In this document: one piece after another, positions 1 through 64,000 of the stretch
How the letters are laid out: each line of letters opens with the position of its first letter
How positions within the stretch are numbered: position 1 is the stretch's first letter
Translations under genes and position numbers: made by a program
NCBI RefSeq assembly: GCF_009720385.1
Contig: NZ_ML769302.1
Coordinates: 778,937 to 842,936, forward strand
From: Catellatospora vulcania
GTDB lineage: Bacteria > Actinomycetota > Actinomycetes > Mycobacteriales > Micromonosporaceae
Direction of reading: 5' to 3'
Length of the DNA stretch: 64,000 bases
The notes under the pieces: model-generated
What the model saw: only the letters and a program-made list of their open reading frames with translations
The model's database searches: none
Told to the model about the DNA's origin: nothing

Positions 1-714
1 CCCCGTCGCCGGGCCCGCCTGCGCCAGTGACGTGATCCGGGTCAGCTCCGCACCCTGCACATCCGAAGGCAGCGCGGCGATCAGCAGCAGCATCGTGCAG
101 TCCCGCCGCCGCGGCCGGGCCGTCGGACGACGCTGCGCCTCCGGCCGGCTCGGGCGTACCCAATGCTCGGCCTCCGCCAGCACGGCCTGCAACCCGGCCC
201 GGTCCGTGACCGGCGGCGGCATCAGGCCCGCATCGGCCAGCACCCCGAACGGCGCGAACAGCGCCCCGCCGACCGCGTCCACCGCCCGCACCACCAGCGT
301 GCCCGACGGCGCCGTCGCCAGCAGCCGCAACAGCACCGCCCGCAGCACCCCCGCCACCCGCGGGTCCCGCGAATCGGCGCTGAACGTGAGATGGCCCGTG
401 CCAAGCAGCGGCAACACCGCCGGGAACTGGGCATCCTCCTGCGGCGCCGCCGTGCCGACCCGGACGAACTCCGGCCGCCGCTGATCGCCCAGCGGCGTAC
501 CCGCCGGCACCTCGTCCAGCGCGACACCCAGCCAGCCCGGCGTCAGCCGCGCAGCGGCATCACGCAGCCGCTGCGCCAGCGCCTGCTGCTCGGCCAGATC
601 GGTGCGCGGCGGCGGCAGATAGGTGTCCAACGCGGACGCCGCCGCCTGAGCCACCGCCGAAGCATGCCGGTGCAGGCTCGCCGCCTGGTCGATCCGTGCG
701 TTCAATCCGGGCAC
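1..714 (-). CDS. FtsK/SpoIIIE-type ATPase, N-terminal part (truncated by window edge)
   Basis: Only the first 238 codons are visible; the frame stays open to base 1. The start is a GTG preceded by GGAGG seven bases upstream. The visible part is Ala/Leu/Arg-rich with a helical N-terminus, then a GTGHLTF segment and a stretch resembling the N-terminal region of the large FtsK/SpoIIIE-domain ATPases of Micromonosporaceae. The P-loop domains would lie beyond the window. Family members are hexameric DNA translocases or, in some branches, secretion motors; which applies cannot be decided from this part. Recognition rests on overall resemblance, not on a catalytic motif. Confidence 0.6.
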   Translation of the reverse strand, partial: MPGLNARIDQAASLHRHASAVAQAAASALDTYLPPPRTDLAEQQALAQRLRDAAARLTPGWLGVALDEVPAGTPLGDQRRPEFVRVGTAAPQEDAQFPAVLPLLGTGHLTFSADSRDPRVAGVLRAVLLRLLATAPSGTLVVRAVDAVGGALFAPFGVLADAGLMPPPVTDRAGLQAVLAEAEHWVRPSRPEAQRRPTARPRRRDCTMLLLIAALPSDVQGAELTRITSLAQAGPATG

Positions 715-831
715 GCCGACACCTCCGCTGCGTCCTCCCCGGGGGAGGGTAGCGCAGAGCGCCCGATACCTGTCGCAACTACGCGGAAGCAACCGCCGTG
801 TAAACCCGACAGTTCGACCGTCGATACCGGG

Positions 832-1107
832 CTATTCGTCCTTCGACAGGTAGTCGATGAAGCGCGCCCTGATCAGAGGCTCCTGGTCGCCGTAATCGTG
901 CCCGGTGAACTCCCGCCACAGCGACACCGAGTCGTCGACCGCGGAGCCGATGTCGGCGAGTTCCCGCTCCTCGGTGTCGGGGGAGGTGGGCAGGTGCTTG
1001 AACAGGTCCCAGAAGAAGCCGAGGTCAAGCTTCTCGCGCGCCTTGGTGAAGGCGCGCTCACGCAGCTCCTCGGTGGGCAGGGCATCCAGTTCGGCGAAAT
1101 CGGTCAC
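832..1107 (-). CDS. Small conserved protein of unknown function (91 aa)
   Basis: A short acidic, soluble protein (MTDFAELDALPTEEL at the N-terminus, ending LIRARFIDYLSKDE) with no signal peptide or membrane segment. I do not recognise a catalytic motif; it looks like a short conserved helical protein found in Micromonosporaceae. The GTG start is supported by a TACGCT hexamer ending six bases upstream (1114-1119) with no Shine-Dalgarno, so the mRNA is probably leaderless. It is a single gene, followed downstream by the FtsK-type gene on the same strand. Confidence 0.7.
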   Translation of the reverse strand: MTDFAELDALPTEELRERAFTKAREKLDLGFFWDLFKHLPTSPDTEERELADIGSAVDDSVSLWREFTGHDYGDQEPLIRARFIDYLSKDE

Positions 1108-1113
1108 CCGACC

Positions 1114-1119
1114 AGCGTA
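1114..1119 (-). promoter_or_regulatory. -10 element of a leaderless promoter
   Basis: TACGCT on the minus strand, separated by exactly six bases from the GTG of the 91-aa gene. The spacing places the transcription start on the start codon. Confidence 0.55.
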
Positions 1120-1196
1120 CGGGGTGATCCCGTGAGCGGCTTCCCAGTGGGAAGCTGTCCGCCCGTCGCGATCTCGTGCCGGGAGGGGGAGCAGGT

Positions 1197-1202
1197 TATC
1201 GT
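1197..1202 (+). promoter_or_regulatory. -10 element of a leaderless promoter
   Basis: TATCGT six bases upstream of the GTG at 1209. No Shine-Dalgarno lies at a usable distance, so this hexamer decides the start of the small membrane protein. Confidence 0.5.
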
Positions 1203-1208
1203 CATCGC

Positions 1209-1370
1209 GTGTATGAGACCCCGCCGCCGAAGCGGCCGTCGCCCCTGCTCGGCCTGGTGAAGAAGCCGATGATGCTCGCCATCGCCGGCGCGGCCGTGGC
1301 CCTGCTGCTGGTCATCTTCTGCTGCTGTGGGCTGTGGCTGTTCGGGAACCTCAACACCGGGTCGGTTTGA
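1209..1370 (+). CDS. Small single-pass membrane protein (53 aa)
   Basis: A Pro-rich cytoplasmic head (VYETPPPKRPSPLLG) is followed by one hydrophobic helix with a CCC motif near its end and a short tail. There is no known domain. A longer reading from a GTG at 1176 is possible, but then the purine-rich AGGGGGAG would lie inside the gene. The TATCGT-N6-GTG arrangement favours 1209. The gene is divergent from the 91-aa gene and shares with it a promoter region of about 100 bp. It is too short for firm annotation. Confidence 0.5.
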   Translation: MYETPPPKRPSPLLGLVKKPMMLAIAGAAVALLLVIFCCCGLWLFGNLNTGSV

Positions 1371-1651
1371 CGTCGGGTCGTCCACACAGGATCGCACACC
1401 CTGTGCGGAGGGTGTCCGCTCAGCTACGCTGCCCAAGGCATGCTGATGTACGTCGCTCACCTGTGAGGGTGAGCATGGCGGACAAGTCGATGCTGCAGCC
1501 AGCAGTGGACCTGGCCGAGGTGCGGTAGGACGCAGGTGACCTGAGCACTTGTGCCGATGGCGTGCTGGCTGCGCTAGTGCAGTGCAGTTCGCGCGTGGGA
1601 TCTACTTCCTAAGGCGATCGACCATAGACATGACGACGCGAGAATGAGGGC
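1371..1651. other. Gene-free spacer, AT-richer than its surroundings
   Basis: No convincing gene. The spacer contains a 7-bp hairpin (GCTCACC at 1455-1461 pairing with GGTGAGC at 1468-1474) and a possible promoter for the next gene (GAGAAT six bases before the ATG at 1652). Base composition falls compared with the flanking genes and stays lower through about 6290. Confidence 0.4.
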
Positions 1652-2149
1652 ATGGTGCGATCGGCGAAGTGGCGAAAGATCTTCCTTGTCCTGGCGATTG
1701 TCGTGGCGGTCGCCGGAACCGGCGGTGTGATAGCCGCCGTTGTGAGCTACAACGAAGCCACCAAGATTGACCGCAGCAATCCCAAGGTCGTGCTTGACGA
1801 ATACCTGCGAGCAGCACTGATTGAGAAAGACAAGGTGGGCGTCGACCTTCACACCTGCGACGATCCCGTAGGCCTGGCGCCCATCGGGTCGCTACGTGAG
1901 GAGTTTGATCGGCGAGAGAGGGATTTTGGCGTAGTCGTGCTCGTGACTTGGGGTGCCATGACCGGCGAAACCAGCGGAAAGGATTCGGCGGTGACGACGA
2001 CGTTGACGATCTCAGGTCGCAAGGATGGCGCAGTCATCAGCAAGCGCAGCGAGACCTGGCGGTTCACCCTTGTGGAGTCGGATGGTTGGAGAGTGTGCGC
2101 CGCTCGGCAGATGCCGGAGCCCGCACCGTCAGCTACGGCTTCGCCCTGA
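1652..2149 (+). CDS. Membrane-anchored NTF2-like protein, unknown function (165 aa)
   Basis: A basic N-terminus (MVRSAKWRK) is followed by one transmembrane helix at about residues 9-31. The extracytoplasmic domain has a VVLDEYLRAAL helix and beta strands ending WRFTLVESDGWRVC, the pattern of small NTF2-like domains such as VirB8/TcpC periplasmic domains. The protein ends in a short Ala/Pro/Ser tail. It converges on the last gene of the type IV-like operon with a single base between the stop codons. It may be an accessory to that system, but it lies on the opposite strand. Codon use is less GC-biased than the chromosomal average. Confidence 0.65.
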   Translation: MVRSAKWRKIFLVLAIVVAVAGTGGVIAAVVSYNEATKIDRSNPKVVLDEYLRAALIEKDKVGVDLHTCDDPVGLAPIGSLREEFDRRERDFGVVVLVTWGAMTGETSGKDSAVTTTLTISGRKDGAVISKRSETWRFTLVESDGWRVCAARQMPEPAPSATASP

Positions 2150-2150
2150 G

Positions 2151-2765
2151 CTACTCGATCCAGAGTTCGGCAATCGGCACAGCCCTGGTTGCGGGTGCTT
2201 GCCCAGTAGCAGCCCACCGATACCACTCGTGTTCAAGCGCTACCCGAACCTGCGCATTGCCCTCAGGCCCGGAGTGAGCTTCGGTGACTGCGCGCAGGCC
2301 GCGCTGCTCACCATCATTGCCAGTCTGAACAAGCCGCCGTCCGGTCAGCTGCCCAGGGGCTTGAGCGGCGATAACTTCTGCGGGAACCGCAACTCGGGTC
2401 GGCGGTGAATCCAACGAGACCAGTGTCAGGCTATCGGCGCTCGTCGCTCGCTCGGCCGACGTGCTGATGGTCTCGACCCACACTCGCTCAACTGGCACAA
2501 GTGCAGCGAAGACCTCTACTCGCTCGCGCTCCGCCCGGTACCACTCTGCCTCGGCGAGAACAGGAATCAGGCTCCGCGCGCCCTGGCGAATCATCGTGTC
2601 ACCGCGCAGTCCCGTACGCCATCCGTGGCCCGGTAGGCCGATCATTACTCGCGCGCCGCGTAGCACCCCACCGCTACTGATGACGGTCAGCGCGGGTACA
2701 GGCACGATGGGGGCGGGTGGCGTGCGCCACTCGGCAGCCCACGCTGCGAAGTCTGCCTCGGTCAT
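2151..2765 (-). CDS. Hypothetical cytoplasmic protein, last gene of the T4SS-like operon (204 aa)
   Basis: No signal peptide, membrane helix or recognised motif. The N-terminus is MTEADFAAWAAEWRTPP. The middle is rich in Val/Glu with an EWYRAERERVEVF helix, and a second EWYRWAATGQ occurs near the C-terminus. The ATG overlaps the stop of the upstream peptidase gene in an ATGA, so it is translationally coupled to the operon. It could be a chaperone, regulator or effector of the secretion-like system; nothing in the sequence chooses between these. Codon use is AT-richer than in the upstream ATPase gene. Confidence 0.65.
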   Translation of the reverse strand: MTEADFAAWAAEWRTPPAPIVPVPALTVISSGGVLRGARVMIGLPGHGWRTGLRGDTMIRQGARSLIPVLAEAEWYRAERERVEVFAALVPVERVWVETISTSAERATSADSLTLVSLDSPPTRVAVPAEVIAAQAPGQLTGRRLVQTGNDGEQRGLRAVTEAHSGPEGNAQVRVALEHEWYRWAATGQAPATRAVPIAELWIE

Positions 2766-3904
2766 GCCGAGTCGTTCCCCTTTCCGAGGGCAGCACCCTT
2801 ACTCGCCATGAAAGGCACCGGATCGATCGCGCCACGGTTGGACCGGTCGCCGTCGAGGTGCACCTGGAAGTGCAGGTGCGGTCCGCTGGAGTGGCCGCTG
2901 GTTCCCACATAGCCGATAACCTGGCCGGCACCGACTCGTTCGCCGACGCGGACGAGAGGCCTAGTCACCATGTGGCAGTAGCGGGTTATCACTTGCCCGG
3001 CGTGAAGAATGTCGACGAACCAGCCACAACCAGGCGTGGAAGGCGAACCGTCCCGGTCGCAATTGCCGACATCGCACTTGCTGACGATGACGACGCCTGC
3101 CGAAGCGGCCCGGATCGGTGTGTTGCGGGACGCGCCGAGGTCGACGCCGTTGTGACTAGGTCTTTCACGAGTGCGAAAGCCCGACCACACACCTGCCTTG
3201 ACAGGAGCCGTCCAGCCTGAGGCTGCGATCTGACCAAATTCGGCGCACTTTAGCTGGTTTCCTACTACAACAGCGCGAGCTGCGCCATCTGCTAGCTCAT
3301 TGACTATCCGTGTAGCAATTGGCTCATGCTTGGCATATGCATTCGGATAAGCGCTGATCTGTACCCGCTGTGCGGCGACGGTGAGCGGAAGGCTCTCCCA
3401 GCCCTTGACCTTGAGTAGCTTGTTGTAGAACTTCGTCGACGAGTAAACGGGATCCATGATTTGCGCAGGAGTGCCCCAGCCTTGGCTTGGTCGTTGTTGG
3501 AACAACCCCAGCGAATCGTGGTCGTTGTGATCGCCAAGGTGACCGTGGTTGGTGAGGCTGCTTTCCTGCATCGCTGTCGCAACCGCGATTACCCATCCTC
3601 GCGGCGGCACCTTGAGCTGCTGTCCGGTCTTGATGATGATGGCAGCGTTACGAATCTTGTCCTCGCTGTATGGGCCGATCCGTGGGAACTGCCCGGTAAC
3701 GCTGATAGTCTTGGCGCTACCGCAGCCGAGGGCGTTGGTAAGCGCGGAGTTGTTGGTGGCGAGATCGCCGAAAATGACGGCGGTAACGGCCCCACCACAG
3801 CACAGCAGCGCAAGGGCTGCTGTTGCGGCGACGATGATCCCGGGCCGAAGTAGCCGGCGCCCCTTCTCTCGCAGGGGGGCGTTGGGTAGAGGGAAGCCGC
3901 TCAT
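2762..3904 (-). CDS. VirB1-like bifunctional wall hydrolase: SLT-like plus M23 peptidase domain
   Basis: A 380-aa membrane-anchored enzyme. One transmembrane helix lies at about residues 22-45. A lysozyme/transglycosylase-like domain spans about 75-205, with candidate catalytic Glu114 in the AMQES motif followed by GLFQQRPSQGWG. An M23 metallopeptidase domain spans about 235-370, with zinc ligands His251 and Asp255 (HNGVD) and the HLH motif at 343-345. Such enzymes open peptidoglycan for Gram-positive conjugation machines (the VirB1 role). The start at 3904 is chosen because it overlaps the upstream stop as ATGA; an in-frame ATG 11 codons earlier would overlap the previous gene more deeply. 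Both active sites look complete. Confidence 0.88.
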   Translation of the reverse strand: MSGFPLPNAPLREKGRRLLRPGIIVAATAALALLCCGGAVTAVIFGDLATNNSALTNALGCGSAKTISVTGQFPRIGPYSEDKIRNAAIIIKTGQQLKVPPRGWVIAVATAMQESSLTNHGHLGDHNDHDSLGLFQQRPSQGWGTPAQIMDPVYSSTKFYNKLLKVKGWESLPLTVAAQRVQISAYPNAYAKHEPIATRIVNELADGAARAVVVGNQLKCAEFGQIAASGWTAPVKAGVWSGFRTRERPSHNGVDLGASRNTPIRAASAGVVIVSKCDVGNCDRDGSPSTPGCGWFVDILHAGQVITRYCHMVTRPLVRVGERVGAGQVIGYVGTSGHSSGPHLHFQVHLDGDRSNRGAIDPVPFMASKGAALGKGNDSA

Positions 3905-4428
3905 ACCCGCTCCCAGTCGACGCCGTCCACCAGCCACCGGCCTTGGAAAGCCACGAGCCGCAGCCGCAGCAGGCCCGCATCGATGGGAATGACGACCTCT
4001 ACGAACGAGTCTGCGAGAGCTTCCATGCGGGCGGCACCGGTTATCCGGTCTGCCGGTACGCCTGCCGGGTCCACGCCATCAAGCTCCATGACGAGAGCCT
4101 CTGTGCTGTGGGGTCGCAAGGAGTCGAGCCAGGAAGTCGCACCGCGGTCATGCTTGATCCACTGCTGGGCGAACTTGGTTGCTACAGAAATGGCCTGCGG
4201 CCCGTCGCTTGCCTTCATCGGGCTGGGCGTCGGGTCGAGGTGCACCAGACCGTCGTCCCCCTCGTGCGGGTCGACCGCACTGGGTGCTGCAATCGGTGGT
4301 TGAACGGATGAAATCGCTGGTGGGGTGGGGTCGCCAAGTAGTTTGCCGAGGGCGACGATGACCGCGACCACGCCGGCCAGCCCGAGCGCCACCACGGTGC
4401 GGGGCCGTAGGGGAATCCGGGACAGCAT
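3901..4428 (-). CDS. VirB8/TcpC-like membrane protein (175 aa)
   Basis: A bitopic protein: short basic N-terminus, one transmembrane helix at about residues 11-28, a Pro-rich linker, then a domain of about 105 residues. That domain starts SVATKFAQQWIKHD and ends RLRLVAFQGRWLVDGVDWERV, a helix-then-strands pattern typical of NTF2-like VirB8/TcpC domains. The ATG lies two bases after the upstream stop, with GGAG inside the end of that gene. Placed between the polytopic VirB6-like protein and the wall hydrolase, it would be the assembly-core component. Assignment is by topology and context, not by a signature motif. Confidence 0.65.
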   Translation of the reverse strand: MLSRIPLRPRTVVALGLAGVVAVIVALGKLLGDPTPPAISSVQPPIAAPSAVDPHEGDDGLVHLDPTPSPMKASDGPQAISVATKFAQQWIKHDRGATSWLDSLRPHSTEALVMELDGVDPAGVPADRITGAARMEALADSFVEVVIPIDAGLLRLRLVAFQGRWLVDGVDWERV

Positions 4429-4430
4429 GA

Positions 4431-6296
4431 CTAACTCCGTTCCGCCCACGTCTCGGAGCGGCGTTCAGCCCGCTGCGCTGGCTCAGCGGGCGGCTCCGTC
4501 CGTGCTTCCGCGCGAGTGGCTGCTTGATGCGGCACCGTGGCGGGCCTGTACACGGCGTAAGCCGGAGAAGATTCGGGTACGTCAGGCGAGCGCCACGTTT
4601 CAGTGCGGACCGGGTCGGCTCCGCCGCGTGCTTCGGCACGGACGACCGATGCAGGGTCCTCCGCGCTGACCGCGAGTTCCGGGCGCGCTTCCGGGACGGT
4701 CGTGCTGCTGGTGCTCCCTGGCGCAACCACGGTCGCTGGCATCCGCTCGTTCGAGGAGGACGCCGCGGGCGCGGACGGCCTAGCGGTGAGCAGCGATGTG
4801 CCGCTACTGCCGCCACCAAGCTGCGTGATCCGGCGGTATGGGCGGAGGAGAATCCAGCCTACGACGCCGCAGAGCAGCACCAGCGTGACCTGTAGCCATC
4901 CCGCCAAGGAGGCGGTGCTCATGATGAGGTCGACCGCGAAAAGGTAGACCGCAGCGCCGGTGCCGAAGATGAGCACGTTGAAAAGAGCCGCCAGCACGGA
5001 ATTCACAAGTCGGCGGAGGCCTGCGCTGGCAGGACGAAGCAGGCCGACCGTGCCCAGAGCCGGTGCCGCGATGACTGCCCAACGGATGATGAGGAACCCG
5101 AGCAGCACAAGCAGCGAAGCCACGATGTCGAATGCGGCGTAACAGAACGCAGAGAGGATCGCGACGAAGCCTGCGCCGATCCGTTCCATCCCCTTGGTCC
5201 CGCGAAGGTACTCGTAGGCCTCCGGGTCCTCGGTCTTTATCTGCTCGGCGACTTTCATCCAGTCGCTCTGCTTGGCGCGGATGATGCCGTCGCGGCGGCT
5301 GGAGTCGTCCTGGATCGCCGCAACGTCGTCCCAGCTCAGCGACTTTGCGCGGTAGAGGGCTGGTCCGTACTTCTTGGCCGTCTCGCTGTCGGCAGACCCG
5401 AGCACTCCACGGAGCCAGTTCCGGTACAAAAGCGCTTGCACAGCGGTGTCGCCCGCGCGGACAGCCGGTGGGCGCTTGTCCTCGCAAGCCCCTGGTGTCG
5501 CGTCGTCGCAAACCGTGGGTGCCTGGGCCCGCGGCCCGACGGCGTCGTGAACGACGCTGAGGACGCTGACCAGCGTGCTGTCGGCGGCCTTGGCCGACTG
5601 AACTGGCCAGCTCGCGATGGCCGTCACGCCGACCATGACCAGGATTGCCCAGCCGACAGTGGTCAGTGCCATCGACATCTGCGCTTGGCGGGAACGCCAC
5701 AGCAGGTAGACGCCGATCACCGCCAGCGTGATTACGCCGAACACGCTGAAGACCTGCTTGTAGAGCGCTGTAGTGGCGTTCTCCACGAGCGGGTCAGCCC
5801 AGCCCCACATCTCGTCCGGAGCCCAAGCACGTTCCCTGAGGGCGTTGGAGACGCCGACGATGCCAGCAGCGAGCATGAACTCGCCGTTGGCGATCGTGTT
5901 CTCCAGCTTGTAGTCCGGGTGCATGACGGTCTGGACGCAGTTGATGTCATACGTGGTGTAGTCGTACCCGGCATAGCCGTATTCGCTGTAGAGCAGGTAG
6001 CTACGGCCGTCGGCTCCCGTGGTCCACGTGGGCTTGCTGACGAACCAACCCCCGAGCCCCGAGTCTGGTGCCGCAGGATTAGGTGCGCTCACGCATTGCA
6101 CGCGCGCGGCGCTGACCTCCTGCAGCCGCTTGATGCACTCGTCGAGGCCGCGGGCCGTCCACTCCTCCAGTGAGCACAGCTTGTCCCCGGGCGCGACCGC
6201 CATAGCTGCGGGCGCCGCCGCCTGGACCGGCGCGCCGAACAGCGTCCCCAGCGCCAGCACCATGGTGGCCAGGACAGCGGAGGCGAGCCGCTTCAC
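4431..6296 (-). CDS. VirB6/TrbL-like polytopic membrane protein of the T4SS-like operon (621 aa)
   Basis: An N-terminal signal peptide (about residues 1-27, ending PVQAAAP) is followed by a Cys-containing extracellular region. Paired helices lie at about 190-235 and several more at about 375-495. The C-terminal 120 residues are Ser/Ala/Glu/Arg-rich and disordered. An exported N-terminus plus a central block of helices is the architecture of TrbL/VirB6-type channel proteins. The GTG start overlaps the stop of the VirB4-like gene as GTGA. Several Cys residues in the extracellular part could form disulfides. Base composition is AT-richer than in the ATPase gene just upstream. Confidence 0.75.
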   Translation of the reverse strand: MKRLASAVLATMVLALGTLFGAPVQAAAPAAMAVAPGDKLCSLEEWTARGLDECIKRLQEVSAARVQCVSAPNPAAPDSGLGGWFVSKPTWTTGADGRSYLLYSEYGYAGYDYTTYDINCVQTVMHPDYKLENTIANGEFMLAAGIVGVSNALRERAWAPDEMWGWADPLVENATTALYKQVFSVFGVITLAVIGVYLLWRSRQAQMSMALTTVGWAILVMVGVTAIASWPVQSAKAADSTLVSVLSVVHDAVGPRAQAPTVCDDATPGACEDKRPPAVRAGDTAVQALLYRNWLRGVLGSADSETAKKYGPALYRAKSLSWDDVAAIQDDSSRRDGIIRAKQSDWMKVAEQIKTEDPEAYEYLRGTKGMERIGAGFVAILSAFCYAAFDIVASLLVLLGFLIIRWAVIAAPALGTVGLLRPASAGLRRLVNSVLAALFNVLIFGTGAAVYLFAVDLIMSTASLAGWLQVTLVLLCGVVGWILLRPYRRITQLGGGSSGTSLLTARPSAPAASSSNERMPATVVAPGSTSSTTVPEARPELAVSAEDPASVVRAEARGGADPVRTETWRSPDVPESSPAYAVYRPATVPHQAATRAEARTEPPAEPAQRAERRSETWAERS

Positions 6297-9200
6297 CGCT
6301 TGCCTCCCTGGCCGGCCGCCTGCCCGGTCGGGGTGGTGTCGAGGGTCTCCAGCAGCCCCTGCACGTAGGACACGTCGACCCGTACCCGCTGCACCCGGCT
6401 GTCGACGTCACGCAGCACGAACTCGCGATACCCGAGCCGCCCCGCGCTGTTCGCGTCGGGTGCGGACAGCGAGGCGAGTACGGCTTCGTACCCGACGTCG
6501 GTCGGCACCCGCAGCAGCCGCAGCGCCTCGGAGGCGATCTCCGGGTCCTGGGCGATACGTCCGACGAACACGGTGGAGACGAGGTTCTGCACGTCGAGCC
6601 CGAGGATGTCCTTCGGGTTCTGCGACGCGACGAGCGCGGCGAGGTTCCACTTGCGGCTGTCTCGGGCAAGCCGGACCAGGAACGACCGCCCGGACCGCCA
6701 GCCTTCCATGAAGTGGGCCTCGTCGAGCCCGACGAGTTTGCGCTGGTGCATGTCGCCGGAGTAGCAGCGCCGGACGGCGAGCCGGTGCGCGGTGTGCAGC
6801 ATCGGCAGCGCGAGGGCTTCCTCAGCGGACCAGTACTCGCGCTCGATCTTGAGGTCGGGCAGGCGCAGCCCGGACATCGTGATGACGGTGAGCGCGGAGT
6901 CGGTGCTGAGCAGGTCGCCGGGCGGGCTGCCGAAGAACAGCAGCGCGAGCGGCATCTCGGCGGTGTCGAGCAGCAGGTTGGCCAGTTCCCGACCGGTGTC
7001 GTCGATGCCGGCTAGGCAGCGTACGACGTCGTCGAGGGTCGCCGTCTCCTCTGCGGGCACGGTGCGCACGGCGTGGCGCAGCAGCGTGGCGGTGGACGCC
7101 TCGCGGGCGACCTGCGGCGGCATGAGCATGGAGCAGATGTCCTGGACCAGCATGCGGCGTTCGGCGCGGGCGTTGCTGACGGAGATCTCGTATTCGCGGT
7201 CGCCGTCGGCGCCTGGGCCGAATTCGGTGCGCTGCGGGGTCGGGATCAGCGAGTACGGGGCGAGGGTGCCCTGTTCGCCGCCGGTCAGGTTGAGCACGCG
7301 GGAGTACGGCTTCAGCTCCGGCATGGAGGCGAGCCGGGCCAGCGGGCCGCTCGGGTCGAGCAGGGTGACCTGGACGCCGCGCCGGGCGTTGAGGTAGCCC
7401 ATGGCGCCGAGCAGGGTGGACTTGCCACCGCCGGGTTCGGCGACCATGACCGACAGGCCGGAGCGCTCGCGTACCTCCATGGGGAAGTGCGGGTCGAGGA
7501 AGACGGGGCGGCGGCAGGTGCCGGCGGTGCGCCCGAGCAGGTCGCCGCGGCGGTCGCCGACGACGGACGCGGCCTGGGGCAGCGCGGCGGCGAGCAGCCG
7601 GACCGGCATGCGGCGCAGGTAGCCGGTGTTGGCGACGGGTTCGCCTGGGATGAACTCGCGGGCGAGCTGGTCCTGCTGCTTGGGGTGCTGCAGCGAGACG
7701 CGCAGTTCGCGGCTGTAGGTGGCGACGACGGAGCGGGCCCGTTCGAGGCATTCCTCGCGGTCGGCGCCGCTGACGGCGATGCGGTGCCAGCCGTGCGCGC
7801 GGGCGGAGTCGACGGGCAGGCCGGTGGTCATCTCGTCGCCCATGACGAGGGCGCGGCTGGCCAGGCGCTCCAGTTCGGGCGGGGCGTCCATGCCGTGCTC
7901 GAGGTAGTCGAGCTGCTGCGAGCGGATCATGCGCAGGCGGTGTTCGAGGTTGCGGAAGCTGTCGCCGGGTCCGAGGATGTCGACCCGCGACGACAGTTCC
8001 ATGGGCCAGGGCAGGCGCTCGTGGAAGTGCAGCCAGGGCTCGTGCCGCTCGGGGATGTCGAGGGGTTCCATGCGGCCGACGGTGAGCACGGCGACGTGCC
8101 GTTCCTCGCCGGTCATCCGGTTGACGAGCTTGACGGTGCTGCCGTACGGGGTGCGGTAGCGCTCGATGTGCTCGGTGAGGGCGAGCAGGTCGCCGGAGTC
8201 CCAGCGGCCGTGGCCGACCGAGCCGACCATGTTCGGCGGGCTCATGCCGAGCGCGACGGAGCGGTAGAGCAGCCATTCGAGTTCGGCGGCGGCGGCGCGC
8301 TGGCCACGCATGCCGAACGCGGCGAGCACCTCGTCGAACTGTTCGACCTGCTTGCCGAGTTTGCGGCGTTCGGAGTCGGCGGTGCCCTTGCCGAAGGCGC
8401 GCAGCAGCTTCTCGCTGAACGAGTCGCCGAGCGCGCGCCGGGCGAAGGTGACGCCGAGGTAGGTCTGGCCCTCGCTGTGGTTGATCTCGCGCAGGTGGCG
8501 CTGGGCGGCGACGAGGTGGTCGCCCCAGCCGGGTGCGCCGGGCACGGGCGGCAGCGGGCGGTGGGTGAGCTGGTCGAGCTGTGCGGCCCACTGGTCGGCC
8601 GGGAAGGGCCGGGTGGTGCGGCGCAGGTGCAGGCGGAACCCGGCGAGGCCGGCGTACTGCTCGCTGATGGCGGACAGCAGCGCCTCACGGTCGGCGTCGG
8701 GGCGGAACGCCCAGCGCACCTCGGGCAGCATGTACCACGCGGTGACCGCGTGGGGAGTGAACGTGAGGTGACCGGCGATCTCGGTGATCGCCAGTTCCTG
8801 GGCGGCGTCGCGGTCCTTCGCGGCCTTCGGCTGCGCGGGCGGCTTGACCTGCTTGCCGCGGCCCTTGGCCGGTTGCCGCTGGCCGCCGGCGGGCGGCGCG
8901 CTGCGGGGTGGGGCCTGCGGGGTGCCGCGCGGGGGCAGCGGACGGCTGCTCAGCGGCACGGTGCTGACCGGCACGGAGCTGACGGGCATCGCGCTGACCG
9001 GGCGGTTGCGCAGGTCCGGCTGGGGGCGCATGGGCACCCCGCTGACCGGTACGCCGCTGACGGGCGCGTTGCGCGGCACGCCGCTGACCGGGGCGTTGCG
9101 CGGGCGTCCGGGCTGCGCGCCGCGGCCTGGCGCGGCCTGGCGCGGATCGGGCTGCGTGCCGGGGTAGCCGCTCTGGTCGGGACGGTGCCCACCGGCGGTT

Positions 9201-9832
9201 CGGCCGGGGGCGCTCGGCGGTGGCGTGACCGGCGGCGGGGCTACCGGGGGCGTATCCGCCCGCATGGGACCGGCCCGGTGCGGCGCGGCCTGGCGGCTGT
9301 CGGGGTGGCGGTCGTCGGGCCGACCCGGCTCGGTGCGTCCGGCAGGTGGCACGTCGGCGCGCCGGTCGGCGGCGGGCGTGCTGCGGGCGGTGGTGGCGCG
9401 GCCCGGCGGTGCGGGGCGGCTCGGTGTGCCGGTGAGGCCCACGGAGCCCGGGTCGGCCGCCTCGGAGTCGAACAACTCCAGGAACGGCGACTCGATGTCG
9501 GGGCCGGACGGCGCCGGCGGTGCGGACGACGGCTCGGGGTCGCGGCGCGAGGACGCGGCGCGTTCGCGCTGCGCCTGGGTGGCGGCCTCGGCGGCGGCGC
9601 GCATCTCGGCGGCGGCGCGGCCGGCCGCGGACTGCAGGTCGCTGCGCAGGTCGGCGGTGCGCGCCTCGGGGCGGCCGCCCTCCTCCTCGGCGTGGCCCTC
9701 CGGCTCGGTGGGCTCGCGGCGGCGGGGCGGCTGGAACACGGCGACGGGGCCCGTCGCGGCGGTCCCTTCGACGGAGGGGACGACGTCGGATACCGCGTCG
9801 TCCAGGTCGTACTCGGTGTCGTTGCTGGTCAT
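6293..9832 (-). CDS. VirB4-like secretion ATPase with a long disordered N-terminal extension
   Basis: 1179 aa. Residues 1 to about 340 are Pro/Ala/Arg-rich and disordered and include a PVSxVP-type repeat at about 245-297. The conserved body starts near residue 342. The Walker A loop (GGGKSTLLG) lies near residue 800 and Walker B (LVGLDEAHFM) near 1036, followed by an ARDSRKWNL segment and an LVASQNPKDIL motif typical of VirB4/TraC ATPases. VirB4 proteins energise assembly and substrate transfer at the inner face of the membrane. The ATG at 9832 overlaps the upstream stop as ATGA; the frame is open further upstream but would cover the two preceding genes. Family members are usually 600-900 aa, so the extension is unusual. 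Confidence 0.9.
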   Translation of the reverse strand: MTSNDTEYDLDDAVSDVVPSVEGTAATGPVAVFQPPRRREPTEPEGHAEEEGGRPEARTADLRSDLQSAAGRAAAEMRAAAEAATQAQRERAASSRRDPEPSSAPPAPSGPDIESPFLELFDSEAADPGSVGLTGTPSRPAPPGRATTARSTPAADRRADVPPAGRTEPGRPDDRHPDSRQAAPHRAGPMRADTPPVAPPPVTPPPSAPGRTAGGHRPDQSGYPGTQPDPRQAAPGRGAQPGRPRNAPVSGVPRNAPVSGVPVSGVPMRPQPDLRNRPVSAMPVSSVPVSTVPLSSRPLPPRGTPQAPPRSAPPAGGQRQPAKGRGKQVKPPAQPKAAKDRDAAQELAITEIAGHLTFTPHAVTAWYMLPEVRWAFRPDADREALLSAISEQYAGLAGFRLHLRRTTRPFPADQWAAQLDQLTHRPLPPVPGAPGWGDHLVAAQRHLREINHSEGQTYLGVTFARRALGDSFSEKLLRAFGKGTADSERRKLGKQVEQFDEVLAAFGMRGQRAAAAELEWLLYRSVALGMSPPNMVGSVGHGRWDSGDLLALTEHIERYRTPYGSTVKLVNRMTGEERHVAVLTVGRMEPLDIPERHEPWLHFHERLPWPMELSSRVDILGPGDSFRNLEHRLRMIRSQQLDYLEHGMDAPPELERLASRALVMGDEMTTGLPVDSARAHGWHRIAVSGADREECLERARSVVATYSRELRVSLQHPKQQDQLAREFIPGEPVANTGYLRRMPVRLLAAALPQAASVVGDRRGDLLGRTAGTCRRPVFLDPHFPMEVRERSGLSVMVAEPGGGKSTLLGAMGYLNARRGVQVTLLDPSGPLARLASMPELKPYSRVLNLTGGEQGTLAPYSLIPTPQRTEFGPGADGDREYEISVSNARAERRMLVQDICSMLMPPQVAREASTATLLRHAVRTVPAEETATLDDVVRCLAGIDDTGRELANLLLDTAEMPLALLFFGSPPGDLLSTDSALTVITMSGLRLPDLKIEREYWSAEEALALPMLHTAHRLAVRRCYSGDMHQRKLVGLDEAHFMEGWRSGRSFLVRLARDSRKWNLAALVASQNPKDILGLDVQNLVSTVFVGRIAQDPEIASEALRLLRVPTDVGYEAVLASLSAPDANSAGRLGYREFVLRDVDSRVQRVRVDVSYVQGLLETLDTTPTGQAAGQGGKR
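8935..9105 (-). repeat. Degenerate PVSxVP-coding repeat inside the VirB4-like gene
   Basis: Tandem 15-27-bp units built around the plus-strand core CGCTGACCGG code for PVSGVP, PVSAMP, PVSSVP and PVSTVP, with RNA spacers. They lie in the disordered N-terminal extension and keep frame throughout, so they are under protein-level constraint or arose by recent expansion. Confidence 0.7.
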
Positions 9833-10191
9833 GTGATCGCCTGCCGCACGACGACGCGGCGGGCGACCAGGCGCGGGTCGCGCCGCTCGGTCACCGGTTC
9901 GCGGGTGCGCTTCCAGTCGGTGAGCGCGGTGCGGATGACCATGCGCGCGGGCCGGTCGGGGTCGACGTGGCGGAAGATGTACGACGTCGTCACGATGGCG
10001 AGCGCGATCTCCCAGGTCGGGAAGACCTCGAACTGCTGGGTGATCAGCCAGCGCACGCCCATGTAGAGCGGGACCAGCAACACGAACAGCCCGTACTGCG
10101 CGTACGGCAGCTGCACGGGGAGCGTGTAGCCGGGGGGGCCGAGATAGACCAGGCGGGCCCGGTAGATGTCGTCGTCCGTACGCAGCCGCAT
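9829..10191 (-). CDS. VirB3/PrgI-like small membrane protein (120 aa)
   Basis: A short N-terminal segment is followed by two adjacent hydrophobic helices (about residues 32-48 and 55-75) around a short loop, then a basic C-terminal tail with DPDRPARMVIRTAL. Two helices and a position just upstream of virB4 match VirB3/PrgI proteins, which bind the ATPase at the membrane. Its stop overlaps the virB4-like start. It follows the pilin-like gene after nine bases, within the same operon. Confidence 0.72.
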   Translation of the reverse strand: MRLRTDDDIYRARLVYLGPPGYTLPVQLPYAQYGLFVLLVPLYMGVRWLITQQFEVFPTWEIALAIVTTSYIFRHVDPDRPARMVIRTALTDWKRTREPVTERRDPRLVARRVVVRQAIT

Positions 10192-10200
10192 CGCTTCCGC

Positions 10201-10521
10201 CTACTCGAACATGATGTCGATGAGGTTCTCGCCCACGAGCAGCAGCGCCCCCGCGCCGACGATGAAGGCGACGCCGATGATGGCGATCGCGGAGCTGGTC
10301 AGCACCTTGGACACCTCGCCCTTGCTGGCCCGGCCGATGAAGATGACACCGAGGATCGCCAGCAGGATCGGAGAGATCTTCGTGGCGAAGAAGGTGAGGA
10401 TGTCGTTGGTCGCGATGCCGCCCTTGGGCTCCTCGGGGGCCGCTTGGATCGCGTCGGCGATCATGCCGAGGGTCGGCGTGGCATGGCTCCACGCCGCCTG
10501 GACCAGCTCCATGGCGATCAT
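10201..10521 (-). CDS. VirB2/TrbC-like small protein, first gene of the T4SS-like operon (106 aa)
   Basis: Two hydrophobic helices (about residues 46-64 and 74-98) are separated by a short basic loop (GRASKGEVSK), after an amphipathic N-terminal region. This is the fold of VirB2/TrbC pilins, although in Gram-positives the homologue can be a membrane subunit rather than a pilus. The ATG has a strong GGGAGGT site six bases upstream, consistent with an abundant product. It opens the operon: the 246-bp spacer upstream is the only gap large enough for its promoter. Confidence 0.7.
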   Translation of the reverse strand: MIAMELVQAAWSHATPTLGMIADAIQAAPEEPKGGIATNDILTFFATKISPILLAILGVIFIGRASKGEVSKVLTSSAIAIIGVAFIVGAGALLLVGENLIDIMFE

Positions 10522-10767
10522 TCGGTACCTCCCCGGTGCGCGACCGGCGCTGCAATTGCTTAAGCCTTACTGATGGGGGTCCTCAGCGGTGGGATGCGGC
10601 TGATGACACCCTGCTTTGTGTCGATCACAGTTCGTAGTGGAGCGCCGGGGCTGTTTGTGGTGCTGTGCGGTTGTGTAGGACCGGTGTTCGATCCATAGCA
10701 GAGCGTACGGTGCACCCACCGGCGCGACAAGCCATGCAGGTGGTGGCGGGTGTCGGATGTCCGGCCG
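10522..10767. other. Promoter region of the T4SS-like operon
   Basis: A spacer of 246 bp between the end of folB and the first gene of the secretion-like operon, both minus strand. It is less GC-rich than its flanks. It carries the GGGAGGT ribosome site at its left end. I see no strong terminator for folB here, so some read-through into the operon is possible. Confidence 0.4.
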
Positions 10768-11124
10768 TCACCTGGTGCCGGTCATCGTCACGCTCACGTC
10801 GGTGAAGGTCAGCGGGATCGGCGCCTGTGGCTTGTGGACGGTCACCACGGCCCGCGCGACGCGGGGATCGGCCAGGCAGGCATCGACGAGCCGCTGTGCG
10901 AGCGTCTCGATCAGGTTGACCGGCGGCCCCGCCACGATCTCGGCCAGCCGGGCGGCCAGCTCGCCGTAGTGCACGGTGTCGGCGACGTCGTCGCTGGCCG
11001 CGGCCGGGCGCAGGGCCAGCCCGAGCTGCACGTCGATCACGAAGTCCTGCCCGTCGCGCCGCTCGAAGTCGAAGACGCCGTGGTTGCCGCGTACCCGCAG
11101 GCCGGTGAGCGTGATGAGGTCCAT
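10768..11124 (-). CDS. folB: Dihydroneopterin aldolase
   Basis: 118 aa. It cleaves 7,8-dihydroneopterin to 6-hydroxymethyl-7,8-dihydropterin and glycolaldehyde in folate synthesis. The typical start MDLITLTGLRVRGNHGVFDFER and the VDVQLGL, HYGELA and LIETLAQRL segments are present; the protein forms a small cytoplasmic octamer. The ATG lies two bases after the folP stop, so the genes are co-transcribed. Length is normal for the family. Confidence 0.95.
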   Translation of the reverse strand: MDLITLTGLRVRGNHGVFDFERRDGQDFVIDVQLGLALRPAAASDDVADTVHYGELAARLAEIVAGPPVNLIETLAQRLVDACLADPRVARAVVTVHKPQAPIPLTFTDVSVTMTGTR

Positions 11125-11126
11125 GG

Positions 11127-11963
11127 TCAGCCTTCGTAGCGCAGCCGGGGGCCGCCGGTCGCCCGCCACACCGCGAGGGCGTCGACGGTCGAGCGCACGT
11201 CGTGCACGCGTACCCCCCAGGCGCCGGCCGCGGCGGCCAGCAGGCTGGTCGCGGTGGTGGCGGCGTCGCGGTCCGCGGCGGGCCGGCCGTCGAGCAGCAG
11301 GCCCAGGTAGGACTTGCGGCTGGCCGCGAACAGCACCGGGAAGCCCAGGTCGATGATGCGGTCCAGGTGCCGGGTCAGCGCCCAGTTGTGCTCGGCGGTC
11401 TTGGCGAAGCCCAGCCCCGGGTCGACGATCAGCTTGTCGGCGGCGATGCCCAGGCGCAACGCCTCGTCGACCCGGCGCGACAGCTCCTCGCGCACCTCGG
11501 CGACCACGTCGCGGTAGGTGGCCAGCGCCTGCATGTCGGCGGAGTGCCCGCGCCAGTGCATCACCACGTACGGGCAGCCGGCGTCGGCGACGACGCGGCG
11601 CATGTCCGGATCGGCCAGCCCGCCGGAGACGTCGTTGACGGCGGCGGCCCCGGCCTTCACCGCGGCCTCGGCGACCGCGGCGCGGGTGGTGTCGACACTG
11701 GTCGGCACGCCGGCCTCGGCCAGTGCCGCGATGACCGGGACCACCCGCTTGATCTCGGTGTCGGCGTCGACGCGGAACGCGCCCGGACGGGTCGACTCGC
11801 CACCCACGTCCACCAGGTGCGCGCCCTGCGCGTGCAGCTGGATCCCGTGCCGTACGGCGGCGTCGAGGTCGTCGTAGAGGCCGCCGTCGGAGAAGGAATC
11901 CGGGGTCACGTTGAGAACCCCCATCACCACCGGCGGCGTCGCGTGCATCAGGTCGGCTGCCAC
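11127..11963 (-). CDS. folP: Dihydropteroate synthase
   Basis: 278 aa. It joins p-aminobenzoate to hydroxymethyldihydropterin diphosphate and is the sulfonamide target. Visible motifs are MGVLNVTPDSFSDGG near residue 14, VDVGGESTRPGA, NDVSGG, DPGLGFAKT and ASRKSYLG, all typical of an active TIM-barrel enzyme. The GTG start is chosen because TATTCT (11970-11975) ends six bases before it and no Shine-Dalgarno is present; an ATG five codons in is the alternative. It is read divergently from folK with only 18 bases between the two starts, and is followed by folB. Confidence 0.95.
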   Translation of the reverse strand: MAADLMHATPPVVMGVLNVTPDSFSDGGLYDDLDAAVRHGIQLHAQGAHLVDVGGESTRPGAFRVDADTEIKRVVPVIAALAEAGVPTSVDTTRAAVAEAAVKAGAAAVNDVSGGLADPDMRRVVADAGCPYVVMHWRGHSADMQALATYRDVVAEVREELSRRVDEALRLGIAADKLIVDPGLGFAKTAEHNWALTRHLDRIIDLGFPVLFAASRKSYLGLLLDGRPAADRDAATTATSLLAAAAGAWGVRVHDVRSTVDALAVWRATGGPRLRYEG

Positions 11964-11969
11964 GCTGCG

Positions 11970-11976
11970 AGAATAT
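11970..11976. promoter_or_regulatory. Overlapping divergent -10 elements for folP and folK
   Basis: The seven bases AGAATAT serve both strands. TATTCT on the minus strand ends six bases before the folP GTG. GAATAT on the plus strand ends five bases before the folK GTG and keeps the A at position 2 and T at position 6 of TANNNT. Both mRNAs would be leaderless or nearly so. Confidence 0.5.
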
Positions 11977-11981
11977 CGGTC

Positions 11982-12509
11982 GTGACTTCGGTGGTCTTCT
12001 CGATAGGCAGCAACCTCGGCGACCGCGCCGATCATCTGCGCTTCGCGGTGCGCCGGCTCGCGGAGGAGGGTGAGCTGCTGGCGGTGAGCGGTGTCTACGA
12101 GACGCCGCCGTGGGGCGACACCGAGCAGCCGGCGTACTACAACGCCGCCCTGCTCGTACGCGGGGAGCAGTCGGTGGAGCAGTGGCTGCTCACCGCGCAG
12201 GGCATCGAGCACGAAGCCGGGCGGGTACGCCATCAGGCCCGCCGGTACAGCCCGCGCACCCTCGACGTCGACCTGGTCGCCGCGTTCGCCGCGGACGGCG
12301 AGCCGATCCTGCGCGCCACCCCGGAGCTGACCCTGCCGCACCCGCACGCCCACCAGCGCGCCTTCGTGCTGCGGCCCTGGCTGGAGGTGCAGCCCTACGC
12401 CCAGCTGCCCGGATACGGCTGGGTGAACGACCTCGTGCTGGCCGAGCCCATGGCGACCGAGGTGGCCACGATGACCGCGCTGCCCGAGGTGCGGCTCGAA
12501 GTAGAGTGA
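11982..12509 (+). CDS. folK: 2-amino-4-hydroxy-6-hydroxymethyldihydropteridine diphosphokinase
   Basis: 175 aa. It transfers diphosphate from ATP to hydroxymethyldihydropterin, making the substrate of FolP. The sequence has SIGSNLGDR at the N-terminus, VYETPPWG, the family signature around RTLDVDLVAAF, and LPHPHAHQRAFVLRP. The GTG start is 18 bases from the folP start on the other strand. In M. tuberculosis folP, folB and folK are co-directional, so one part of the block has been inverted here. DUF3180 follows, as in mycobacteria. Confidence 0.95.
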   Translation: MTSVVFSIGSNLGDRADHLRFAVRRLAEEGELLAVSGVYETPPWGDTEQPAYYNAALLVRGEQSVEQWLLTAQGIEHEAGRVRHQARRYSPRTLDVDLVAAFAADGEPILRATPELTLPHPHAHQRAFVLRPWLEVQPYAQLPGYGWVNDLVLAEPMATEVATMTALPEVRLEVE

Positions 12510-12595
12510 CCCTCCAGAACCTGGCTCGTCCCGGCGCGCCGCCGCTCACGCGGCGCACCGGGCGACTCCCCACGTTCTGCCCAGACGAGTGAGGG

Positions 12596-13126
12596 GTGTG
12601 GACCGAATTGAGCCAGCCGCCGATGCCGGAGCCACGGCTGCAACCCACCAACCCGGCCACCCTGATCGTCGCGGGCCTGGGCTCGGCCGCCGTCGCCTGG
12701 CTCATCATCAGCACCTGGTATTTCGACCTGGCTACGCTGCCGTTCCTCGGCCGCAACGGCTGGCTGCCGGCGTTCACGCTGCTCGCGCTCGCCATCGTGG
12801 AGTTCGCGCTGGCCCAGCAGACCCGGGCGCGGCTGGAGGGCAAGCCGGGCCGGGAGCGGGTCGAGCCGCTGGCCGTCGCGCGTTATGTGGTGCTGGCCAA
12901 GGCGTCCTCACTGGCCGGGGCGATCTTCGCCGGGTTCTCCGCCGGGCTGAGCCTGTGGCTGTTCGTCGACGGGCAGCAGCGGCAACTGGCCTCGGTGAGC
13001 CGCGACCTGCCGGCCGCGCTCACCTCGCTGGTCTGCTCGCTGGCGCTGGTCGGGGCCGCGCTGTGGCTGGAGCGGGCATGCCGGGTGCCGAAGCAGCCCG
13101 AGGACGACAAGACCGACATTCAGTAG
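12596..13126 (+). CDS. DUF3180 membrane protein
   Basis: Up to 176 aa with four hydrophobic helices. The conserved core begins LQPTNPATLIVAGLGSAAVAWLI and includes an ARYVVLAKASSLAGAIFAGF segment, as in the DUF3180 proteins that follow folK across Actinobacteria (Rv3605c in M. tuberculosis). Function is unknown. The start is uncertain: GTG at 12596 directly follows a GAGGGG, TTG at 12608 has a better distance to it, and ATG at 12623 is also in frame. It probably shares the folK transcript; the 86-bp gap contains only a short GC hairpin. Confidence 0.85.
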   Translation: MWTELSQPPMPEPRLQPTNPATLIVAGLGSAAVAWLIISTWYFDLATLPFLGRNGWLPAFTLLALAIVEFALAQQTRARLEGKPGRERVEPLAVARYVVLAKASSLAGAIFAGFSAGLSLWLFVDGQQRQLASVSRDLPAALTSLVCSLALVGAALWLERACRVPKQPEDDKTDIQ

Positions 13127-13283
13127 CGCCCGAACGGATCGGTGTCGGCCACTATCGGGTACCCGTCGACCACGGGATGTCATCCCCGGTAGACCCTGTT
13201 GCATTCACGTTTCAGCCGGTACGGTGCCTCGGGTATGCCGTGTCGTACCCCGCGACCGGCAGCCGACTCGGGAGGCGCGAGTC

Positions 13284-14567
13284 ATGGCCTACGACAGCGA
13301 AGCGACCGACGCGACAGGGCAGCGACGGTACCGCGGCGAGGGCTTCCGCGAGGAGTCCGATCTCAGAAACGACGGCGGCGGCGCGCACAGCGTCATCGCC
13401 GGCATGCAGTACCGGCCGCGGGCGACGCCCTCGGCCAACCTGGACGACGTCTTCGACGACCCGGCGCACGGCGAGGTCGGCCGTGACCGGCTCGGCGTGC
13501 ACTTCGCGTGGGAGGGCGTGCTGCTGCTCGGCGTGGTCGCGATCGGCTTCCTGCTGCACAGCGGGCACCGCGAGACGATCACCGGAGCGAACTTCAAGGA
13601 GTTGCTCGTCTTCGCCTCGGTGCTGGGCCTGCTCGGCCTCGGCGCCTCGATGACGCTGCGCGCCGGCGCGGTGAACCTGGCGCTGGGCCCGGTCGCCGCC
13701 GCCGCCGCGCTGTACTACGCCGAGCACAGCGCCAATGGCGTAGTGCCGACCGCCGGCATGGCCGTGGCCTTCGCCGCCGGGCTGGGCCTGGTCGTCGCGG
13801 TCCTGGTGGTGGGCTTCCACGTGCCCGGCTGGGCGGGCAGCCTGGCGGCCGCGCTGATCGCCGTCGTCTGGATCCAGAAGCACCCCGCCCCGCTGACCGT
13901 GAGCGGCGAGTACGACCCCACCGGGCACGCGCTCTACCTGTACGGCGGCTTCGCCGCGCTGACCATCGTGGCGGGCCTGCTCGGCGCGATCCGGTCCATC
14001 CGGCGCGGTGTCGGCCGGTTCCGCCCGGTGAGCGACCCGGCCCGGCGGCGCGGCGGCCTCGGCGGCGTCGTCGCCGTGCTCGCGCTGGTCGGCTCGTCGG
14101 CGCTGGCCGCGGTGGCGGGCGTGGTGATGGCGGCGCTCAACGGGACTACCGAGCAGGTCGTCGCGCCCACCGAAGGCTTCGAGCTGACCGGGCTGGCCCT
14201 GGGCGCGGCCCTGATCGGCGGGGTGAGCGCGTACGGCCGCCGCGGCGGCGTGTTCGGCACGCTGCTCGGCGTCTCACTGCTCGCCCTGGTCGTCTGGTAC
14301 GCCGACGCGGCCCAGTGGCACATCTCGCTGTACGCGCTGGCCGCCGGCGCCCTCGCGCTCGGCCTCGTGGTCACCAGGCTGGTGGAGACGTTCGGGCGGC
14401 CGCTGCCGCTGGACGACGACGCCCCCGACGACTGGTCCGACGTGGGCGTGCCCGGCACCTCCTGGTCCACGGGCAGCGGCGACACCTGGGCGAACCTGCC
14501 CGCGCAGCCGGCCCCGGCCCGTGCCGACCAGTGGGGCGACGAGGACCGCTGGTCCTCCCTGCGATGA
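13284..14567 (+). CDS. Polytopic membrane protein resembling sugar ABC-transporter permeases
   Basis: 427 aa. A charged cytoplasmic N-terminus of about 75 residues is followed by about nine hydrophobic helices and an acidic Trp/Pro-rich tail. The stretch MTLRAGAVNLALGPVAAAAAL resembles the permease signature of RbsC-type (BPD_transp_2) proteins, which usually reads inNLs.G. No ATPase or binding-protein gene is nearby, so transport is unproven; it may be an orphan or repurposed permease. The ATG has GGGAGG eight bases upstream. A GC-rich hairpin follows at 14580-14626. Confidence 0.7.
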   Translation: MAYDSEATDATGQRRYRGEGFREESDLRNDGGGAHSVIAGMQYRPRATPSANLDDVFDDPAHGEVGRDRLGVHFAWEGVLLLGVVAIGFLLHSGHRETITGANFKELLVFASVLGLLGLGASMTLRAGAVNLALGPVAAAAALYYAEHSANGVVPTAGMAVAFAAGLGLVVAVLVVGFHVPGWAGSLAAALIAVVWIQKHPAPLTVSGEYDPTGHALYLYGGFAALTIVAGLLGAIRSIRRGVGRFRPVSDPARRRGGLGGVVAVLALVGSSALAAVAGVVMAALNGTTEQVVAPTEGFELTGLALGAALIGGVSAYGRRGGVFGTLLGVSLLALVVWYADAAQWHISLYALAAGALALGLVVTRLVETFGRPLPLDDDAPDDWSDVGVPGTSWSTGSGDTWANLPAQPAPARADQWGDEDRWSSLR

Positions 14568-14579
14568 GCTGACGCACGA

Positions 14580-14626
14580 CCGGAGCCCCGGCCCGCACCG
14601 CACCCGCGGCGTGACCGGGGCTCCGG
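14580..14626 (+). terminator. Hairpin after the permease-like gene
   Basis: A perfect 12-bp inverted repeat (CCGGAGCCCCGG and CCGGGGCTCCGG) with a 23-base loop. No U-tract follows, so it may terminate weakly or stabilise the 3' end. Confidence 0.5.
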
Positions 14627-14849
14627 CCATCTGTGCCATCCTGCTTTAGAGTCGGGCGAAACGGGCGTGCGCTCGTTGAACCGTTCGTGACGAAGGTTCG
14701 GCGATTACCGGCGCGTCGCGCGCCGCGGACGGTCCTCAGCAAGCCACGCTGGGTGGCGCAGCTGTTCAGGACGGGTCGGCGACGATCTCCAGGCGGAATG
14801 TTCTCGCATTTCAAGGCCGTGGAGCATTCCCCTCGCAAGCAACTGTCGG

Positions 14850-14855
14850 TAGCCT
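14850..14855 (+). promoter_or_regulatory. Putative -10 element
   Basis: TAGCCT, eight bases upstream of the ATG at 14864 and preceded by TGTCGG. The same 12-base string TGTCGGTAGCCT recurs at 54965-54976, upstream of the polysaccharide co-polymerase gene. Confidence 0.4.
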
Positions 14856-14863
14856 CTAGCAAC

Positions 14864-16144
14864 ATGCCGAACTCGGACACTCGCGATGAACAGCGGCACG
14901 CGCGCCTGCTCCCCGTGTTGTTCTGGGGCGGCGTCGGGCTGGCCCCGCTGGCTGCGATCTTCCTGCTCATAGCCGATGGCGGCACCGCGCTGCGGGCCGC
15001 GATCGGCGTGGTCATCCTGTCGGTCATCCTGATAGGCCTGTCGATCACTCTCCGTCGCGACACCGAGACCGTTCGGCTCGAACTCGAGGACATGATCCTC
15101 GATGAGATCGACACCGTCCGGGCCGACGTCCGCGACGACATCTCGACCGCGGCCCATGCCACGCACCGCGCCTTCGGGGAGAAGTTCCAGTACCTGGTCG
15201 ACCAGCTCGAAGCCACCCGGCACGAGCTGGACGCGACCCGCGCGCAGCTGGAGCACGTCCGCGCCGAGGCCATGCGGGCCGCGGCCCAGGCCGCACCAGC
15301 CCCCGCCGCCCGGTCCGGCGCCCCTGCCCCCGCCCCGCACCAGCCGGGCCCGAGCTCGGGCCGGGCCGGCATCGCGCCCGGCGTGGTCCGGCACACCGAG
15401 ACCGTGCAGGTGACGACGCGGCACACCATCGTCGACCCGCACGGCGAGGACGCCCAGCGCGGTTCGGCGATCTACGGCAGCCCGGTCAGCGGCGCGGCGA
15501 GCGCGGGCTACGACCGCGGCCGCGACGCCGGCGAGTACGGCCACCGGGCCGAGAGCCCGCGCATCGAGGTGCAGCGCCCGCGGGCCGAACGCGCCCGCGA
15601 GCGGGACCGGCACGAGGAGTCGTGGACCGAGCAGCGGCTGCGCGAGCAGCTGGAGCGCCGCCGAGACGCGAACGAGCCGGTCTCCGGCGGGGAGACCCGC
15701 AGCTCGCGGCGCGACCGCGGCGACGACCGCTGGTCCGACCGCCCCGCCGACGCGATCGAGGGCCGCTGGTCCGACCGCGACGACGAGGACCGGCCCGCCG
15801 TGCGCGCCGCCGGCGACCGCTGGACGACCGTGCGCGACGACGACCGCGGCCGTGAGGTGCGCATGGGCGAGCGCCGGGCGGCGCTGCACAGCGACAGCTC
15901 CGGCACCGAGCTGCGGATCGAGGACCGCTGGGCCGCGGTGCGGCGCGAGGACCGCGGTTACGACGACGACCGGGCCGACGACGGCCGGGGCGGCTTCCCG
16001 TACCGCGACCAGGAGCGCCGCGAGCCCCGCGCGCTGACCGGCACGGACCGGGAGGACCGCTGGTCCGACTACGAGGACGTCCGCGAGCGGGATCGCGACC
16101 GGGACCGGGACCGCGATCGGGACTACGACCGCCGTTACCGCTGA
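14864..16144 (+). CDS. Membrane protein with coiled coil and charged DRW-repeat tail (possible Rv3604c/DUF6779 equivalent)
   Basis: 426 aa. Two adjacent transmembrane helices at about residues 15-60 are followed by a long coiled coil (about 65-145, rich in Glu/Asp/Arg). An Ala/Pro linker leads to an extremely charged tail of about 200 residues in which DRW or DRWSD recurs six times and which ends in an RDRDRD run. No catalytic motif is present. Its place between DUF3180 and DUF2520 genes matches the Arg/Pro/Ala-rich membrane protein Rv3604c of M. tuberculosis, so equivalence is likely but inferred from order. The start is set by TAGCCT upstream; earlier in-frame starts would lack promoter support. 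Confidence 0.7.
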   Translation: MPNSDTRDEQRHARLLPVLFWGGVGLAPLAAIFLLIADGGTALRAAIGVVILSVILIGLSITLRRDTETVRLELEDMILDEIDTVRADVRDDISTAAHATHRAFGEKFQYLVDQLEATRHELDATRAQLEHVRAEAMRAAAQAAPAPAARSGAPAPAPHQPGPSSGRAGIAPGVVRHTETVQVTTRHTIVDPHGEDAQRGSAIYGSPVSGAASAGYDRGRDAGEYGHRAESPRIEVQRPRAERARERDRHEESWTEQRLREQLERRRDANEPVSGGETRSSRRDRGDDRWSDRPADAIEGRWSDRDDEDRPAVRAAGDRWTTVRDDDRGREVRMGERRAALHSDSSGTELRIEDRWAAVRREDRGYDDDRADDGRGGFPYRDQERREPRALTGTDREDRWSDYEDVRERDRDRDRDRDRDYDRRYR

Positions 16145-16160
16145 CCACGACAGCGAGCAA

Positions 16161-16194
16161 CGCGCCCTTCCGGGAGACCGGGAGGGCGCGTTTT
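16161..16194 (+). terminator. Intrinsic terminator
   Basis: A 13-bp stem (CGCGCCCTTCCGG paired with CCGGGAGGGCGCG, one G-T pair), a short loop and TTTT. It lies between two convergent genes and serves the plus-strand one. Confidence 0.8.
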
Positions 16195-16217
16195 CGTGGA
16201 AACGGGGGCGTCGGGCG

Positions 16218-17375
16218 CTACTTGTCGATGTCGCCGACGACGAAGAACATCGAACCCAGGATGGCGATCAGGTCCGGCACCAGGGTGCCCTTCAGCACCG
16301 TGGACAGCGCCTGCACGTTGGCGTACGACGCGGTGCGCAGCTTCATCCGCCACGGCGTCTTGTCGCCCTTCGACACCAGGTAGTAGCCGTTGACGCCGAG
16401 CGGGTTCTCGGTCCAGGCGTAGGTGTGCCCCTCGGGCGCCTTGACGACCTTGGGCAGCCGCACGTTGACCGGCCCGCCGATCCGGTCGACCCGGTCCAGG
16501 CACTGCCGGACCAGGTCCAGCGACACGTACACCTGGTCGAGCAGCACCTCGAAGCGGGCGTGGCAGTCGCCGGTGGTGCGGGTGACCACCGGGACGTCCA
16601 GCTCGCCGTAGGCCAGGTACGGCTCGTCGCGGCGCAGGTCGAAGTCCAGCCCGCTGGCCCGCGCCACGGGCCCCGAGGCGCCGTACGCGGCGGCCTGCTC
16701 GGCGGTGAGCACCCCGACGCCGACGGTGCGGGCCAGGAAGATGTCGTTGCGCCGGATCAGGTCGTCCAGCATCGGCATGCGGGAGGCGACCAGGTCGACG
16801 GCCTCCCGGGCACGCCCGGTCCAGCCCGCCGGGACCTCCTCCTTCAGCCCGCCGATGCGGTTGAACATGTAGTGCATGCGGCCGCCGGTGGCCTCCTCCA
16901 TGACGGCCTGCAGCACCTCGCGCTCGCGGAACGCGTAGAACACCGGCGTGATCGCGCCGATCTCCAGCGGGTACGACCCGAGGAACATCAGGTGGTTGAG
17001 CACCCGGTTCAGCTCGGCCATCGCCATCCGCAGCCAGACCGCCCGCTCCGGCACCTCCAGCCCCATCAGCCGCTCGACGGCCATGGCCGCGCCCAGCTCG
17101 TTGCTGAACGCGCTCAGCCAGTCGTGCCGGTTGGCCAGCACCAGGATCTGCCGGTAGTCGCGCACCTCGAACAGCTTCTCCGCGCCGCGGTGCATGTACC
17201 CGACGATGGGTTCGGCGGACAGCACCTTCTCGCCGTCGAGCACCAGCCGCAGCCTCAGCACGCCGTGCGTGGACGGGTGCTGGGGGCCGATGTTCAGCAC
17301 CATGTCGGTGCCCAGCTGCTGAGCCCCCGCCCCCGCGCCGACCGTCAGCTCGCGCCTACCGCCCATCTCCACCAT
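16218..17375 (-). CDS. Stand-alone NuoD-like subunit (complex I 49-kDa paralogue)
   Basis: 385 aa, full length for NuoD, with [13 protein letters not shown] (quinone-site His37), the HRGAEKL motif (Arg63) and the C-terminal [20 protein letters not shown]. The tyrosine that binds the quinone headgroup in complex I (DY in the RLDY motif; Tyr108 bovine) is replaced by Trp86 in NRHDWLS, while Arg63 aligns with the arginine that NDUFAF7 methylates (bovine Arg85). No other nuo gene is in the window, so this is a paralogue outside the operon, of a kind seen in several actinobacteria. The start is set by TACGAT seven bases upstream; two earlier in-frame starts lie in or before that promoter. Confidence 0.88.
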
Positions 17376-17382
17376 GCGCGCC

Positions 17383-17388
17383 ATCGTA
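17383..17388 (-). promoter_or_regulatory. -10 element of a leaderless promoter
   Basis: TACGAT on the minus strand, seven bases from the ATG at 17375. It overlaps an upstream in-frame ATG (17384), which argues against that start. Confidence 0.5.
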
Positions 17389-17403
17389 AGCCAGGCGAAA
17401 GAA

Positions 17404-17448
17404 AGGAAGGGCACCTTGTTATCGGTATTCGTAGAGGAAGGGCACCTT
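17404..17448. repeat. Direct repeat of AGGAAGGGCACCTT
   Basis: Two identical 14-base copies at 17404-17417 and 17435-17448, starting 31 bases apart, in the spacer upstream of the NuoD-like gene. The similarity extends further (TTGTTA against TTCTTA). Similar AAGGGC-rich elements are scattered in Micromonospora intergenic DNA as I remember it, so this may be a dispersed repeat or an operator pair. Confidence 0.5.
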
Positions 17449-17535
17449 CTTAACTCCTCGCCGGGCGCGGCCCGCGGCGGGTGCGGCCGTCACGGGAGTC
17501 GGGCGGGTCCGGGGGCGCCGGGCCGCAGCAGGCCG

Positions 17536-18603
17536 TCACGGGTGGGGGCGCAGTAAGGGCACCTGCCGGGCGTCGAGGTCCGGCCATTGCGCCAGCCACC
17601 AGTGCCCCCCGAGCCCGCCGGTGGCGGTCAGCTCGCCGATCTCGCTCGCCGCGGCCAGCGCCCGCACGTAGCCGACCGGATCGGTCGAGGCCAGGCCCAG
17701 CGGTGGCCGGGCGGCGGTGACGTCGAGGCGGTGCAGCGCGGTGCGTTGGTCCAGCAGCAGCCAGCCGGCTTCGGGGCCGCCTGAGGTCGCGGCTTGGGCG
17801 TCCGGCCCGGCCACCTCCCGGGTCCGCGCCTGCGCCGCCACCGCGACGGAGTCCATCGCGACGTGGCAGGTGATGTCGGTGCTCCCGTCGAAGACGGGCG
17901 GTACCTCGCGTCCGCCCCGGAAGCCGGTCACCGTGGGCAGGACCGGCCGCTCGCCGCGCCGGTGCCCGTAGTCGACCGCGAGCGCCAGCCCCGCGTCCAG
18001 CGCGCCGACCGCGTCGGCCCAGGCCTCGTCCCGGCTGCGCCCGACCTCCACGACGTCGTCCGGCCCCGCGGGCCACCACCGCTCGATCCAGGCGGCGTCG
18101 GCCGGGTCGAGCGGCCCGCACGGGTTCAGGTCCGTGTCCAGGTAAGACCCGTCACGCGCGAGGTCCAGCGGCACGTTGTCGAGCCACTCGGTGGCCAGCA
18201 GCAGCCCGGTCAGCCCGCGCGGCAGCTCGGTGCGCCAGCTGACACCGGTGCCCGCCACGGCACCGGTGCGCGGTGCGACACCGGCAAGAGCGCCGTCCGC
18301 GCCGGGCTCGCCGCCGCCGCGGGCCGAGACCTCCACGGCCACCGGCCGGACCCGGGCGCGCAGCGGGGCGGGCAGTGCGGCCAGCACCCCGTGCAGCAGC
18401 TCGCCGCGTCCCGCGCCCACGTCCACCAGGTCGAACACCTCGGGACTGCCGAGCGCCCGGTCGACGTCGGCGGCGAGCAGCGCGATCGCCCGCGCGAAGT
18501 GGGGTGACTGCGCGCTGGTCCGGAAGTGGTCGGCGGGCCGCTCGCGGACGAAGAACCCGTCCGGGCCGTACAGCGCAGTTCGCATCGCGTCCCGCCAGCG
18601 CAT
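17536..18603 (-). CDS. SAM-dependent methyltransferase, NDUFAF7/MidA (DUF185) family
   Basis: 355 aa. It has the N-terminal [20 protein letters not shown] pattern and the SAM-binding [13 protein letters not shown] motif near residue 58. Later segments [14 protein letters not shown] and [14 protein letters not shown] are typical of the MidA/NDUFAF7 family. In mitochondria NDUFAF7 dimethylates an arginine of the complex I 49-kDa subunit. Here the next gene downstream on the same strand encodes a NuoD-type protein, with a 160-bp spacer. The ATG has GGAGAG upstream. Its promoter (TAGATT, 18645-18650) overlaps that of the divergent phytase gene. Confidence 0.85.
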
Positions 18604-18644
18604 GGGTGCGGTTCACTCTCCGTTCGTCGCGGGTTGTCCCGCCG

Positions 18645-18654
18645 AATCTACGGT
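18645..18654. promoter_or_regulatory. Overlapping divergent -10 elements (methyltransferase and phytase)
   Basis: TACGGT (18649-18654, plus) ends seven bases before the phytase ATG, making that mRNA leaderless. TAGATT on the minus strand (18645-18650) would start the methyltransferase mRNA with a leader of about 35 bases carrying GGAGAG. The two hexamers share two base pairs. Confidence 0.45.
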
Positions 18655-18661
18655 CCGGGCC

Positions 18662-19918
18662 ATGCGACGTATTCTCACCTGCCTGGCGGCGGGCGCCCTG
18701 GCGGCGACCGCGCTGCCCGGCGTGGCTTCGGCCGACCCCGCGGCCGGCGGACCCGTGCTGCGCACGGTCACCGCGAAATTCGAGACGCCCGCGCTGTACG
18801 ACGACGAGGCGGGCGGCGACGCCGACGCCGATGACCCGGCGATCTGGGTGAACGAGCGGGACAAGGCCCGCAGCCGGGTCATCGTGACCGCGAAGAACGG
18901 CGGCCTGCGCGTCTACGACCTGCGGGGACGCGAGACGCAGTCGTTCGCCACGCCGGAGGCGCCCGGCCCGGACGACGAGCCGGGCCGCTTCAACAACGTC
19001 GACCTGGTGCTCGGCTTCCCGCTGCGCGGCCGGCTGGTCGACCTGGCCGTGGTCACCGACCGGGGCCGCGACAAGCTGCGCTTCTACCGCATCGACGACG
19101 GCGTGCTGACCGACGTGACCGCGGCGGACGCGCCGTTCGCGTTCAACACGACCCAGGCGGAGGTCAACGAGCAGGCCACCGCGTACGGGCTGGCCACGTT
19201 CCGCGACGGCCGGGACTTCCTGGCCGTGGCGAGCCGCCGGCACACCCCGGAGCTGGGCATGTTCCGCCTGGTCGCCAAGGGCGCCAAGGTCAGCTACCAG
19301 CGCGTGGACAAGCTGGTGCTGCCGGACACGTTCCGGCTGAAGAGCGGCGGCAGCTGGACACCGTGCCTGGAGCCCGGCGAGCTGCCGCAGATTGAGGGCA
19401 TGACGATCGATCCGGCGCTGGGCGTGCTCTACGCCGCGCAGGAGGACGTCGCGCTGTGGCGGGTCTCCGTCGCGGGCGGCCGCTTCGGCTACACACCGCG
19501 CATGGTCGAGCGCACCCGGGAGTACGGCGTCCCGGCGGTCTACGACCCGCAGACCGAGGAGTGCGCGTTCGACTGGGCGGCCGACCCGGGCGAGGGCGGG
19601 CGCATCGCTGCCGACGTCGAGGGCGTGACGATCTTCAAGACCGGCCGGTTCGGCGGCACGCTGCTGGTCTCCTCGCAGGGTGACGACACCTTCTACACGT
19701 ACGACCGGCTGACGCTGCGCCCGCTGGAGCACTTCGCGGTGGTCGACGGCCGGGTCGACGGCTCGCAGGAGTGCGACGGCGCGGCGGTGGTGAACACCCC
19801 GCTGCCCGGCTTCCCCGGCGGCCTGCTGGTGGTGCACGACGGCCACGAGACCCCGGACGGCGAGCGCACCGCGACCAACGTCAAGTTCGTCGACGCGGGA
19901 TTCTTGAACAGGCGTTAA
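18662..19918 (+). CDS. Secreted beta-propeller phytase
   Basis: 418 aa. A Sec signal peptide ends near VASADPA (about residue 24). The mature protein begins a six-bladed propeller with the family motif DADADDPAIWVN, then TAKNGGLRVYDLRG, NNVDLVLGFPL and, late, EGVTIFKTGRFGGTLLVSSQGDDTFYTY. Such enzymes use calcium to release phosphate from phytate outside the cell. Asp-rich calcium sites are present. It stands alone, with a strong terminator immediately after. The start is fixed by TACGGT-N7-ATG. Confidence 0.9.
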   Translation: MRRILTCLAAGALAATALPGVASADPAAGGPVLRTVTAKFETPALYDDEAGGDADADDPAIWVNERDKARSRVIVTAKNGGLRVYDLRGRETQSFATPEAPGPDDEPGRFNNVDLVLGFPLRGRLVDLAVVTDRGRDKLRFYRIDDGVLTDVTAADAPFAFNTTQAEVNEQATAYGLATFRDGRDFLAVASRRHTPELGMFRLVAKGAKVSYQRVDKLVLPDTFRLKSGGSWTPCLEPGELPQIEGMTIDPALGVLYAAQEDVALWRVSVAGGRFGYTPRMVERTREYGVPAVYDPQTEECAFDWAADPGEGGRIAADVEGVTIFKTGRFGGTLLVSSQGDDTFYTYDRLTLRPLEHFAVVDGRVDGSQECDGAAVVNTPLPGFPGGLLVVHDGHETPDGERTATNVKFVDAGFLNRR

Positions 19919-19936
19919 AGGGCGAGACGGCGGTCA

Positions 19937-19980
19937 CGAAAGGCGCTCCCGGGACGTGTTTCCGGGGGCGCCTTTCGTTG
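19937..19980 (+). terminator. Intrinsic terminator of the phytase gene
   Basis: A 16-bp stem (CGAAAGGCGCTCCCGG against CCGGGGGCGCCTTTCG with one wobble pair) and a nine-base loop, followed by TTG. Confidence 0.8.
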
Positions 19981-20095
19981 TGGAGATGTGAACATTCCGC
20001 GGCAGTGCGGTTTCGCACAGTCTCTGTCCAGTGATCAGGACACGGGGTCATACTTGCCCCGACCGGTACCCCGAAGAAGAGGACTGGATCAGATC

Positions 20096-21019
20096 ATGAG
20101 TGCTGAGCTCACCATCGGTGTGATCGGCGCCGGCCGGGTCGGCGCGGTCCTCGCTGCCGCCCTGCGGGGCGCGGGACACCGCATCGTCGCCGCTTCCGGC
20201 GTTTCCGCCGCGGCCAAGCACCGCATCCGCACCCTGCTCCCCGGTGCGCAGAATCTTCCCGCCGACGAGGTGGCCCGCGCCGCGACCGATCTGCTGATCA
20301 TCGCGGTGCCCGACGACGCCCTGGCCGGCGTCGTGACCGGGCTGGCCGCCACCGGCGCGCTGCGACCCGGTCAGGTCGTGGCGCACACCTCAGGCGCGCA
20401 CGGGCTGGCCGTGCTGGCTCCGGCCGCCGCGGTCGGCGCCCGCGCGCTGGCGCTGCACCCGGCGATGACCTTCACCGGCACCGCCGCCGACCTGGACCGG
20501 CTGCCCGGCATCTCGTACGGGATCACCGCCGCCGACGACACGGTGCGCGCCCTGGCCGCAGCGCTCGTCGCCGACCTGGCCGGCAGCCCGGAGTGGATCG
20601 CCGAGGACAACCGGGCGCTCTACCACGCCGGCCTCGCGCACGGCGCGAACCACCTGGTCACGCTCGTCAACGAGGCGGCCGACCGGCTGCGCGACGCGGG
20701 TGTGCTGAGCCCGGAGAAGGTGCTCGGCCCGCTGCTGACCGCCGCGCTGGAGAACGCGCTGCGGATGGGCGACGCGGCGATCACCGGACCGGTGTCGCGC
20801 GGCGACGCGGGCACGGTCGCCCGGCACGTGCAGGAGCTGGCCCGCACCGCCCCCGACTCGCTCCCGGCGTACGTCGCGCTGGCCCGGCGCACCGCGGACC
20901 GGGCGATCGCCAACGGGCGGCTGCGCGCGGTCGACGCCGAGCCGCTGCTGGGCGTGCTGGCCGAGCCGGCCGAGCCGGCCGCCGCCGACGCCGGTCAGCT
21001 CGGTGAGGCGGCGAAGTGA
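20096..21019 (+). CDS. Rossmann-fold protein with DUF2520 C-terminal domain
   Basis: 307 aa. The N-terminal dinucleotide-binding motif is [13 protein letters not shown] (residues 7-19), followed by [11 protein letters not shown]. The C-terminal half is helical (DUF2520) with [18 protein letters not shown]. The gene precedes panC in many Actinobacteria (Rv3603c in M. tuberculosis). A ketopantoate reductase-like role in pantothenate synthesis has been suggested by context, but the sequence does not prove it. Its stop overlaps the panC start, so the three genes DUF2520-panC-panD form one operon. Confidence 0.88.
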
Positions 21020-21861
21020 CCGCCGTCGTACGCACCCGCGAGGAGCTGGCGCGGGCACGTGCCGCAGCCCCCGGTTCCGTCGCCGTGGTGATGACCATGG
21101 GCGCGCTCCACGAGGGTCACGCCACCCTGCTGCGGGAGGCCCGCAAGCACGCCGACTTCGTGCTGGCGACGATCTTCGTGAACCCGCTGCAGTTCGGCCC
21201 GAATGAGGACCTGGCCCGCTACCCGCGCACCTTCGACGCCGACCTGGCGATGTGCGAGGCCGAGGACGTCGACCTGATCTTCGCGCCGACCCCCGAGGTG
21301 ATGTACCCGCACGGCCAGCCTCAGGTCACCGTGCACCCGGGCCCGCTGGGTGAGGTGCTGGAGGGGGCGGTGCGCCCCGGCCACTTCGCCGGTGTGCTGA
21401 CCGTGGTCGGCAAGCTGCTCCTGCTCACCCGCCCGGATCTGGCGTTCTTCGGGGAGAAGGACTACCAGCAGCTCACCTTGATCAAGGCCATGGTGCACGA
21501 CCTCGAACTCGGGGTGGAGATCGTCGGCGTGCCGACGGTCCGGGAGCCGGACGGCCTGGCCCTGTCCAGCCGCAACCGCTACCTGAGCGAGGCCGAGCGC
21601 GCGACGGCGCTCGCCCTGTCCCGGGCGCTGCGGGCGGGCGCCGCCCGGCGGGAGCCCGCCGCCGTGCTGGCCGCAGCCCGGGCCGAGCTGGCCGGCGTGG
21701 ACGTCGACTACCTGGCCCTGCGGGGGGCCGACCTGAGTGCGGACCCGGGGCCGGGCGAGGCGCGGCTGCTGGTGGCGGCCCGCGTCGGCACCACCCGGCT
21801 GATCGACAACCTGCCCGTCCACCTCGACGAGGCGGCCACGACCGAGGGAGAGTCGGCCTGA
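21016..21861 (+). CDS. panC: Pantothenate synthetase
   Basis: 281 aa. It joins pantoate and beta-alanine using ATP. Motifs visible are [14 protein letters not shown] (HIGH-type nucleotide loop, residues 27-40), [24 protein letters not shown] and [12 protein letters not shown]. The GTG start overlaps the DUF2520 stop as GTGA. The next gene supplies its beta-alanine. panB, needed for pantoate, is not in the window. Confidence 0.96.
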
Positions 21862-22289
21862 TGTTCCTGCGCACCATGTTCAAGTCCAAGATCCACCGTG
21901 CCACGGTGACCCAGGCCGACCTGCACTACGTCGGCTCGGTCACCATCGACGAGGAGCTGATGGACGCCGCCGACCTGCTGGCCGGCGAGCAGGTCGCGAT
22001 CGTGGACATCACCAACGGGGCCCGCCTGGAGACCTATGTCATCCCGGGCGAGCGCGGCACCGGCGTGATCGGCATCAACGGCGCCGCGGCGCACCTGGTC
22101 AAGCCGGGCGACCTGGTCATCCTCATCTCGTACGCGCAGGCCGACGAGGCCACCGCCCGCTCGTACACCCCGCGGGTGGTGCACGTGGACGCCGACAACC
22201 GGATCATCTCGCTCGGCGCGGACCCGGCCGAGGCCGTCCCGGGCATGGTCGGCGATGTCGTACGCGGGGATCTGACGCTGAGCCGTTAG
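21861..22289 (+). CDS. panD: Aspartate 1-decarboxylase
   Basis: 142 aa. This pyruvoyl enzyme makes beta-alanine. The proenzyme self-cleaves at the Gly25-Ser26 bond in YVGSVTID, and the conserved [17 protein letters not shown] is present. The start overlaps the panC stop (TGATG). It completes the operon. A stretch GCCGTTAGGCCGAT at the end of the gene is repeated after the next gene, marking a duplicated promoter segment. Confidence 0.96.
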
Positions 22290-22316
22290 GCCGATCCCGT
22301 CCTTGATCCAATTGCC

Positions 22317-22322
22317 TAGGCT
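22317..22322 (+). promoter_or_regulatory. TAGGCT promoter, first septum-type lipoprotein gene
   Basis: TAGGCT within CCTAGGCT, 26 bases before the ATG at 22349; the same hexamer serves the next two paralogues. A GAGGGAGG ribosome site lies between. Confidence 0.5.
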
Positions 22323-22348
22323 GCCCTGGACACGAGGGAGGTCGGGCG

Positions 22349-23215
22349 ATGCGGGGACGCCTGAGGGCCGGCGCGATGCTGGCCGCACTGCTGGTGAACG
22401 TGGCGCTGGCCGGTTGCGCGGTGGCGCTGCCGCCGGAGGTCGACAAGGAACTGACCGACGACTGGGCCCAGGTCGCCGAGGTGAAGGTGCAGGTGCCGCC
22501 GTCGGGCGTCTGCCTCGGCGAGGGCGTGGGCCGGCTCGATCCCGGTCCCCTGGCGTGCTCGGAGCAGCACTTCGTCGAGGTGGTCCACGTGGGCGCCTTC
22601 GACGGTGACAAACCGCCCACCCCGGCCCGGCTGGCCACCGCGTACGCGGAGTGCGACACCGCGGCGGGGAAGTATCTCGGCCGGCCGTGGTGGCAGGGCC
22701 GGCTGGAGCTGGAGCTGACCGTCCCCGAGGACCACGTATGGGCGGGCGGCGCGCGCTGGTTCCGGTGCGACCTGGTCGAGGTCGGCGACGCGGGCACCAG
22801 CGGCGGCCGCACGCTGCGCAGCGGCAGCCTGAAGGACGGCTTCCCGGCCGCGCTCGTGCTCGGCTGCGCCAACGTCGCCATGAACGAGGGCGACGTGCGG
22901 TTCATGACCGACGTGGCCTGCTCGAAGAAGCACAACAGCGAGTGGGTCGGCTTCTTCCGGGCCGCCGAGGGCACCGCCTATCCGAGTTCGGAGCGGCAGT
23001 GGGACGTGCTGCACAAGCAGTGCCGGGTGCTGGTGGGCAAGTATCTGGGCGTCAGCACCACGCAGGCCGGCCGGCTGGGGGTCATCTCCATTCCGCGCGG
23101 CTTCGAGGAGTGGAAGGCCGGCGACCGGGCGGTGCGCTGTGCCATGTGGTTCGAGACCAAGAGCATGACCAAGTCCGCGAAGGGGACCAAGGGCAAGGGC
23201 GTTCCCTACTTCTAG
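22349..23215 (+). CDS. Cys-rich lipoprotein with duplicated septum-formation-type domain, copy 1
   Basis: 288 aa. A lipoprotein signal has its lipobox ending LAGC (Cys22). The mature part carries eight further Cys in two similar halves. Each half has a C-x3-H-x2-E-V/W-V motif (CSEQHFVEVVHVG; CSKKHNSEWVG), the pattern of the actinobacterial septum-formation (Septum_form) domain. The C-terminus is Lys/Gly-rich (SAKGTKGKG). It would sit on the outer face of the membrane with up to four disulfides. It is the first of four tandem paralogues, each with its own promoter. The role in septation is a family name only. Confidence 0.8.
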   Translation: MRGRLRAGAMLAALLVNVALAGCAVALPPEVDKELTDDWAQVAEVKVQVPPSGVCLGEGVGRLDPGPLACSEQHFVEVVHVGAFDGDKPPTPARLATAYAECDTAAGKYLGRPWWQGRLELELTVPEDHVWAGGARWFRCDLVEVGDAGTSGGRTLRSGSLKDGFPAALVLGCANVAMNEGDVRFMTDVACSKKHNSEWVGFFRAAEGTAYPSSERQWDVLHKQCRVLVGKYLGVSTTQAGRLGVISIPRGFEEWKAGDRAVRCAMWFETKSMTKSAKGTKGKGVPYF

Positions 23216-23286
23216 CTGCGGTTTTGCGGGCCAGGTGTGATCTCACTCCTGGCCGTTAGGCCGATACGGCTTCGATCGTGATCGCT

Positions 23287-23292
23287 TAGGCT
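23287..23292 (+). promoter_or_regulatory. TAGGCT promoter, second septum-type lipoprotein gene
   Basis: TAGGCT within CTTAGGCT, about 32 bases before the ATG at 23325. The upstream GCCGTTAGGCCGAT matches the end of panD, as expected if promoter and gene were duplicated together. Confidence 0.5.
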
Positions 23293-23324
23293 CGCCCAGG
23301 CTCTATGACCTGGGAGGATGGGCG

Positions 23325-24206
23325 ATGCGGGGACGCCTTACGGTCGGCACGATGCTGGCTGCACTACTGACGAACCTGGCGCTGGCCGGTTGCGGGACCG
23401 GACTGCCGGCCGAGGTGGACTCGAAGCTGACCGACGACTGGGTGAAGGTCGCCGACGTCAAGGGCTGGGTGCCCGAGGCGGGCGTCTGCCTGGGCGTCGC
23501 GCCGAAGGACACCGGCCGGTACACCGACTTCGTGGTCGACTGCGCGAAGACGCACTACGCCGAGGTCGCGCACGTCGGCGAGTTCAAGGGGCTGACGGCC
23601 GCGCCCGCCCCGAAGGACACCGCCGCCGCGTACGCCGAGTGCGACCGGGAGTCGGCGACCTACCTGGGCCGTTCGTGGGGCCAGGCGCGGCTCGAGCTGA
23701 CGCTCGCCGTGCCGACCCCGACCGCCTGGGACGGCGGCGCGCGCTGGTTCCGGTGCGACGTCACCGAGGTCTCCTCGGTGTTCGACGAGATGAACTGGGT
23801 CCAGCGCGCGGGCAGCCTGAAGGGCAATGTGCCGGCCGAGCTGCTGGTCGGCTGCACGCACACCCAGGAAAAGGGCGACGTGATCGTCAAGATGCCCGAG
23901 GTGCCCTGCACCAAGGCGCACAACAGCGAGTACGTGGGCTTCTTCCGGGCGAGCCAGACCACCGCCTTCCCGAAGTCGGACCGGCAGTGGAACGTCCTGC
24001 ACGACAAGTGCCAGGGCCTGGCCGCGAAGTTCCTCGGCGTCAGCACGTCCAGCGCCGACCGGATCGGTGTCGTGTCCAGCCCGGCGAACTCGGAGTCCTG
24101 GGCGGCCGGAGACCGGGTGGTCCGCTGCTCGATCTACTTCTTCAACGGAAAGACCATGAAGAAGTCGGCCAAGGGGTCCAAGGGCAAGGGCGTTCCGGGC
24201 TGGTAG
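23325..24206 (+). CDS. Cys-rich lipoprotein with duplicated septum-formation-type domain, copy 2
   Basis: 293 aa, the closest paralogue of the preceding gene: the start MRGRL and lipobox LAGC are shared, all eight extracellular Cys keep their positions, and the halves read CAKTHYAEVAHVG and CTKAHNSEYVG. It ends MKKSAKGSKGKGVPGW. Its promoter region is also homologous, so this pair is the most recent duplication in the array. Outer-surface location is predicted from the lipobox. No enzymatic motif is visible. Confidence 0.8.
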   Translation: MRGRLTVGTMLAALLTNLALAGCGTGLPAEVDSKLTDDWVKVADVKGWVPEAGVCLGVAPKDTGRYTDFVVDCAKTHYAEVAHVGEFKGLTAAPAPKDTAAAYAECDRESATYLGRSWGQARLELTLAVPTPTAWDGGARWFRCDVTEVSSVFDEMNWVQRAGSLKGNVPAELLVGCTHTQEKGDVIVKMPEVPCTKAHNSEYVGFFRASQTTAFPKSDRQWNVLHDKCQGLAAKFLGVSTSSADRIGVVSSPANSESWAAGDRVVRCSIYFFNGKTMKKSAKGSKGKGVPGW

Positions 24207-24246
24207 AAGGCCGACAGCACCGCTGTCGCGGTCGCCTTCGGTCGGT

Positions 24247-24252
24247 TAGGCT
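24247..24252 (+). promoter_or_regulatory. TAGGCT promoter, third septum-type lipoprotein gene
   Basis: TAGGCT within GTTAGGCT, about 33 bases before the ATG at 24286; a GGGAGGGG ribosome site follows. Confidence 0.5.
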
Positions 24253-24285
24253 CCCGGGCGGGCCAGGGTCTGGGAGGGGCGACAC

Positions 24286-25185
24286 ATGGCATGGAGGCGG
24301 ATGATCGCCGCCAGTGCGGCCGTCTGCGCACTGGCGGCGCCGTTGGCGCTGACCGGCTGCACGTCGCCGGCGGCCGGTGTGGACGGCAAGCTCGCCGACG
24401 ACTGGGCGAGCCTGCCCGCGGCGCAGGTGTTCACCCCCAGCGCCGAGGTGTGCCATGAGAAGGCGTACGAGCAGACCGGCCGGGCCACCGCGTACCGGCC
24501 GGTCGACTGCGAGTCGGAGCACTACGGCGAGACGGTCTACGTCGGCACGCTGACCGGTGCCGCCGCCGAGCTGACCGACCCGCCGGAGGCGGACGATGCG
24601 CTGCTCGCGGGCGCGTTCGCCGAGTGCGACGAGCGGGCGACCGCGTTCGTCGGCCGGCAGTGGCGCGACGGCCGGCTCACCCTCGACCTGACGCTGCCCT
24701 CGGCCGCGGCCTGGCAGGGCGGCGCCCGCTGGTACCGCTGCGAGCTCAACGAGCTGACCACGGTCACCGACAAGGCCGACTGGGTGCGCCGCAGCGGCAG
24801 CCTGCGCGGCAACCTGCCGGCGGGGCTGCTGCTCACCTGCTTCGCCGAGAGCGGCAAGAACGGCTCGGTGGACACCATGCCGGAGACCGACTGCGCCAAG
24901 TCGCACAACGCCGAGTACGTCGGCACGTTCGCCGCCGCGGCCAGTCGCAAGTACCCGGTGAGCGAGACGGACTGGGACTACTTCCACGACAACTGCCGCA
25001 AGGCGATGGCCACGTTCATCGGGGTCAGCGTGAGCGCGACCAGCAAGTACGGCGTGATCTCGTGGCCGTACAGCAAGGCGACCTGGGCCGGTGGCGACCG
25101 CGGCGTGCGCTGCTACCTGTGGCTGGAGACCAAGAAGATGACCGGTTCGGCCAAGGGCACCGCGGGCAAGGGCATCCCGAGCTGA
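24286..25185 (+). CDS. Cys-rich lipoprotein with duplicated septum-formation-type domain, copy 3
   Basis: 299 aa. The lipobox ends LTGC. The eight Cys are conserved (EVC, CESEHYGETV, AEC, RWYRC, LTC, CAKSHNAEYVG, DNC, VRC) and the C-terminus is again MTGSAKGTAGKG. It is more diverged from copies 1 and 2 than they are from each other. An independent TAGGCT promoter and good ribosome site imply separate expression, although read-through between copies is possible because no clear terminator separates them. Confidence 0.8.
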   Translation: MAWRRMIAASAAVCALAAPLALTGCTSPAAGVDGKLADDWASLPAAQVFTPSAEVCHEKAYEQTGRATAYRPVDCESEHYGETVYVGTLTGAAAELTDPPEADDALLAGAFAECDERATAFVGRQWRDGRLTLDLTLPSAAAWQGGARWYRCELNELTTVTDKADWVRRSGSLRGNLPAGLLLTCFAESGKNGSVDTMPETDCAKSHNAEYVGTFAAAASRKYPVSETDWDYFHDNCRKAMATFIGVSVSATSKYGVISWPYSKATWAGGDRGVRCYLWLETKKMTGSAKGTAGKGIPS

Positions 25186-25222
25186 CCCCGATACGCCCCG
25201 ACATGTGTTGGCGGGCATGAAA

Positions 25223-25228
25223 TATGCT
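25223..25228 (+). promoter_or_regulatory. TATGCT promoter, fourth septum-type lipoprotein gene
   Basis: TATGCT, 36 bases before the ATG at 25265. It differs from the TAGGCT shared by the first three copies. Confidence 0.4.
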
Positions 25229-25264
25229 CCCCATTCATGTTCGGCATGGCTTGGGGAGGCACTG

Positions 25265-26155
25265 ATGCGTGAGGTGATCGGCCGTACGGTCGCAGGGGTC
25301 GTGCTGGCCACAGCCACTCTGCTGGCCACATCGGCCTGCGGGGGGCAGCTGCCGGCGGGGGCGGACGGCGACCTCACCAACCAGTGGGCGGCGCTGCCCG
25401 CGGCCACGAGCTGGCGCCCGGACGAGGGCGTGTGCGCCGAAAGCTTCCGCGACGTCAGCTACCGCTCGTCGTACAAGCCGCAGCCGTGTGACCAGAACCA
25501 CACGTACGAGACGGCTGCCGTCGCCGACTTCACCGGCGAGACGGCCTCGCGCACCACCCCGCCCTCGGCGGGCTCGCCGGACCTGGGCGAGGCCTGGGCG
25601 GACTGCGACAAGCGCATCACCGACTACCTCGGCGGGGAATGGCGCACCGGGGCCCTGTGGTTCGGCCTCGCGGTGCCGTCGCCGGCCGCCTGGGACGGCG
25701 GGGCGCGCTGGTACCGCTGCGAGCTGGCCGAGACGGACGGCCAGCACGGCGACCCGATCCGGCGCATCGGCTCGCTCAAGGGCGAGCTGGCCAAGCCGGC
25801 GTCCAACCTGAAGTTCGGCTGCTACCAGTACGGCTCGCAGCTGGTCCCGACCGCCTGCAACAAGGCGCACAACGCTGAGTTCGTGGGCGTGTGGATCGCG
25901 AACGGCATCGCCTACGACAGCCTGTCCGGTCTGAAGACCCGCATCGCCAAGGAGTGCCGCGGCGTCATCGCCCGGTACGTGAAGGTGCCCAACGACTCGA
26001 ACATCAGCTACCGCACCGGCGTGGTGTGGAACTGGCCGTCGAAGTCCGACTGGGAGGCCGGCAACCACGGCGTGCGCTGCCACCTCTGGCTGGACAAGAA
26101 GAAGCTCACGAAGTCCCTCAAGGGCGCCGGCACCAAGGGTCTGCCCACCAACTGA
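25265..26155 (+). CDS. Cys-rich lipoprotein with duplicated septum-formation-type domain, copy 4
   Basis: 296 aa and the most diverged copy. The signal ends LATSAC, an acceptable lipobox. All eight extracellular Cys are retained (EGVC, CDQNHTYETA, ADC, RWYRC, FGC, CNKAHNAEFVG, KEC, VRC), and the tail is LTKSLKGAGTKGLPTN. The ATG has GGGGAGG five bases upstream; an in-frame start 20 codons earlier would spoil the signal peptide. An 18-bp hairpin follows. Confidence 0.8.
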   Translation: MREVIGRTVAGVVLATATLLATSACGGQLPAGADGDLTNQWAALPAATSWRPDEGVCAESFRDVSYRSSYKPQPCDQNHTYETAAVADFTGETASRTTPPSAGSPDLGEAWADCDKRITDYLGGEWRTGALWFGLAVPSPAAWDGGARWYRCELAETDGQHGDPIRRIGSLKGELAKPASNLKFGCYQYGSQLVPTACNKAHNAEFVGVWIANGIAYDSLSGLKTRIAKECRGVIARYVKVPNDSNISYRTGVVWNWPSKSDWEAGNHGVRCHLWLDKKKLTKSLKGAGTKGLPTN

Positions 26156-26163
26156 GCCTGATT

Positions 26164-26204
26164 CCCTCACCCGTCCCCGGCCCTGTGCCGGGGACGGGTG
26201 AGGG
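26164..26204. terminator. Perfect 18-bp hairpin between the lipoprotein array and nadB
   Basis: CCCTCACCCGTCCCCGGC pairs perfectly with its complement around a five-base loop (CCTGT). No U-tract follows on either strand. It probably ends lipoprotein transcription, but it also lies within 50 bases of the nadB start, so a regulatory role is possible. Confidence 0.6.
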
Positions 26205-26252
26205 GTGTCACGTGGGGCCGGGGGTGAACGGCGGGCTGCGGCGCGGTTGACT

Positions 26253-28052
26253 GTGCTGGTGCGCAAGGCGTTGACAGTTCCGGTTGATCTTCCGGTGGTG
26301 CCCCGGGCGTTGCCCGCGCGGCCCGCGAGCTGGTTCGAACCCACCGACGTGGTGGTGATCGGGTCCGGCATCGCCGGCCTGACCGCGGCACTGCACCTGC
26401 GTGAGGCAGGCCTGCACGTCACCGTGGTTACCAAGGTCAACATCGATGACGGTTCCACCCGCTGGGCACAGGGCGGCATCGCGGCCGTGCTGGACCCCCT
26501 GGACACCCCCGCCGCACACGCCCGGGACACGCTGGTCGCGGGCGTCGGCCTGTGCGACCCCGCCGCGGTGGACGTGCTGGTCAGCGAGGGACCGACCCGG
26601 GTCCGTGAGCTGATCAAGATGGGTGCCGAGTTCGACCGGCACCCGGACGGCTCGCTGATGCTGACCCGCGAGGGCGGGCACCACGCCAACCGCATCGTGC
26701 ACGCGGGCGGCGACGCGACCGGAGCCGAGGTGCAGCGGGCGCTGCACGCGGCGGTGAACCGCGACCCGTGGATCCGCCTGGTGGAGCACGCGCTGGTGCT
26801 GGACCTGCTGCGCGACGCCGCCGGCCGGGCCTGCGGGGTCACCCTGCACGTGCTCGGCGAGGGCACCGAGGACGGTGTCGGGGCCGTGCTGGCCCGCGCC
26901 GTGGTGCTGGCCACCGGCGGCCTGGGCCAGATCTTCGCGGCCACCACCAACCCGGTCGTGTCCACCGGCGACGGCGTCGCGCTGGCGCTGCGGGCCGGGG
27001 CCGACGTCACCGACCTCGAATTCGTGCAGTTCCACCCGACGTCGCTCTACCTGCCGAACAACCGCACCGCACAGCAGCCGCTGGTCAGCGAGGCGCTGCG
27101 GGGCGAGGGCGCGTACCTGGTCGACGGGGACGGCAAGCGGTTCATGGTCGGCCAGCACGAGCTGGCCGAACTCGCGCCGCGCGACGTGGTCGCCAAGGGC
27201 ATCCACCGGCAGATGCTGGCCACCGGCACCGATCACGTCTACCTGGACGCCCGGCACGTGCCCGACCTGGCCCACCGGTTCCCGACGATCACGGCGTACT
27301 GCCTGGCCGCCGGCGTGGACCCCACCGTGCACCTGATCCCGGTGGCCCCGGCGGCGCACTACGCCTCCGGCGGGGTCCGCACCGACCTGGACGGCCGCAC
27401 CAGCATCCCCGGCCTGTACGCCTGCGGCGAGGTGGCCTGCACCGGCGTGCACGGGGCCAACCGCCTGGCGTCGAACTCGCTGCTGGAAGGGCTGGTCTTC
27501 GCCCGCCGCATCGCCGCCGACATCAACCGCGACCTGCCCGCGCAGGCCGACCCGGTGCTCGACGGGCCCGACCTGCCCCAGAGCCTCGCATCCGAGCAGC
27601 TCGCAGGCGAGGGCACCGAGGGCGTCGCACCCGGCGACCCGGCGGCCGCAGCGGGACCCGTGGCGGCAGACGGTCTGGCGTGGACGCCGCACGGCCTGGT
27701 GTCCGCGGCCGAGGTGCCGCCGGTCGACCTGGCGGCCCGGCGGCGCGAGCTGCAGCGGGCGATGACGCGCGGCGCGGGCGTGCTGCGCAGTGCCGAGACG
27801 CTGGCCGAGACAGCCCGGGTGCTGCGCGAGACCGGCACGCCGCCGCTGCCGGGGCGCACCGCGGGCTGGGAGTTCGCGAACCTGCTCACGGTCGCGAGCG
27901 CGCTGGTCGCGTCGGCTGCCCTGCGCGCCGAGACGCGCGGGTGCCACTGGCGCGAGGATCATGCAGAGGCGGACGACGGCTGGCGGGGTCACCTGTACCC
28001 CGAGCTGGCCGGCACCGGCGCGATGACGGAGACGTGGGAGGCGATGGCGTGA
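26253..28052 (+). CDS. nadB: L-aspartate oxidase
   Basis: About 599 aa. This FAD enzyme turns aspartate into iminoaspartate for quinolinate synthesis. The sequence has the FAD motif VVVIGSGIAGLTAALHL, STRWAQGGIAA, EGGHHANRIVHAGGDATG, EFVQFHPTSLY and CGEVACTGVHGANRLASNSLLEGLVFA. An Ala/Gly-rich insert of about 50 residues precedes the C-terminal helical domain. The start is uncertain: GTG 26253, GTG 26259, TTG 26271 or GTG 26205 all precede the conserved PVVPRALPARP segment. nadC overlaps its end. nadA, for the next step, is not in the window. Confidence 0.93.
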   Translation: MLVRKALTVPVDLPVVPRALPARPASWFEPTDVVVIGSGIAGLTAALHLREAGLHVTVVTKVNIDDGSTRWAQGGIAAVLDPLDTPAAHARDTLVAGVGLCDPAAVDVLVSEGPTRVRELIKMGAEFDRHPDGSLMLTREGGHHANRIVHAGGDATGAEVQRALHAAVNRDPWIRLVEHALVLDLLRDAAGRACGVTLHVLGEGTEDGVGAVLARAVVLATGGLGQIFAATTNPVVSTGDGVALALRAGADVTDLEFVQFHPTSLYLPNNRTAQQPLVSEALRGEGAYLVDGDGKRFMVGQHELAELAPRDVVAKGIHRQMLATGTDHVYLDARHVPDLAHRFPTITAYCLAAGVDPTVHLIPVAPAAHYASGGVRTDLDGRTSIPGLYACGEVACTGVHGANRLASNSLLEGLVFARRIAADINRDLPAQADPVLDGPDLPQSLASEQLAGEGTEGVAPGDPAAAAGPVAADGLAWTPHGLVSAAEVPPVDLAARRRELQRAMTRGAGVLRSAETLAETARVLRETGTPPLPGRTAGWEFANLLTVASALVASAALRAETRGCHWREDHAEADDGWRGHLYPELAGTGAMTETWEAMA

Positions 28053-28930
28053 GGGACGCGACGCAGGCGCAGCTGCTCAAGGCAGGGCTGGACCCGGACG
28101 AGGTGCAGCGCATCGTGGCCAACGCGCTGCGCGAGGACCTGGGCCCGGACCGGCTCGACGTGACCAGCGTGGCGACCATCCCGGAACCACAGGTGGACAC
28201 CGCGGACCTGATCGCCCGCGAGTCCGGCGTGGTCGCCGGGCTGGCCGTGGCGGAGCTGGTGTTCGAGCTGGCCGGGCCGGGCGCCGAGGTCACCGTGCAC
28301 GCGTCCGACGGCGACACCGTGGCACGCGGCGACGTGCTGGCCACGGTCACCGGGCCCACCCGGACCCTCCTGTCGGCCGAGCGCACCGCGCTCAACCTGC
28401 TCTGCCGCATGTCCGGGGTGGCCACCCACACCCGCCGCTGGGTGGAGCAGCTCACCGGCACCAAGGCGCTGGTGCTGGACACCCGCAAGACCACCCCCGG
28501 CCTGCGGCCGCTGGAGAAGTACGCGGTCCGCGCGGCGGGCGGCACCAACAAGCGCATGGGCCTCTACGACGTGGCAATGATCAAGGACAACCACAAGCTC
28601 GCGGCGGGCTCCATCACCGCGGCGTACGACCTGGTCCGGGCGAACTTCCCGGACGTGGTCGTGCAGGTCGAGGTGACCACGCTCGCCGAGGCGCAGGAGG
28701 CGGTGACCGCCGGGGCGACCTTCCTGCTCTGCGACAACATGTCCCCGCAGCTGCTGCGCGAGGTCGTAGCGGCGGTCGGCGACCGAGCCGAGCTGGAGGC
28801 CACCGGCGGGCTGACCCTGGACGTCGCCGCCGAGTACGCCGCCACCGGCGTCGACTACCTGTCGGTGGGGGCGCTGACCCACTCGTCGCCTATCGTGGAC
28901 ATCGCCTTGGACCTCCGAGCGCGGAAGTAG
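28049..28930 (+). CDS. nadC: Nicotinate-nucleotide pyrophosphorylase (carboxylating)
   Basis: 293 aa. It converts quinolinate and PRPP to nicotinate mononucleotide. Active-site segments LREDLGPDRLDVTS, RTALNLLCRMSGVAT, LDTRKTTPGLRPLEKYAV, MGLYDVAMIKDNH and LEATGGL are all visible. The GTG start overlaps the nadB stop as GTGA, giving tight coupling. coaX follows after seven bases, so NAD and CoA synthesis are linked in one transcript. Confidence 0.95.
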   Translation: MRDATQAQLLKAGLDPDEVQRIVANALREDLGPDRLDVTSVATIPEPQVDTADLIARESGVVAGLAVAELVFELAGPGAEVTVHASDGDTVARGDVLATVTGPTRTLLSAERTALNLLCRMSGVATHTRRWVEQLTGTKALVLDTRKTTPGLRPLEKYAVRAAGGTNKRMGLYDVAMIKDNHKLAAGSITAAYDLVRANFPDVVVQVEVTTLAEAQEAVTAGATFLLCDNMSPQLLREVVAAVGDRAELEATGGLTLDVAAEYAATGVDYLSVGALTHSSPIVDIALDLRARK

Positions 28931-28937
28931 ACGTCGG

Positions 28938-29702
28938 GTGCTGCTCTGTATCGACATCGGTAACACCAACACGGTGCTCGCCACCTTCGACGGCGACAAG
29001 ATCGTGCACTCGTGGCGGGTGAAGACCGACGCCCGCAACACCGCCGACGAGCTCGGCCTGATGTTCCGCGGCCTGCTGGCCGGGGACAACGTCGAGATCA
29101 CCGGGGTGGCCGCCTGCTCGACGGTGCCCGCCGCACTGCGCTCGCTGCGCACGATGCTGGGCCGCTACTACGCCGGGCTGCCCGCGGTCGTCGTCGAGCC
29201 GGGCGTGAAGACCGGCGTGCAGCTGGCCATCGACAACCCGAAGGAGGTGGGCGCCGACCGGGTGGTGAACACGCTGGCGGCGCACACCCTCTACGGCGGC
29301 CCGGCGATCGTGGTCGACTTCGGCACCACCACCAACTTCGACGTGATCAGCGCCCGGGGCGAGTTCCTGGGCGGGGCTTTCGCGCCGGGCATCGAGATCT
29401 CCTTCGACGCGCTGGCGGCCCGGGCCGCGCAGCTGCGCAAGGTCGAGCCCGCCCAGCCCCGCTCGGTGATCGGCAAGAACACGGTCGAGTGCCTGCAGGC
29501 CGGTATGTACTTCGGCTTCGCCGGCCAGGTCGACCGCATCGTCGAGCGGATGATCGAGGAGCTGGGCGGGGTGACCGCGGTCATCGCCACGGGCGGCCTC
29601 GCGCCGGTGGTGATGGGCGAGTGCCGCACCATCACCCATCACGAGCCGATGATCACCCTGATCGGCCTGCGCATGGTGTACGAGCGCAACGTCAGCGCCT
29701 GA
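28938..29702 (+). CDS. coaX: Type III pantothenate kinase
   Basis: 254 aa. It phosphorylates pantothenate, the first step of CoA synthesis, and requires a monovalent cation. The ASKHA-fold motifs are LCIDIGNTNTVLATF (phosphate-1), GADRVVNTLAA and IVVDFGTTTNFDVI, then GGAFAPGIE. The GTG start is seven bases after the nadC stop. Together with panC and panD upstream it covers part of the CoA route. Its last 11 bases overlap the end of the convergent methyltransferase gene. Confidence 0.94.
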   Translation: MLLCIDIGNTNTVLATFDGDKIVHSWRVKTDARNTADELGLMFRGLLAGDNVEITGVAACSTVPAALRSLRTMLGRYYAGLPAVVVEPGVKTGVQLAIDNPKEVGADRVVNTLAAHTLYGGPAIVVDFGTTTNFDVISARGEFLGGAFAPGIEISFDALAARAAQLRKVEPAQPRSVIGKNTVECLQAGMYFGFAGQVDRIVERMIEELGGVTAVIATGGLAPVVMGECRTITHHEPMITLIGLRMVYERNVSA

Positions 29703-30420
29703 CCGCCCGGCACACGGTGGTGACGTAGGGCAGTTCGAAGCCGTCCCGCCCGGCCAGGTCGGGATGGGTCGCGCACAGCTCGCTGACCTCGCCGCGCAGC
29801 CGCTGCCGAACGTCCTCGGTCGCGACCAGGTACCAGGACCGGGTGGCGATGAGGTCCAGCAGGCCCTGCGGGGTCTGCGGGACGGCGTGCCGGAACGTCG
29901 CCCACTCGGCCGGGGCGAACAGCGGCCCGAAGTCCGCGACGTCGGGCCGGTGGAACCGGGCCGCCTGGACGATCTCGTCCAGCCGCCGGACCCAGTCGAC
30001 GCTCAGGTCGCGGTCGTTGCGCATCGGCGCGAACACCCCGCCGGGGCGCAGCACCCGGGCGATCTCCGGGTGCGCCCGCGCCCGGTCGAACCAGTGGTAC
30101 GCGGTGCCCACGACGACGGCGTCGGCATACCCGTCGGGCAGCGGGATCGACTCCGCGGCGCCGTCGCGCGCGACGGTCCCGGGGGTGGCCGCGTCGAGCG
30201 CGGCCCGCATGCCGGGGTCGGGCTCGACCGGCACGACCTCGAAGCCGGCGGCCAGCGCCACCCTGGTGAGCTGGCCGGTGCCCGCGCCCAGGTCGACCAC
30301 GCGGCCGGGGGCCGTGCCGATCGCCCAGGCCAGCGCCTGTGCCGGATAACCCGGGCGGGACTGCTGGTATGCCTGTGCGGCCGCTCCGAAAGAAAGCCGA
30401 TGCTCTTCGATGGGGTCCAT
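29692..30420 (-). CDS. Class I SAM-dependent methyltransferase, unknown substrate
   Basis: 242 aa. Motif I is VVDLGAGTGQLT near residue 40, followed by VEPDPGM, an acidic loop GYADAVVVGTAYHWFD and RVLRPGGVFA, typical of UbiE-like (Methyltransf_11) enzymes acting on small molecules. The start follows GGGAGG by six bases; an in-frame ATG 13 codons earlier lacks such a site. It runs convergently into coaX with an 11-bp overlap. It is probably cytoplasmic. Confidence 0.85.
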   Translation of the reverse strand: MDPIEEHRLSFGAAAQAYQQSRPGYPAQALAWAIGTAPGRVVDLGAGTGQLTRVALAAGFEVVPVEPDPGMRAALDAATPGTVARDGAAESIPLPDGYADAVVVGTAYHWFDRARAHPEIARVLRPGGVFAPMRNDRDLSVDWVRRLDEIVQAARFHRPDVADFGPLFAPAEWATFRHAVPQTPQGLLDLIATRSWYLVATEDVRQRLRGEVSELCATHPDLAGRDGFELPYVTTVCRAVRR

Positions 30421-31012
30421 GCGCGCCTCCCGGGTATGCCGCCATAACGCCCGGCCCACCCTAGTGCAGCGGGGCGTGGGCGAATTCGTCCCCGGTCCGG
30501 GCAGTCGCCGACAGGCTCATCCCACGACGGTCGGATACGCCGCCGCGGAGTCGCGGAATCGAGCCCGGTCGGCACCCTGAACGTGCCCCGCGGGGGCCGC
30601 CGGACGGCGGTGTATTCGGCGACCGGATAGGCGGTCGGCGCACAGGGTCATCGCGTCGTCGCAGAGCGCGAATGGGTCGGTCCGGGCGACGGCCGGTGCT
30701 CGCGCGACTGCGCCGTGCGAGCGGACTGCCGCGACGGTATGCCGTGCTTCCGGGTCGCAGGAACCGGTATCACCGCGTCCTCGGCGTTTTGCGCAATGGC
30801 GCTGAGAATCCGTTTTCCCTTGTCAGAGGATAATCGACGCGGCTGCTGTCCGACTTTGCGCCGCGCCCGGCGATGGTATGCCGAATAATGGGTCACGCCG
30901 GAATTGATCCGCTGTCAATGAGTGGCTATCCTGGCGAGCGCTCTTCTCTATGAATTCATGGCACGCCCTCGACTTGGCGGGGAGGATCCGGGGCGGCGAG
31001 AAAGGATGACGT
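30421..31012. other. Gene-poor, AT-enriched region upstream of lsr2
   Basis: A spacer of 592 bp. I find no convincing gene: short open frames lack ribosome sites and codon bias. From about 30780 to 30970 the sequence is much less GC-rich than its surroundings, and it holds the lsr2 promoter. In M. tuberculosis lysS lies between coaX and lsr2; here it is absent. Confidence 0.5.
30904..30932 (+). promoter_or_regulatory. lsr2 promoter
   Basis: TTGATC (30904-30909), a 17-base spacer and TATCCT (30927-30932) form a good housekeeping promoter with a leader of about 74 bases. It sits in AT-rich DNA that Lsr2 itself could bind, so autoregulation is plausible. Confidence 0.6.
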
Positions 31013-31363
31013 ATGGCCAGGCGCGAGATTGTGGTGCTGGCGGACGACCTCGACGGTTCCGAGGGCGACGTCCGCAGCGTGAGGTTTGGATTCGAGGGCG
31101 CCAATTACGAGATCGATCTCGGACCGGCGAACCATGACAAGCTGGCGCTGGCGCTGGCGCCGTTCGTCGCCGCCGCGCGCAAGGAGAGCGGCCGGCGCGG
31201 ACCGGCAGCCGCCCCCAAGGCGAAGGCGCCGACTGCCGCTGAGCAGCGTGCTTTCAACCAGCGGGTGCGCGAGTGGGCCAAGGGTCAGGGCAAAGAGGTC
31301 AACGACCGGGGTCGGGTGCCGGCGAAGGTGATCGAGGCCTACTACGCCGCGGGACTGCGCTAG
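31013..31363 (+). CDS. lsr2: Lsr2 nucleoid-associated protein (xenogeneic silencer)
   Basis: 116 aa. The N-terminal dimerisation domain (EIVVLADDLDGSEGDVRSV, FGFEGANYEIDL) is followed by an Ala/Lys/Pro linker and a C-terminal DNA-binding domain with VREWAKGQGKEVNDRGRVP. The RGR is the AT-hook-like clamp that enters the minor groove of AT-rich DNA. In actinobacteria Lsr2 bridges DNA and silences foreign genes. AAAGGA lies six bases before the ATG. A very strong terminator follows. The neighbouring clpC order matches M. tuberculosis. Confidence 0.96.
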   Translation: MARREIVVLADDLDGSEGDVRSVRFGFEGANYEIDLGPANHDKLALALAPFVAAARKESGRRGPAAAPKAKAPTAAEQRAFNQRVREWAKGQGKEVNDRGRVPAKVIEAYYAAGLR

Positions 31364-31394
31364 TCTTTGTGAGATTTGCGGCGTTTGCCGGATT

Positions 31395-31444
31395 GACGGC
31401 ACGACGCGAAGGTTGCGTAATTCCTTCGCGTCGTGCCGTCTTTC
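31395..31444 (+). terminator. Intrinsic terminator of lsr2
   Basis: A perfect 18-bp stem (GACGGCACGACGCGAAGG and its complement), a 10-base loop, then TTTC. It isolates lsr2 from clpC. Confidence 0.85.
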
Positions 31445-31773
31445 ATGTCCGCCGACCCGTGCCGGGCGCGTCGGCCAGGATGTGGACACCGATATTTCGC
31501 TGTGCGCGTAGCGGTCCTGGATGCGGAACAGCCGCGGGCGAGGCAAGGTTGGCTCTGATGCCAGCCACGTCGGCGGGTTTCTGGGGAAGATGCCCTGTTT
31601 CCTCCGCTTTCAAGTCGACGGTAAGCGACCTGATGGTTACCCAACGGTGACCGGACGAGCGTTTCCGGCGGGCCGACATGGTCGGGGTCTGGCGTTAGAG
31701 TGAGTGAAACAGCTTCGCCGCCGCGGATCTCCGGCAGGAGTTCGAGGAACTGAGGCGTAGGTGAGGAGCGGGA
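31445..31773. other. clpC upstream region
   Basis: About 330 bp without a convincing gene. A TAGAGT hexamer at 31696-31701 is the best -10 for clpC and gives a leader of about 65 bases ending in a GGAG site. I could not identify a ClgR or HspR operator by eye. Confidence 0.4.
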
Positions 31774-34305
31774 ATGTTCGAGCGGTTCACCGACCGGGCG
31801 CGTCGGGTGGTCGTCCTGGCCCAAGAAGAGGCCAGGATGCTCAACCACAACTACATCGGCACGGAGCACATCCTGCTCGGCCTCATCCACGAGGGTGAGG
31901 GCGTCGCGGCGAAGGCGCTGGAAAGTCTCGGCATCTCGCTGGAGGGCGTGCGCCAGCAGGTAGAGGAGATCATCGGCCAGGGCCAGCAGGCGCCGAGCGG
32001 GCACATCCCGTTCACGCCGCGGGCCAAGAAGGTGCTTGAGCTGTCGCTGCGCGAAGCGCTGCAGCTCGGCCACAACTACATCGGCACCGAGCACATCCTG
32101 CTCGGTCTGATCCGCGAGGGCGAAGGCGTCGCGGCCCAGGTGCTGGTGAAGCTCGGCGCCGACCTCAACCGGGTGCGCCAGCAGGTCATCCAGCTCCTCT
32201 CGGGCTACCAGGGGGGCAAGGAGCCGGCCGCGGCCGGCGCCGCCACCGGCGAGGCCGCCCCGTCCACCAGCCTCGTGCTGGACCAGTTCGGTCGCAACCT
32301 GACCCAGTCGGCGCGGGAGGGCAAGCTCGACCCCGTGATCGGCCGGGAGAAGGAGATCGAGCGGGTCATGCAGGTGCTGTCCCGCCGCACCAAGAACAAC
32401 CCGGTGCTGATCGGTGAGCCCGGCGTCGGCAAGACCACCGTCGTCGAGGGCCTGGCCCAGAAGATCGTCAAGGGCGAGGTGCCCGAGACGCTGAAGGACA
32501 AGCAGCTCTACACGCTTGACCTCGGCGCCCTGGTGGCCGGCTCGCGCTACCGCGGTGACTTCGAGGAGCGCCTGAAGAAGGTGCTCAAGGAGATTCGCAC
32601 GCGCGGCGACATCATCCTGTTCATCGACGAGATCCACACTCTGGTCGGCGCGGGCGCCGCCGAGGGCGCGATCGACGCCGCCAGCATCCTCAAGCCGATG
32701 CTGGCCCGCGGCGAGCTGCAGACCATCGGCGCGACCACGCTCGACGAGTACCGCAAGCACCTGGAGAAGGACGCCGCGCTGGAGCGCCGCTTCCAGCCGA
32801 TCCAGGTCGGCGAGCCCTCGGTGGCGCACACCATCGAGATGCTCAAGGGCCTGCGTGACCGCTACGAGGCGCACCACCGGGTCACCATCACCGACGCGGC
32901 CCTGGTCGCGGCGGCGAACCTGGCCGACCGGTACATCTCCGACCGCTTCCTGCCGGACAAGGCGATCGACCTGATCGACGAGGCCGGCGCCCGGATGCGC
33001 ATCCGCCGCATGACCGCGCCGCCGGACCTGCGCGACTTCGACGAGAAGATCGCCCAGGTGCGCCGCGACAAGGAGTCCGCGATCGACGCGCAGGACTTCG
33101 AGCGGGCAGCCCAGCTGCGCGACAAGGAGAAGCAGCTGCTCGGCCAGAAGGGCGAGCGGGAGAAGCAGTGGAAGGCCGGTGACCTGGACGTCGTCAGCGA
33201 GGTCGACGACGAGCAGATCGCCGAGGTCCTGGCCAACTGGACCGGCATCCCGGTGTACAAGCTGACCGAGGAGGAGACCTCCCGTCTGCTGCGCATGGAG
33301 GACGAGCTGCACAAGCGGGTCGTCGGCCAGATCGACGCGGTCAAGGCGGTCTCCAAGGCGATCCGGCGCACCCGGGCCGGCCTCAAGGACCCGAAGCGCC
33401 CGTCCGGCTCGTTCATCTTCGCCGGCCCGTCCGGCATCGGTAAGACCGAGCTGTCCAAGGCGCTCGCCGAGTTCCTGTTCGGCAGCGAGGACGCGCTGAT
33501 CCAGCTGGACATGTCCGAGTTCCACGACCGGTACACGGTGTCCCGCCTCGTCGGCGCCCCGCCCGGATACGTCGGCTACGACGAGGGCGGCCAGCTGACC
33601 GAGAAGGTGCGCCGCCGGCCGTTCTCGGTGGTCCTCTTCGACGAGATCGAGAAGGCTCACCCGGACGTCTTCAACACGCTGCTGCAGATCCTGGAGGACG
33701 GTCGCCTGACCGACGGCCAGGGCCGCATCGTGGACTTCAAGAACACCGTGATCATCCTGACCACCAACCTGGGCACCCGGGACGTGGCCAAGGCGGTCTC
33801 GCTGGGCTTCCAGAAGTCCGAGGACGCGGAGTCGAACTACGAGCGGATGAAGCAGAAGGTCAACGACGAGCTGAAGCAGCACTTCCGCCCGGAGTTCCTG
33901 AACCGCATCGACGACACCATCGTCTTCCACCAGCTCGGCGAGGTGGAGATCCTCTCGATCGTGGACATCATGATCAAGCGGATCGAGGCTCAGCTGCGCA
34001 ACAAGGACATGGGCCTGGAGCTCACCGACAACGCCAAGAAGTACCTGGCGAAGAAGGGCTTCGACCCGGTCCTGGGCGCCCGGCCGCTGCGCCGGACGAT
34101 CCAGCGCGAGCTGGAGGACACGCTCAGCGAGCGGATCCTGTTCCAGGAGCTCAAGCCCGGCCAGCACGTGCTGGTCGACTGCGAGGGCGACCCGGAGCAG
34201 ATCGAGACCGCGAAGCTGACCTTCACGGCATCGCAGAAGGCGGCTGCTCCCGAGGTCCCCGAGGCCCCGGCCGAGCCGGTCGGCAGCGACGCTGCCGCCG
34301 CATAA
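31774..34305 (+). CDS. clpC: ClpC AAA+ unfoldase of the Clp protease
   Basis: 843 aa, full length. Two N-terminal Clp repeats ([24 protein letters not shown] and a second at about residue 80) are followed by AAA1 with Walker [14 protein letters not shown] near residue 213. A UVR-type coiled segment lies near 430. AAA2 has [12 protein letters not shown] near residue 549 and the [11 protein letters not shown] pore region. The C-terminus is Ala/Pro-rich. It feeds proteins to ClpP1P2 and is essential in mycobacteria. GGAG precedes the ATG by five bases; a terminator follows. Confidence 0.97.
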
Positions 34306-34320
34306 CGACAACGCACAGCC

Positions 34321-34355
34321 GAAGGGGCACCGCGCGAGCGGTGCCCCTTTCGTTT
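34321..34355 (+). terminator. Intrinsic terminator of clpC
   Basis: A 12-bp stem (AAGGGGCACCGC with its complement), a GCGA loop, then TCGTTT. Confidence 0.8.
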
Positions 34356-34368
34356 GCCGGCGCGCCGG

Positions 34369-35223
34369 TCAGCCGACGTAGTCCTCCAGCAGGGCAGGGG
34401 TCAGGCCGGACTTGTGAATGGCCTTCAGCGCGCCCAGCAGGTCGTCCATGAGCGCCGGCCGGAAGTGCATCAGCAGCACGTCGCCGGGCTTCACCACCTT
34501 CTCCGACGTCTGGTAGCGCACGATGCCCTTGTCGACCGTCTGGGTCCAGAAGAACACCGCCTGCGTGCCGCAGTCGTGGGCTGCCTTCAGCGTGGTGGCG
34601 TCCTTCTCGCCGAACGGCGCCCGGAACAGCGTCGGCCGGCGGCCGAACAGCTTCTCCAGCTTGTCGGCCGACCCGCAGATCTCCCTCTTCTGGAAGTCGT
34701 AGGACTTCCCCTTCAGCGAGGTGTGCGAGATCGTGTGGTTCTCCACCATGCCGCCCGCCTCCTGGATCGCCTTGAAGTAGGCGGTGTGCTCGGTGGCGGC
34801 CGGCGAGTTGAGGAACATCGTTACCGGGATCTTCGCCTGCCGGATGAACTCGATGACCTCCGGCTTACGCGACAGCGCACCGTCGTCGATGGTGATGAAG
34901 GCGACCTTGTGCGTCGTCGGCACGCGCGACCAGTGGATGGCCGAGCCGCTCTCCGGCAGTCCGACCCGCTGCGGGGTGGGGGCCTGCGGGAACTGGGGCA
35001 CCCGTGCCATGTACCAGCCCAGGGACTTGAACCCGGCGGGGGTCGGTTTCGCCGACGGGCTCGGCGAAGCGACGGCACTCGGCGAGGCGGAGGCGCTCGG
35101 CGTCGGGGGAGTCTCGGGGCCGGCGAAGGTCGGATCCGGCCCGGCGCTCTTGCACGCGGCAGGCGCGAGGAAAGCGGTCAGCAGGAACACGGCAATGGCG
35201 CGGCGTACGGGGGTGGAGGCCAC
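34369..35223 (-). CDS. Secreted polysaccharide deacetylase (CE4 family)
   Basis: 284 aa. A signal peptide or weak lipobox (APAAC) is followed by a Ser/Pro/Ala linker and the NodB-type domain. That domain has the metal-binding FITIDDG, the HxxxH motif in NHTISHTSL, the RAPFG motif and the DVLLMHF His. All catalytic positions look intact, so it should remove N-acetyl groups from a wall or surface polysaccharide. The GTG start is set by TAGAGT six bases upstream. The gene converges on clpC and is transcribed alone. Confidence 0.88.
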   Translation of the reverse strand: MASTPVRRAIAVFLLTAFLAPAACKSAGPDPTFAGPETPPTPSASASPSAVASPSPSAKPTPAGFKSLGWYMARVPQFPQAPTPQRVGLPESGSAIHWSRVPTTHKVAFITIDDGALSRKPEVIEFIRQAKIPVTMFLNSPAATEHTAYFKAIQEAGGMVENHTISHTSLKGKSYDFQKREICGSADKLEKLFGRRPTLFRAPFGEKDATTLKAAHDCGTQAVFFWTQTVDKGIVRYQTSEKVVKPGDVLLMHFRPALMDDLLGALKAIHKSGLTPALLEDYVG

Positions 35224-35229
35224 GCCCGG

Positions 35230-35235
35230 ACTCTA
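35230..35235 (-). promoter_or_regulatory. -10 element of a leaderless promoter
   Basis: TAGAGT on the minus strand, six bases from the deacetylase GTG. Confidence 0.55.
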
Positions 35236-35281
35236 TCCAGGCTGAGTGAATTCGCAATACCACAGAAAGATCAGGGCGGAG

Positions 35282-36166
35282 TCAGATATCGGCGGGAACA
35301 CGCCCGGGCAGGCCGAAACGCTCCCCGCGGGGCACCACGAGCCCGTCGGCGAGCAGGCTGTCCAGAGCCCGCTCCCGCTGCACCGGCTCCGGCCACACCA
35401 CGTCCAGGGCGGGCTTGGCCACCGGGCCGCTCGCCTGCCGCAGCACGGCCAGCAGCAGCCCGCGTACCTGCCGGTCGGTGCCCGCGTAGCGCTGCGGCTT
35501 GCGGGACGGGCCCGGCGGCAGCACGGCGCCTGAACGCCGCCACGCGCACCGTTCCCGCAGCGGGCAAGCCTCGCACCGGGGCGTGCGGGCAGTGCACAGC
35601 ACAGCCCCCAGCTCCATGAACGCCGCGCTCGCCCGTGCCGCCGCCGCGTCGGCCCGCGGCAGCAGCGACTCGACCAGGGCCAGGTCCGCCGGGGTGGTGG
35701 CCGCACCGGCGTCGGCCAGCCCGCTCACCGCCCGCGCCGCGACCCGCCGCACGTTCGTGTCCACCACCGGATGGCGCTGCCCGTACGCGAACGCCAGCAC
35801 CGCCCGCGCCGTGTAGTCGCCGACACCCGGCAGCGCCAGCATCTGGTCCAGCCGCCGCGGCACCTGCCCGCCGTGCCGCTCCACGAGCGCCGTCGCACAC
35901 GCGTGCAGCCGCATCGCCCGCCTCGGGTAGCCCAGCCGCCCCCAGGCGCGGATCGCCTCACCGGAGTCCTCCGCGGCCAGATCCGCCGGGGCGGGCCAGC
36001 GGGCCACCCACTCCCGCCACACCGGCAGCACCCGCACGACCGGCGTCTGCTGCAGCATGAACTCGCTGATCAGTACCGGCCAGGCGCCGATCTCCGGGTC
36101 CCGCCAGGGCAGCTCACGCGCGTTGGCGTCGTACCACGCAGTGGTCAACGAGGCGAGTTCGGACAT
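35282..36166 (-). CDS. mutY: A/G-specific adenine glycosylase
   Basis: 294 aa. It removes adenine mispaired with 8-oxoguanine. The HhH-GPD core has the catalytic ELPWRDPEIGAWPVLISEFMLQQT region, LPGVGDYTARAVLAFAYG and VDTNVRRV, and the iron-sulfur cluster Cys pattern CEACPLRERCAW. It lacks a long C-terminal Nudix-like domain, so it is somewhat short (about 350 is usual), but ends in a small winged helix-like segment. The start is fixed by TAGGGT seven bases upstream. The gene is divergent from the ACT-domain gene. Confidence 0.93.
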   Translation of the reverse strand: MSELASLTTAWYDANARELPWRDPEIGAWPVLISEFMLQQTPVVRVLPVWREWVARWPAPADLAAEDSGEAIRAWGRLGYPRRAMRLHACATALVERHGGQVPRRLDQMLALPGVGDYTARAVLAFAYGQRHPVVDTNVRRVAARAVSGLADAGAATTPADLALVESLLPRADAAAARASAAFMELGAVLCTARTPRCEACPLRERCAWRRSGAVLPPGPSRKPQRYAGTDRQVRGLLLAVLRQASGPVAKPALDVVWPEPVQRERALDSLLADGLVVPRGERFGLPGRVPADI

Positions 36167-36173
36167 GCGCTCC

Positions 36174-36179
36174 ACCCTA
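36174..36179 (-). promoter_or_regulatory. -10 element of a leaderless promoter (mutY)
   Basis: TAGGGT on the minus strand, seven bases from the mutY ATG; a GGAG inside the gap is too close to act as a normal ribosome site. Confidence 0.5.
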
Positions 36180-36264
36180 CTGGTGCACAATGCCCGCAGG
36201 AGCGGGCGTGCTGACGTCACCGACGGGCGCCACGAGCCGCCGAGGAGCGCAGCGAGGAGAAGGC

Positions 36265-36795
36265 ATGACTGACGTGCACGGAGCCGAACTGGCCGTCACC
36301 GTGATCGGACCGGACCGCACCGGGATCGTCGCCGACGTCGCCGAGGCGCTGGCCCGGCTCGGGGCCAACCTCACCGACTCCACGATGACCCGGCTGCGCG
36401 GTCACTTCGCGATGACCCTGATCTGCACCGCGCAGGCCAGCGCCACCGAGGTCGAGGCGGCCCTGCTGCCGCTGTCCGCGGACGGCCAGCTGCTGGTGAC
36501 GGTCCGCGACGTCGGCGCCGACGAGTCCGCGCACAACGGCGGCCTGCCGTACCTGCTCAGCGTGCACGGCGCCGACCGGCTCGGCATCGTCGCGACGGTC
36601 ACCCGGGTCGTCGCCGAAGCCGGCGGCAACATCACCGACCTGTCCACCCGCCTCGTCGGCCCGCTGTACCTGCTCGTCGCCGAGGTCGACCTGCCCGAAG
36701 GCGTGCCCGGCGAGCTGACCAGACGGCTCGCGCAGGTCGCCGACGAACTCGGCGTCGAGGTCAACCTGCGCCCCGCCGGGGCGGACGTCTTATGA
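36265..36795 (+). CDS. Tandem ACT-domain protein (GcvR-like)
   Basis: 176 aa with two ACT domains: LAVTVIGPDRTGIVADVAEALARLGANL at the N-terminus and LLSVHGADRLGIVATVTRVVAEAGGNI from about residue 92. The GcvR-type family binds amino acids, especially glycine, and acts by protein contact rather than DNA binding. No catalytic domain is attached. GAGGAGAAGG precedes the ATG. def follows after 40 bases in the same direction. Confidence 0.85.
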   Translation: MTDVHGAELAVTVIGPDRTGIVADVAEALARLGANLTDSTMTRLRGHFAMTLICTAQASATEVEAALLPLSADGQLLVTVRDVGADESAHNGGLPYLLSVHGADRLGIVATVTRVVAEAGGNITDLSTRLVGPLYLLVAEVDLPEGVPGELTRRLAQVADELGVEVNLRPAGADVL

Positions 36796-36835
36796 GCCGG
36801 CCGAAAACGCCCACACCCGACGGCGAGGAGGCGGC

Positions 36836-37378
36836 GTGAGCATCGAAGGCTGGGACATCACCGCACTCGGCGCAGGACGGGTGCTGCCCGTCGTCACCGC
36901 GCCCGAACCCGTGCTGAGCCGCGTCGGCGAGGCCGTGGACCCGACCGACCCGCAGGTCGTCGCGCTCGCCGCCGACCTCGTCGCGACCATGGCCGTGTCA
37001 CCCGGCTGCGTCGGCCTCGCCGCGCCGCAGGTCGGCGTCAGCGTGCAGCTGTTCGCGGTGAACGTCACCGACCACCCCAAGACGGCCACCCTGCACGGCG
37101 CGTTCGTGCTCGCCAACGCCGTGATCGTGGAAGCGAGCCGGTGGCGGCCCGGCCGCGAGGGCTGCATGTCCGTGCCCGACCTCACCGGCGACGTCAAACG
37201 CGCCGGCCGCATCGTGGTCACCGGCGAACTGCCTGGCAGCGGCCGTAAGGTGACGATCACCACCGATGCCTTCGAAGCCCGCGCGCTCCAGCACGAGATC
37301 GACCACTGCAACGGACTGCTCTTTTTGGACAAGGTAAACGGAGCGCACGCGATCTATCAGCGGAAAGTCTATCTGTGA
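36836..37378 (+). CDS. def: Peptide deformylase
   Basis: 180 aa. It removes formyl from nascent N-termini. Motif 1 is VGLAAPQVGV, motif 2 EGCMSVPD (Cys metal ligand) and motif 3 QHEIDHCNG, all complete. The GTG start follows GAGGAGG. Actinobacteria often carry two or three deformylases; this one has no fmt neighbour, so it may not be the only copy. It is probably co-transcribed with the ACT gene. Confidence 0.94.
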   Translation: MSIEGWDITALGAGRVLPVVTAPEPVLSRVGEAVDPTDPQVVALAADLVATMAVSPGCVGLAAPQVGVSVQLFAVNVTDHPKTATLHGAFVLANAVIVEASRWRPGREGCMSVPDLTGDVKRAGRIVVTGELPGSGRKVTITTDAFEARALQHEIDHCNGLLFLDKVNGAHAIYQRKVYL

Positions 37379-37447
37379 CACGGACTTCGACCGCTGAGCG
37401 TGTCGCATGGTGCGTGTCGTGATCGAGGGCGATAGCGTGAACACATC

Positions 37448-38155
37448 ATGAGACTGATAGTGGGTCCGCTGCCCGCAGCCGTCTACTGGCGACGCCGCGC
37501 CATGGTGCTCGGTGCGCTGCTGGCTGCCGTCCTCATGATCACCCTGGTGGTACGCGGCACCGGCAGCGGCGGCGCCCAGCAGCCCACCGCCAACGGCACG
37601 TCGAGCAGCGCGGGAGCCTCACCGGCCTCAGCCGCAGCAGGCGACCCCACCGCCTCACCCACCGACGGCGTCATCGCCCCCGCATCCGAACTGACCCCGT
37701 CACCGACGGCGGACCCCGAAGGCGAAGGCAGCGGCGACGGCGAGACCGACCCGAACGCCTGCACCGACGCCGAGATCAAGGTGACCGCGAAGCCGACGCA
37801 GACCACGCTCAAACGCGGCAACGACCTGCTCATCACGCTGCTCATCAAGAACACCTCGAACCGTACGTGCACCCGCGACGTCGGAGCCGATCTTCAGGAG
37901 CTGCGCATTCTGAAGAGCACCGAGAAGGTGTGGTCGAGCGATGACTGCGGAGGGCCGCGGGGGCACGAGGTGCGGTCTTTCCCGCCGGCGCACGAGCGGT
38001 CCTACACGGTGGTCTGGAACGGGCATTCGAGCTCGGCCTGCGAGAAGTCGATCAAGAGGGTGCCGGATGGGCCGGTTCCGGCTGCTGGGGAGTATCGGCT
38101 GTACGCCCGTGTGGGTACGGCGATCTCTCCGTCTGTGACGTTGAAGCTCACGTAG
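37448..38155 (+). CDS. Membrane-anchored extracellular protein with Ig-like domain, unknown function
   Basis: 235 aa. A short basic N-terminus and one transmembrane helix (about residues 18-36) are followed by a Ser/Ala/Pro/Gly linker of about 60 residues. The extracellular domain of about 130 residues has four Cys (NACTD, RTCTRD, DDCGG, SACEKS) and a beta-sandwich look (VTAKPTQTTLKRGNDLLITLLIKNTS). This resembles domains that bind wall or protein partners; I cannot name a family. TAGCGT lies nine bases before the ATG and no ribosome site is clear. Two hairpins follow. Confidence 0.65.
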   Translation: MRLIVGPLPAAVYWRRRAMVLGALLAAVLMITLVVRGTGSGGAQQPTANGTSSSAGASPASAAAGDPTASPTDGVIAPASELTPSPTADPEGEGSGDGETDPNACTDAEIKVTAKPTQTTLKRGNDLLITLLIKNTSNRTCTRDVGADLQELRILKSTEKVWSSDDCGGPRGHEVRSFPPAHERSYTVVWNGHSSSACEKSIKRVPDGPVPAAGEYRLYARVGTAISPSVTLKLT

Positions 38156-38192
38156 TGGGTCGCTCCGCCGGGGGCAATGCTCTCGGCGCTGG

Positions 38193-38222
38193 GGCCGCAA
38201 AGAGCGCGGCCCTTTTACGCGC
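38193..38222 (+). terminator. Terminator cassette, plus orientation
   Basis: GGCCGC-AAAGAGC-GCGGCC forms a 6-bp stem followed by CTTTTACGCGC. It ends the 235-aa protein gene. The 29-base unit recurs almost exactly in inverted orientation at 38568-38596. Confidence 0.6.
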
Positions 38223-38501
38223 CTACGAGCATTGCCCCCGGCTCCGCTCCTCGCCGTAGTCGCCCGACCGACGGTGGTCAAGGTAGGCGGGGCAAACCAG
38301 GGTAAAAGCGACAGCCTTACCGACCCGCATGCCGTCCCCCACACAACGCGCAACCACCACCCCTGAAGCCCCGACCCCACGTAACCGGAACACCCCCACA
38401 GGGACCCGTTTGCCGGTTCACGCCTGTTGGCGGGGTTGGCCCTGTCACCTGTCACGCCCTGAGACGGGTTCGCGGGGTGGGGCGAGAGGCTGCTGCTTTG
38501 T

Positions 38502-38526
38502 GGGAAAAGGGTGCCCTTTTTACCCG
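38502..38526. terminator. Bidirectional hairpin
   Basis: AAAAGGG and CCCTTTTT form an A/T-flanked stem that would work as a terminator in both directions. Confidence 0.5.
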
Positions 38527-38567
38527 GTTACTTTGTGAGGGTGGCGTGGAGCGGGGGTTGGGGTCGA

Positions 38568-38596
38568 GCGCGTAAAAGGCCGCGCTCTTTGCGGCC
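38568..38596 (-). terminator. Terminator cassette, minus orientation (disA)
   Basis: Read on the minus strand: GGCCGC-AAAGAGC-GCGGCC then TTTTACGCGC, 46 bases after the disA stop. It matches the plus-strand copy at 38193 apart from one extra C there. Confidence 0.6.
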
Positions 38597-38641
38597 CCCC
38601 CGCGCGACCCCCACCCCCCCGGCACCCGACGCCGTCACGAC

Positions 38642-39748
38642 CTAGACGTACCGCTCAAGAATCGAAGTCTCAGCAAGCCGCGACAAACCCTCACGGACGC
38701 CACGAGCCCGAGCGTCGCCCACCCCGTCCACAGCCTGGAGGTCCTCCACGGTCGCACCCAGGAGCCGCTGGAGGCTGCCGAAGTGATCGACCAGTCGGTC
38801 GACGATGGCGCCGGGCAGGCGGGGTACCCGGGCCAGGAGCCGGAAACCGCGGGGGCTGACGGCGGCGTCGAGGGCCTCGGTGCTGGCGGGGTAGCCCATG
38901 GCCTTGGCGACCGAGACGAGGTCGATGAGCTCGCTCGCGGTGAGCAGGTCGAGTTCTACTAGTGCTTCGTCGACGGTTCTGGTCTTGCGATTGATGGGGA
39001 GGTAGTCGCGGATGACCAGGGTGCGGTCGGCGTCCACGCCGGCCATCATCTCGTCGAGCTGGAGGGACAGCAGGCGGCCGTCGGTGCCGAGCTCTACGAC
39101 GTAGCCGGCGATCTCGTCGGAGATGCGGCGGACCATCTCCAGGCGCTGGACGACTGCCAGGGCGTCGCGGACGGTGACCAGGTCTTCGATCTCCAGGGCG
39201 GAGAGGGTGCCGCTGACCTCGTCGAGGCGCAGTTTGTAGCGTTCGAGGGTGGCCAGGGCCTGGTTTGCCCGGGACAGTATCTGTCCGGAGTCGTCCAGGG
39301 TGTGTCGCTGGCCGGCCACGTAGACGCCGATGATGTGCATCGACTGGCTGACCGAGATGACGGGGTAGCCGCTCTGCTTGGAGACGCGCTCGGCGGTGCG
39401 GTGCCTGGTGCCGGACTCCTCGGTGGGGATGGAGGCGTCGGGCATCAGGTGCACTGCGGCGCGCAGGATGCGGGTGCCGTCGGCGGAGAGCACGACGGCG
39501 CCGTCCATCTTGCACAGCTCGCGCAGGCGCGTGGCGGAGAACTCGACATCCAGCGGGAATCCGCCGGTGGCCAGGGTCTCGATGAGTTTGTCGTACCCGA
39601 GGACGATGAGGGCGCCGGTCCGGCCGCGCAGGATGCGCTCGAGGCTGTCGCGCAGTGGCGTGCCCGGAGCGACCCGTGCCAGGGTGGCGCGCAACGGATC
39701 ACCGCCGACTGCGGCGGTGTTCCAGGTGGTGTCGCGATCGATCGGCAC
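38642..39748 (-). CDS. disA: DNA integrity scanning diadenylate cyclase
   Basis: 368 aa. It makes cyclic di-AMP from two ATP and slows at branched DNA. The DAC domain has the DGAVVLS motif (about residue 80) and [10 protein letters not shown] (about 113). A helical spine follows, and the C-terminal helix-hairpin-helix DNA-binding domain includes [19 protein letters not shown]. The start at 39748 is chosen because TAGAAT ends six bases before it; a GTG two codons earlier touches the hexamer. radA lies directly upstream, as in many bacteria. Confidence 0.95.
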
Positions 39749-39754
39749 GGGCAC

Positions 39755-39760
39755 ATTCTA
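39755..39760 (-). promoter_or_regulatory. -10 element of a leaderless disA promoter
   Basis: TAGAAT on the minus strand, six bases from the GTG at 39748, within the 54-bp gap after radA. disA can thus be expressed independently of radA. Confidence 0.55.
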
Positions 39761-39802
39761 CGGGGGCCGCCGGAGCGCGCCCGGCGGCCCGTGGCGGAAG
39801 CG

Positions 39803-41224
39803 TCACTCAGCGGACAACCGGGCAGCCCAGTGCAGTGCGGTACGCAGATCGGACACCTCTTCGACGTGCATGTCGCCCGCTGAGGTGCCCGTTGACGACG
39901 GACCGCAACCGGGCGGTACCAGAGCGTATTTGAACCCGAGGCGGGACGCCTCCGCCAGGCGCCGGGGGACCGCGCCGACGCGGCGTACCTCACCGGTGAG
40001 ACCTACCTCACCGATCGCCGCGAGCCGCGGCGACATGGACAGGTTGAGCCCGGCGGAGGCGACGGCGAGCGCGACGGCCAGGTCCGCGGCGGGCTCGACG
40101 ACGCGGATGCCGCCGACGGTCGCGGCGAACACCTCCTTGTCGTGCAGGGCCATGCGCTCGGTGCGCCGCTGCAGCACGGCCAGCACCATGGCCAGCCGGG
40201 CCGAGTCGAGGCCGGAGACGGTGCGCCGCGGCGAGCCGGCCACGGTGGCCCCGATCAGCGCCTGCACCTCGGTGACCAGGGCACGGCGGCCTTCCATGGC
40301 GACGGTGACGCAGGTCCCGGGCACGGGCTCGGCGTATCGGGTGAGGAACAGCCCGGACGGGTCGGGCAGCGAGGCGATGCCGCTCTCGTGCATCTCGAAG
40401 CAGCCGACCTCGTCGGCGGCGCCGAACCGGTTCTTCAGCCCGCGGACCAGGCGCAGCGAGGAGTGCTTGTCGCCCTCGAAGTGCAGCACCACGTCGACCA
40501 GGTGCTCCAGCACCCGCGGGCCTGCCACGTTGCCGTCCTTGGTGACGTGGCCGACCAGCACGGCCGCGATGTTGCGCTCCTTGGCCACGGCGATCAGCGC
40601 GGCGGTCACCGCCCGCACCTGGGTGACGCCGCCGGGCACGCCGTCGTTGCCGGGGGCGGCGATGGTCTGCACGGAGTCGAGCACGAGCAGGCCGGGCTTG
40701 ACCGCGTCGAGGTGGCCCAGCACCGCGGCCAGGTCGGTCTCGGCGGCGAGGTAGAGCTGCTCGTGGAGGGTGTTCATGCGTTCGGCGCGCAGCCTGATCT
40801 GGCTGACGGACTCCTCGCCGCTGACGATGAGGGAGGGGCTGCCGGCCCCGGACGCCCACTGCTGGGCCACGTCGAGCAGCAGGGTCGACTTGCCGACGCC
40901 GGGCTCGCCGGCCAGCAGGACCACCGAGCCGGGCACGAGGCCGCCGCCGAGGACGCGGTCGAGTTCACTGACGCCGGTGGGGACCGCGCGGGCGGGCAGG
41001 GCGGAGATGGTGGCGATGGGCCGGGCGGGTTCACCGGGGGCACGGGGGGCCACGTTGCGCATCGCGCCGAGGGCCGGACCGGCCGAGGCTTCGATGACCG
41101 AGCCCCACTCGCCGCATTCCGGGCAGCGGCCGAACCACTTGGGAGGCTGATGCCCGCACGCGTCACAGACGTATCCGGGGCGTGCGGGCTTCGCCGTCTT
41201 CGAGGAGGTGCTGCGCACAGTCAC
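39803..41224 (-). CDS. radA: DNA repair protein RadA/Sms
   Basis: 473 aa. The N-terminal zinc finger is CDACGHQPPKWFGRCPECG (residues 20-38). The RecA-like ATPase has Walker A AGEPGVGKSTLLL, the RadA motif GLKNRFGAADEVG and a Lon-like C-terminal domain (VFAATVGGIRVVEPAADLA). It helps branch migration in recombination repair. The GTG start is supported by TAGGTT six bases upstream. disA follows; radA-disA proximity fits the known control of DisA by RadA. Confidence 0.95.
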   Translation of the reverse strand: MTVRSTSSKTAKPARPGYVCDACGHQPPKWFGRCPECGEWGSVIEASAGPALGAMRNVAPRAPGEPARPIATISALPARAVPTGVSELDRVLGGGLVPGSVVLLAGEPGVGKSTLLLDVAQQWASGAGSPSLIVSGEESVSQIRLRAERMNTLHEQLYLAAETDLAAVLGHLDAVKPGLLVLDSVQTIAAPGNDGVPGGVTQVRAVTAALIAVAKERNIAAVLVGHVTKDGNVAGPRVLEHLVDVVLHFEGDKHSSLRLVRGLKNRFGAADEVGCFEMHESGIASLPDPSGLFLTRYAEPVPGTCVTVAMEGRRALVTEVQALIGATVAGSPRRTVSGLDSARLAMVLAVLQRRTERMALHDKEVFAATVGGIRVVEPAADLAVALAVASAGLNLSMSPRLAAIGEVGLTGEVRRVGAVPRRLAEASRLGFKYALVPPGCGPSSTGTSAGDMHVEEVSDLRTALHWAARLSAE

Positions 41225-41230
41225 GTGCGC

Positions 41231-41236
41231 AACCTA
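41231..41236 (-). promoter_or_regulatory. -10 element of a leaderless radA promoter
   Basis: TAGGTT on the minus strand, six bases from the radA GTG. Confidence 0.55.
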
Positions 41237-41312
41237 CCTTCCGGATGTGACGGTGGCGGGGAGTCGTCGGGGTGCGCCGTCCAGGCGCCCCCGGGACGAG
41301 CCCACTACCGGG

Positions 41313-42032
41313 TCAGTGGCCTTCGCCCTCGGTGCCGGCGCGGGTCGGCGGCGGAGTGATGGGCAGGCGCGGCTGCGGGCTGAGCGGCGGCGCGAGCGGC
41401 ACCACGGTGCCCGGCGGGGTCTCGATGACCACGCCGTTGGAGAAGGTCAGCTTCAGGTGCACGCCCTGGCCGTTGACCACGGCCTTCTTGAGACCGGTCA
41501 GGGCGAGGAACTGGCCGCTGCCCGGGGTCAGCTCCAGGTAGCCGGCCGGCGCGATAGTGAGCTTGGCCGGGGCCGCGGTGGCCGGGCTCGGGCTGGCCTC
41601 CGCTTGGGGGCTGGCCTCGGCGTCCGGGGACGGGCTGCCGGCCGCCTTGGGCGACTTGCTCGCCGCGGGGCTCGGGGACTCCGCTGCCGGGCTGGGGCTG
41701 GCCTTCAGGTCGGCAGCCGAGGCCAGTTTGACGCCGGCCGCGTCGTTCGACTCGAACTTGTCGAGCGTGATCGGCTGCTCGGTGTCGTTGAAGATGCGCA
41801 GCTGCAGCGGAGCGGTCGCGCCCTGCGCGTAACCGGTCGCGCCGCCGTAGGCGATCATGGCGTCGCGCAGCGCGACGTTGCCGCCGTTGGGACCCGGCAC
41901 GGTCCAACTGAAGCCGGGCACGGCCGCCACCTGGTCGGCGGTCTGCGAGTTCATGCCGGCGCTGCAGCCGGTCAGGGCCAGGGCAGCGGCGGCGGCACCG
42001 CCGGCCAGGAGCATGGTGATCGAGCGAGTCAC
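41313..42032 (-). CDS. lpqE: LpqE-like lipoprotein (copper-chaperone-like fold)
   Basis: 239 aa. The lipobox LTGC gives a lipid-anchored Cys23. The domain begins with VALRDAMIAYGG and a LRIFNDTEQPITLDKFES strand pair, resembling PCu(A)C-type copper chaperones. A low-complexity Ser/Pro/Ala insert of about 45 residues splits it, and the C-terminus is Pro-rich. The Met/His copper ligands are not obvious, so metal binding is doubtful. Position next to radA and near carD matches lpqE (Rv3584) in M. tuberculosis. Here it has the same direction as radA. The start is fixed by TACGCT-N6-GTG. Confidence 0.75.
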   Translation of the reverse strand: MTRSITMLLAGGAAAAALALTGCSAGMNSQTADQVAAVPGFSWTVPGPNGGNVALRDAMIAYGGATGYAQGATAPLQLRIFNDTEQPITLDKFESNDAAGVKLASAADLKASPSPAAESPSPAASKSPKAAGSPSPDAEASPQAEASPSPATAAPAKLTIAPAGYLELTPGSGQFLALTGLKKAVVNGQGVHLKLTFSNGVVIETPPGTVVPLAPPLSPQPRLPITPPPTRAGTEGEGH

Positions 42033-42038
42033 GGGCTC

Positions 42039-42044
42039 AGCGTA
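42039..42044 (-). promoter_or_regulatory. -10 element of a leaderless lpqE promoter
   Basis: TACGCT on the minus strand, six bases from the GTG at 42032. Confidence 0.55.
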
Positions 42045-42084
42045 GTGTCCGGCGATCGAGGCCCCGCAGCCGACCCGCCGCTGA

Positions 42085-42885
42085 TCACAGCGCGCCGCTG
42101 AGCACCAGCAGAGCCAGGTCCACGGCGGCCACGGCGAGTAGCGCGCGGAAGGCGGCGCGGGGTGGCGCGTACCAGCCGACGGTGATCAGGACGACGGCCG
42201 TGAGGAGCGTGCCGACCCCGGCCCACAGCGGCGGCCGGGCTCCGGCCAGCAGGGTGAGCGTCGCGGCAAGCAGCAGCCCGGAGGCCGCGGCGAGGCTGCG
42301 CCGGGCGCCCAGCCGCTGGGGCAGGCCGCGGATGCCGGTGGCCGCGTCGTCGGCCAGGTCGGGCACCGCGTTGAGCAGGTGTGCCGCGCCCGCCAGCAGC
42401 GCCGCCGCGGCGATCAGCCAGCCGGCCGGGAACGGCGCGCCGGGCAGCGAGGTGCTGACGAAGATCACCAGGCTGGCGAAGGACACCAGGTAGGGCACGA
42501 TCGACCAGGCCGTCGCCTTGAGCGGCCAGTTGTACAGGTGGGCCGAGAGCACGGCGAGCGCGAACCAGGCTCCGGCGGGCCAACCCCACCACAGGCAGGC
42601 GGCGGCGGTCGCGGCGGCGGTCGCGGCGGCCGCGATGGCGACGGTACGCCGCCCCGCCGGGTCCCCGGCCAGTGGTTTGTCGGTCCGGCCCACGGCGGCG
42701 TCTCGCGCGGCGTCGATGGCGTCGTTGGCCCAGCCGACCGACAGCTGGCTCAGCGCCACGGTCGCCATGACCGCGGCGACGCCGCCCGGGGTGTGGCCCA
42801 TGCCCACGGCCAGCAGGCCGCCGAATACGGTGACGGCGAGGGCGGGCAACGGGTGGCAGGCGCGCAGCAGACCCAGCGGTGACAT
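42085..42885 (-). CDS. UbiA-family prenyltransferase
   Basis: 266 aa with about eight transmembrane helices. The first Asp-rich motif is NDAIDAARDAAVGRTDKPLA and the second NAVPDLADDAATGIRGLPQRLG, both intact for binding prenyl diphosphate through magnesium. Substrates of the family include quinone, haem and arabinofuranose precursors; this one is not close enough to a named branch to choose. A GACACT hexamer six bases before the ATG suggests a leaderless start; an in-frame start seven codons earlier is possible. Confidence 0.85.
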   Translation of the reverse strand: MSPLGLLRACHPLPALAVTVFGGLLAVGMGHTPGGVAAVMATVALSQLSVGWANDAIDAARDAAVGRTDKPLAGDPAGRRTVAIAAAATAAATAAACLWWGWPAGAWFALAVLSAHLYNWPLKATAWSIVPYLVSFASLVIFVSTSLPGAPFPAGWLIAAAALLAGAAHLLNAVPDLADDAATGIRGLPQRLGARRSLAAASGLLLAATLTLLAGARPPLWAGVGTLLTAVVLITVGWYAPPRAAFRALLAVAAVDLALLVLSGAL

Positions 42886-42977
42886 CCGATCAGTGTCGCG
42901 CGTCACTCCTACTGCCGCATTCCACGGAGCCCGGTGGTTCGATCCGCCGGGCTGCCGCGAGGCCCGCAGGGCGCCGG

Positions 42978-43415
42978 CTAGGGCGTGGGGCCGGGCGGGT
43001 GCGCGCTGGGCGGCAGCAGGCCCGGCGTGGTCGGCGCCGTGCCGGGGGTGGAGTTCGCGGGTGCGGAGACGGCCGGGCGGACGGGTGGGCCCGGCTGCGG
43101 GGTCTCGGGGGTCGACCCGGTCAGGCCGGGCCAGGCGATGAGCAGCAGGCTCAGCAGGGTGATCACCACGGCGATCGCCAGCACGATGAGCGGCAGCACG
43201 AGTGAGGGCTGATCAGGATCGTCGATGCGTTCGGGCAGGTGCAGCCGCCTGCGCCAGCGCGCCCGCCAGGCCGCACGCCGTGCGGCCCGGGCTTCGGCCC
43301 GCAGTTCCTCCCTGACCCGCTCCGCCTCTTCGGCCAGCTCAGCGGGGTCATCGGGAATGACGACCTCTCCCCACTCGGGCGGGAGGTCCGGAAGGCCGTT
43401 CCCCAGCGTGCCCAT
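42978..43415 (-). CDS. Conserved bitopic membrane protein, unknown function (145 aa)
   Basis: A cytoplasmic N-terminal half with a strongly charged helix (ELAEEAERVREELRAEARAARRAAW, basic at its end), one transmembrane helix at about 73-94, and a Pro/Thr-rich extracellular tail. No motif identifies it. GAGGAG precedes the ATG. It is divergent from carD across 297 bp. Confidence 0.7.
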   Translation of the reverse strand: MGTLGNGLPDLPPEWGEVVIPDDPAELAEEAERVREELRAEARAARRAAWRARWRRRLHLPERIDDPDQPSLVLPLIVLAIAVVITLLSLLLIAWPGLTGSTPETPQPGPPVRPAVSAPANSTPGTAPTTPGLLPPSAHPPGPTP

Positions 43416-43712
43416 CGCCGGCTCCTCGCGCGTTCAACACCGCGTCCATCTACTGTCCCGCGTCCTACTGACTCACGCTAGTAGCGCGCGGGAGGAGATT
43501 GAGGTCTGTTCGCGATGTGGACATCGGGCCCCACAGACGCCAATGAGTGCAGAAAAGGTCACTCAGCGTAGCGGAAGAAGCGTTGCCGAGCTGTGTCAAG
43601 CAGAAGAAATACGGCTCACAACGGGGGTGAGCTGCGCTAACTGTGCAAGACGGGCTGGGACTGCGCGGCACGCCCGTGTTACCCTAGACACAGCGAAAGG
43701 GGTTTCGTACCT
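43416..43712. other. Divergent promoter region of carD
   Basis: A spacer of 297 bp, AT-richer than its flanks. It holds the carD promoter (TACCCT at 43680-43685) and the ribosome site GAAAGGGG. I see no gene in it. Confidence 0.45.
43680..43685 (+). promoter_or_regulatory. carD -10 element
   Basis: TACCCT with a weak GGGACT 17 bases upstream and a 27-base leader. Confidence 0.45.
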
Positions 43713-44198
43713 ATGGATTTCAGTGTCGGCGAGACCGTTGTCTACCCCCACCACGGGGCCGCACTCATCGAGGCTATCGAGACCCGCACCATCAAGGGCG
43801 AGGAGAAGCTATACCTCGTCCTTCGGGTCGCTCAAGGCGACCTGACGGTGCGGGTGCCCGCCGAGAACGCCGAGATCGTCGGCGTGCGTGAGGTGGTTGG
43901 CGAAGAGGGCCTGTCCAAGGTTTTCGACGTCCTCCGCGCCCCGCACACCGAGGAGCCGACCAACTGGTCGCGGCGTTACAAGGCGAATCTCGAGAAGCTT
44001 GCCTCGGGTAACCCGCTGAAGGTGGCGGAGGTCGTGCGTGACCTCTGGCGCCGTGAGCGTGAGCGTGGTCTGTCGGCGGGGGAGAAGCGGATGCTCGCCA
44101 AGGCTCGGGACATCCTCGTCGGCGAGGTCGCGCTCGCCGAGAAGAGCACCAAGGACGGCGCCGAGGTCCTCCTCGACAAGGTGCTCGCCGAGGCGTGA
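43713..44198 (+). CDS. carD: CarD/CdnL transcription factor
   Basis: 161 aa. The N-terminal RNA-polymerase-interacting domain ([23 protein letters not shown]) is followed by a helical DNA-binding domain with [24 protein letters not shown] and [20 protein letters not shown], nearly identical to mycobacterial CarD. It stabilises open complexes and activates rRNA and many housekeeping promoters. The ATG follows GAAAGGGG. ispD overlaps its stop, so the essential isoprenoid gene is coupled to it. Confidence 0.96.
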
Positions 44199-44926
44199 CC
44201 CGCACAACGACAGTGTCATCTGATATCGATAGCCGCGACGTTCCTGCGCCCACTCGGCGCAAGGACGTCGCGGTTCTCGTTCCCGCCGCGGGCATGGGCG
44301 TACGTCTCGGCGGCGGAACGCCCAAGGCGCTACGTGCGCTGGCCGGCGAGTCGCTGCTGGTGCACGCGTGCCGCCGCCTGGCCCTCGCCCCATCGGTCGC
44401 GATGATCGTGATCGCCGCGCCGCCCGGCGACGTGGAGGCTGTCCGCGCGCTGGTGCCCGGTGCCACGGTGGTGCCCGGCGGGGCCACCCGGCAGCAGTCG
44501 GTGGCCGCCGCGCTGGCGGTCGTGCCCGAGTCGATCGACGTCGTGCTGGTGCACGACGCCGCCCGTGCGCTGACCCCGCCCGAGCTGGTCGAGGCCGTCG
44601 CCGCCGCGGTGCGGTCCGGCGCGGCCGCCGTGGTGCCCGCTCTGCCCGTGGTCGACACCATCAAGCGGGTGGACGCCGGCGAGCACGTCCTGGAGACCGT
44701 CGACCGGACCCCGCTGCGCGTGATCCAGACCCCGCAGGGCTTCCCCCGGGCCATCCTGGTCCGCGCCCACGCCGAGGCCGCCGGCGAGCACACCGACGAC
44801 GCGGGCATGGTCGAGCGCCTCGGCCACAAGGTCCACTGCGTCCCCGGCAGCGACCTGGCCCTCAAAATCACCCGCCCCCTGGACCTCTTGATCGCCGAAT
44901 CCCTCCTGGCCGCCCACCCCCTCTAG
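44195..44926 (+). CDS. ispD: 2-C-methyl-D-erythritol 4-phosphate cytidylyltransferase
   Basis: 243 aa. The third step of the MEP isoprenoid pathway. The CTP loop is [20 protein letters not shown], with the conserved [11 protein letters not shown], a [13 protein letters not shown] segment and [13 protein letters not shown]. The GTG overlaps the carD stop as GTGA. The N-terminal 25 residues before the nucleotide loop are longer than usual. ispF follows but is separated by 253 bp carrying an inverted repeat. Confidence 0.94.
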
Positions 44927-45012
44927 CAGGTCGATCATGGACTTGTGGACGATGGTGGGGAGTCGTCGGCAGTGCTCGCCTGGCGCTGACCGACCCAGCG
45001 GGTTAGGTGCAA

Positions 45013-45073
45013 GATCGCTGTTTCGTGCCATGATCTGCGGTCCCACCGCAGGTTCTGACACGAAACAGCGATC
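45013..45073. repeat. Nested inverted repeat between ispD and ispF
   Basis: A perfect 15-bp outer stem (GATCGCTGTTTCGTG at 45013-45027, its complement at 45059-45073) encloses a 7-bp inner stem (CTGCGGT, loop CCC, ACCGCAG). No U-tract follows. The surroundings (44927-45179) are non-coding. It looks like a mobile repeat of REP or MITE type, or an RNA processing site. Confidence 0.6.
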
Positions 45074-45179
45074 ACCGCGGTGCGACGGCCGTCCAGGCGG
45101 GCTGCCGGGACGAGTCACTTTCGGTAGGTTCGACGGAATGTCGCCATCCCGGCGCCGTGATGATCGAGGAGGCAGTTCG

Positions 45180-45650
45180 GTGAGGGTCGGTATCGGGACG
45201 GACGTGCACGCCTTCGACGAGACCCGGCCGTGCTGGGTCGCGGGTCTGCACTGGCCCGACTCGCCGGGCCTGGCCGGGCACTCCGACGCCGACGTCGCCG
45301 CGCACGCCGCCTGCGACGCCCTCTTCAGTGCCGCGGGCCTGGGCGACCTGGGCGCGAACTTCGGCACCGACCGCCCGGAGTGGTCCGGCGCGGCCGGGAT
45401 CGTGCTGCTGGGCGAGGCCGCCCGCCGGGTACGCGCCGCGGGTTATGAGATCGGCAACATCTCGATCCAGGTCATCGGGGTGGCCCCCAAGATCGGCAAG
45501 CGGCGGGACGAGGCGCAGCGAGTGCTCTCGGCGGCCGCAGGCGCCCCCGTGACCGTGTCCGGCACCACCACCGACGGGCTCGGCCTCACTGGCCGCGGCG
45601 AGGGCCTTGCCGCGATCGCGGTGGCCCTGGTGCAGCCCGTCTCCTCCTGA
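45180..45650 (+). CDS. ispF: 2-C-methyl-D-erythritol 2,4-cyclodiphosphate synthase
   Basis: 156 aa. It makes the cyclic diphosphate of the MEP pathway. Metal-binding [25 protein letters not shown], the DLGANFG loop and the C-terminal [19 protein letters not shown] are present. The GTG start has GAGGAGG seven bases upstream. In M. tuberculosis ispD and ispF adjoin; here a repeat-bearing spacer separates them. Confidence 0.95.
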
Positions 45651-46025
45651 GCGGCGCTCTGACCTGCCAATACGCCCAGGCTTGGCAAGTCGGGAAGTCC
45701 GAATTAGACTACGGTTCTGTCGCTCCCGTGACAGTCGTCCTCGGACAGGCCGGTGCACACCTCACCCGATGTCGTACTGTCGACACGAAGTGCAGCTGAT
45801 CCGACCGGCGTTGTCGCGGCCAGCCGAGCCGCGGCCGCGAAAGATACAGCACCCACCCGACTTGGGTGTCGATTGGCTGTCCGATCAGCCACATTGCCTG
45901 CCTTCCTCTTGCCCTGAGCAGCAATCTTCCTGAAGCTTCAGGGTTAGCGTCAGCTGTGGCTTTTCGCGTTCGGGCACCGGTGTCTACCGGGCCCGCTTCC
46001 TTTGGTTTGGCGGGAGAGAACAACT
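45651..46025. other. Long upstream region of the first propeller gene
   Basis: A spacer of 375 bp with lower GC and no supported gene. It holds TAGACT and TACGGT hexamers near 45715 that could be promoters, a stem-loop around CACCC/GGGTG, and a perfect 14-base palindrome CCTGAAGCTTCAGG at 45929-45942. If transcription starts near 45720 the leader would be about 300 bases, enough for a structured regulator. Confidence 0.45.
45929..45942. promoter_or_regulatory. 14-base perfect palindrome, possible operator
   Basis: CCTGAAGCTTCAGG, about 85 bases before the start of the propeller-malectin gene. Confidence 0.4.
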
Positions 46026-48560
46026 GTGCGAAGGCTAGGTCGCACCACGATGGCAGGGACCGCGGTAGCCGCGGCTCTGCTCTTGGGCGTCGGTCCGGCG
46101 TCGGCGGTGCAACCGCCGCACGATCGGTCCGTGTCCGCGGTCCCGTCGACCGCGACACCGAACATCAACGACGGGACGGTCAACGCGATCGTCAAGGTGG
46201 GCAACAAGGTCATCGTCGGCGGCACCTTCACCGGGGTCACCGATAGAGGCACGGGCACGGTGCACAGCAAGCCGTACCTGTTCGCGTTCGACGCGACCAC
46301 GGGTCTGGTGGACCCGGCGTTCGCACCGAACATCAACGACGAGGTGCTCTCGCTGCAGCCGGGCAACGCGCCCGGCACCGTGTTCGTCGGCGGCCGCTTC
46401 ACCGGGGTGCAGGCCGGCGGGTGGAGCAGGCTGGTCCTGCTCAACACCACCGACGGCGCCGTGGTGTCGTCGTTCAAGGCGACGACCTTCAACGGCGCGG
46501 TCAACTCGGTCAAGCAGTTCGGCGACCGGATCCTGGTCGGCGGCTTCTTCACCACCGCCGGCGGGGTGACCCGCAACGGCCTGGCGTCGGTGAACGCGAC
46601 CACGGGTGTATTCGATCCGTTCGTGAACATCGCGCTGACCGGGCACCACAACTACGCCGGCTCCGGGGCGAGCTCCTCCGTCGGCGCCACCGAGCTCGAC
46701 ATCACGTCGGACGGCACCAAGGCGGTCGTGCTCGGCAACTTCAAGCAGGCGAACGGCGGCGACTACGACCAGGTCGTCACCCTCGACCTGACCGGTGCGT
46801 CGGCTGCCATCCGCCCCTGGCACACCAACCGGTTCGACGACGCCTGTCTGTCGAGCCGGTTCGACAAGTGGGTTCGCGACGTCGACATCTCGCCGGACGG
46901 CAGCTACTTCGTCGTCGTCAGCTCGGGTGCGCCGTACGCCGGGACGCTGTGTGACAGCGCCAGCCGCTGGGACTTCGTCACCGGCACGAACCTGCAGCCG
47001 AGCTGGATCGCCTACACCGGCGGCGACACGCTGCTGTCGGTGGCCATCACCGGCAACGCCGTCTACGTCGGCGGCCACCAGCGCTGGATGAACAACAGCG
47101 ACGGCAAGGACGCGGCCCAGCAGGGCGCGGTCGCCCGGCCGGGTCTGGCCGCGCTGGAGCCGGGCAACGGCATCCCGATGGCGTGGAACCCGGGCCGCAA
47201 CCCGCGTGGCATCGGCGCCTCGGCGCTGTACGCCACCGAGGACGGCCTCTACGTCGGCTCGGACACCGATTACATCGGCAACTACGAGTACATGCGCGGC
47301 AAGCTCGCCTACTTCCCGCTCGCGGGCGGTCAGGTGAAGCCGGCCGGCGTCGTCGGCGACCTGCCGACCGAGGTGTTCTTCCCGAACAGCACCGTGACGG
47401 TCCCGGCCAACGACGTGCTGTACCGCGTCAACGCGGGCGGCCCGGAGCTGGCGGCGAACGACGGCGAGATGGCCTGGCTGGCGGACACCGCCTCCACCAG
47501 CCTCTACCGCAACTCGGGCAGCACCGCGAACACCATCGTGTCGAACACGTTCACCACGGACGCGTCCGTGGCGGCGTCGACCCCGCTCGGAGTCTTCGAC
47601 GACCGGCGGTTCGACCCGTCGGCCGCCCCGGAGATGATGTGGAACTTCCCGGTCACCGCCGGCACGCAGGTGGAGGTCCGCCTCTCCTTCGTGGCGCGGG
47701 ACTGGAACTACAGCTCCGCCGGGCAGCGCGTGTTCGACATCAAGATCGATGGTGTCCTCCGCGCGGACAACTACGACACTGTGGCGCAGGTGGGCTACAA
47801 GGTCGCGCACACCCTGAAGTTCCCGGTCACCAGTGACGGGACGATCAACATCGAGTTCCTCCACGGGCTGCTCAACCCCGCGGTGGACGCGATCGAGATC
47901 GTGCGGACCAGCGGTGGCACCGGCCTCGGTGTCGCCAAGCGCTCGTACGACGGCACCACGGCCGGCGCGCTCGCCGAGGTCGGCGGCGCGGACGGCACCG
48001 TGTGGGCCAACCTGCGCGGCGCGTTCCTGGTCGACAACACGCTGTACTACGGCATGTCGGACAGCAACTTCTACAAGCGGACCTTCGACGGCGTCAACTT
48101 CGGTCCGGCCTCGCTGCACAACCCGCACTCCGACCCGCGCTGGGACGGGGTGCTGGTGGACGAGACCGGCACGACCAAGACGTACGACGGCAAGAAGACC
48201 GCGATCTACACCGAGCTGCCGAACGTGCGGAGCATGTTCTACAGCAACGGCCGGATCTACTACACGATGAACGGGCAGAACGCGCTGTTCTGGCGCTACT
48301 TCAGCCCGGACAGCGGCGTCTTCGGCTCGGTGCGCTACCAGGCGAACGGCAGTGGCACGAGCACCGCGCTGGAGAACCTGTCCGTCCCCTCGGGCGCGCT
48401 GTTCGTCTCCGGCGGGAACGTGTACTGGTCGCGGACCGACGGCCGGCTCATCCGCCGGGCGTTCGACGGCGCCAACTTCACCGGCGTCGCCACCGCGATC
48501 AGCGGTCCGGCGATCGACTCGGTGAGCTGGGTGTCGCCGGGAGCGTTCATCCGCGGCTGA
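46026..48560 (+). CDS. Large secreted beta-propeller protein with malectin-like domain
   Basis: 844 aa. A Sec signal ends near PASAVQ (about residue 28). From about 40 to 440 a propeller is suggested by repeated VGGTFT, VGGRFT, VGGFFT and LGNF strands. A malectin-like carbohydrate-binding domain follows at about 465-635 (VLYRVNAGGPELAAND, VEVRLSFVARDWN, VFDIKIDG, AIEIV). A C-terminal part has further beta repeats (SYDGTTAG, TFDGVNFG, AFDGANFTG). No enzyme motif is visible. It probably binds a surface glycan. Its first 400 residues are closely related to the next gene. The GTG has GGGAGAG upstream. Confidence 0.8.
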   Translation: MRRLGRTTMAGTAVAAALLLGVGPASAVQPPHDRSVSAVPSTATPNINDGTVNAIVKVGNKVIVGGTFTGVTDRGTGTVHSKPYLFAFDATTGLVDPAFAPNINDEVLSLQPGNAPGTVFVGGRFTGVQAGGWSRLVLLNTTDGAVVSSFKATTFNGAVNSVKQFGDRILVGGFFTTAGGVTRNGLASVNATTGVFDPFVNIALTGHHNYAGSGASSSVGATELDITSDGTKAVVLGNFKQANGGDYDQVVTLDLTGASAAIRPWHTNRFDDACLSSRFDKWVRDVDISPDGSYFVVVSSGAPYAGTLCDSASRWDFVTGTNLQPSWIAYTGGDTLLSVAITGNAVYVGGHQRWMNNSDGKDAAQQGAVARPGLAALEPGNGIPMAWNPGRNPRGIGASALYATEDGLYVGSDTDYIGNYEYMRGKLAYFPLAGGQVKPAGVVGDLPTEVFFPNSTVTVPANDVLYRVNAGGPELAANDGEMAWLADTASTSLYRNSGSTANTIVSNTFTTDASVAASTPLGVFDDRRFDPSAAPEMMWNFPVTAGTQVEVRLSFVARDWNYSSAGQRVFDIKIDGVLRADNYDTVAQVGYKVAHTLKFPVTSDGTINIEFLHGLLNPAVDAIEIVRTSGGTGLGVAKRSYDGTTAGALAEVGGADGTVWANLRGAFLVDNTLYYGMSDSNFYKRTFDGVNFGPASLHNPHSDPRWDGVLVDETGTTKTYDGKKTAIYTELPNVRSMFYSNGRIYYTMNGQNALFWRYFSPDSGVFGSVRYQANGSGTSTALENLSVPSGALFVSGGNVYWSRTDGRLIRRAFDGANFTGVATAISGPAIDSVSWVSPGAFIRG

Positions 48561-48580
48561 ACCGTGACACGGCAGTGAAG

Positions 48581-48618
48581 GCGGACCGGTCACCCTCGGG
48601 TGGCCGGTCCGCTCGCTT
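48581..48618 (+). terminator. Hairpin after the propeller-malectin gene
   Basis: GCGGACCGGTCACCC pairs with GGTGGCCGGTCCGC around a short loop; TCGCTT follows. Confidence 0.65.
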
Positions 48619-48682
48619 ATGGGGGCCGGGCGTTGCCCGTTACGGGTCGAACGGCTAAAGTGTGCCGAATGCCCAGGCCTAA

Positions 48683-48692
48683 TTGTCGACAA
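48683..48692. promoter_or_regulatory. TTGTCGACAA palindrome
   Basis: A perfect 10-base palindrome, followed by GCGTGAA and TTCACGC as a 7-bp hairpin (48708-48727). The same TTGT-NN-ACAA form occurs just upstream of the polysaccharide co-polymerase gene at 55185. Confidence 0.4.
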
Positions 48693-48801
48693 TAGACCCG
48701 TAATAGTGCGTGAAGTGGTATTCACGCAAGCGGTTATGCGGCTTTCCCGTGGTCGTCTGCACGACAGGCTCGCCCGCCGATTCGTGGCAGCATCCGGACG
48801 T

Positions 48802-50124
48802 ATGTATGGGTTCTCGATCGCGCGTCGCATCAGGCGGCGCCCGGTGTTCGTTGCGCTGACCACGGCGGCCACCCTCGCCGCCGTCGCCTTCGGCGCCTCC
48901 GCCTCGGCCGTGTCGGTGCAGCACCCGGCACTGGTCGGGCAGGATCCGGTCAACTGGACGCCGCACGCCCTCGACGGCACCGCCTTCAAGATCCTTGCCA
49001 TCGGCGGCCGCGTCTACGTGGGCGGCTCGTTCACGCAGATCCGGCCGTCGAACTCGACGACGGTGACCACACAGCGCCGGCTGTTCGCCTTCAACGCCAC
49101 CACCGGCGCCATCGACACCACCTTCAAGCCGGTGGTCGACGGCACGGTCCGCACCCTGGTCGCGGCGCCTGACGGCCAGTCGCTCTACATCGGCGGCGAC
49201 TTCACCAACGTCAACGGGGTCCGTTCGCGCGGTGTCGAGCGGATCAGCGCCACCACCGGGGCTTCGGTGTCCGGCTTCACCGTGCCGGAGATCAACGGCG
49301 GGGTCGACGAGCTGAAGCTGACCGGCAGCCGGCTGCTGCTCGGCGGGCGGTTCCAGACCGTCGGCGGGGCGAGCCGGCGCGGCCTGGCCGCGCTCAACGC
49401 GGGCACCGGCGCGGCCGACGCCTCGGTGAACATGAGCCTGGACGGCGCGCGCACCACCGGCTCCGGGGCCACCTCCGCGGTGAAGGTGACCGGCATGGAC
49501 GTCACCCCCGACGGCTCGAAGCTGGTCATCATGGGCAACTTCAGCAGCGTCGCAGGCCAGGCCCGGCATCAGATCGCGGTGGTGAACCTGGCCACCTCAC
49601 CGGCCACGCTGTCGCCCTGGACGACGACGCGCTACCAGCAGCAGTGCTCGAACTCGTTCCCGACCTACATGCGCGCCGTCGACATCTCCGCCGACGGGAC
49701 CTGGTTCGTGGCGGTCACCACCGGCGCCAAGCGCACCGGCTCACTGTGCGACACCGCGGCCCGGTGGGACCTGGTCAGCCAGGTCGCCAACAAGCAGCCG
49801 GTCTGGGCCAACTACACCGGCGGGGACACCCTGCTGTCCGTCGCGGTGGCCGGGGCTGCCGTCTACGTCGGCGGCCACCAGCGCTGGCTGGACAACCCGA
49901 ACGGCTCCGACGACGCCGGTCCGGGCGCCGTGCCGTCCGAGGGCATCGGCGCGATCAATCCGGTGACCGGCAAAGCCTTCACCTGGAACCCCGGAAAGGA
50001 TCGAGGCGTCGGCACCGAGGACATCTACCCCACTACCGCAGGACTGTGGATTGCCAGCGATACGGATACAGTGCATGGCGAGTTCCATGGAAGGATCGCA
50101 TTCTTTCCATTGCCGGCAACGTGA
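48802..50124 (+). CDS. Secreted beta-propeller protein, short paralogue
   Basis: 440 aa. A Sec signal (MYGFSIARRIRRR then a hydrophobic stretch ending ASASAV) is followed by the same propeller as the preceding gene; for example both carry a TGGDTLLSVA segment followed by VYVGGHQRW. It stops where the malectin-like domain would begin (IAFFPLPAT). It is therefore a tandem duplicate that lost, or never had, the C-terminal half. The start is not strongly marked: an in-frame ATG at 48736 would give a longer, less signal-like N-terminus. Confidence 0.8.
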   Translation: MYGFSIARRIRRRPVFVALTTAATLAAVAFGASASAVSVQHPALVGQDPVNWTPHALDGTAFKILAIGGRVYVGGSFTQIRPSNSTTVTTQRRLFAFNATTGAIDTTFKPVVDGTVRTLVAAPDGQSLYIGGDFTNVNGVRSRGVERISATTGASVSGFTVPEINGGVDELKLTGSRLLLGGRFQTVGGASRRGLAALNAGTGAADASVNMSLDGARTTGSGATSAVKVTGMDVTPDGSKLVIMGNFSSVAGQARHQIAVVNLATSPATLSPWTTTRYQQQCSNSFPTYMRAVDISADGTWFVAVTTGAKRTGSLCDTAARWDLVSQVANKQPVWANYTGGDTLLSVAVAGAAVYVGGHQRWLDNPNGSDDAGPGAVPSEGIGAINPVTGKAFTWNPGKDRGVGTEDIYPTTAGLWIASDTDTVHGEFHGRIAFFPLPAT

Positions 50125-50163
50125 TCGGAATTACTCCGATCGCCGATCACGAGAAATGTGATC
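50121..50163. promoter_or_regulatory. Cluster of GTGATC/GATCAC inverted repeats
   Basis: GTGATCGG (50121-50128) pairs with CCGATCAC (50143-50150); GATCAC (50145-50150) also pairs with GTGATC (50158-50163) across seven bases. The alternatives are mutually exclusive, so this is either a hairpin 3' end for the preceding gene or an operator for the hydrolase gene. Confidence 0.4.
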
Positions 50164-50291
50164 AGGATAGGCAGTGAGATGTGCGGCGTCGTGGCGGATG
50201 ATGTTGTGTCCGTGACGGCGCCGCATACGGCTGCCATGAGCCAATACAGAGATCGCGGCTTGGTCCGCGTGAACCTGCTCGGAGTCTGACT

Positions 50292-51917
50292 GTGGCCTAC
50301 CCCGCGCGGAGCACCCGCTTCGCACCGCCAGAACGCTTAGACCCTCGAACAAGGCGACGCGGCTTCTGGCCGCCGTCCCGCGGCCGTTTGATCGTGGCCG
50401 CGGTCGTCGCCGCATGCGTCGGTGTGGCACTGATCGGCGTGGCGATCGTGTTCGCCAAGGACAGCCCGCCTGAGACCACCTCCCAGCGGATCCCCGTGGG
50501 CGAGGACGGTTACGTGGTGCGCGAGGAGCCGGACACGGTGTTCGGCGGCCGGGACACCCTGGTGTCCGTCGCGCGTCCCGACTACTACGCGGTGGCGTAC
50601 ATGAAATTCCAGGTCGCGACACCCGCAGGCTTCCGCGTGCAGTCGTTGTCGCTGCAGCTGCAGGCCGACGCCAAACCTCCGGCGTCGCTGCAGGTGCGCT
50701 CGGTGCTCAGCAGCGACTGGTCCGAGAAGGACCTGTCGTACGCCACCCGGCCCGGCCTCGGCGAGGTGCTCGGCGGCGAGCCGGCGGTCTCGGCGACGAA
50801 CCTGGTCAGCTTCGACGTCAGCGCGGCGACGCCGGCGCCCGGCGAGGGCCCGGCCCGCTACTCGTTCGCGGTGACCAACGCCAGCGACAGCGAGACGCTG
50901 ACGCTGTTCGCCGGCGAGCACGGCGCGGGCGCACCGGCCCTGGCGGTGGTCTTCGTCGAGATCACCGACACCGAGACGCTGGACGGGCACCAGCGGGGCG
51001 ACGGCGGCGGCAAACCGCAACCGTCCGGCAGCGTTTCGCCCGGGGCTTCGGCGACGCCGTCGGTCGGTCCCTCCGCCTCGGTCACCCCGGGCCAGCCGAA
51101 CCCGCCGGGCAACATCCCGGCCGGGCGCACGCTGTGCGGCGTCGGCTTCATCCCCAAGAGCGGCGAGTCGTACGCCCAGGGCGTGACCCGGGTGGACGGC
51201 CTGTACGGCGGCCTGGAGGCCTTCCGTACCTTCTACACGGGCGCGCCCGCGGCCTGGCCCGGCAACGCGGGCAAGGCCGGGCGCACGGTCGTGGTCTCCT
51301 TCAAGTACAACCCGAAGGAGATCCTCAGCGGGTCGCGCGACTCCTACCTGAAGAACTGGTTCGCGCAGGCGCCCCGGGACCGTGACGTCTACTGGGTCTA
51401 CTACCACGAGCCCGAGGACAACATCGAGTCCGGCGTGTTCACCGCGGCCGACTACCGGGCGGCCTGGCGCCGTATCGCCGGGCTGGCCGACGCCGCGGGC
51501 AACAGCAAGCTGCACGCCACGCTGGTGCTGATGGACTGGAGCGTGTTCCCACAGTCCGGCCGCAAGTGGAAGGACTACTACGCCGGCAGCGACGTCATCG
51601 ACGTGCTCGGCTGGGACGTCTACAACTTCAACTTCACCAACCCGAAGTACCCCGACGCCGCGACCATGGTGAACCGGGTGGCCAACATCTCGAAGGCCGA
51701 GGGCAAGCCGTGGGGCATCGCCGAGCTGGGCACCGCCAAGCTGCCCGGTGACACCTCCGGCAGCGGCCGGGCGGCGTGGCTGACCGACGCGGCCAACGCC
51801 TCCATCAAGGGCGGCGCGCTGTGGGTCACGTACTTCGACGTCGACTTCACCCGGGCCGACTGGCGCCTGCTGGACGCGCCCAGCCAGAAGGCGTGGCGCG
51901 GGTTCTGCGACGCATGA
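50292..51917 (+). CDS. Membrane-anchored GH26-type glycoside hydrolase with CBM96-like domain
   Basis: 541 aa. A cytoplasmic basic head is followed by a transmembrane helix (about 33-55). A DNRLRE/CBM96-like beta domain spans about 70-225 (AYMKFQV, FRVQSLSLQLQ, SFDVSAA). A Ser/Pro/Gly linker leads to a TIM-barrel-like domain from about 278. Candidate catalytic acids are the Glu in YYHEPEDN and the Glu in WGIAELGTAK, the GH26 pattern. GH26 enzymes cut beta-mannans or related glycans; the substrate here is unknown. A truncated relative without the CBM lies at 63096. The GTG has GGAG upstream. Confidence 0.8.
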   Translation: MAYPARSTRFAPPERLDPRTRRRGFWPPSRGRLIVAAVVAACVGVALIGVAIVFAKDSPPETTSQRIPVGEDGYVVREEPDTVFGGRDTLVSVARPDYYAVAYMKFQVATPAGFRVQSLSLQLQADAKPPASLQVRSVLSSDWSEKDLSYATRPGLGEVLGGEPAVSATNLVSFDVSAATPAPGEGPARYSFAVTNASDSETLTLFAGEHGAGAPALAVVFVEITDTETLDGHQRGDGGGKPQPSGSVSPGASATPSVGPSASVTPGQPNPPGNIPAGRTLCGVGFIPKSGESYAQGVTRVDGLYGGLEAFRTFYTGAPAAWPGNAGKAGRTVVVSFKYNPKEILSGSRDSYLKNWFAQAPRDRDVYWVYYHEPEDNIESGVFTAADYRAAWRRIAGLADAAGNSKLHATLVLMDWSVFPQSGRKWKDYYAGSDVIDVLGWDVYNFNFTNPKYPDAATMVNRVANISKAEGKPWGIAELGTAKLPGDTSGSGRAAWLTDAANASIKGGALWVTYFDVDFTRADWRLLDAPSQKAWRGFCDA

Positions 51918-51929
51918 GGTGAACAGACG

Positions 51930-51970
51930 AAAGGGGGGCGGGATCCGCGGATCCCGCCCCCCTTTCTTTT
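51930..51970. terminator. Bidirectional terminator
   Basis: A stem of up to 17 bp (AAAGGGGGGCGGGATCC and its complement) flanked by CTTTTC on the plus side. It sits between two convergent genes. Confidence 0.8.
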
Positions 51971-51977
51971 CGTACTG

Positions 51978-52889
51978 TCAGATGCCGCGACCGCGCTGGT
52001 GCAGCCGGCGCAGCACGGTGTCGGCGGAGACGAGGCGGGTGGCCACCGCCAGCGCCAGGTAGGAGCGCGCTTCCCGGGGGCTGTGCCGGATGGTCTTCTT
52101 GACCCAGCGCATGGCGTCCTTGCGGTGCCCGCCCGCGGCCTGCGCGAACGCGATCTGCCCGGTGATCCGGGCGTGGCCGCGCGGTGCGCCCTCGAACTCC
52201 GGGTAGCGCTCCAGCAGCCACTCCAGCGCCTCGGCGATGGTCGCCCAGCGCGCGGTGAAGTACGACTGGCGGTGCCAGCGCACCCGCACGCCGACGCCCG
52301 GCGCGTTGGCGATCGGGGCCCGCCGCGCGACGCGCAGCAGCAGCTCGTAGTCCTCGGCGTAGCTGCCCGGGATGTTCTCGTCGACCAGGCCGATGCCGTC
52401 GACCAGCGCCGGGCGGCGGAACAGGAACGTCGACGGGTGCAGCTCGGTCAGCCGCGAGCGCAGCAGCTCGGGCAGCGTCACCAGGGCACGGTCCAGGGTG
52501 CGGTCCACGTCCTTGCCGTCGTAGTCGATGACGACGCCGATCGAGCACAGCTCGGACGCCGGGTTGGCGTCGAGCATGGCGACCTGGGCGGCCAGCTTGC
52601 CCGGCAGCCACTCGTCGTCGTCGTCGCAGAAGGCCACCAGGTCGGTCGCGGTGGCCAGGATGCCGGTGTTGCGGCCGCCGGCCAGGCCCTGGGTGCGCTC
52701 GTTGACGATGACCCGGACCCGGCGCTGCGGGTCGTCCTGGACCAGAGAGAAGTCAGGCTCGCTCTGGTCGTACACGACGACGATCTCGACCGGGCCGGGG
52801 TAGTCCTGGCCCAGGATCGCGTCGATCGCCTTGCGCAGCAGTTCCGGGCGGTTGCGGGTGGGCACGACCACCGAGACGCTCGCCGTCAT
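51978..52889 (-). CDS. GT2-family glycosyltransferase
   Basis: 303 aa. The GT-A fold is shown by SVSVVVPTRNRPELLRKAIDAIL, a nucleotide-sugar Asp, GGRNTGILAT and the FCDDDDEWLPGKL metal motif. The acceptor loop has the DENIPGSYAEDYELLLR pattern. It adds a sugar from a nucleotide donor on the cytoplasmic side. The ATG overlaps the stop of the fusion gene upstream (ATGA), making it the third gene of a minus-strand operon. A short C-terminal helical extension follows the GT-A fold. Confidence 0.88.
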   Translation of the reverse strand: MTASVSVVVPTRNRPELLRKAIDAILGQDYPGPVEIVVVYDQSEPDFSLVQDDPQRRVRVIVNERTQGLAGGRNTGILATATDLVAFCDDDDEWLPGKLAAQVAMLDANPASELCSIGVVIDYDGKDVDRTLDRALVTLPELLRSRLTELHPSTFLFRRPALVDGIGLVDENIPGSYAEDYELLLRVARRAPIANAPGVGVRVRWHRQSYFTARWATIAEALEWLLERYPEFEGAPRGHARITGQIAFAQAAGGHRKDAMRWVKKTIRHSPREARSYLALAVATRLVSADTVLRRLHQRGRGI

Positions 52890-54430
52890 TTCCTTCTCCA
52901 GTCCAGGTAGCCGTAGCGCGCGCGGCCGAACCATGTCATCACGCCGAGGATGCGGCGCTTGCGGGGCGCGAGCTTGCCGCGCCAGGCGGCGTCGAGCCGC
53001 AGCTCCAGCTCGCCGTTGGTGAAACGCATCGGGTTGCCGGCGACGGTGTGGGTCGTCTCCAGCCGGGCCACCGGCAGCCCGGCGGCGGGCTGCGTCAGGC
53101 ATTCGGCGCCGCCGGGGCCGAGGCCCGCGAACGCGCGGATGCGGCGCAGGCCGTCGACGGGCCGGGCCACCACGTCCTCGTAGCGCAGCCGCAGCGTCGG
53201 CACGCGCACCCAGTCGAGCACGTGGAACAGCGCGTTGTGCACGGTCCACAGCACGCCCGACTTGACCGCCGAGTACTGCGGCATGAACACCTCGGCGCCC
53301 ACGATCTCCGGCCGCAGCACCTCGCGGCTCCAGGAGTAGGCCACCGCGCGGCCGTCCCGCACCAGGTGCAGCACCCGCAGGTCGACGCCGCGCGCGTGGC
53401 GCAGCGCGAAGGCCAGCGAGGCGTGCTTGCTGGAGTCGACGACCACGCTCGCCCCGGAGACGTCGGCCACCGCGCGGTAGATCCGCCGGTGCAGCTCGCC
53501 GTACGCCCGCAGGTCCTTTTTGCGGCGGTTCAGGAAGAACGGCAAGCCCATCCGCAGCACGAAGCGCATCCGGTCGACCCGGTGCTTCAGCGCCATGGTG
53601 GCGTCGAGGTCCAGTTTGTCCCAACCGCCGAACGCCAGATCGCCCACCTTCGCCCAGAACGGACAGTCGGCGAAGGCACTGCCGCAGCCGCAGCGCTCGT
53701 TGTCGCGCAGGGCGCGTTCCCAGATGTGCGTCACCTCACCTACCGCGCACACGTCCGGGGCCTGGCCCAGGATGCGGTCGGTCAGCGTGGAGCCGCTGCG
53801 TCCCCAGCCACCGATGAACAGCACGGTGACCTTGTCCGAAGGGGTGGGCCGGGGAACCCGCGTGACCAGGCCGTCGGCGATCGAGCCCACGCGCAGTGCG
53901 GCCGCGGCCGCGGCGGCGCCCGCCTCGCTGCCGGAGATGCGCAGCAGGGTGGGCTCGGCCAGGGCGGCGTCGAGCGCGTTGCGGAACTCGGCCTCGGTCC
54001 GGCACAGCTCCACCATGCCCAGGCTGCCCATCCGGGCGGCGAAGCGCTGCTGGTGGTCGTCGACGTGCTCGTGCAGCGCGGGGTCGCGGGGCACCACGAT
54101 CGGCTTGTGACCGGCCCGGCGGGCCTCGGTGATGGTGGCGGGGCCGCCGTGGCAGACCACCACCGCGGCCTGGCGCAGCCGCTCGTTGAGGGTCTCGTGG
54201 TCGAAGAACGCGTCCGAGCCGGGCAGCTGCCGCGGGGTCGACGAGCCGTACTGCATGACGCAGGGCACGTCCCGCTCGGCGGACCAGCGCTCGGCCCAGT
54301 CCAGCAGCCGGTCGAAGGAGTGCACGTCGGTGCCGACCACGACCAGGACGGCGTCGCGCTCGGGTCGGCGCTGCTCCGGCACGGACAGCGCGGTGCGCTG
54401 CGACGGGAAGTCGGGTGAGGTGGTCGTCAC
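52886..54430 (-). CDS. Fusion of Alg13-like glycosyltransferase domain and sulfotransferase
   Basis: 514 aa. Residues about 20-190 form an Alg13/PssE-like GT28 C-terminal domain (VLVVVGTDVHSFDRLLDWAERW, VVVCHGGPATITEARRAGHKPIVVPRD, DDHQQRFAARM). Residues about 200-500 form a PAPS-dependent sulfotransferase: 5'-phosphosulfate loop FIGGWGRSGSTLTDRILG, a CGCGSAFADCPFW segment, and the 3'-phosphate region VVVDSSKHASLAFAL. Both halves look intact. Alg13-like subunits need an Alg14-like partner, which is the gene directly upstream. A single protein coupling sugar transfer with sulfation is unusual. The GTG overlaps the upstream stop as GTGA. Confidence 0.85.
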   Translation of the reverse strand: MTTTSPDFPSQRTALSVPEQRRPERDAVLVVVGTDVHSFDRLLDWAERWSAERDVPCVMQYGSSTPRQLPGSDAFFDHETLNERLRQAAVVVCHGGPATITEARRAGHKPIVVPRDPALHEHVDDHQQRFAARMGSLGMVELCRTEAEFRNALDAALAEPTLLRISGSEAGAAAAAAALRVGSIADGLVTRVPRPTPSDKVTVLFIGGWGRSGSTLTDRILGQAPDVCAVGEVTHIWERALRDNERCGCGSAFADCPFWAKVGDLAFGGWDKLDLDATMALKHRVDRMRFVLRMGLPFFLNRRKKDLRAYGELHRRIYRAVADVSGASVVVDSSKHASLAFALRHARGVDLRVLHLVRDGRAVAYSWSREVLRPEIVGAEVFMPQYSAVKSGVLWTVHNALFHVLDWVRVPTLRLRYEDVVARPVDGLRRIRAFAGLGPGGAECLTQPAAGLPVARLETTHTVAGNPMRFTNGELELRLDAAWRGKLAPRKRRILGVMTWFGRARYGYLDWRRK

Positions 54431-54897
54431 AGCAGCGGCCCCACCATCGTCGCGCCCTTGTACAGCCGCATCTGCTCCTCGAACTGGACGAGCATGCGCG
54501 AGGTGAACGGCGCGCACAGCCGCGCGGTCAGGGTGCGCGTCTCCAGCCGGTCGTAGACCTCCACGTAAACAGTGGGTATCCGCAGCAGCCGGGCGACGAT
54601 GAAGAACGGCAGGGCCACACCGGCGCCGGTCGAAATCACCACATCAGGGCGCGATCTGCGCAGCATCTTCACCGCGAGCAGTGCATTGCGCAGCAGATTC
54701 GGGATGTTGCGGGTGGTCGGATAGTGCGCGTAGACCACGTTCTCGCCCCCGAGCAGGCTGTGCGCGTCCTGCGTGGGGAAGGTCACCCAGGTGCGGAAAC
54801 GGTCTGTCCACCATGGACGCAGTGCGTAAAGCTGGGCGAGATGTCCGCCCGACGAGCCGACCAGCATGACATGACGTGCACGATTCGGTTCGCCCAC
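54427..54897 (-). CDS. Alg14/PssD-like glycosyltransferase subunit
   Basis: 156 aa. It has the family start RHVMLVGSSGGHLAQLYALRPW, a possible membrane-association helix around LPFFIVARLLRIPTVYVEVYDRLETRTL and the STGAGVALP motif. In PssD/PssE and Alg14/Alg13 pairs this subunit holds the acceptor and recruits the catalytic subunit to the membrane. Here the Alg13-like partner is the next gene, overlapping by four bases. The GTG start follows GAGAGGA. It opens the three-gene minus-strand operon. Confidence 0.87.
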   Translation of the reverse strand: MGEPNRARHVMLVGSSGGHLAQLYALRPWWTDRFRTWVTFPTQDAHSLLGGENVVYAHYPTTRNIPNLLRNALLAVKMLRRSRPDVVISTGAGVALPFFIVARLLRIPTVYVEVYDRLETRTLTARLCAPFTSRMLVQFEEQMRLYKGATMVGPLL

Positions 54898-55203
54898 CTC
54901 GGTTCCTCTCCACGTCGACGACCCGCAGCCTAGCGACACGATTTAACATTTCCGCGCGGACGATTGTCGGTAGCCTGACAGTGCATGTGATCTGACCGAA
55001 CGGCAGGTCTGGGCGTCATACTCTTGAGCCCGCTGAGGCGATCGTGGCGTCCAATAACTCCGGTCTGATACAGAAGTGGCCGTTTGGCTGAGCGCGTACC
55101 AGGCAGTGATGGCTATGGTGAGGACCGTCTACCCAGGGCGTCTTCACCTGCGCCGCGCCGGTCGTCGGTCCTGTGTTCATGGGTTTGTTAACAAGGGGAA
55201 TCA
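54898..55203. other. Divergent promoter region between the two polysaccharide operons
   Basis: A spacer of 306 bp. It contains TGTCGGTAGCCTGACA (54965-54980), whose TGTC and GACA ends are inverted and whose TAGCCT (54971-54976) could be a -10. A TTGTTAACAA palindrome lies immediately before the co-polymerase start. No gene is supported. Confidence 0.45.
55185..55194. promoter_or_regulatory. TTGTTAACAA palindrome at the co-polymerase ribosome site
   Basis: A perfect 10-base palindrome ending 9 bases before the ATG at 55204; its right end runs into the AAGGGG ribosome site. A protein bound here would block translation initiation or transcription. Confidence 0.45.
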
Positions 55204-56934
55204 ATGGCTACTAATGCGGCCTCGGTGCAGACGGCGAGCATGGGCGATTACGTCGGCTGGCTGGCCCGCCGCTGGTGGCTGGTGGCGATCGCAGTGGCAG
55301 TAGGCGGGCTCGGCGGACTCGGGGTCGCGGCGACCCAGCCCAAGGTCTACGTGTCCGAGACGAAGGTCCTCGTGATGCAGGTGGGCCAGGACACCACGAC
55401 CAAGGTGAACCTCGACACCGAGTCGCAGGTCGTGCGTTCCACGACGGTCGGCGGCGCGGCCAAGAATCTGATCAATACGGACACCCCGGTCGAAGAGCTG
55501 GTGTCGCGGGTCACCGTGACGGTCCCGGCGAACACCTCGGTGCTGTCCATCACCTTCGACGCGCCCACCGTGGCCGAGGCGCAGCGCGGCTCGCAGGCCT
55601 TCGCCCAGGCCTACCTGGACCAGCGCGCCGCCGAGGCGCAGAAGAACGTCGACGTGCAGGGCGCCGCGATGCGCGACGAGATCGCCGGGCTCACCAAGCA
55701 GCTCGACGAGGTGGCCGCGCAGCTGGTCGGCCTGGCCGCCAACTCCGCCGACCGGCAGAAGGCCGTCCAGAAGCAGCAGATCCTCACCGCGCAGATCAAC
55801 ACCCTGAACGGGCGGCTGATCCCGCTGCTGGCGACGACCGTCAAGCCGGGCAACATCCTGTCCGCGGCGACCAAGCCCACCTCCCCGGCCAAGCCCGACA
55901 TGATGCTTTACCTGGTCAGCGGCGTGGCCATCGGCCTGCTGCTGGGGCTGGCCGGCGCGCTGGTGCTGGACCGCATGGACTCGCGGATCTACCACAGCCG
56001 CCAGATCCCGTACCGCAACGACGTGCCGGTGCTGATGGAGGTCCAGCGGGGCCGGGACCGGTCGGCGGTCGCCGACGCGGCCAGCGCGCTGGGGCGCGAG
56101 TTCAGCCTGTTGCGCAACGTGCTGCGGGTCGCCGCCGGGGCCGCCCGCGGCGGTCGCCCCTCGGCCACCGACGCGCTGCTGATCTGCGGTGCGGCCCCCG
56201 GCCCGGCGGTCGAGTTCGTGGTCGCCAACCTCGCCGCGGCGTTCGCCCGGTCCGGCGAGCGCGTCGTGATCGTGTGCACCGACTCGACCTCGCTTCTGCC
56301 CGACCTGCTCGGCGTGAGCCCGTCGCGTGGCCTGGGCGACGTCATCGCCGGTGAGGTCACCCTGGACAGCGCCCTGTACGCCGTGCCCGCGATCCGCGGC
56401 GTCTCGCTGCTCGGCGCGGGCCGGCTCGACCCGCGGGTCGAGCTGCCGGTCGCCGCCGTGTCCGACCTGCTGGCGCAGCTGCAGCAGCAGGCCGACCGGG
56501 TGCTGCTGGCCACCGCGCCGCCGAGCCGGGCTGTCGACGCGCAGGCGCTCAGCGAGATCGCCGCGTCCGTCCTGCTGGTCGTCGAGACCCGGGTCGCCCG
56601 CGCCGAGGACGTCGAGGAGTCGGTCGAGCAGGTCGCCCGGGTCCAGGGCCCGCTGGCCGGCCTGCTCGTGGTCCGCAGCCCGCGGGTCGCCCGCAAGCTC
56701 AAGCGCAAGGCCGCCCCGAGCGCGCCGATCGTGGACTCTCCCGCAGTGCCCGCGGCCGCGGATCTGCCGCGCGCGGGCCGCGACTTCGACCAGACGATGG
56801 TCATCCCGCGGGTCGGCGAGGACGGCGACCGGATCGAGTTCTGGGCCCCCGGCTCCGACAGCGCGGACAAGAAGACCAACGGCGGCAAGCGCACCAGCAG
56901 CTCGGCCGACCAGTCCACCGCCGATCTGCGATGA
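55204..56934 (+). CDS. Wzz-type polysaccharide co-polymerase with degenerate BY-kinase-like domain
   Basis: 576 aa. TM1 at about 22-44 and TM2 at about 234-258 flank an extracellular region with a coiled segment (about 130-200), the Wzz chain-length architecture. A cytoplasmic ATPase-like domain follows at about 320-500. Its P-loop position reads GAAPGPAVEF, without the Gly-Lys-Ser of Walker A, and the C-terminus lacks the usual tyrosine cluster. It is probably an inactive structural regulator of chain length. The ATG follows AAGGGG. It heads a co-directional operon with four-base overlaps. Confidence 0.85.
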   Translation: MATNAASVQTASMGDYVGWLARRWWLVAIAVAVGGLGGLGVAATQPKVYVSETKVLVMQVGQDTTTKVNLDTESQVVRSTTVGGAAKNLINTDTPVEELVSRVTVTVPANTSVLSITFDAPTVAEAQRGSQAFAQAYLDQRAAEAQKNVDVQGAAMRDEIAGLTKQLDEVAAQLVGLAANSADRQKAVQKQQILTAQINTLNGRLIPLLATTVKPGNILSAATKPTSPAKPDMMLYLVSGVAIGLLLGLAGALVLDRMDSRIYHSRQIPYRNDVPVLMEVQRGRDRSAVADAASALGREFSLLRNVLRVAAGAARGGRPSATDALLICGAAPGPAVEFVVANLAAAFARSGERVVIVCTDSTSLLPDLLGVSPSRGLGDVIAGEVTLDSALYAVPAIRGVSLLGAGRLDPRVELPVAAVSDLLAQLQQQADRVLLATAPPSRAVDAQALSEIAASVLLVVETRVARAEDVEESVEQVARVQGPLAGLLVVRSPRVARKLKRKAAPSAPIVDSPAVPAAADLPRAGRDFDQTMVIPRVGEDGDRIEFWAPGSDSADKKTNGGKRTSSSADQSTADLR

Positions 56935-57926
56935 ACCGGTCGATTCGCCTGGGAGCGGCGGCCGCGCTGGCCGCCGCGTCGTTCACCGCGGGCTGCTCGG
57001 TCGGCCCGGCCAAGCCGCCGTCGAGCGCGCCCGTGGAGCTGTCGCCGTTCACGCTGCCCTCGCCTGAGGCGGTGCGCCCGCGCGCGCCGCTGACGGGGCT
57101 GGAGACGGAGGAGGCGACCAAGGCGAAGACCGCGGTCATCGTGCCGATCGAAATCGGCACGGGTGCCGCGGCGCCGGTCGGGCTGGACAAGGCCGACATC
57201 GTCGAGCTGGAGTTCGCCGAGGGCAAACTGCTGCGGGTGGCGGCGGTCTACCAGTCGACCCCGGCTGACCGCGTCGGCCCGGTGGCGGCGGTGCGCCCCG
57301 CCGAGATCAAACTGCTCAACCAGCTGCAGCCGTACATGGTGCACAACGGCACCCCCAAGGGCTGGGCCGACCTGCTGGCCATGTCGAAGCTGCCCGCGGT
57401 CACCCCGGCGAAGAAGACCGGGTTCACCACCACCTCCGGGCGGGTCTACGTGAACACGGGCACGCTGCAGGCGTCCGCTCCGGCCCAGCAGAAGCTGCTG
57501 GCCTCGCTCTTCCAGTTCGGCCAGCCGGGCGAGCCCGTCGCGACGGGCAGCACCCCGGCCACCACTATCGTGGTCGCGTCCCCCGGGCACGCGGCGGTGA
57601 CCTGGAAGTTCGACTCGACCACCCGGCGCTGGCAGACCACCCTCGGCGGGGTTCCGGTCGCCACGGCCAACCTGATCCTGATGACCACGCCGTTCAACAA
57701 GAAGGACGTCAAGGCCCTCGACCGCGAGGTGGCGATGGCGGACCCGGTCGGCAAGGGCGCGGCCCAGGTCTTCGGCGCGGGCCAGGGCGCCAAGGCGACG
57801 TGGAACAAGGCCGGCTTCTTCTCCGCCCTCAACCTCCTCGGCCCTGAGCAGTCCGTGGTGCGGCTCTCCCCGGGTCCGAGCTGGATCCTGCTGCTGCCCT
57901 CGACGGCGAAGGTGACCGTCTCGTGA
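56931..57926 (+). CDS. DUF3048 (YerB-like) lipoprotein
   Basis: 331 aa. A lipoprotein signal ends FTAGC. The domain has PLTGLETEE, then KTAVIVPIE, ADIVELEFAEGKLLRVAAVYQS and ADRVGPVAAVRPAEIKLL, the DUF3048 pattern. The function of the family is unknown; members are extracytoplasmic and often occur in envelope gene clusters. The ATG overlaps the upstream stop (ATGA). Its location inside a Wzx/Wzy operon points to a role in polymer assembly or attachment. Confidence 0.82.
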   Translation: MNRSIRLGAAAALAAASFTAGCSVGPAKPPSSAPVELSPFTLPSPEAVRPRAPLTGLETEEATKAKTAVIVPIEIGTGAAAPVGLDKADIVELEFAEGKLLRVAAVYQSTPADRVGPVAAVRPAEIKLLNQLQPYMVHNGTPKGWADLLAMSKLPAVTPAKKTGFTTTSGRVYVNTGTLQASAPAQQKLLASLFQFGQPGEPVATGSTPATTIVVASPGHAAVTWKFDSTTRRWQTTLGGVPVATANLILMTTPFNKKDVKALDREVAMADPVGKGAAQVFGAGQGAKATWNKAGFFSALNLLGPEQSVVRLSPGPSWILLLPSTAKVTVS

Positions 57927-59374
57927 CCACCGCCGCCCGCCGCACGCCGGGGGAGACCACACCCGCCGACGAGGGTGCGGGCGTCCGCGGCGTGGCGGCC
58001 GCTCCCGAACATGCCCGAGCCCTGCCGCCACTCGCCGCGGTGCTGCACCGCCGCGGCGTGCACGAGCCGGTGCCCGCACGCGAGTGGGCGCTGTTCGCCA
58101 TGATCGTGCTGTATCCGGTGGGCTGGCTGCTCGGCCTGACCCTGGCCTGGGTTCCGCTGCTGGCGATCCCGATGGCGCTGGAGCTGTTCCGGCGCGGCCG
58201 GGTGCGCATGCCCGCGCCGGTCTTCGCCTGGCTGCTGCTGTGCTTCCTCGGCCTGATCGGCGGCGTCATGCTGGACGCCACGGTGCCCGACGCGCTGCCG
58301 CCGGAGATGGGCCTGGGCCGCATCCTGGCCTTCGCCCGCCGCCTGCTGGACATGGGCGCGGCCATCGTGGTGCTGCTGTACATCGGCAACCTCACCGAAC
58401 GCGAGCTGCCCACCAAACGCGTGGTGAAGTTCCTGGCCTACTTCTTCGTGGTGCTCGTCGTCGGCGGCATCGCGGGTGTGCTGCTGCCACGCATCGCGGT
58501 CACCACCCCGCTGGCCGAGGTGCTGCCGAAGTCGCTGCTGGCCAACGGCTGGGTCCGGTCGTCGGTGCGCATCGAGTTCGCGCAGTGGCAGACCATCGTC
58601 GGCGAGTCGCCGTCACCGCGGCCGGCCGCGCCGTTCCAGTACACCAACGCGTGGGGCCAGTGCATCGCGGTGCTGCTGCCGTGGTTCATCCTGGCCACGC
58701 TGTACAAGACCAAGGGTCTGTGGAGCAAGATCTGGCCGACGCTGGTCCTGATCGCCGCGATGATCCCGATCGTCTACTCGCTCAACCGGGGCACCTGGGC
58801 CGGTCTGGGCATCATCGTCGCCTACCTGGTGGTCCGGATGGCCATCCGGGGCAGCATCATGCCGGTGGCCGGCGTGCTCATCGCGGTCGCCCTGGGCGGC
58901 CTGCTGGTGCTCGCGACACCGCTGGGCAGCACCGTGACGGCCCGGATGGACAACCCGCACTCCAACGAGGGGCGGGCCTCGCTCAACGCCGCCGCGTGGG
59001 ACGCCGCCAAGGCCTCGCCGATCATCGGATTCGGCGGTCAGTCGGAGACGATCGGCAGCGAGCGGTCCATCGCGATCGGCCAGAGCCCGTCCTGCGAGCA
59101 GTGCGGCAACCGCGACATCGGCAGCGACGGCCAGCTGTGGATGCTGCTGATCACGCAGGGCTTCGTCGGCGCGGGCCTGTACCTGCTGTTCTTCCTGTGG
59201 ATGGGCTGGCGCTTCCGGCGTGACCATTCGTGGCTCGGCATCGCCGCCGGAGTCACCGTCCCGCTGGCGATCTGGTTCTCCACGATCTACAACTCGACCG
59301 GCATGACCCTGGTGATCATGATGGTCCCGCTGGCCCTGCTCTGGCGCAACGAGACGAACCGGGTGTACACATGA
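57923..59374 (+). CDS. Wzy-type polysaccharide polymerase / O-antigen ligase family protein
   Basis: 483 aa. A cytoplasmic N-terminus of about 50 residues is followed by about ten transmembrane helices. A large external loop at about residues 345-395 contains NPHSNEGRASLNAAAWDAAKASPIIGFG, typical of the Wzy_C loop, with conserved Arg and a late HS/ER stretch. It would polymerise lipid-linked repeat units outside the membrane. The GTG overlaps the upstream stop as GTGA. Ligase activity is an alternative, since the family is shared. Confidence 0.83.
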   Translation: MTTAARRTPGETTPADEGAGVRGVAAAPEHARALPPLAAVLHRRGVHEPVPAREWALFAMIVLYPVGWLLGLTLAWVPLLAIPMALELFRRGRVRMPAPVFAWLLLCFLGLIGGVMLDATVPDALPPEMGLGRILAFARRLLDMGAAIVVLLYIGNLTERELPTKRVVKFLAYFFVVLVVGGIAGVLLPRIAVTTPLAEVLPKSLLANGWVRSSVRIEFAQWQTIVGESPSPRPAAPFQYTNAWGQCIAVLLPWFILATLYKTKGLWSKIWPTLVLIAAMIPIVYSLNRGTWAGLGIIVAYLVVRMAIRGSIMPVAGVLIAVALGGLLVLATPLGSTVTARMDNPHSNEGRASLNAAAWDAAKASPIIGFGGQSETIGSERSIAIGQSPSCEQCGNRDIGSDGQLWMLLITQGFVGAGLYLLFFLWMGWRFRRDHSWLGIAAGVTVPLAIWFSTIYNSTGMTLVIMMVPLALLWRNETNRVYT

Positions 59375-59421
59375 GCCGCGCGCGGACCCTGACCATCGTC
59401 GTCCGCGAGGTGGCGAAGTGA
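59371..59421 (+). CDS. 16-codon micro-ORF bridging two genes
   Basis: ATG at 59371 overlaps the polymerase stop (ATGA), and its own TGA overlaps the GTG of the next gene (GTGA). It codes for MSRARTLTIVVREVAK. It closes an otherwise 43-base gap, so ribosomes could pass from one gene to the next without leaving. It may be purely a coupling device or a small membrane-associated peptide. Confidence 0.35.
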   Translation: MSRARTLTIVVREVAK

Positions 59422-60641
59422 GCGGCGAGTTCCTCACCGAGCTCGGCCGGCTGCTGGGCGACGACACCGCCGGCACGGCCACCGACCGGGTCTTCCTCGG
59501 CCGGGGTGCGGGCGCGGCGGGCGAGGTGTACACCGTCGTCCCCGCCATCGGCAAGGCCCGGTTGCTGGTCCCGCACGGCGACCGCCGGGCGGCCGGCGCC
59601 GCGATCCGGCACACCAGCGCCCCCCGCTCCGCCAAGGACCGGCTGCGCCAGCGGGTGCTCGCCGGCGTCTTCTCCACCGGGCTCGGCAGTCGCACCCTCG
59701 GTGACCTGGTCTTCCGTGACCGGCTCGCGGTGCAGGCGCAGCCGTCGCTGGCCGAGCACCTCAGCGGGCTGCTGGGGCAGCGGGTGCGGCTGAGCGTGCG
59801 CTTCGGGCCGCCCCGGGCCAACCGCAAGCCCGTGCTCCAGCTCATCGATGATCGGGCGCACACGGTGGCGTACGCCAAGATGGCCGTCAACGAGCTGACC
59901 TCGACCCTGATCGCCGCCGAGCACCGCGCGCTGCGCCTGCTCGCCGACCGCGACCTGGTCCCGGCCCGGGTGCCCGACGTGCTGCACTTCGGCAAATGGG
60001 CCGGTGCGGAGCTGCTCGTCGTCGGTGCGCTGCCGGTGAGCCTGGAGGCGCCGCCGGACGGGCTGACCCCGCTCAGCCTCGCCGCGATGCGCTCCATCGC
60101 GCAGGTGCAGGGCGTCACCCGCGGCACGTACGCGGGCAGCACCTACGCCGCCCGGCTGGCCGCCCAGGTCGACGCGCTCGGCGACCGGCCCACCGCGGTG
60201 CTGATGCGCCGCGCGCTGGCCGCGTGCGCCGACGCCGAGATCGGCTTCGGCTGCTGGCACGGCGACTGGAACGGCGGCAACATGTCCGTCCGCGACGGCG
60301 AGCTGCTGCTCTGGGACTTCGAACGCTTCACGCCGGACGTGCCGGTCGGCTACGACCCGCTGCACTTCGAGCTGCACGAGGCCGTCGCAGTACGGCACAC
60401 CGACCCCGTGGTCGCCGCGCGTTCGGTCGCCGAGCGGGCCGCCGAGCTGCTCGCCCCGCTCGGGGTCGACGCCGAGGTCGCGAACGAGGTCGCCGCCCTG
60501 TACTTCATCGAGATCGGCAGCCGCTACCTGGGCGACGGTCTGGACAACCTCGGCCGGCCGATGGGGCGCGTCGACGAGTGGATCAACGGGGCGTTCGCCG
60601 GACTGGGCGGGCGATGGGCTTCTCTGGTGGGGGACAACTGA
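59418..60641 (+). CDS. Protein kinase/APH-fold phosphotransferase-like protein
   Basis: 407 aa. The catalytic loop is FGCWHGDWNGGNMSV (HxDWNxxN) near residue 280, followed by LLLWDFERF (the DFG-equivalent Asp), as in APH-type kinases. N-terminally a beta-rich part contains AYAKMAVNEL, with the candidate ATP-site Lys. It probably phosphorylates a sugar, lipid or glycan intermediate; nothing indicates antibiotic resistance. The GTG overlaps the micro-ORF stop. The next gene, a sulfotransferase, overlaps its stop (TGATG). Confidence 0.75.
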   Translation: MSGEFLTELGRLLGDDTAGTATDRVFLGRGAGAAGEVYTVVPAIGKARLLVPHGDRRAAGAAIRHTSAPRSAKDRLRQRVLAGVFSTGLGSRTLGDLVFRDRLAVQAQPSLAEHLSGLLGQRVRLSVRFGPPRANRKPVLQLIDDRAHTVAYAKMAVNELTSTLIAAEHRALRLLADRDLVPARVPDVLHFGKWAGAELLVVGALPVSLEAPPDGLTPLSLAAMRSIAQVQGVTRGTYAGSTYAARLAAQVDALGDRPTAVLMRRALAACADAEIGFGCWHGDWNGGNMSVRDGELLLWDFERFTPDVPVGYDPLHFELHEAVAVRHTDPVVAARSVAERAAELLAPLGVDAEVANEVAALYFIEIGSRYLGDGLDNLGRPMGRVDEWINGAFAGLGGRWASLVGDN

Positions 60642-61510
60642 TGGCAGTCAAGAGCCGTGTACGGAAGTTCGTCTGGCGCAAGGCCGGCGCGCTGGCCCGG
60701 ACCGCGGGACAGCTGACCGCGGACCGGCGCATGGTGCCGTCGTTCCTGATCGTCGGCACGCAGCGCGGCGGCACGACCTCGCTGCACAAGGCGCTGGCGC
60801 AGCACCCGGCATACCTGCCGCCGCGCTTCCGCAAGGGCGTGCACTACTTCGACATGGACTACCACCGCGGGCACGCCTGGTTCATGGGCCACTTCGTGAG
60901 CCGCACCAAGGCCGAGCGCACCGCGCAGACCCTCGGCATGCCCGTGGTCACCGGCGAGGCCAGCCCGTACTACATGTGGCACCCGCTGGCCCCCGAGCGC
61001 ATCGCCCGGGACCTCCCCGGCATCAAGCTCATCGTGCTGCTGCGCGACCCGGTGGAGCGCGCCTACTCCGGCCACGCCCACGAGTACGCCCGCGGCTTCG
61101 AGACCGAGAAGTTCGAGCAGGCCGTGGCGCTGGAGGCTGGGCGCATGGCCGGCGAGCGGGAGAAGATGGCCGCCGACCCGGGCTACCACAGCCACGCCGT
61201 ACGCCACCTCGCCCACCTGGGCCGCGGCGAGTACATCGACCAGCTGCTGCACCTGGAGTCCCTGGTCGGCCGGGAGCGGCTGCACGTCGTCGACAGCCAC
61301 GACTACTTCGCCGACCCGGCGCGCATCTTCACCGGGGTGTGCGAGTTCCTCGGCATCCCGGACGTGCCCGGCATCGTGCACGACCAGCACAACGCCCGGC
61401 CCCGCTCGCCGATGTCCGACGAGCTGCGGTCCCGGCTGGAGGACCACTTCGCGCCGTACGACGCCCGGCTCGCCGACTGGCTCGGCCATCAGCCGAGCTG
61501 GCGGCGATGA
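60641..61510 (+). CDS. Sulfotransferase
   Basis: 289 aa. The 5'-phosphosulfate loop is FLIVGTQRGGTTSLHKAL near residue 33, and the 3'-phosphate motif is LIVLLRDPVERAYSGHAHEY near 130. A late FLGIPDVPG and a C-terminal DARLADWLG segment fit the heparan-sulfotransferase-like family. It transfers sulfate from PAPS to an acceptor, here most likely the exopolysaccharide repeat. This is the second sulfotransferase of the locus. The ATG overlaps the upstream stop. Confidence 0.87.
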   Translation: MAVKSRVRKFVWRKAGALARTAGQLTADRRMVPSFLIVGTQRGGTTSLHKALAQHPAYLPPRFRKGVHYFDMDYHRGHAWFMGHFVSRTKAERTAQTLGMPVVTGEASPYYMWHPLAPERIARDLPGIKLIVLLRDPVERAYSGHAHEYARGFETEKFEQAVALEAGRMAGEREKMAADPGYHSHAVRHLAHLGRGEYIDQLLHLESLVGRERLHVVDSHDYFADPARIFTGVCEFLGIPDVPGIVHDQHNARPRSPMSDELRSRLEDHFAPYDARLADWLGHQPSWRR

Positions 61511-63099
61511 GCGGGCAGACGCCGGCCCACGCCGGCGCCTACGGGGCAGACCGCGGGCGCGTCATGCGCAGCAGCCTGTTCAACCTCGTCGGCGCGGGCG
61601 TGTCCGCCGTCGCCGGGCTGGCGCTGACCGTGGTGGTCACCCGTGGCTTCGACGCGAGCGTCGCCGGGGTGCTGTTCACGCTCACCTCGGTCTTCCTGAT
61701 CCTGTCCGCGGCGGCGCTGCTCGGCGCGGAGACCGGTGTGGTCTACCTGCTCGCCCAGCAGCGGGTACGCGAAGAGACCGGCAAGATCCGCGCCACAGTG
61801 CGGGTCGCGACGACCCCGGTCGTGGTGGCCAGCATCCTGCTCGCGGTCGGGCTGTGGTTCGCCGCGCCGTGGCTGGTCGGCGTCATGCTGCCGGACGCCC
61901 CCGCCGGCACCGTCGCCGCGATCCAGGTGTTCGCCGTCTTCCTGCCGACCTCCACCATCACCGGCGTGCACCTGGCCGTCGGCCGCGGACTCGGCACCAC
62001 CCGGCCCAACGTCATGGTCATGCGGGTGCTGCGGCCCGGCCTGCAACTGCTCGGCGTCGTCGCCGTGCTGGTGGCGGGCTGGACCAGCTCGGTGGCGCTC
62101 GCCCTGGCCTGGTCCCTGCCGTACGCGCTGGGCCTGGTCGTGGCGGTGCTCTGGTCGGCGAAGCTGCGGCGCAAGGCCGAGCGCTCCGGCGGACAGCCGG
62201 TCGAGGCGCCCACCCGCGAGGACTGGAGCCGCTTCTGGCGCTACGCCTCGCCCCGGGCCGGGACCGGCCTGGCCCAGCTGGCGCTGCAGCGCCTCGACGT
62301 CGTGCTGATGGCCGCGCTGCGCGGCCCGGTGGACGCCGCGCTCTACACCGCCGCCACCCGCTTCCTGGTCATCGGCCAGCTCGGCGGCCAGGCGCTGGGG
62401 CAGACCGTGCAGCACCGCTTCTCCGGCCTGCTCGCACAGGACCAGCACGACGAGGCGAACCGCCTCTACCAGATGACCACCACCTGGCTGATCGCGCTGA
62501 TCTGGCCGTTCTACCTGACCTGGGCCATCTTCGGCGGGCAGCTGATGACGGTGTTCGGCGAGGGTTACACGGCGGGCGGCGACGCCGGCGTCGTCGGGAT
62601 CGTGCTGTCGCTGACCATGCTCGTCGCGACCGCGTGCGGCATGGTCTCCACGGTGCAGGAGATGGCCGGGCACACCGGCGTCGCGTTCTTCCAGACCATG
62701 CTGGCGCTGGTCGTGAACGTGGTCCTCAACATCGTGCTGATCCCGTCGTACGGGATCGTCGGCGCCGCGATGGCCTGGTCGGCGGCCCTGCTCATCAAGA
62801 ACCTGCTGCCATTGGCGCAGCTGCAGCGCCGGCATGGGCTGTCCCCCCTGTGCCGGGGCGGGTTCATCGCGATGGCCGCCGCCGTCGCCTGCTACGCGGC
62901 CCTGCCCCTGGTGGTCCGGGTCCTGTTCGGTGATCACCCGCTCGTCGGGCTCGGCTCGGTGCTGGCCGCGACCGTCGTTTACGTAGCGGTAGTGTGGCGG
63001 TGCCGGCACGCTCTGCAACTGGCCGGCCTGCGCGCGCTCCGGCGTCGTGGGAAGACCCCGGCACAGACCTCACCCCCAGTGGAGACCCTCGTCCCATGA
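61507..63099 (+). CDS. Wzx-type polysaccharide flippase (MATE/MOP superfamily)
   Basis: 530 aa with about fourteen hydrophobic helices. The pattern MRSSLFNLVGAGVSAVAGLALTVVVTRGFD is typical of polysaccharide flippases, and a RFWRYASPRAGTGLAQLALQRLDVVLMAA segment starts the second bundle. It moves lipid-linked repeat units across the membrane. A Lys/Arg-rich C-terminal tail follows. The ATG overlaps the sulfotransferase stop, and its own stop overlaps the GH26 gene start. Confidence 0.87.
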   Translation: MSGQTPAHAGAYGADRGRVMRSSLFNLVGAGVSAVAGLALTVVVTRGFDASVAGVLFTLTSVFLILSAAALLGAETGVVYLLAQQRVREETGKIRATVRVATTPVVVASILLAVGLWFAAPWLVGVMLPDAPAGTVAAIQVFAVFLPTSTITGVHLAVGRGLGTTRPNVMVMRVLRPGLQLLGVVAVLVAGWTSSVALALAWSLPYALGLVVAVLWSAKLRRKAERSGGQPVEAPTREDWSRFWRYASPRAGTGLAQLALQRLDVVLMAALRGPVDAALYTAATRFLVIGQLGGQALGQTVQHRFSGLLAQDQHDEANRLYQMTTTWLIALIWPFYLTWAIFGGQLMTVFGEGYTAGGDAGVVGIVLSLTMLVATACGMVSTVQEMAGHTGVAFFQTMLALVVNVVLNIVLIPSYGIVGAAMAWSAALLIKNLLPLAQLQRRHGLSPLCRGGFIAMAAAVACYAALPLVVRVLFGDHPLVGLGSVLAATVVYVAVVWRCRHALQLAGLRALRRRGKTPAQTSPPVETLVP

Positions 63100-64000
63100 G
63101 AAGAGCATTGCCGGCTGCGGGGCTGGTGATGGTGCTTCTGGCAGTGGCGGCTGCCGGGTGCACGACCGTCGTCCCGCAGGAGGAGCCGCTGCCGGCTCGT
63201 CCCAGCCCCACCCTCAAGCAACTCCCCACGGCAGCATCCGGCCCGTTCACCACCACCGGGCGGGGCCCGATCGTGCCCGAAGAAGGCGCGTGGTTCGGGG
63301 CTTTCGTGAACGCGCAGAACCGGCGCACCGGCGACCAGCTGGACGCGATCGACGGCTTCGAGGACATGATCGACAGGCCGCTCGCGCTTGCCCACTCGTT
63401 CCACCCGTGGCAGGACGACTTCCCCTCGACGTACGACTATGAGCTGGTCCACCGCGGCAAGCTGCTGATGATCTCCTGGGCGGGCACCGACACCCGGTCG
63501 ATCGTGACCGGGGTCTACGACAACGAGATCCGGCGGCGCGCCGAGGCGGTGCGCAACTTCCGCACCCCGATCCTGCTGCGCTACCGCTGGGAGATGGACC
63601 GCCCGAACCTGTTCAACGTGGTCCACTCGCCGGAGGACTACGTGGCCGCTTGGAAGCACGTGCGTGCCATCTTCACCGAGGTCGGCGCGGACAACGCCGC
63701 CTGGGTCTGGTGCCCGCACGCCGACGGTTTCATGGACGGCCGCGCCCAGCCCTTCTACCCGGGCGACGACCAGGTCGACTGGCTGTGCGCCGACGTGTAC
63801 TCCGGCCCGGAGATGTACTCCTTCACCGAGCTGATGGCCCCGGTCCTGGAGTGGGCCCGGCACCGCCCCCGCCCGCTGCTGATCGGCGAGTTCGGCGTGG
63901 TCAAGGGGGAGGCGGGCCAGCGGGCCGCGTGGCTGCACGAGATGCGGCTGGCGCTGCCCCAGCAGCCCCAGATCAAGGGCGTCCTCTACTTCAGTAGCGA
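63096..64000 (+). CDS. GH26-type glycoside hydrolase lipoprotein (runs off the right edge)
   Basis: 301 codons are visible. The signal ends VAAAGC, giving a lipid-anchored Cys. After a short Pro/Thr linker the GH26-like domain begins (GAWFGAFVN). Catalytic candidates are the Glu in RYRWEMDRPN and the Glu in LIGEFGVVK, spaced as in the family. It would act outside the membrane, trimming or releasing the polymer made by this operon. Unlike the relative at 50292 it has no CBM or membrane helix. The start overlaps the flippase stop (ATGA). Confidence 0.85.
   Translation, partial: MRRALPAAGLVMVLLAVAAAGCTTVVPQEEPLPARPSPTLKQLPTAASGPFTTTGRGPIVPEEGAWFGAFVNAQNRRTGDQLDAIDGFEDMIDRPLALAHSFHPWQDDFPSTYDYELVHRGKLLMISWAGTDTRSIVTGVYDNEIRRRAEAVRNFRTPILLRYRWEMDRPNLFNVVHSPEDYVAAWKHVRAIFTEVGADNAAWVWCPHADGFMDGRAQPFYPGDDQVDWLCADVYSGPEMYSFTELMAPVLEWARHRPRPLLIGEFGVVKGEAGQRAAWLHEMRLALPQQPQIKGVLYFSS

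Follow-up and report, generated by a model that had tools for sequence, protein, structure and literature searches.

Animals and algae are well-known sources of sulfated sugar polymers. In bacteria, according to the authors of the closest published system, they have been reported only from cyanobacteria, and an actinomycete case awaits verification (Tezuka and Ohnishi 2026, PMC13390465); sulfated polysaccharides have also been reported from some marine bacteria (PMC11641403, PMC11766843). That closest system is wps-1 of Actinoplanes missouriensis (AMIS_7280-AMIS_7380), which is needed for normal sporangia and whose product is predicted by the authors to be a sulfated exopolysaccharide (PMC13390465). 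In the part of their report drawn on here, deletions of wpsH, wpsI, wzx, wzy, wzz and AMIS_7390 lead to defective sporangia, that of wpsH resembling those of wzx, wzy and wzz. Without the GH26 gene wpsE, some sporangia are normal and others abnormal, and after deletion of wpsB, the counterpart of the sulfotransferase which we call ST1 below, the sporangia look normal and spore release falls from about 1e8 to 1e7 (PMC13390465).

In this work we analysed a window of 64,000 nucleotides from Catellatospora vulcania, a soil bacterium of the family Micromonosporaceae. Its cluster shares with wps-1 the families of a GT2 glycosyltransferase, two sulfotransferases, a GH26 protein, Wzx, a kinase, Wzy and Wzz, and the proteins of the two clusters are 34-51% identical. 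Judging from its genes, the window probably encodes a Wzx/Wzy-dependent pathway that makes a sulfated polysaccharide for the cell surface. The first-pass annotation of this DNA had arrived at the same reading, which now gains from the sulfotransferase motifs, the priming transferase with cysDN, an APS reductase, an APS kinase and the homology to wps-1; the sulfate on the polymer is still a prediction. The annotation had also regarded such polymers as little studied in Actinobacteria and did not mention wps-1, a published homologue (PMC13390465). In the open-licence literature (titles and abstract openings; Alg13/PssE-sulfotransferase, Catellatospora or Micromonosporaceae exopolysaccharide; Streptomyces among the matches listed) we found no description of this locus.

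Organisation of the locus

The cluster consists of two divergent runs in which most adjacent genes overlap by a few bases, as seen from the ORF calls and Pfam. The divergent, overlapping operons described in the first-pass annotation were thus borne out: every gene named there was found, with a Pfam match for each that was weak in the case of the kinase. Identities of genes, their conservation, motifs and linkage are read directly from the DNA. The features are as follows.

46002..48560 (+): Rax2-like beta-propeller and malectin-domain protein (Malectin 7e-9; Rax2 2.2e-4, under cut-off)
48619..50124 (+): second beta-propeller protein (DUF5122 4.2e-7; Rax2 9.9e-7)
50292..51917 (+): CBM96 protein with a GH26-like C-terminal part (CBM96 1.7e-15; residues 421-487 weakly match GH26 chain 4zxo, E 0.014)
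51978..52889 (-): GT2 glycosyltransferase (PF00535 3.5e-25; start at 52889)
52886..54430 (-): fusion of an N-terminal Alg13/PssE-type subunit and a C-terminal PAPS-type sulfotransferase, ST1 (PF04101 1.3e-12, PF13469 6.5e-11, one open frame)
54427..54939 (-): Alg14/PssD-type glycosyltransferase subunit, start codon uncertain (PF08660 1.2e-9)
55049..55066 (no strand): part of a conserved intergenic block between the divergent operons, possibly regulatory (identical in 8/8 Catellatospora loci)
55204..56934 (+): Wzz-type chain-length protein with a kinase-like C-terminal domain (PF02706 3.8e-7)
56931..57926 (+): DUF3048 lipoprotein (DUF3048 1.8e-17, DUF3048_C 7.2e-7; lipobox-like AGC by eye)
57923..59374 (+): Wzy-type polymerase (Wzy_C PF04932 7.6e-10)
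59418..60641 (+): APH-fold kinase (APH 0.0025, under cut-off; invariant kinase positions)
60641..61510 (+): sulfotransferase ST2, heparan-sulfate type (PF13469 3.3e-12)
61507..63099 (+): Wzx-type flippase (MatE 8.9e-7, MurJ 9.5e-7; Polysacc_synt 2e-5, under cut-off)
63096..64000, on to 64112 beyond the window (+): GH26 lipoprotein (PF02156 3e-6)

The locus extends further to the left than had been described, with the CBM96/GH26-like protein and the two beta-propeller proteins (46002-50124), and these three genes adjoin the cluster in all seven other Catellatospora loci that we fetched. The same seven loci carry 11/11 genes in collinear order, with 56-98% identity, and the cluster is therefore not a chance assembly. 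As to a continuation past the window, also claimed earlier, the forward operon stops with the GH26 gene at 64112. The contig ends 936 bp beyond the window, and its last gene is cysN, convergent with the operon. Could the intergenic 18-mer (55049..55066) co-regulate other genes? We rejected this idea, as a search of the own genome that allowed up to three mismatches gave no second site.

The export and polymerisation proteins were assigned from profile scores. Wzx scored 29.2 bits for MatE (cut-off 24.9) and 28.2 for MurJ (27.4) in Pfam, and 24.6 for Polysacc_synt, under 28.2; against the NCBIfam MurJ model it reached 42.5 bits, far below the cut-off of 235.55. Wzy (PF04932, 39.2 bits) and Wzz (PF02706, 30.8 bits) were above their cut-offs of 31.7 and 25.5, respectively, and the Wzz protein gave 40-55 bits with Wzc-type NCBIfam models, far below their cut-offs. 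The GH26 protein passed its cut-off of 20.2 with 27.2 bits (PF02156), and the Glu of RYRWEMD and the Glu of IGEFG align with two Glu of 2bvd, which we take to be the catalytic glutamates of GH26. In the APH-fold kinase, K154, E168, H281-G282-D283, N288 and D300 are invariant in a 32-row alignment and presumably correspond to the functional positions of such kinases; a search with its profile hit chains of aminoglycoside phosphotransferases at 8.4e-6, and among solved structures the kinase has weak relatives only.

Priming transferase, cysDN and PAPS supply

The first-pass annotation had proposed looking past position 64000 for a priming transferase and genes of PAPS synthesis. In a complete relative (G007) the outcome is positive: there the GH26 gene is followed by cysN, cysD and a PF02397 priming sugar transferase. 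The own genome has the priming transferase, cysD and cysN on a matching contig, C30, and contigs C3 and C30 are probably adjacent. In three further genomes (G008-G010) the priming transferase adjoins the GH26 gene directly and cysDN does not lie between the two. G142, the genome taken as A. missouriensis, has a priming transferase next to cysDN at about 8.12 Mb. As to the next step, the own genome contains a single strong APS kinase, beside a paralogous cluster on contig C8, and a second, weak match on C12 (2.5e-4, over cut-off). In G142 the sole APS-kinase match is a sulfurylase/APS kinase beside wps-1, which is likewise new here and would explain a sporangium phenotype that the wps-1 authors called unexpected. 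We also found an APS reductase with a CC...CxxC motif, presumably the mark of this enzyme, and sulfate assimilation therefore probably bypasses PAPS.

Is cysDN simply the housekeeping pair for sulfate assimilation, placed near the cluster by chance and with no special tie to sulfation of the polymer? Such a cysD occurs in 59/61 genomes of the family, with or without ST1, and 33 of the 70 cysD copies lie more than 2 kb from any priming transferase. However, cysD and a priming transferase lie no more than 2 kb apart in 35/44 ST1-positive and in 1/17 ST1-negative Micromonosporaceae genomes, a comparison uncorrected for kinship, which also leaves some room for the housekeeping explanation. The count covered all 144 priming-transferase rows and all 70 cysD rows and was the same at 1, 2 and 5 kb. 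Moreover, priming transferase, cysD, cysN and ST1 form one run in many Nocardiopsis-type loci, and G007 has two modules whose cysDN are 97.9% identical. We consider a chance placement unlikely, and the linkage of cysD with the priming transferase in ST1-positive Micromonosporaceae is new here.

The fusion protein, the sulfotransferases and the proposed pathway

The Alg14/Alg13 pair and the two sulfotransferases of the first-pass annotation are present in all their domains, but Alg13 and the first sulfotransferase proved to be one gene (52886-54430, minus strand), coding for a protein of 514 amino acids. The fusion is unbroken and of full length in 8/11 genomes of the genus Catellatospora, with G002, G005 and G006 lacking it, and the PAPS motifs are intact in the window and in all eight genus fusions. 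Fusions with intact motifs also occur in two other actinobacterial families. In Micromonospora and Pilimelia, where tblastn spans had suggested a fused Alg13-ST1, the two genes proved to be in separate frames, and a stop intervenes. The Arthrobacter protein L090 has both parts in one frame, yet its sulfotransferase has lost the PAPS motifs and was for this reason left out of the count of working fusions. The Alg14 part scored 38.8 bits in Pfam (cut-off 27) and 105.6 with NCBIfam PssD, below 110; the Alg13 part scored 48.5 bits with Glyco_tran_28_C (cut-off 22) and 63.4 with NCBIfam PssE, below 120. The Alg13-ST1 fusion is new here, beyond the published wps-1, and is a candidate for the enzymatic production of sulfated sugars.

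Both sulfotransferases have the intact PAPS-binding motifs noted earlier, and these are conserved in divergent relatives. ST1 carries GRSGST and RDGRAVAYS, which we take to be the 5' and 3' PAPS-binding sites; among 23 aligned rows the former is kept in 22 and the latter in 20. In ST2 the positions R42, G44-T46, R135 and S143, presumably of the same two sites, are invariant in 22 rows. ST2 matches 3rnl at 1.2e-18 and a heparan sulfate 3-O-sulfotransferase at 1.2e-11, while for ST1 no clear relative was found among solved structures, so that its relationships give no clue to the acceptor.

This bears on whether the polymer is what becomes sulfated. The polysaccharide might be made without sulfate, the sulfotransferase-fold proteins having another acceptor (a glycolipid for export, a small metabolite or a protein that is secreted), and the mild effect of deleting wpsB would fit (PMC13390465), as would the isolated position of ST1. 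Against this, several lineages have ST1 fused to a subunit of a glycosyltransferase, and ST2 has relatives among polysaccharide sulfotransferases. In addition, a sulfotransferase is found in 43 of the 46 loci that combine Alg13, Wzx and Wzy, where the locus ranking favours ST1, and the wpsH deletion behaves like those of wzx, wzy and wzz (PMC13390465). We regard another acceptor as quite improbable. That the sulfotransferase domains are degenerating and have lost their catalytic function, as the motifs lost in L090 and altered in G406 might hint, is very hard to reconcile with intact motifs in the window, in all eight genus fusions and in most ST1 rows, and with the invariant positions of ST2.

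For a sulfated polysaccharide, the pathway might run as follows. The adjacent PF02397 transferase would load the first sugar onto undecaprenyl phosphate, which the GT2 enzyme and the PssD/PssE-like pair of Alg14 and Alg13 would then extend. On the cytoplasmic side, the fused ST1 and the heparan-type ST2 would attach sulfate to the lipid-linked repeat with PAPS as the donor, and the APH-fold kinase may add or supply a phosphoryl group. Wzx would then flip the repeat, Wzy and Wzz would polymerise it, and the GH26 proteins may act on the chain outside, perhaps trimming or releasing it as the first-pass annotation supposed. CysD and CysN near the cluster would make APS, and the sulfurylase/APS-kinase protein near the paralogous cluster would make PAPS. 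Sulfation with its site and timing, the nature of the sugars and the roles of GH26 and the kinase are predictions from gene content.

Relation to wps-1 and to other sulfated polysaccharides

Is the window cluster the wps-1 of Catellatospora? We ruled this out by the ST2 tree and a second collinear cluster. In the tree, the sequences from C8 of the own genome, from G007 and from wps-1 of A. missouriensis form one clade (100/97) with the window ST2 outside, and the C8 cluster is collinear with wps-1 and nearer to it than the window cluster is. On this basis we assign the window cluster as a paralogue of wps-1 and the C8 cluster as its orthologue; the published phenotypes belong to the paralogous wps-1 cluster and not to that of the window. 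The window cluster is a real variant of a recently predicted kind of system, its function being likewise predicted.

Catellatospora forms spore chains and not sporangia, and the role of the polymer would therefore go beyond a sporangium matrix. Perhaps a system for sulfated polysaccharides, so far largely undescribed, is widespread in Actinomycetota. Its glycosyltransferases would be bipartite or of other types, accompanied by Wzx/Wzy, GH26, an APH-fold kinase and one or two sulfotransferases, and it would be linked to an APS kinase and to a priming transferase that has cysDN of its own. The growing lipid-linked repeat would receive its sulfate within the cell, in some lineages from the glycosyltransferase-sulfotransferase fusion, and the AMIS_7390 sporangium defect would reflect loss of PAPS. 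We see the case for this broader proposal as evenly balanced. The linkage makes the actinomycete question directly testable, in terms of the initiating priming transferase, the PAPS-making enzyme and sulfation by the fusion during repeat assembly.

Several differences set the locus apart from known systems. The GT26 protein WpsC, the methyltransferase WpsF and the DUF4262 protein WpsD are encoded in wps-1, and no Pfam match to a GT26 protein or a methyltransferase was found among the window cluster genes. The window cluster has instead Alg14 with the Alg13-ST1 fusion and the DUF3048 lipoprotein, and its neighbours are the priming transferase and cysDN, whereas wps-1 lies beside the sulfurylase/APS kinase. 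Among NCBIfam models, those of the bipartite glycosyltransferases PssD/PssE and Cps14F/Cps14G fit the Alg14 and Alg13 parts best, but the window proteins score under the curated cut-offs and the PssE-like part carries a fused sulfotransferase. The synechan cluster of Synechocystis, as its report describes it, directs a bacterial sulfated exopolysaccharide with sulfotransferases and Wzx, as in the window, but it is cyanobacterial and is likened here by its description (PMC8205485). The same holds for the sulfated capsular polysaccharides of Vibrio KMM 8419 and Cobetia marina, for which a gene cluster and, per the abstracts, a determined structure are available, and which come from marine Gram-negative bacteria, unlike the window (PMC11641403, PMC11766843).

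Organisation of the cluster and its surroundings

The cluster lies near one end of contig C3, which is 843872 bp long in a genome of 8.83 Mb and is covered by the window from 778937 to 842936. Its genes are arranged as follows (window positions):

51978-52889, minus strand, GT2, left operon
52886-54430, minus strand, Alg13-sulfotransferase fusion, left operon
54427-54939, minus strand, Alg14, left operon
55204 to 64112, plus strand, right operon: Wzz, DUF3048 lipoprotein, Wzy, kinase, second sulfotransferase (ST2), Wzx, GH26 lipoprotein

The first-pass annotation had described two divergent, tightly overlapping operons that continue past the window. This is borne out, as neighbouring genes share 1 to 4 bp, except for a 43-bp gap between Wzy and the kinase, and the GH26 gene ends at 64112. 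The 11 genes from a CBM96 gene through GH26 keep the same order in all seven further Catellatospora loci fetched. In these seven loci the cluster is also adjoined by a pair of beta-propeller proteins (window 46002-50124), of which the one has a malectin domain in addition; relatives of the pair occur near many other actinobacterial sulfotransferase loci, and both could be polymer-binding surface proteins. The kinase-like C-terminal domain of Wzz (55204-56934), inspected by eye, apparently has neither the usual P-loop GKS/T nor a terminal tyrosine cluster, and so it may be a pseudokinase. The PssD/PssE and WelK matches of the window proteins were all under the cut-offs; with the specificities that we assume for these enzymes, they hint that the polymer may contain glucuronic acid or galactose.

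The Alg13-sulfotransferase fusion and the catalytic motifs

Alg13 and the first sulfotransferase (ST1) had been annotated as separate genes. Both domains are indeed present (PF04101 at residues 57-190, PF13469 from residue 233), but they share a single open frame, a 543-aa ORF or 514 aa when the start overlapping the Alg14 stop is used. The full-length fusion occurs in 8 of 11 genomes of the genus, our own counted; eight sequences from the genus can be aligned over their full length and differ in how long the linker is, and the protein of Catellatospora coxensis (L070, NZ_BONI01000054.1) is 95% identical to that of the window. Among 11 relatives checked, nine have separate frames with a stop between them (six Micromonospora, Pilimelia, an Euzebyaceae MAG and an Ilumatobacteraceae MAG), and the remaining two, C. 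coxensis and Arthrobacter, have one frame. The fusion profile matched 37 of 296 genomes sampled across the phylum at E<=1e-60. Two genomes of other families, G395 (21-510) and G276 (20-506), carry both halves in a single open frame with the GRSGST, DSSK and RD...S motifs intact; in G406 the match (17-358) has altered motifs. Fusion in other families together with split genes in most relatives points to multiple origins or uneven inheritance, and either history links the ST1-type sulfotransferase to the glycosyltransferase.

The PAPS-binding motifs of both sulfotransferases proved intact, as had been claimed. In ST1 the 5' motif (R, S or G, G, S or T, T) is kept in 22 of 23 aligned rows, and R and S of the 3' motif in 20 of 23, with A replacing S in L080 and L082. 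ST2, which is closest to 3rnl and to heparan sulfate 3-O- and N-sulfotransferases, has R42, G44, T45, T46, E106, R135 and S143 without exception in 22 rows, and the kinase residues K154, E168, HGD 281-283, N288 and D300 are invariant in 32 of 32. The functional roles given to all these residues are our assumption. The ST1 row without both motifs is that of Arthrobacter sp. Soil763 (L090, 10001-11326), where a single frame joins Alg13 to a degenerate, sulfotransferase-like domain whose PAPS motifs are gone; this domain is perhaps a structural remnant. Another motif, CxCG...F..C.[FL]W, is present in 23 of 23 ST1 rows (alignment A4; near residues 247-259 of the window fusion), persists even in this degenerate domain and is possibly a metal site.

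Sulfate activation and its linkage to the cluster

A search beyond position 64000 for a priming transferase and sulfate-activation genes, which the first-pass annotation had proposed, had a positive outcome in the complete relative G007: beyond GH26 lie a priming transferase (PF02397), cysD and cysN, in one run that converges on it. Our contig C3 terminates within cysN. The matching priming transferase (89% identical) is found on contig C30 (7075 bp), together with cysD and the beginning of cysN. The opposite end of C3 bears a further module of priming transferase and cysD. L066 (536-3697) and L065 (4108-7075) are two such modules of one genome on contigs broken at cysN. The breaks are likely due to near-identical copies, since the two cysDN copies of G007 are 97.9% identical over 2190 bp, a likeness that points to gene conversion or a recent duplication. 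In G008, G009 and G010, GH26 directly adjoins the priming transferase, with no cysDN between. The third PF01507 protein of our genome, on C10, is a CysH with CC...CxxC, the APS reductase motif. The one strong APS-kinase match is a sulfurylase/APS-kinase protein on C8 (2.8e-55); a weak match on C12 (2.5e-4) is above the cut-off.

ST1-like proteins (E<=1e-40) were found in 125 of 150 Micromonosporaceae genomes, most matches being the sulfotransferase half alone. In 61 genomes we compared the distance from cysD to the priming transferase with the presence of ST1. With kinship ignored and several ST1-negative assemblies fragmented, the two genes lay within 2 kb in 35/44 genomes with ST1 (E<=1e-60) versus 1/17 without (Fisher 1.4e-7), in 35/48 versus 1/13 with ST1 at E<=1e-40 (2.9e-5), and within 1 kb in 27/44 versus 1/17 with ST1 at 1e-60 (1.0e-4). 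ST1-positive yet unlinked genomes include G011, G032, G043, G054 and G068.

We also surveyed the best 80 of 289 relatives, ranked by similarity to the fusion, a ranking which favours ST1; neighbours were partly hidden by contig ends and the 10-kb flanks. Alg13, Wzx and Wzy occurred together in 46 of these best 80 loci, accompanied by a sulfotransferase in 43, the kinase in 43, GT2 in 45, GH26 in 26 and, within the flanks, by a priming transferase in 18 and cysD, cysN or cysC in 13. Among the same best 80, 17 of the 52 loci that contain a sulfotransferase had cys genes nearby, versus 4 of the 28 that do not, and those four are Acidimicrobiales MAGs.

Comparison with wps-1 of Actinoplanes missouriensis

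The wps-1 cluster has been described in A. missouriensis (PMC13390465), and genome G142, taken as this species, has such a cluster around 779-791 kb, its genes ordered as in that publication. G142 showed no window-type fusion, the sole match of profile A1 being the wps-1 sulfotransferase. According to that paper, deletion of AMIS_7390, whose enzyme the authors related to sulfur amino acids, was unexpectedly severe to them, and deletion of wpsB had a mild effect (PMC13390465). The G142 protein at the AMIS_7390 place is the only APS-kinase match in that genome; judging from gene content, the simple reading is that the mutant would have no PAPS for WpsB and WpsH. At 8.12 Mb, G142 has cysD together with a priming transferase (58% identical). 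The mild wpsB phenotype counts against a strong role of ST1.

The published wps-1 phenotypes pertain to a paralogous cluster, not to that of the window. In the ST2 tree, one clade (100/97) unites the sequences of our C8 cluster, G007 and A. missouriensis; the window sequence falls outside it, together with those of Catellatospora and G032 (99/98). Sequences from Micromonospora and Pilimelia are grouped apart (93/98), and the tree therefore does not establish a single origin of all window-type clusters. The window proteins are 34-51% identical to those of wps-1 in G142, whereas for the collinear C8 cluster the values are 52-75% for eight proteins and 44% for a ninth, which is short.
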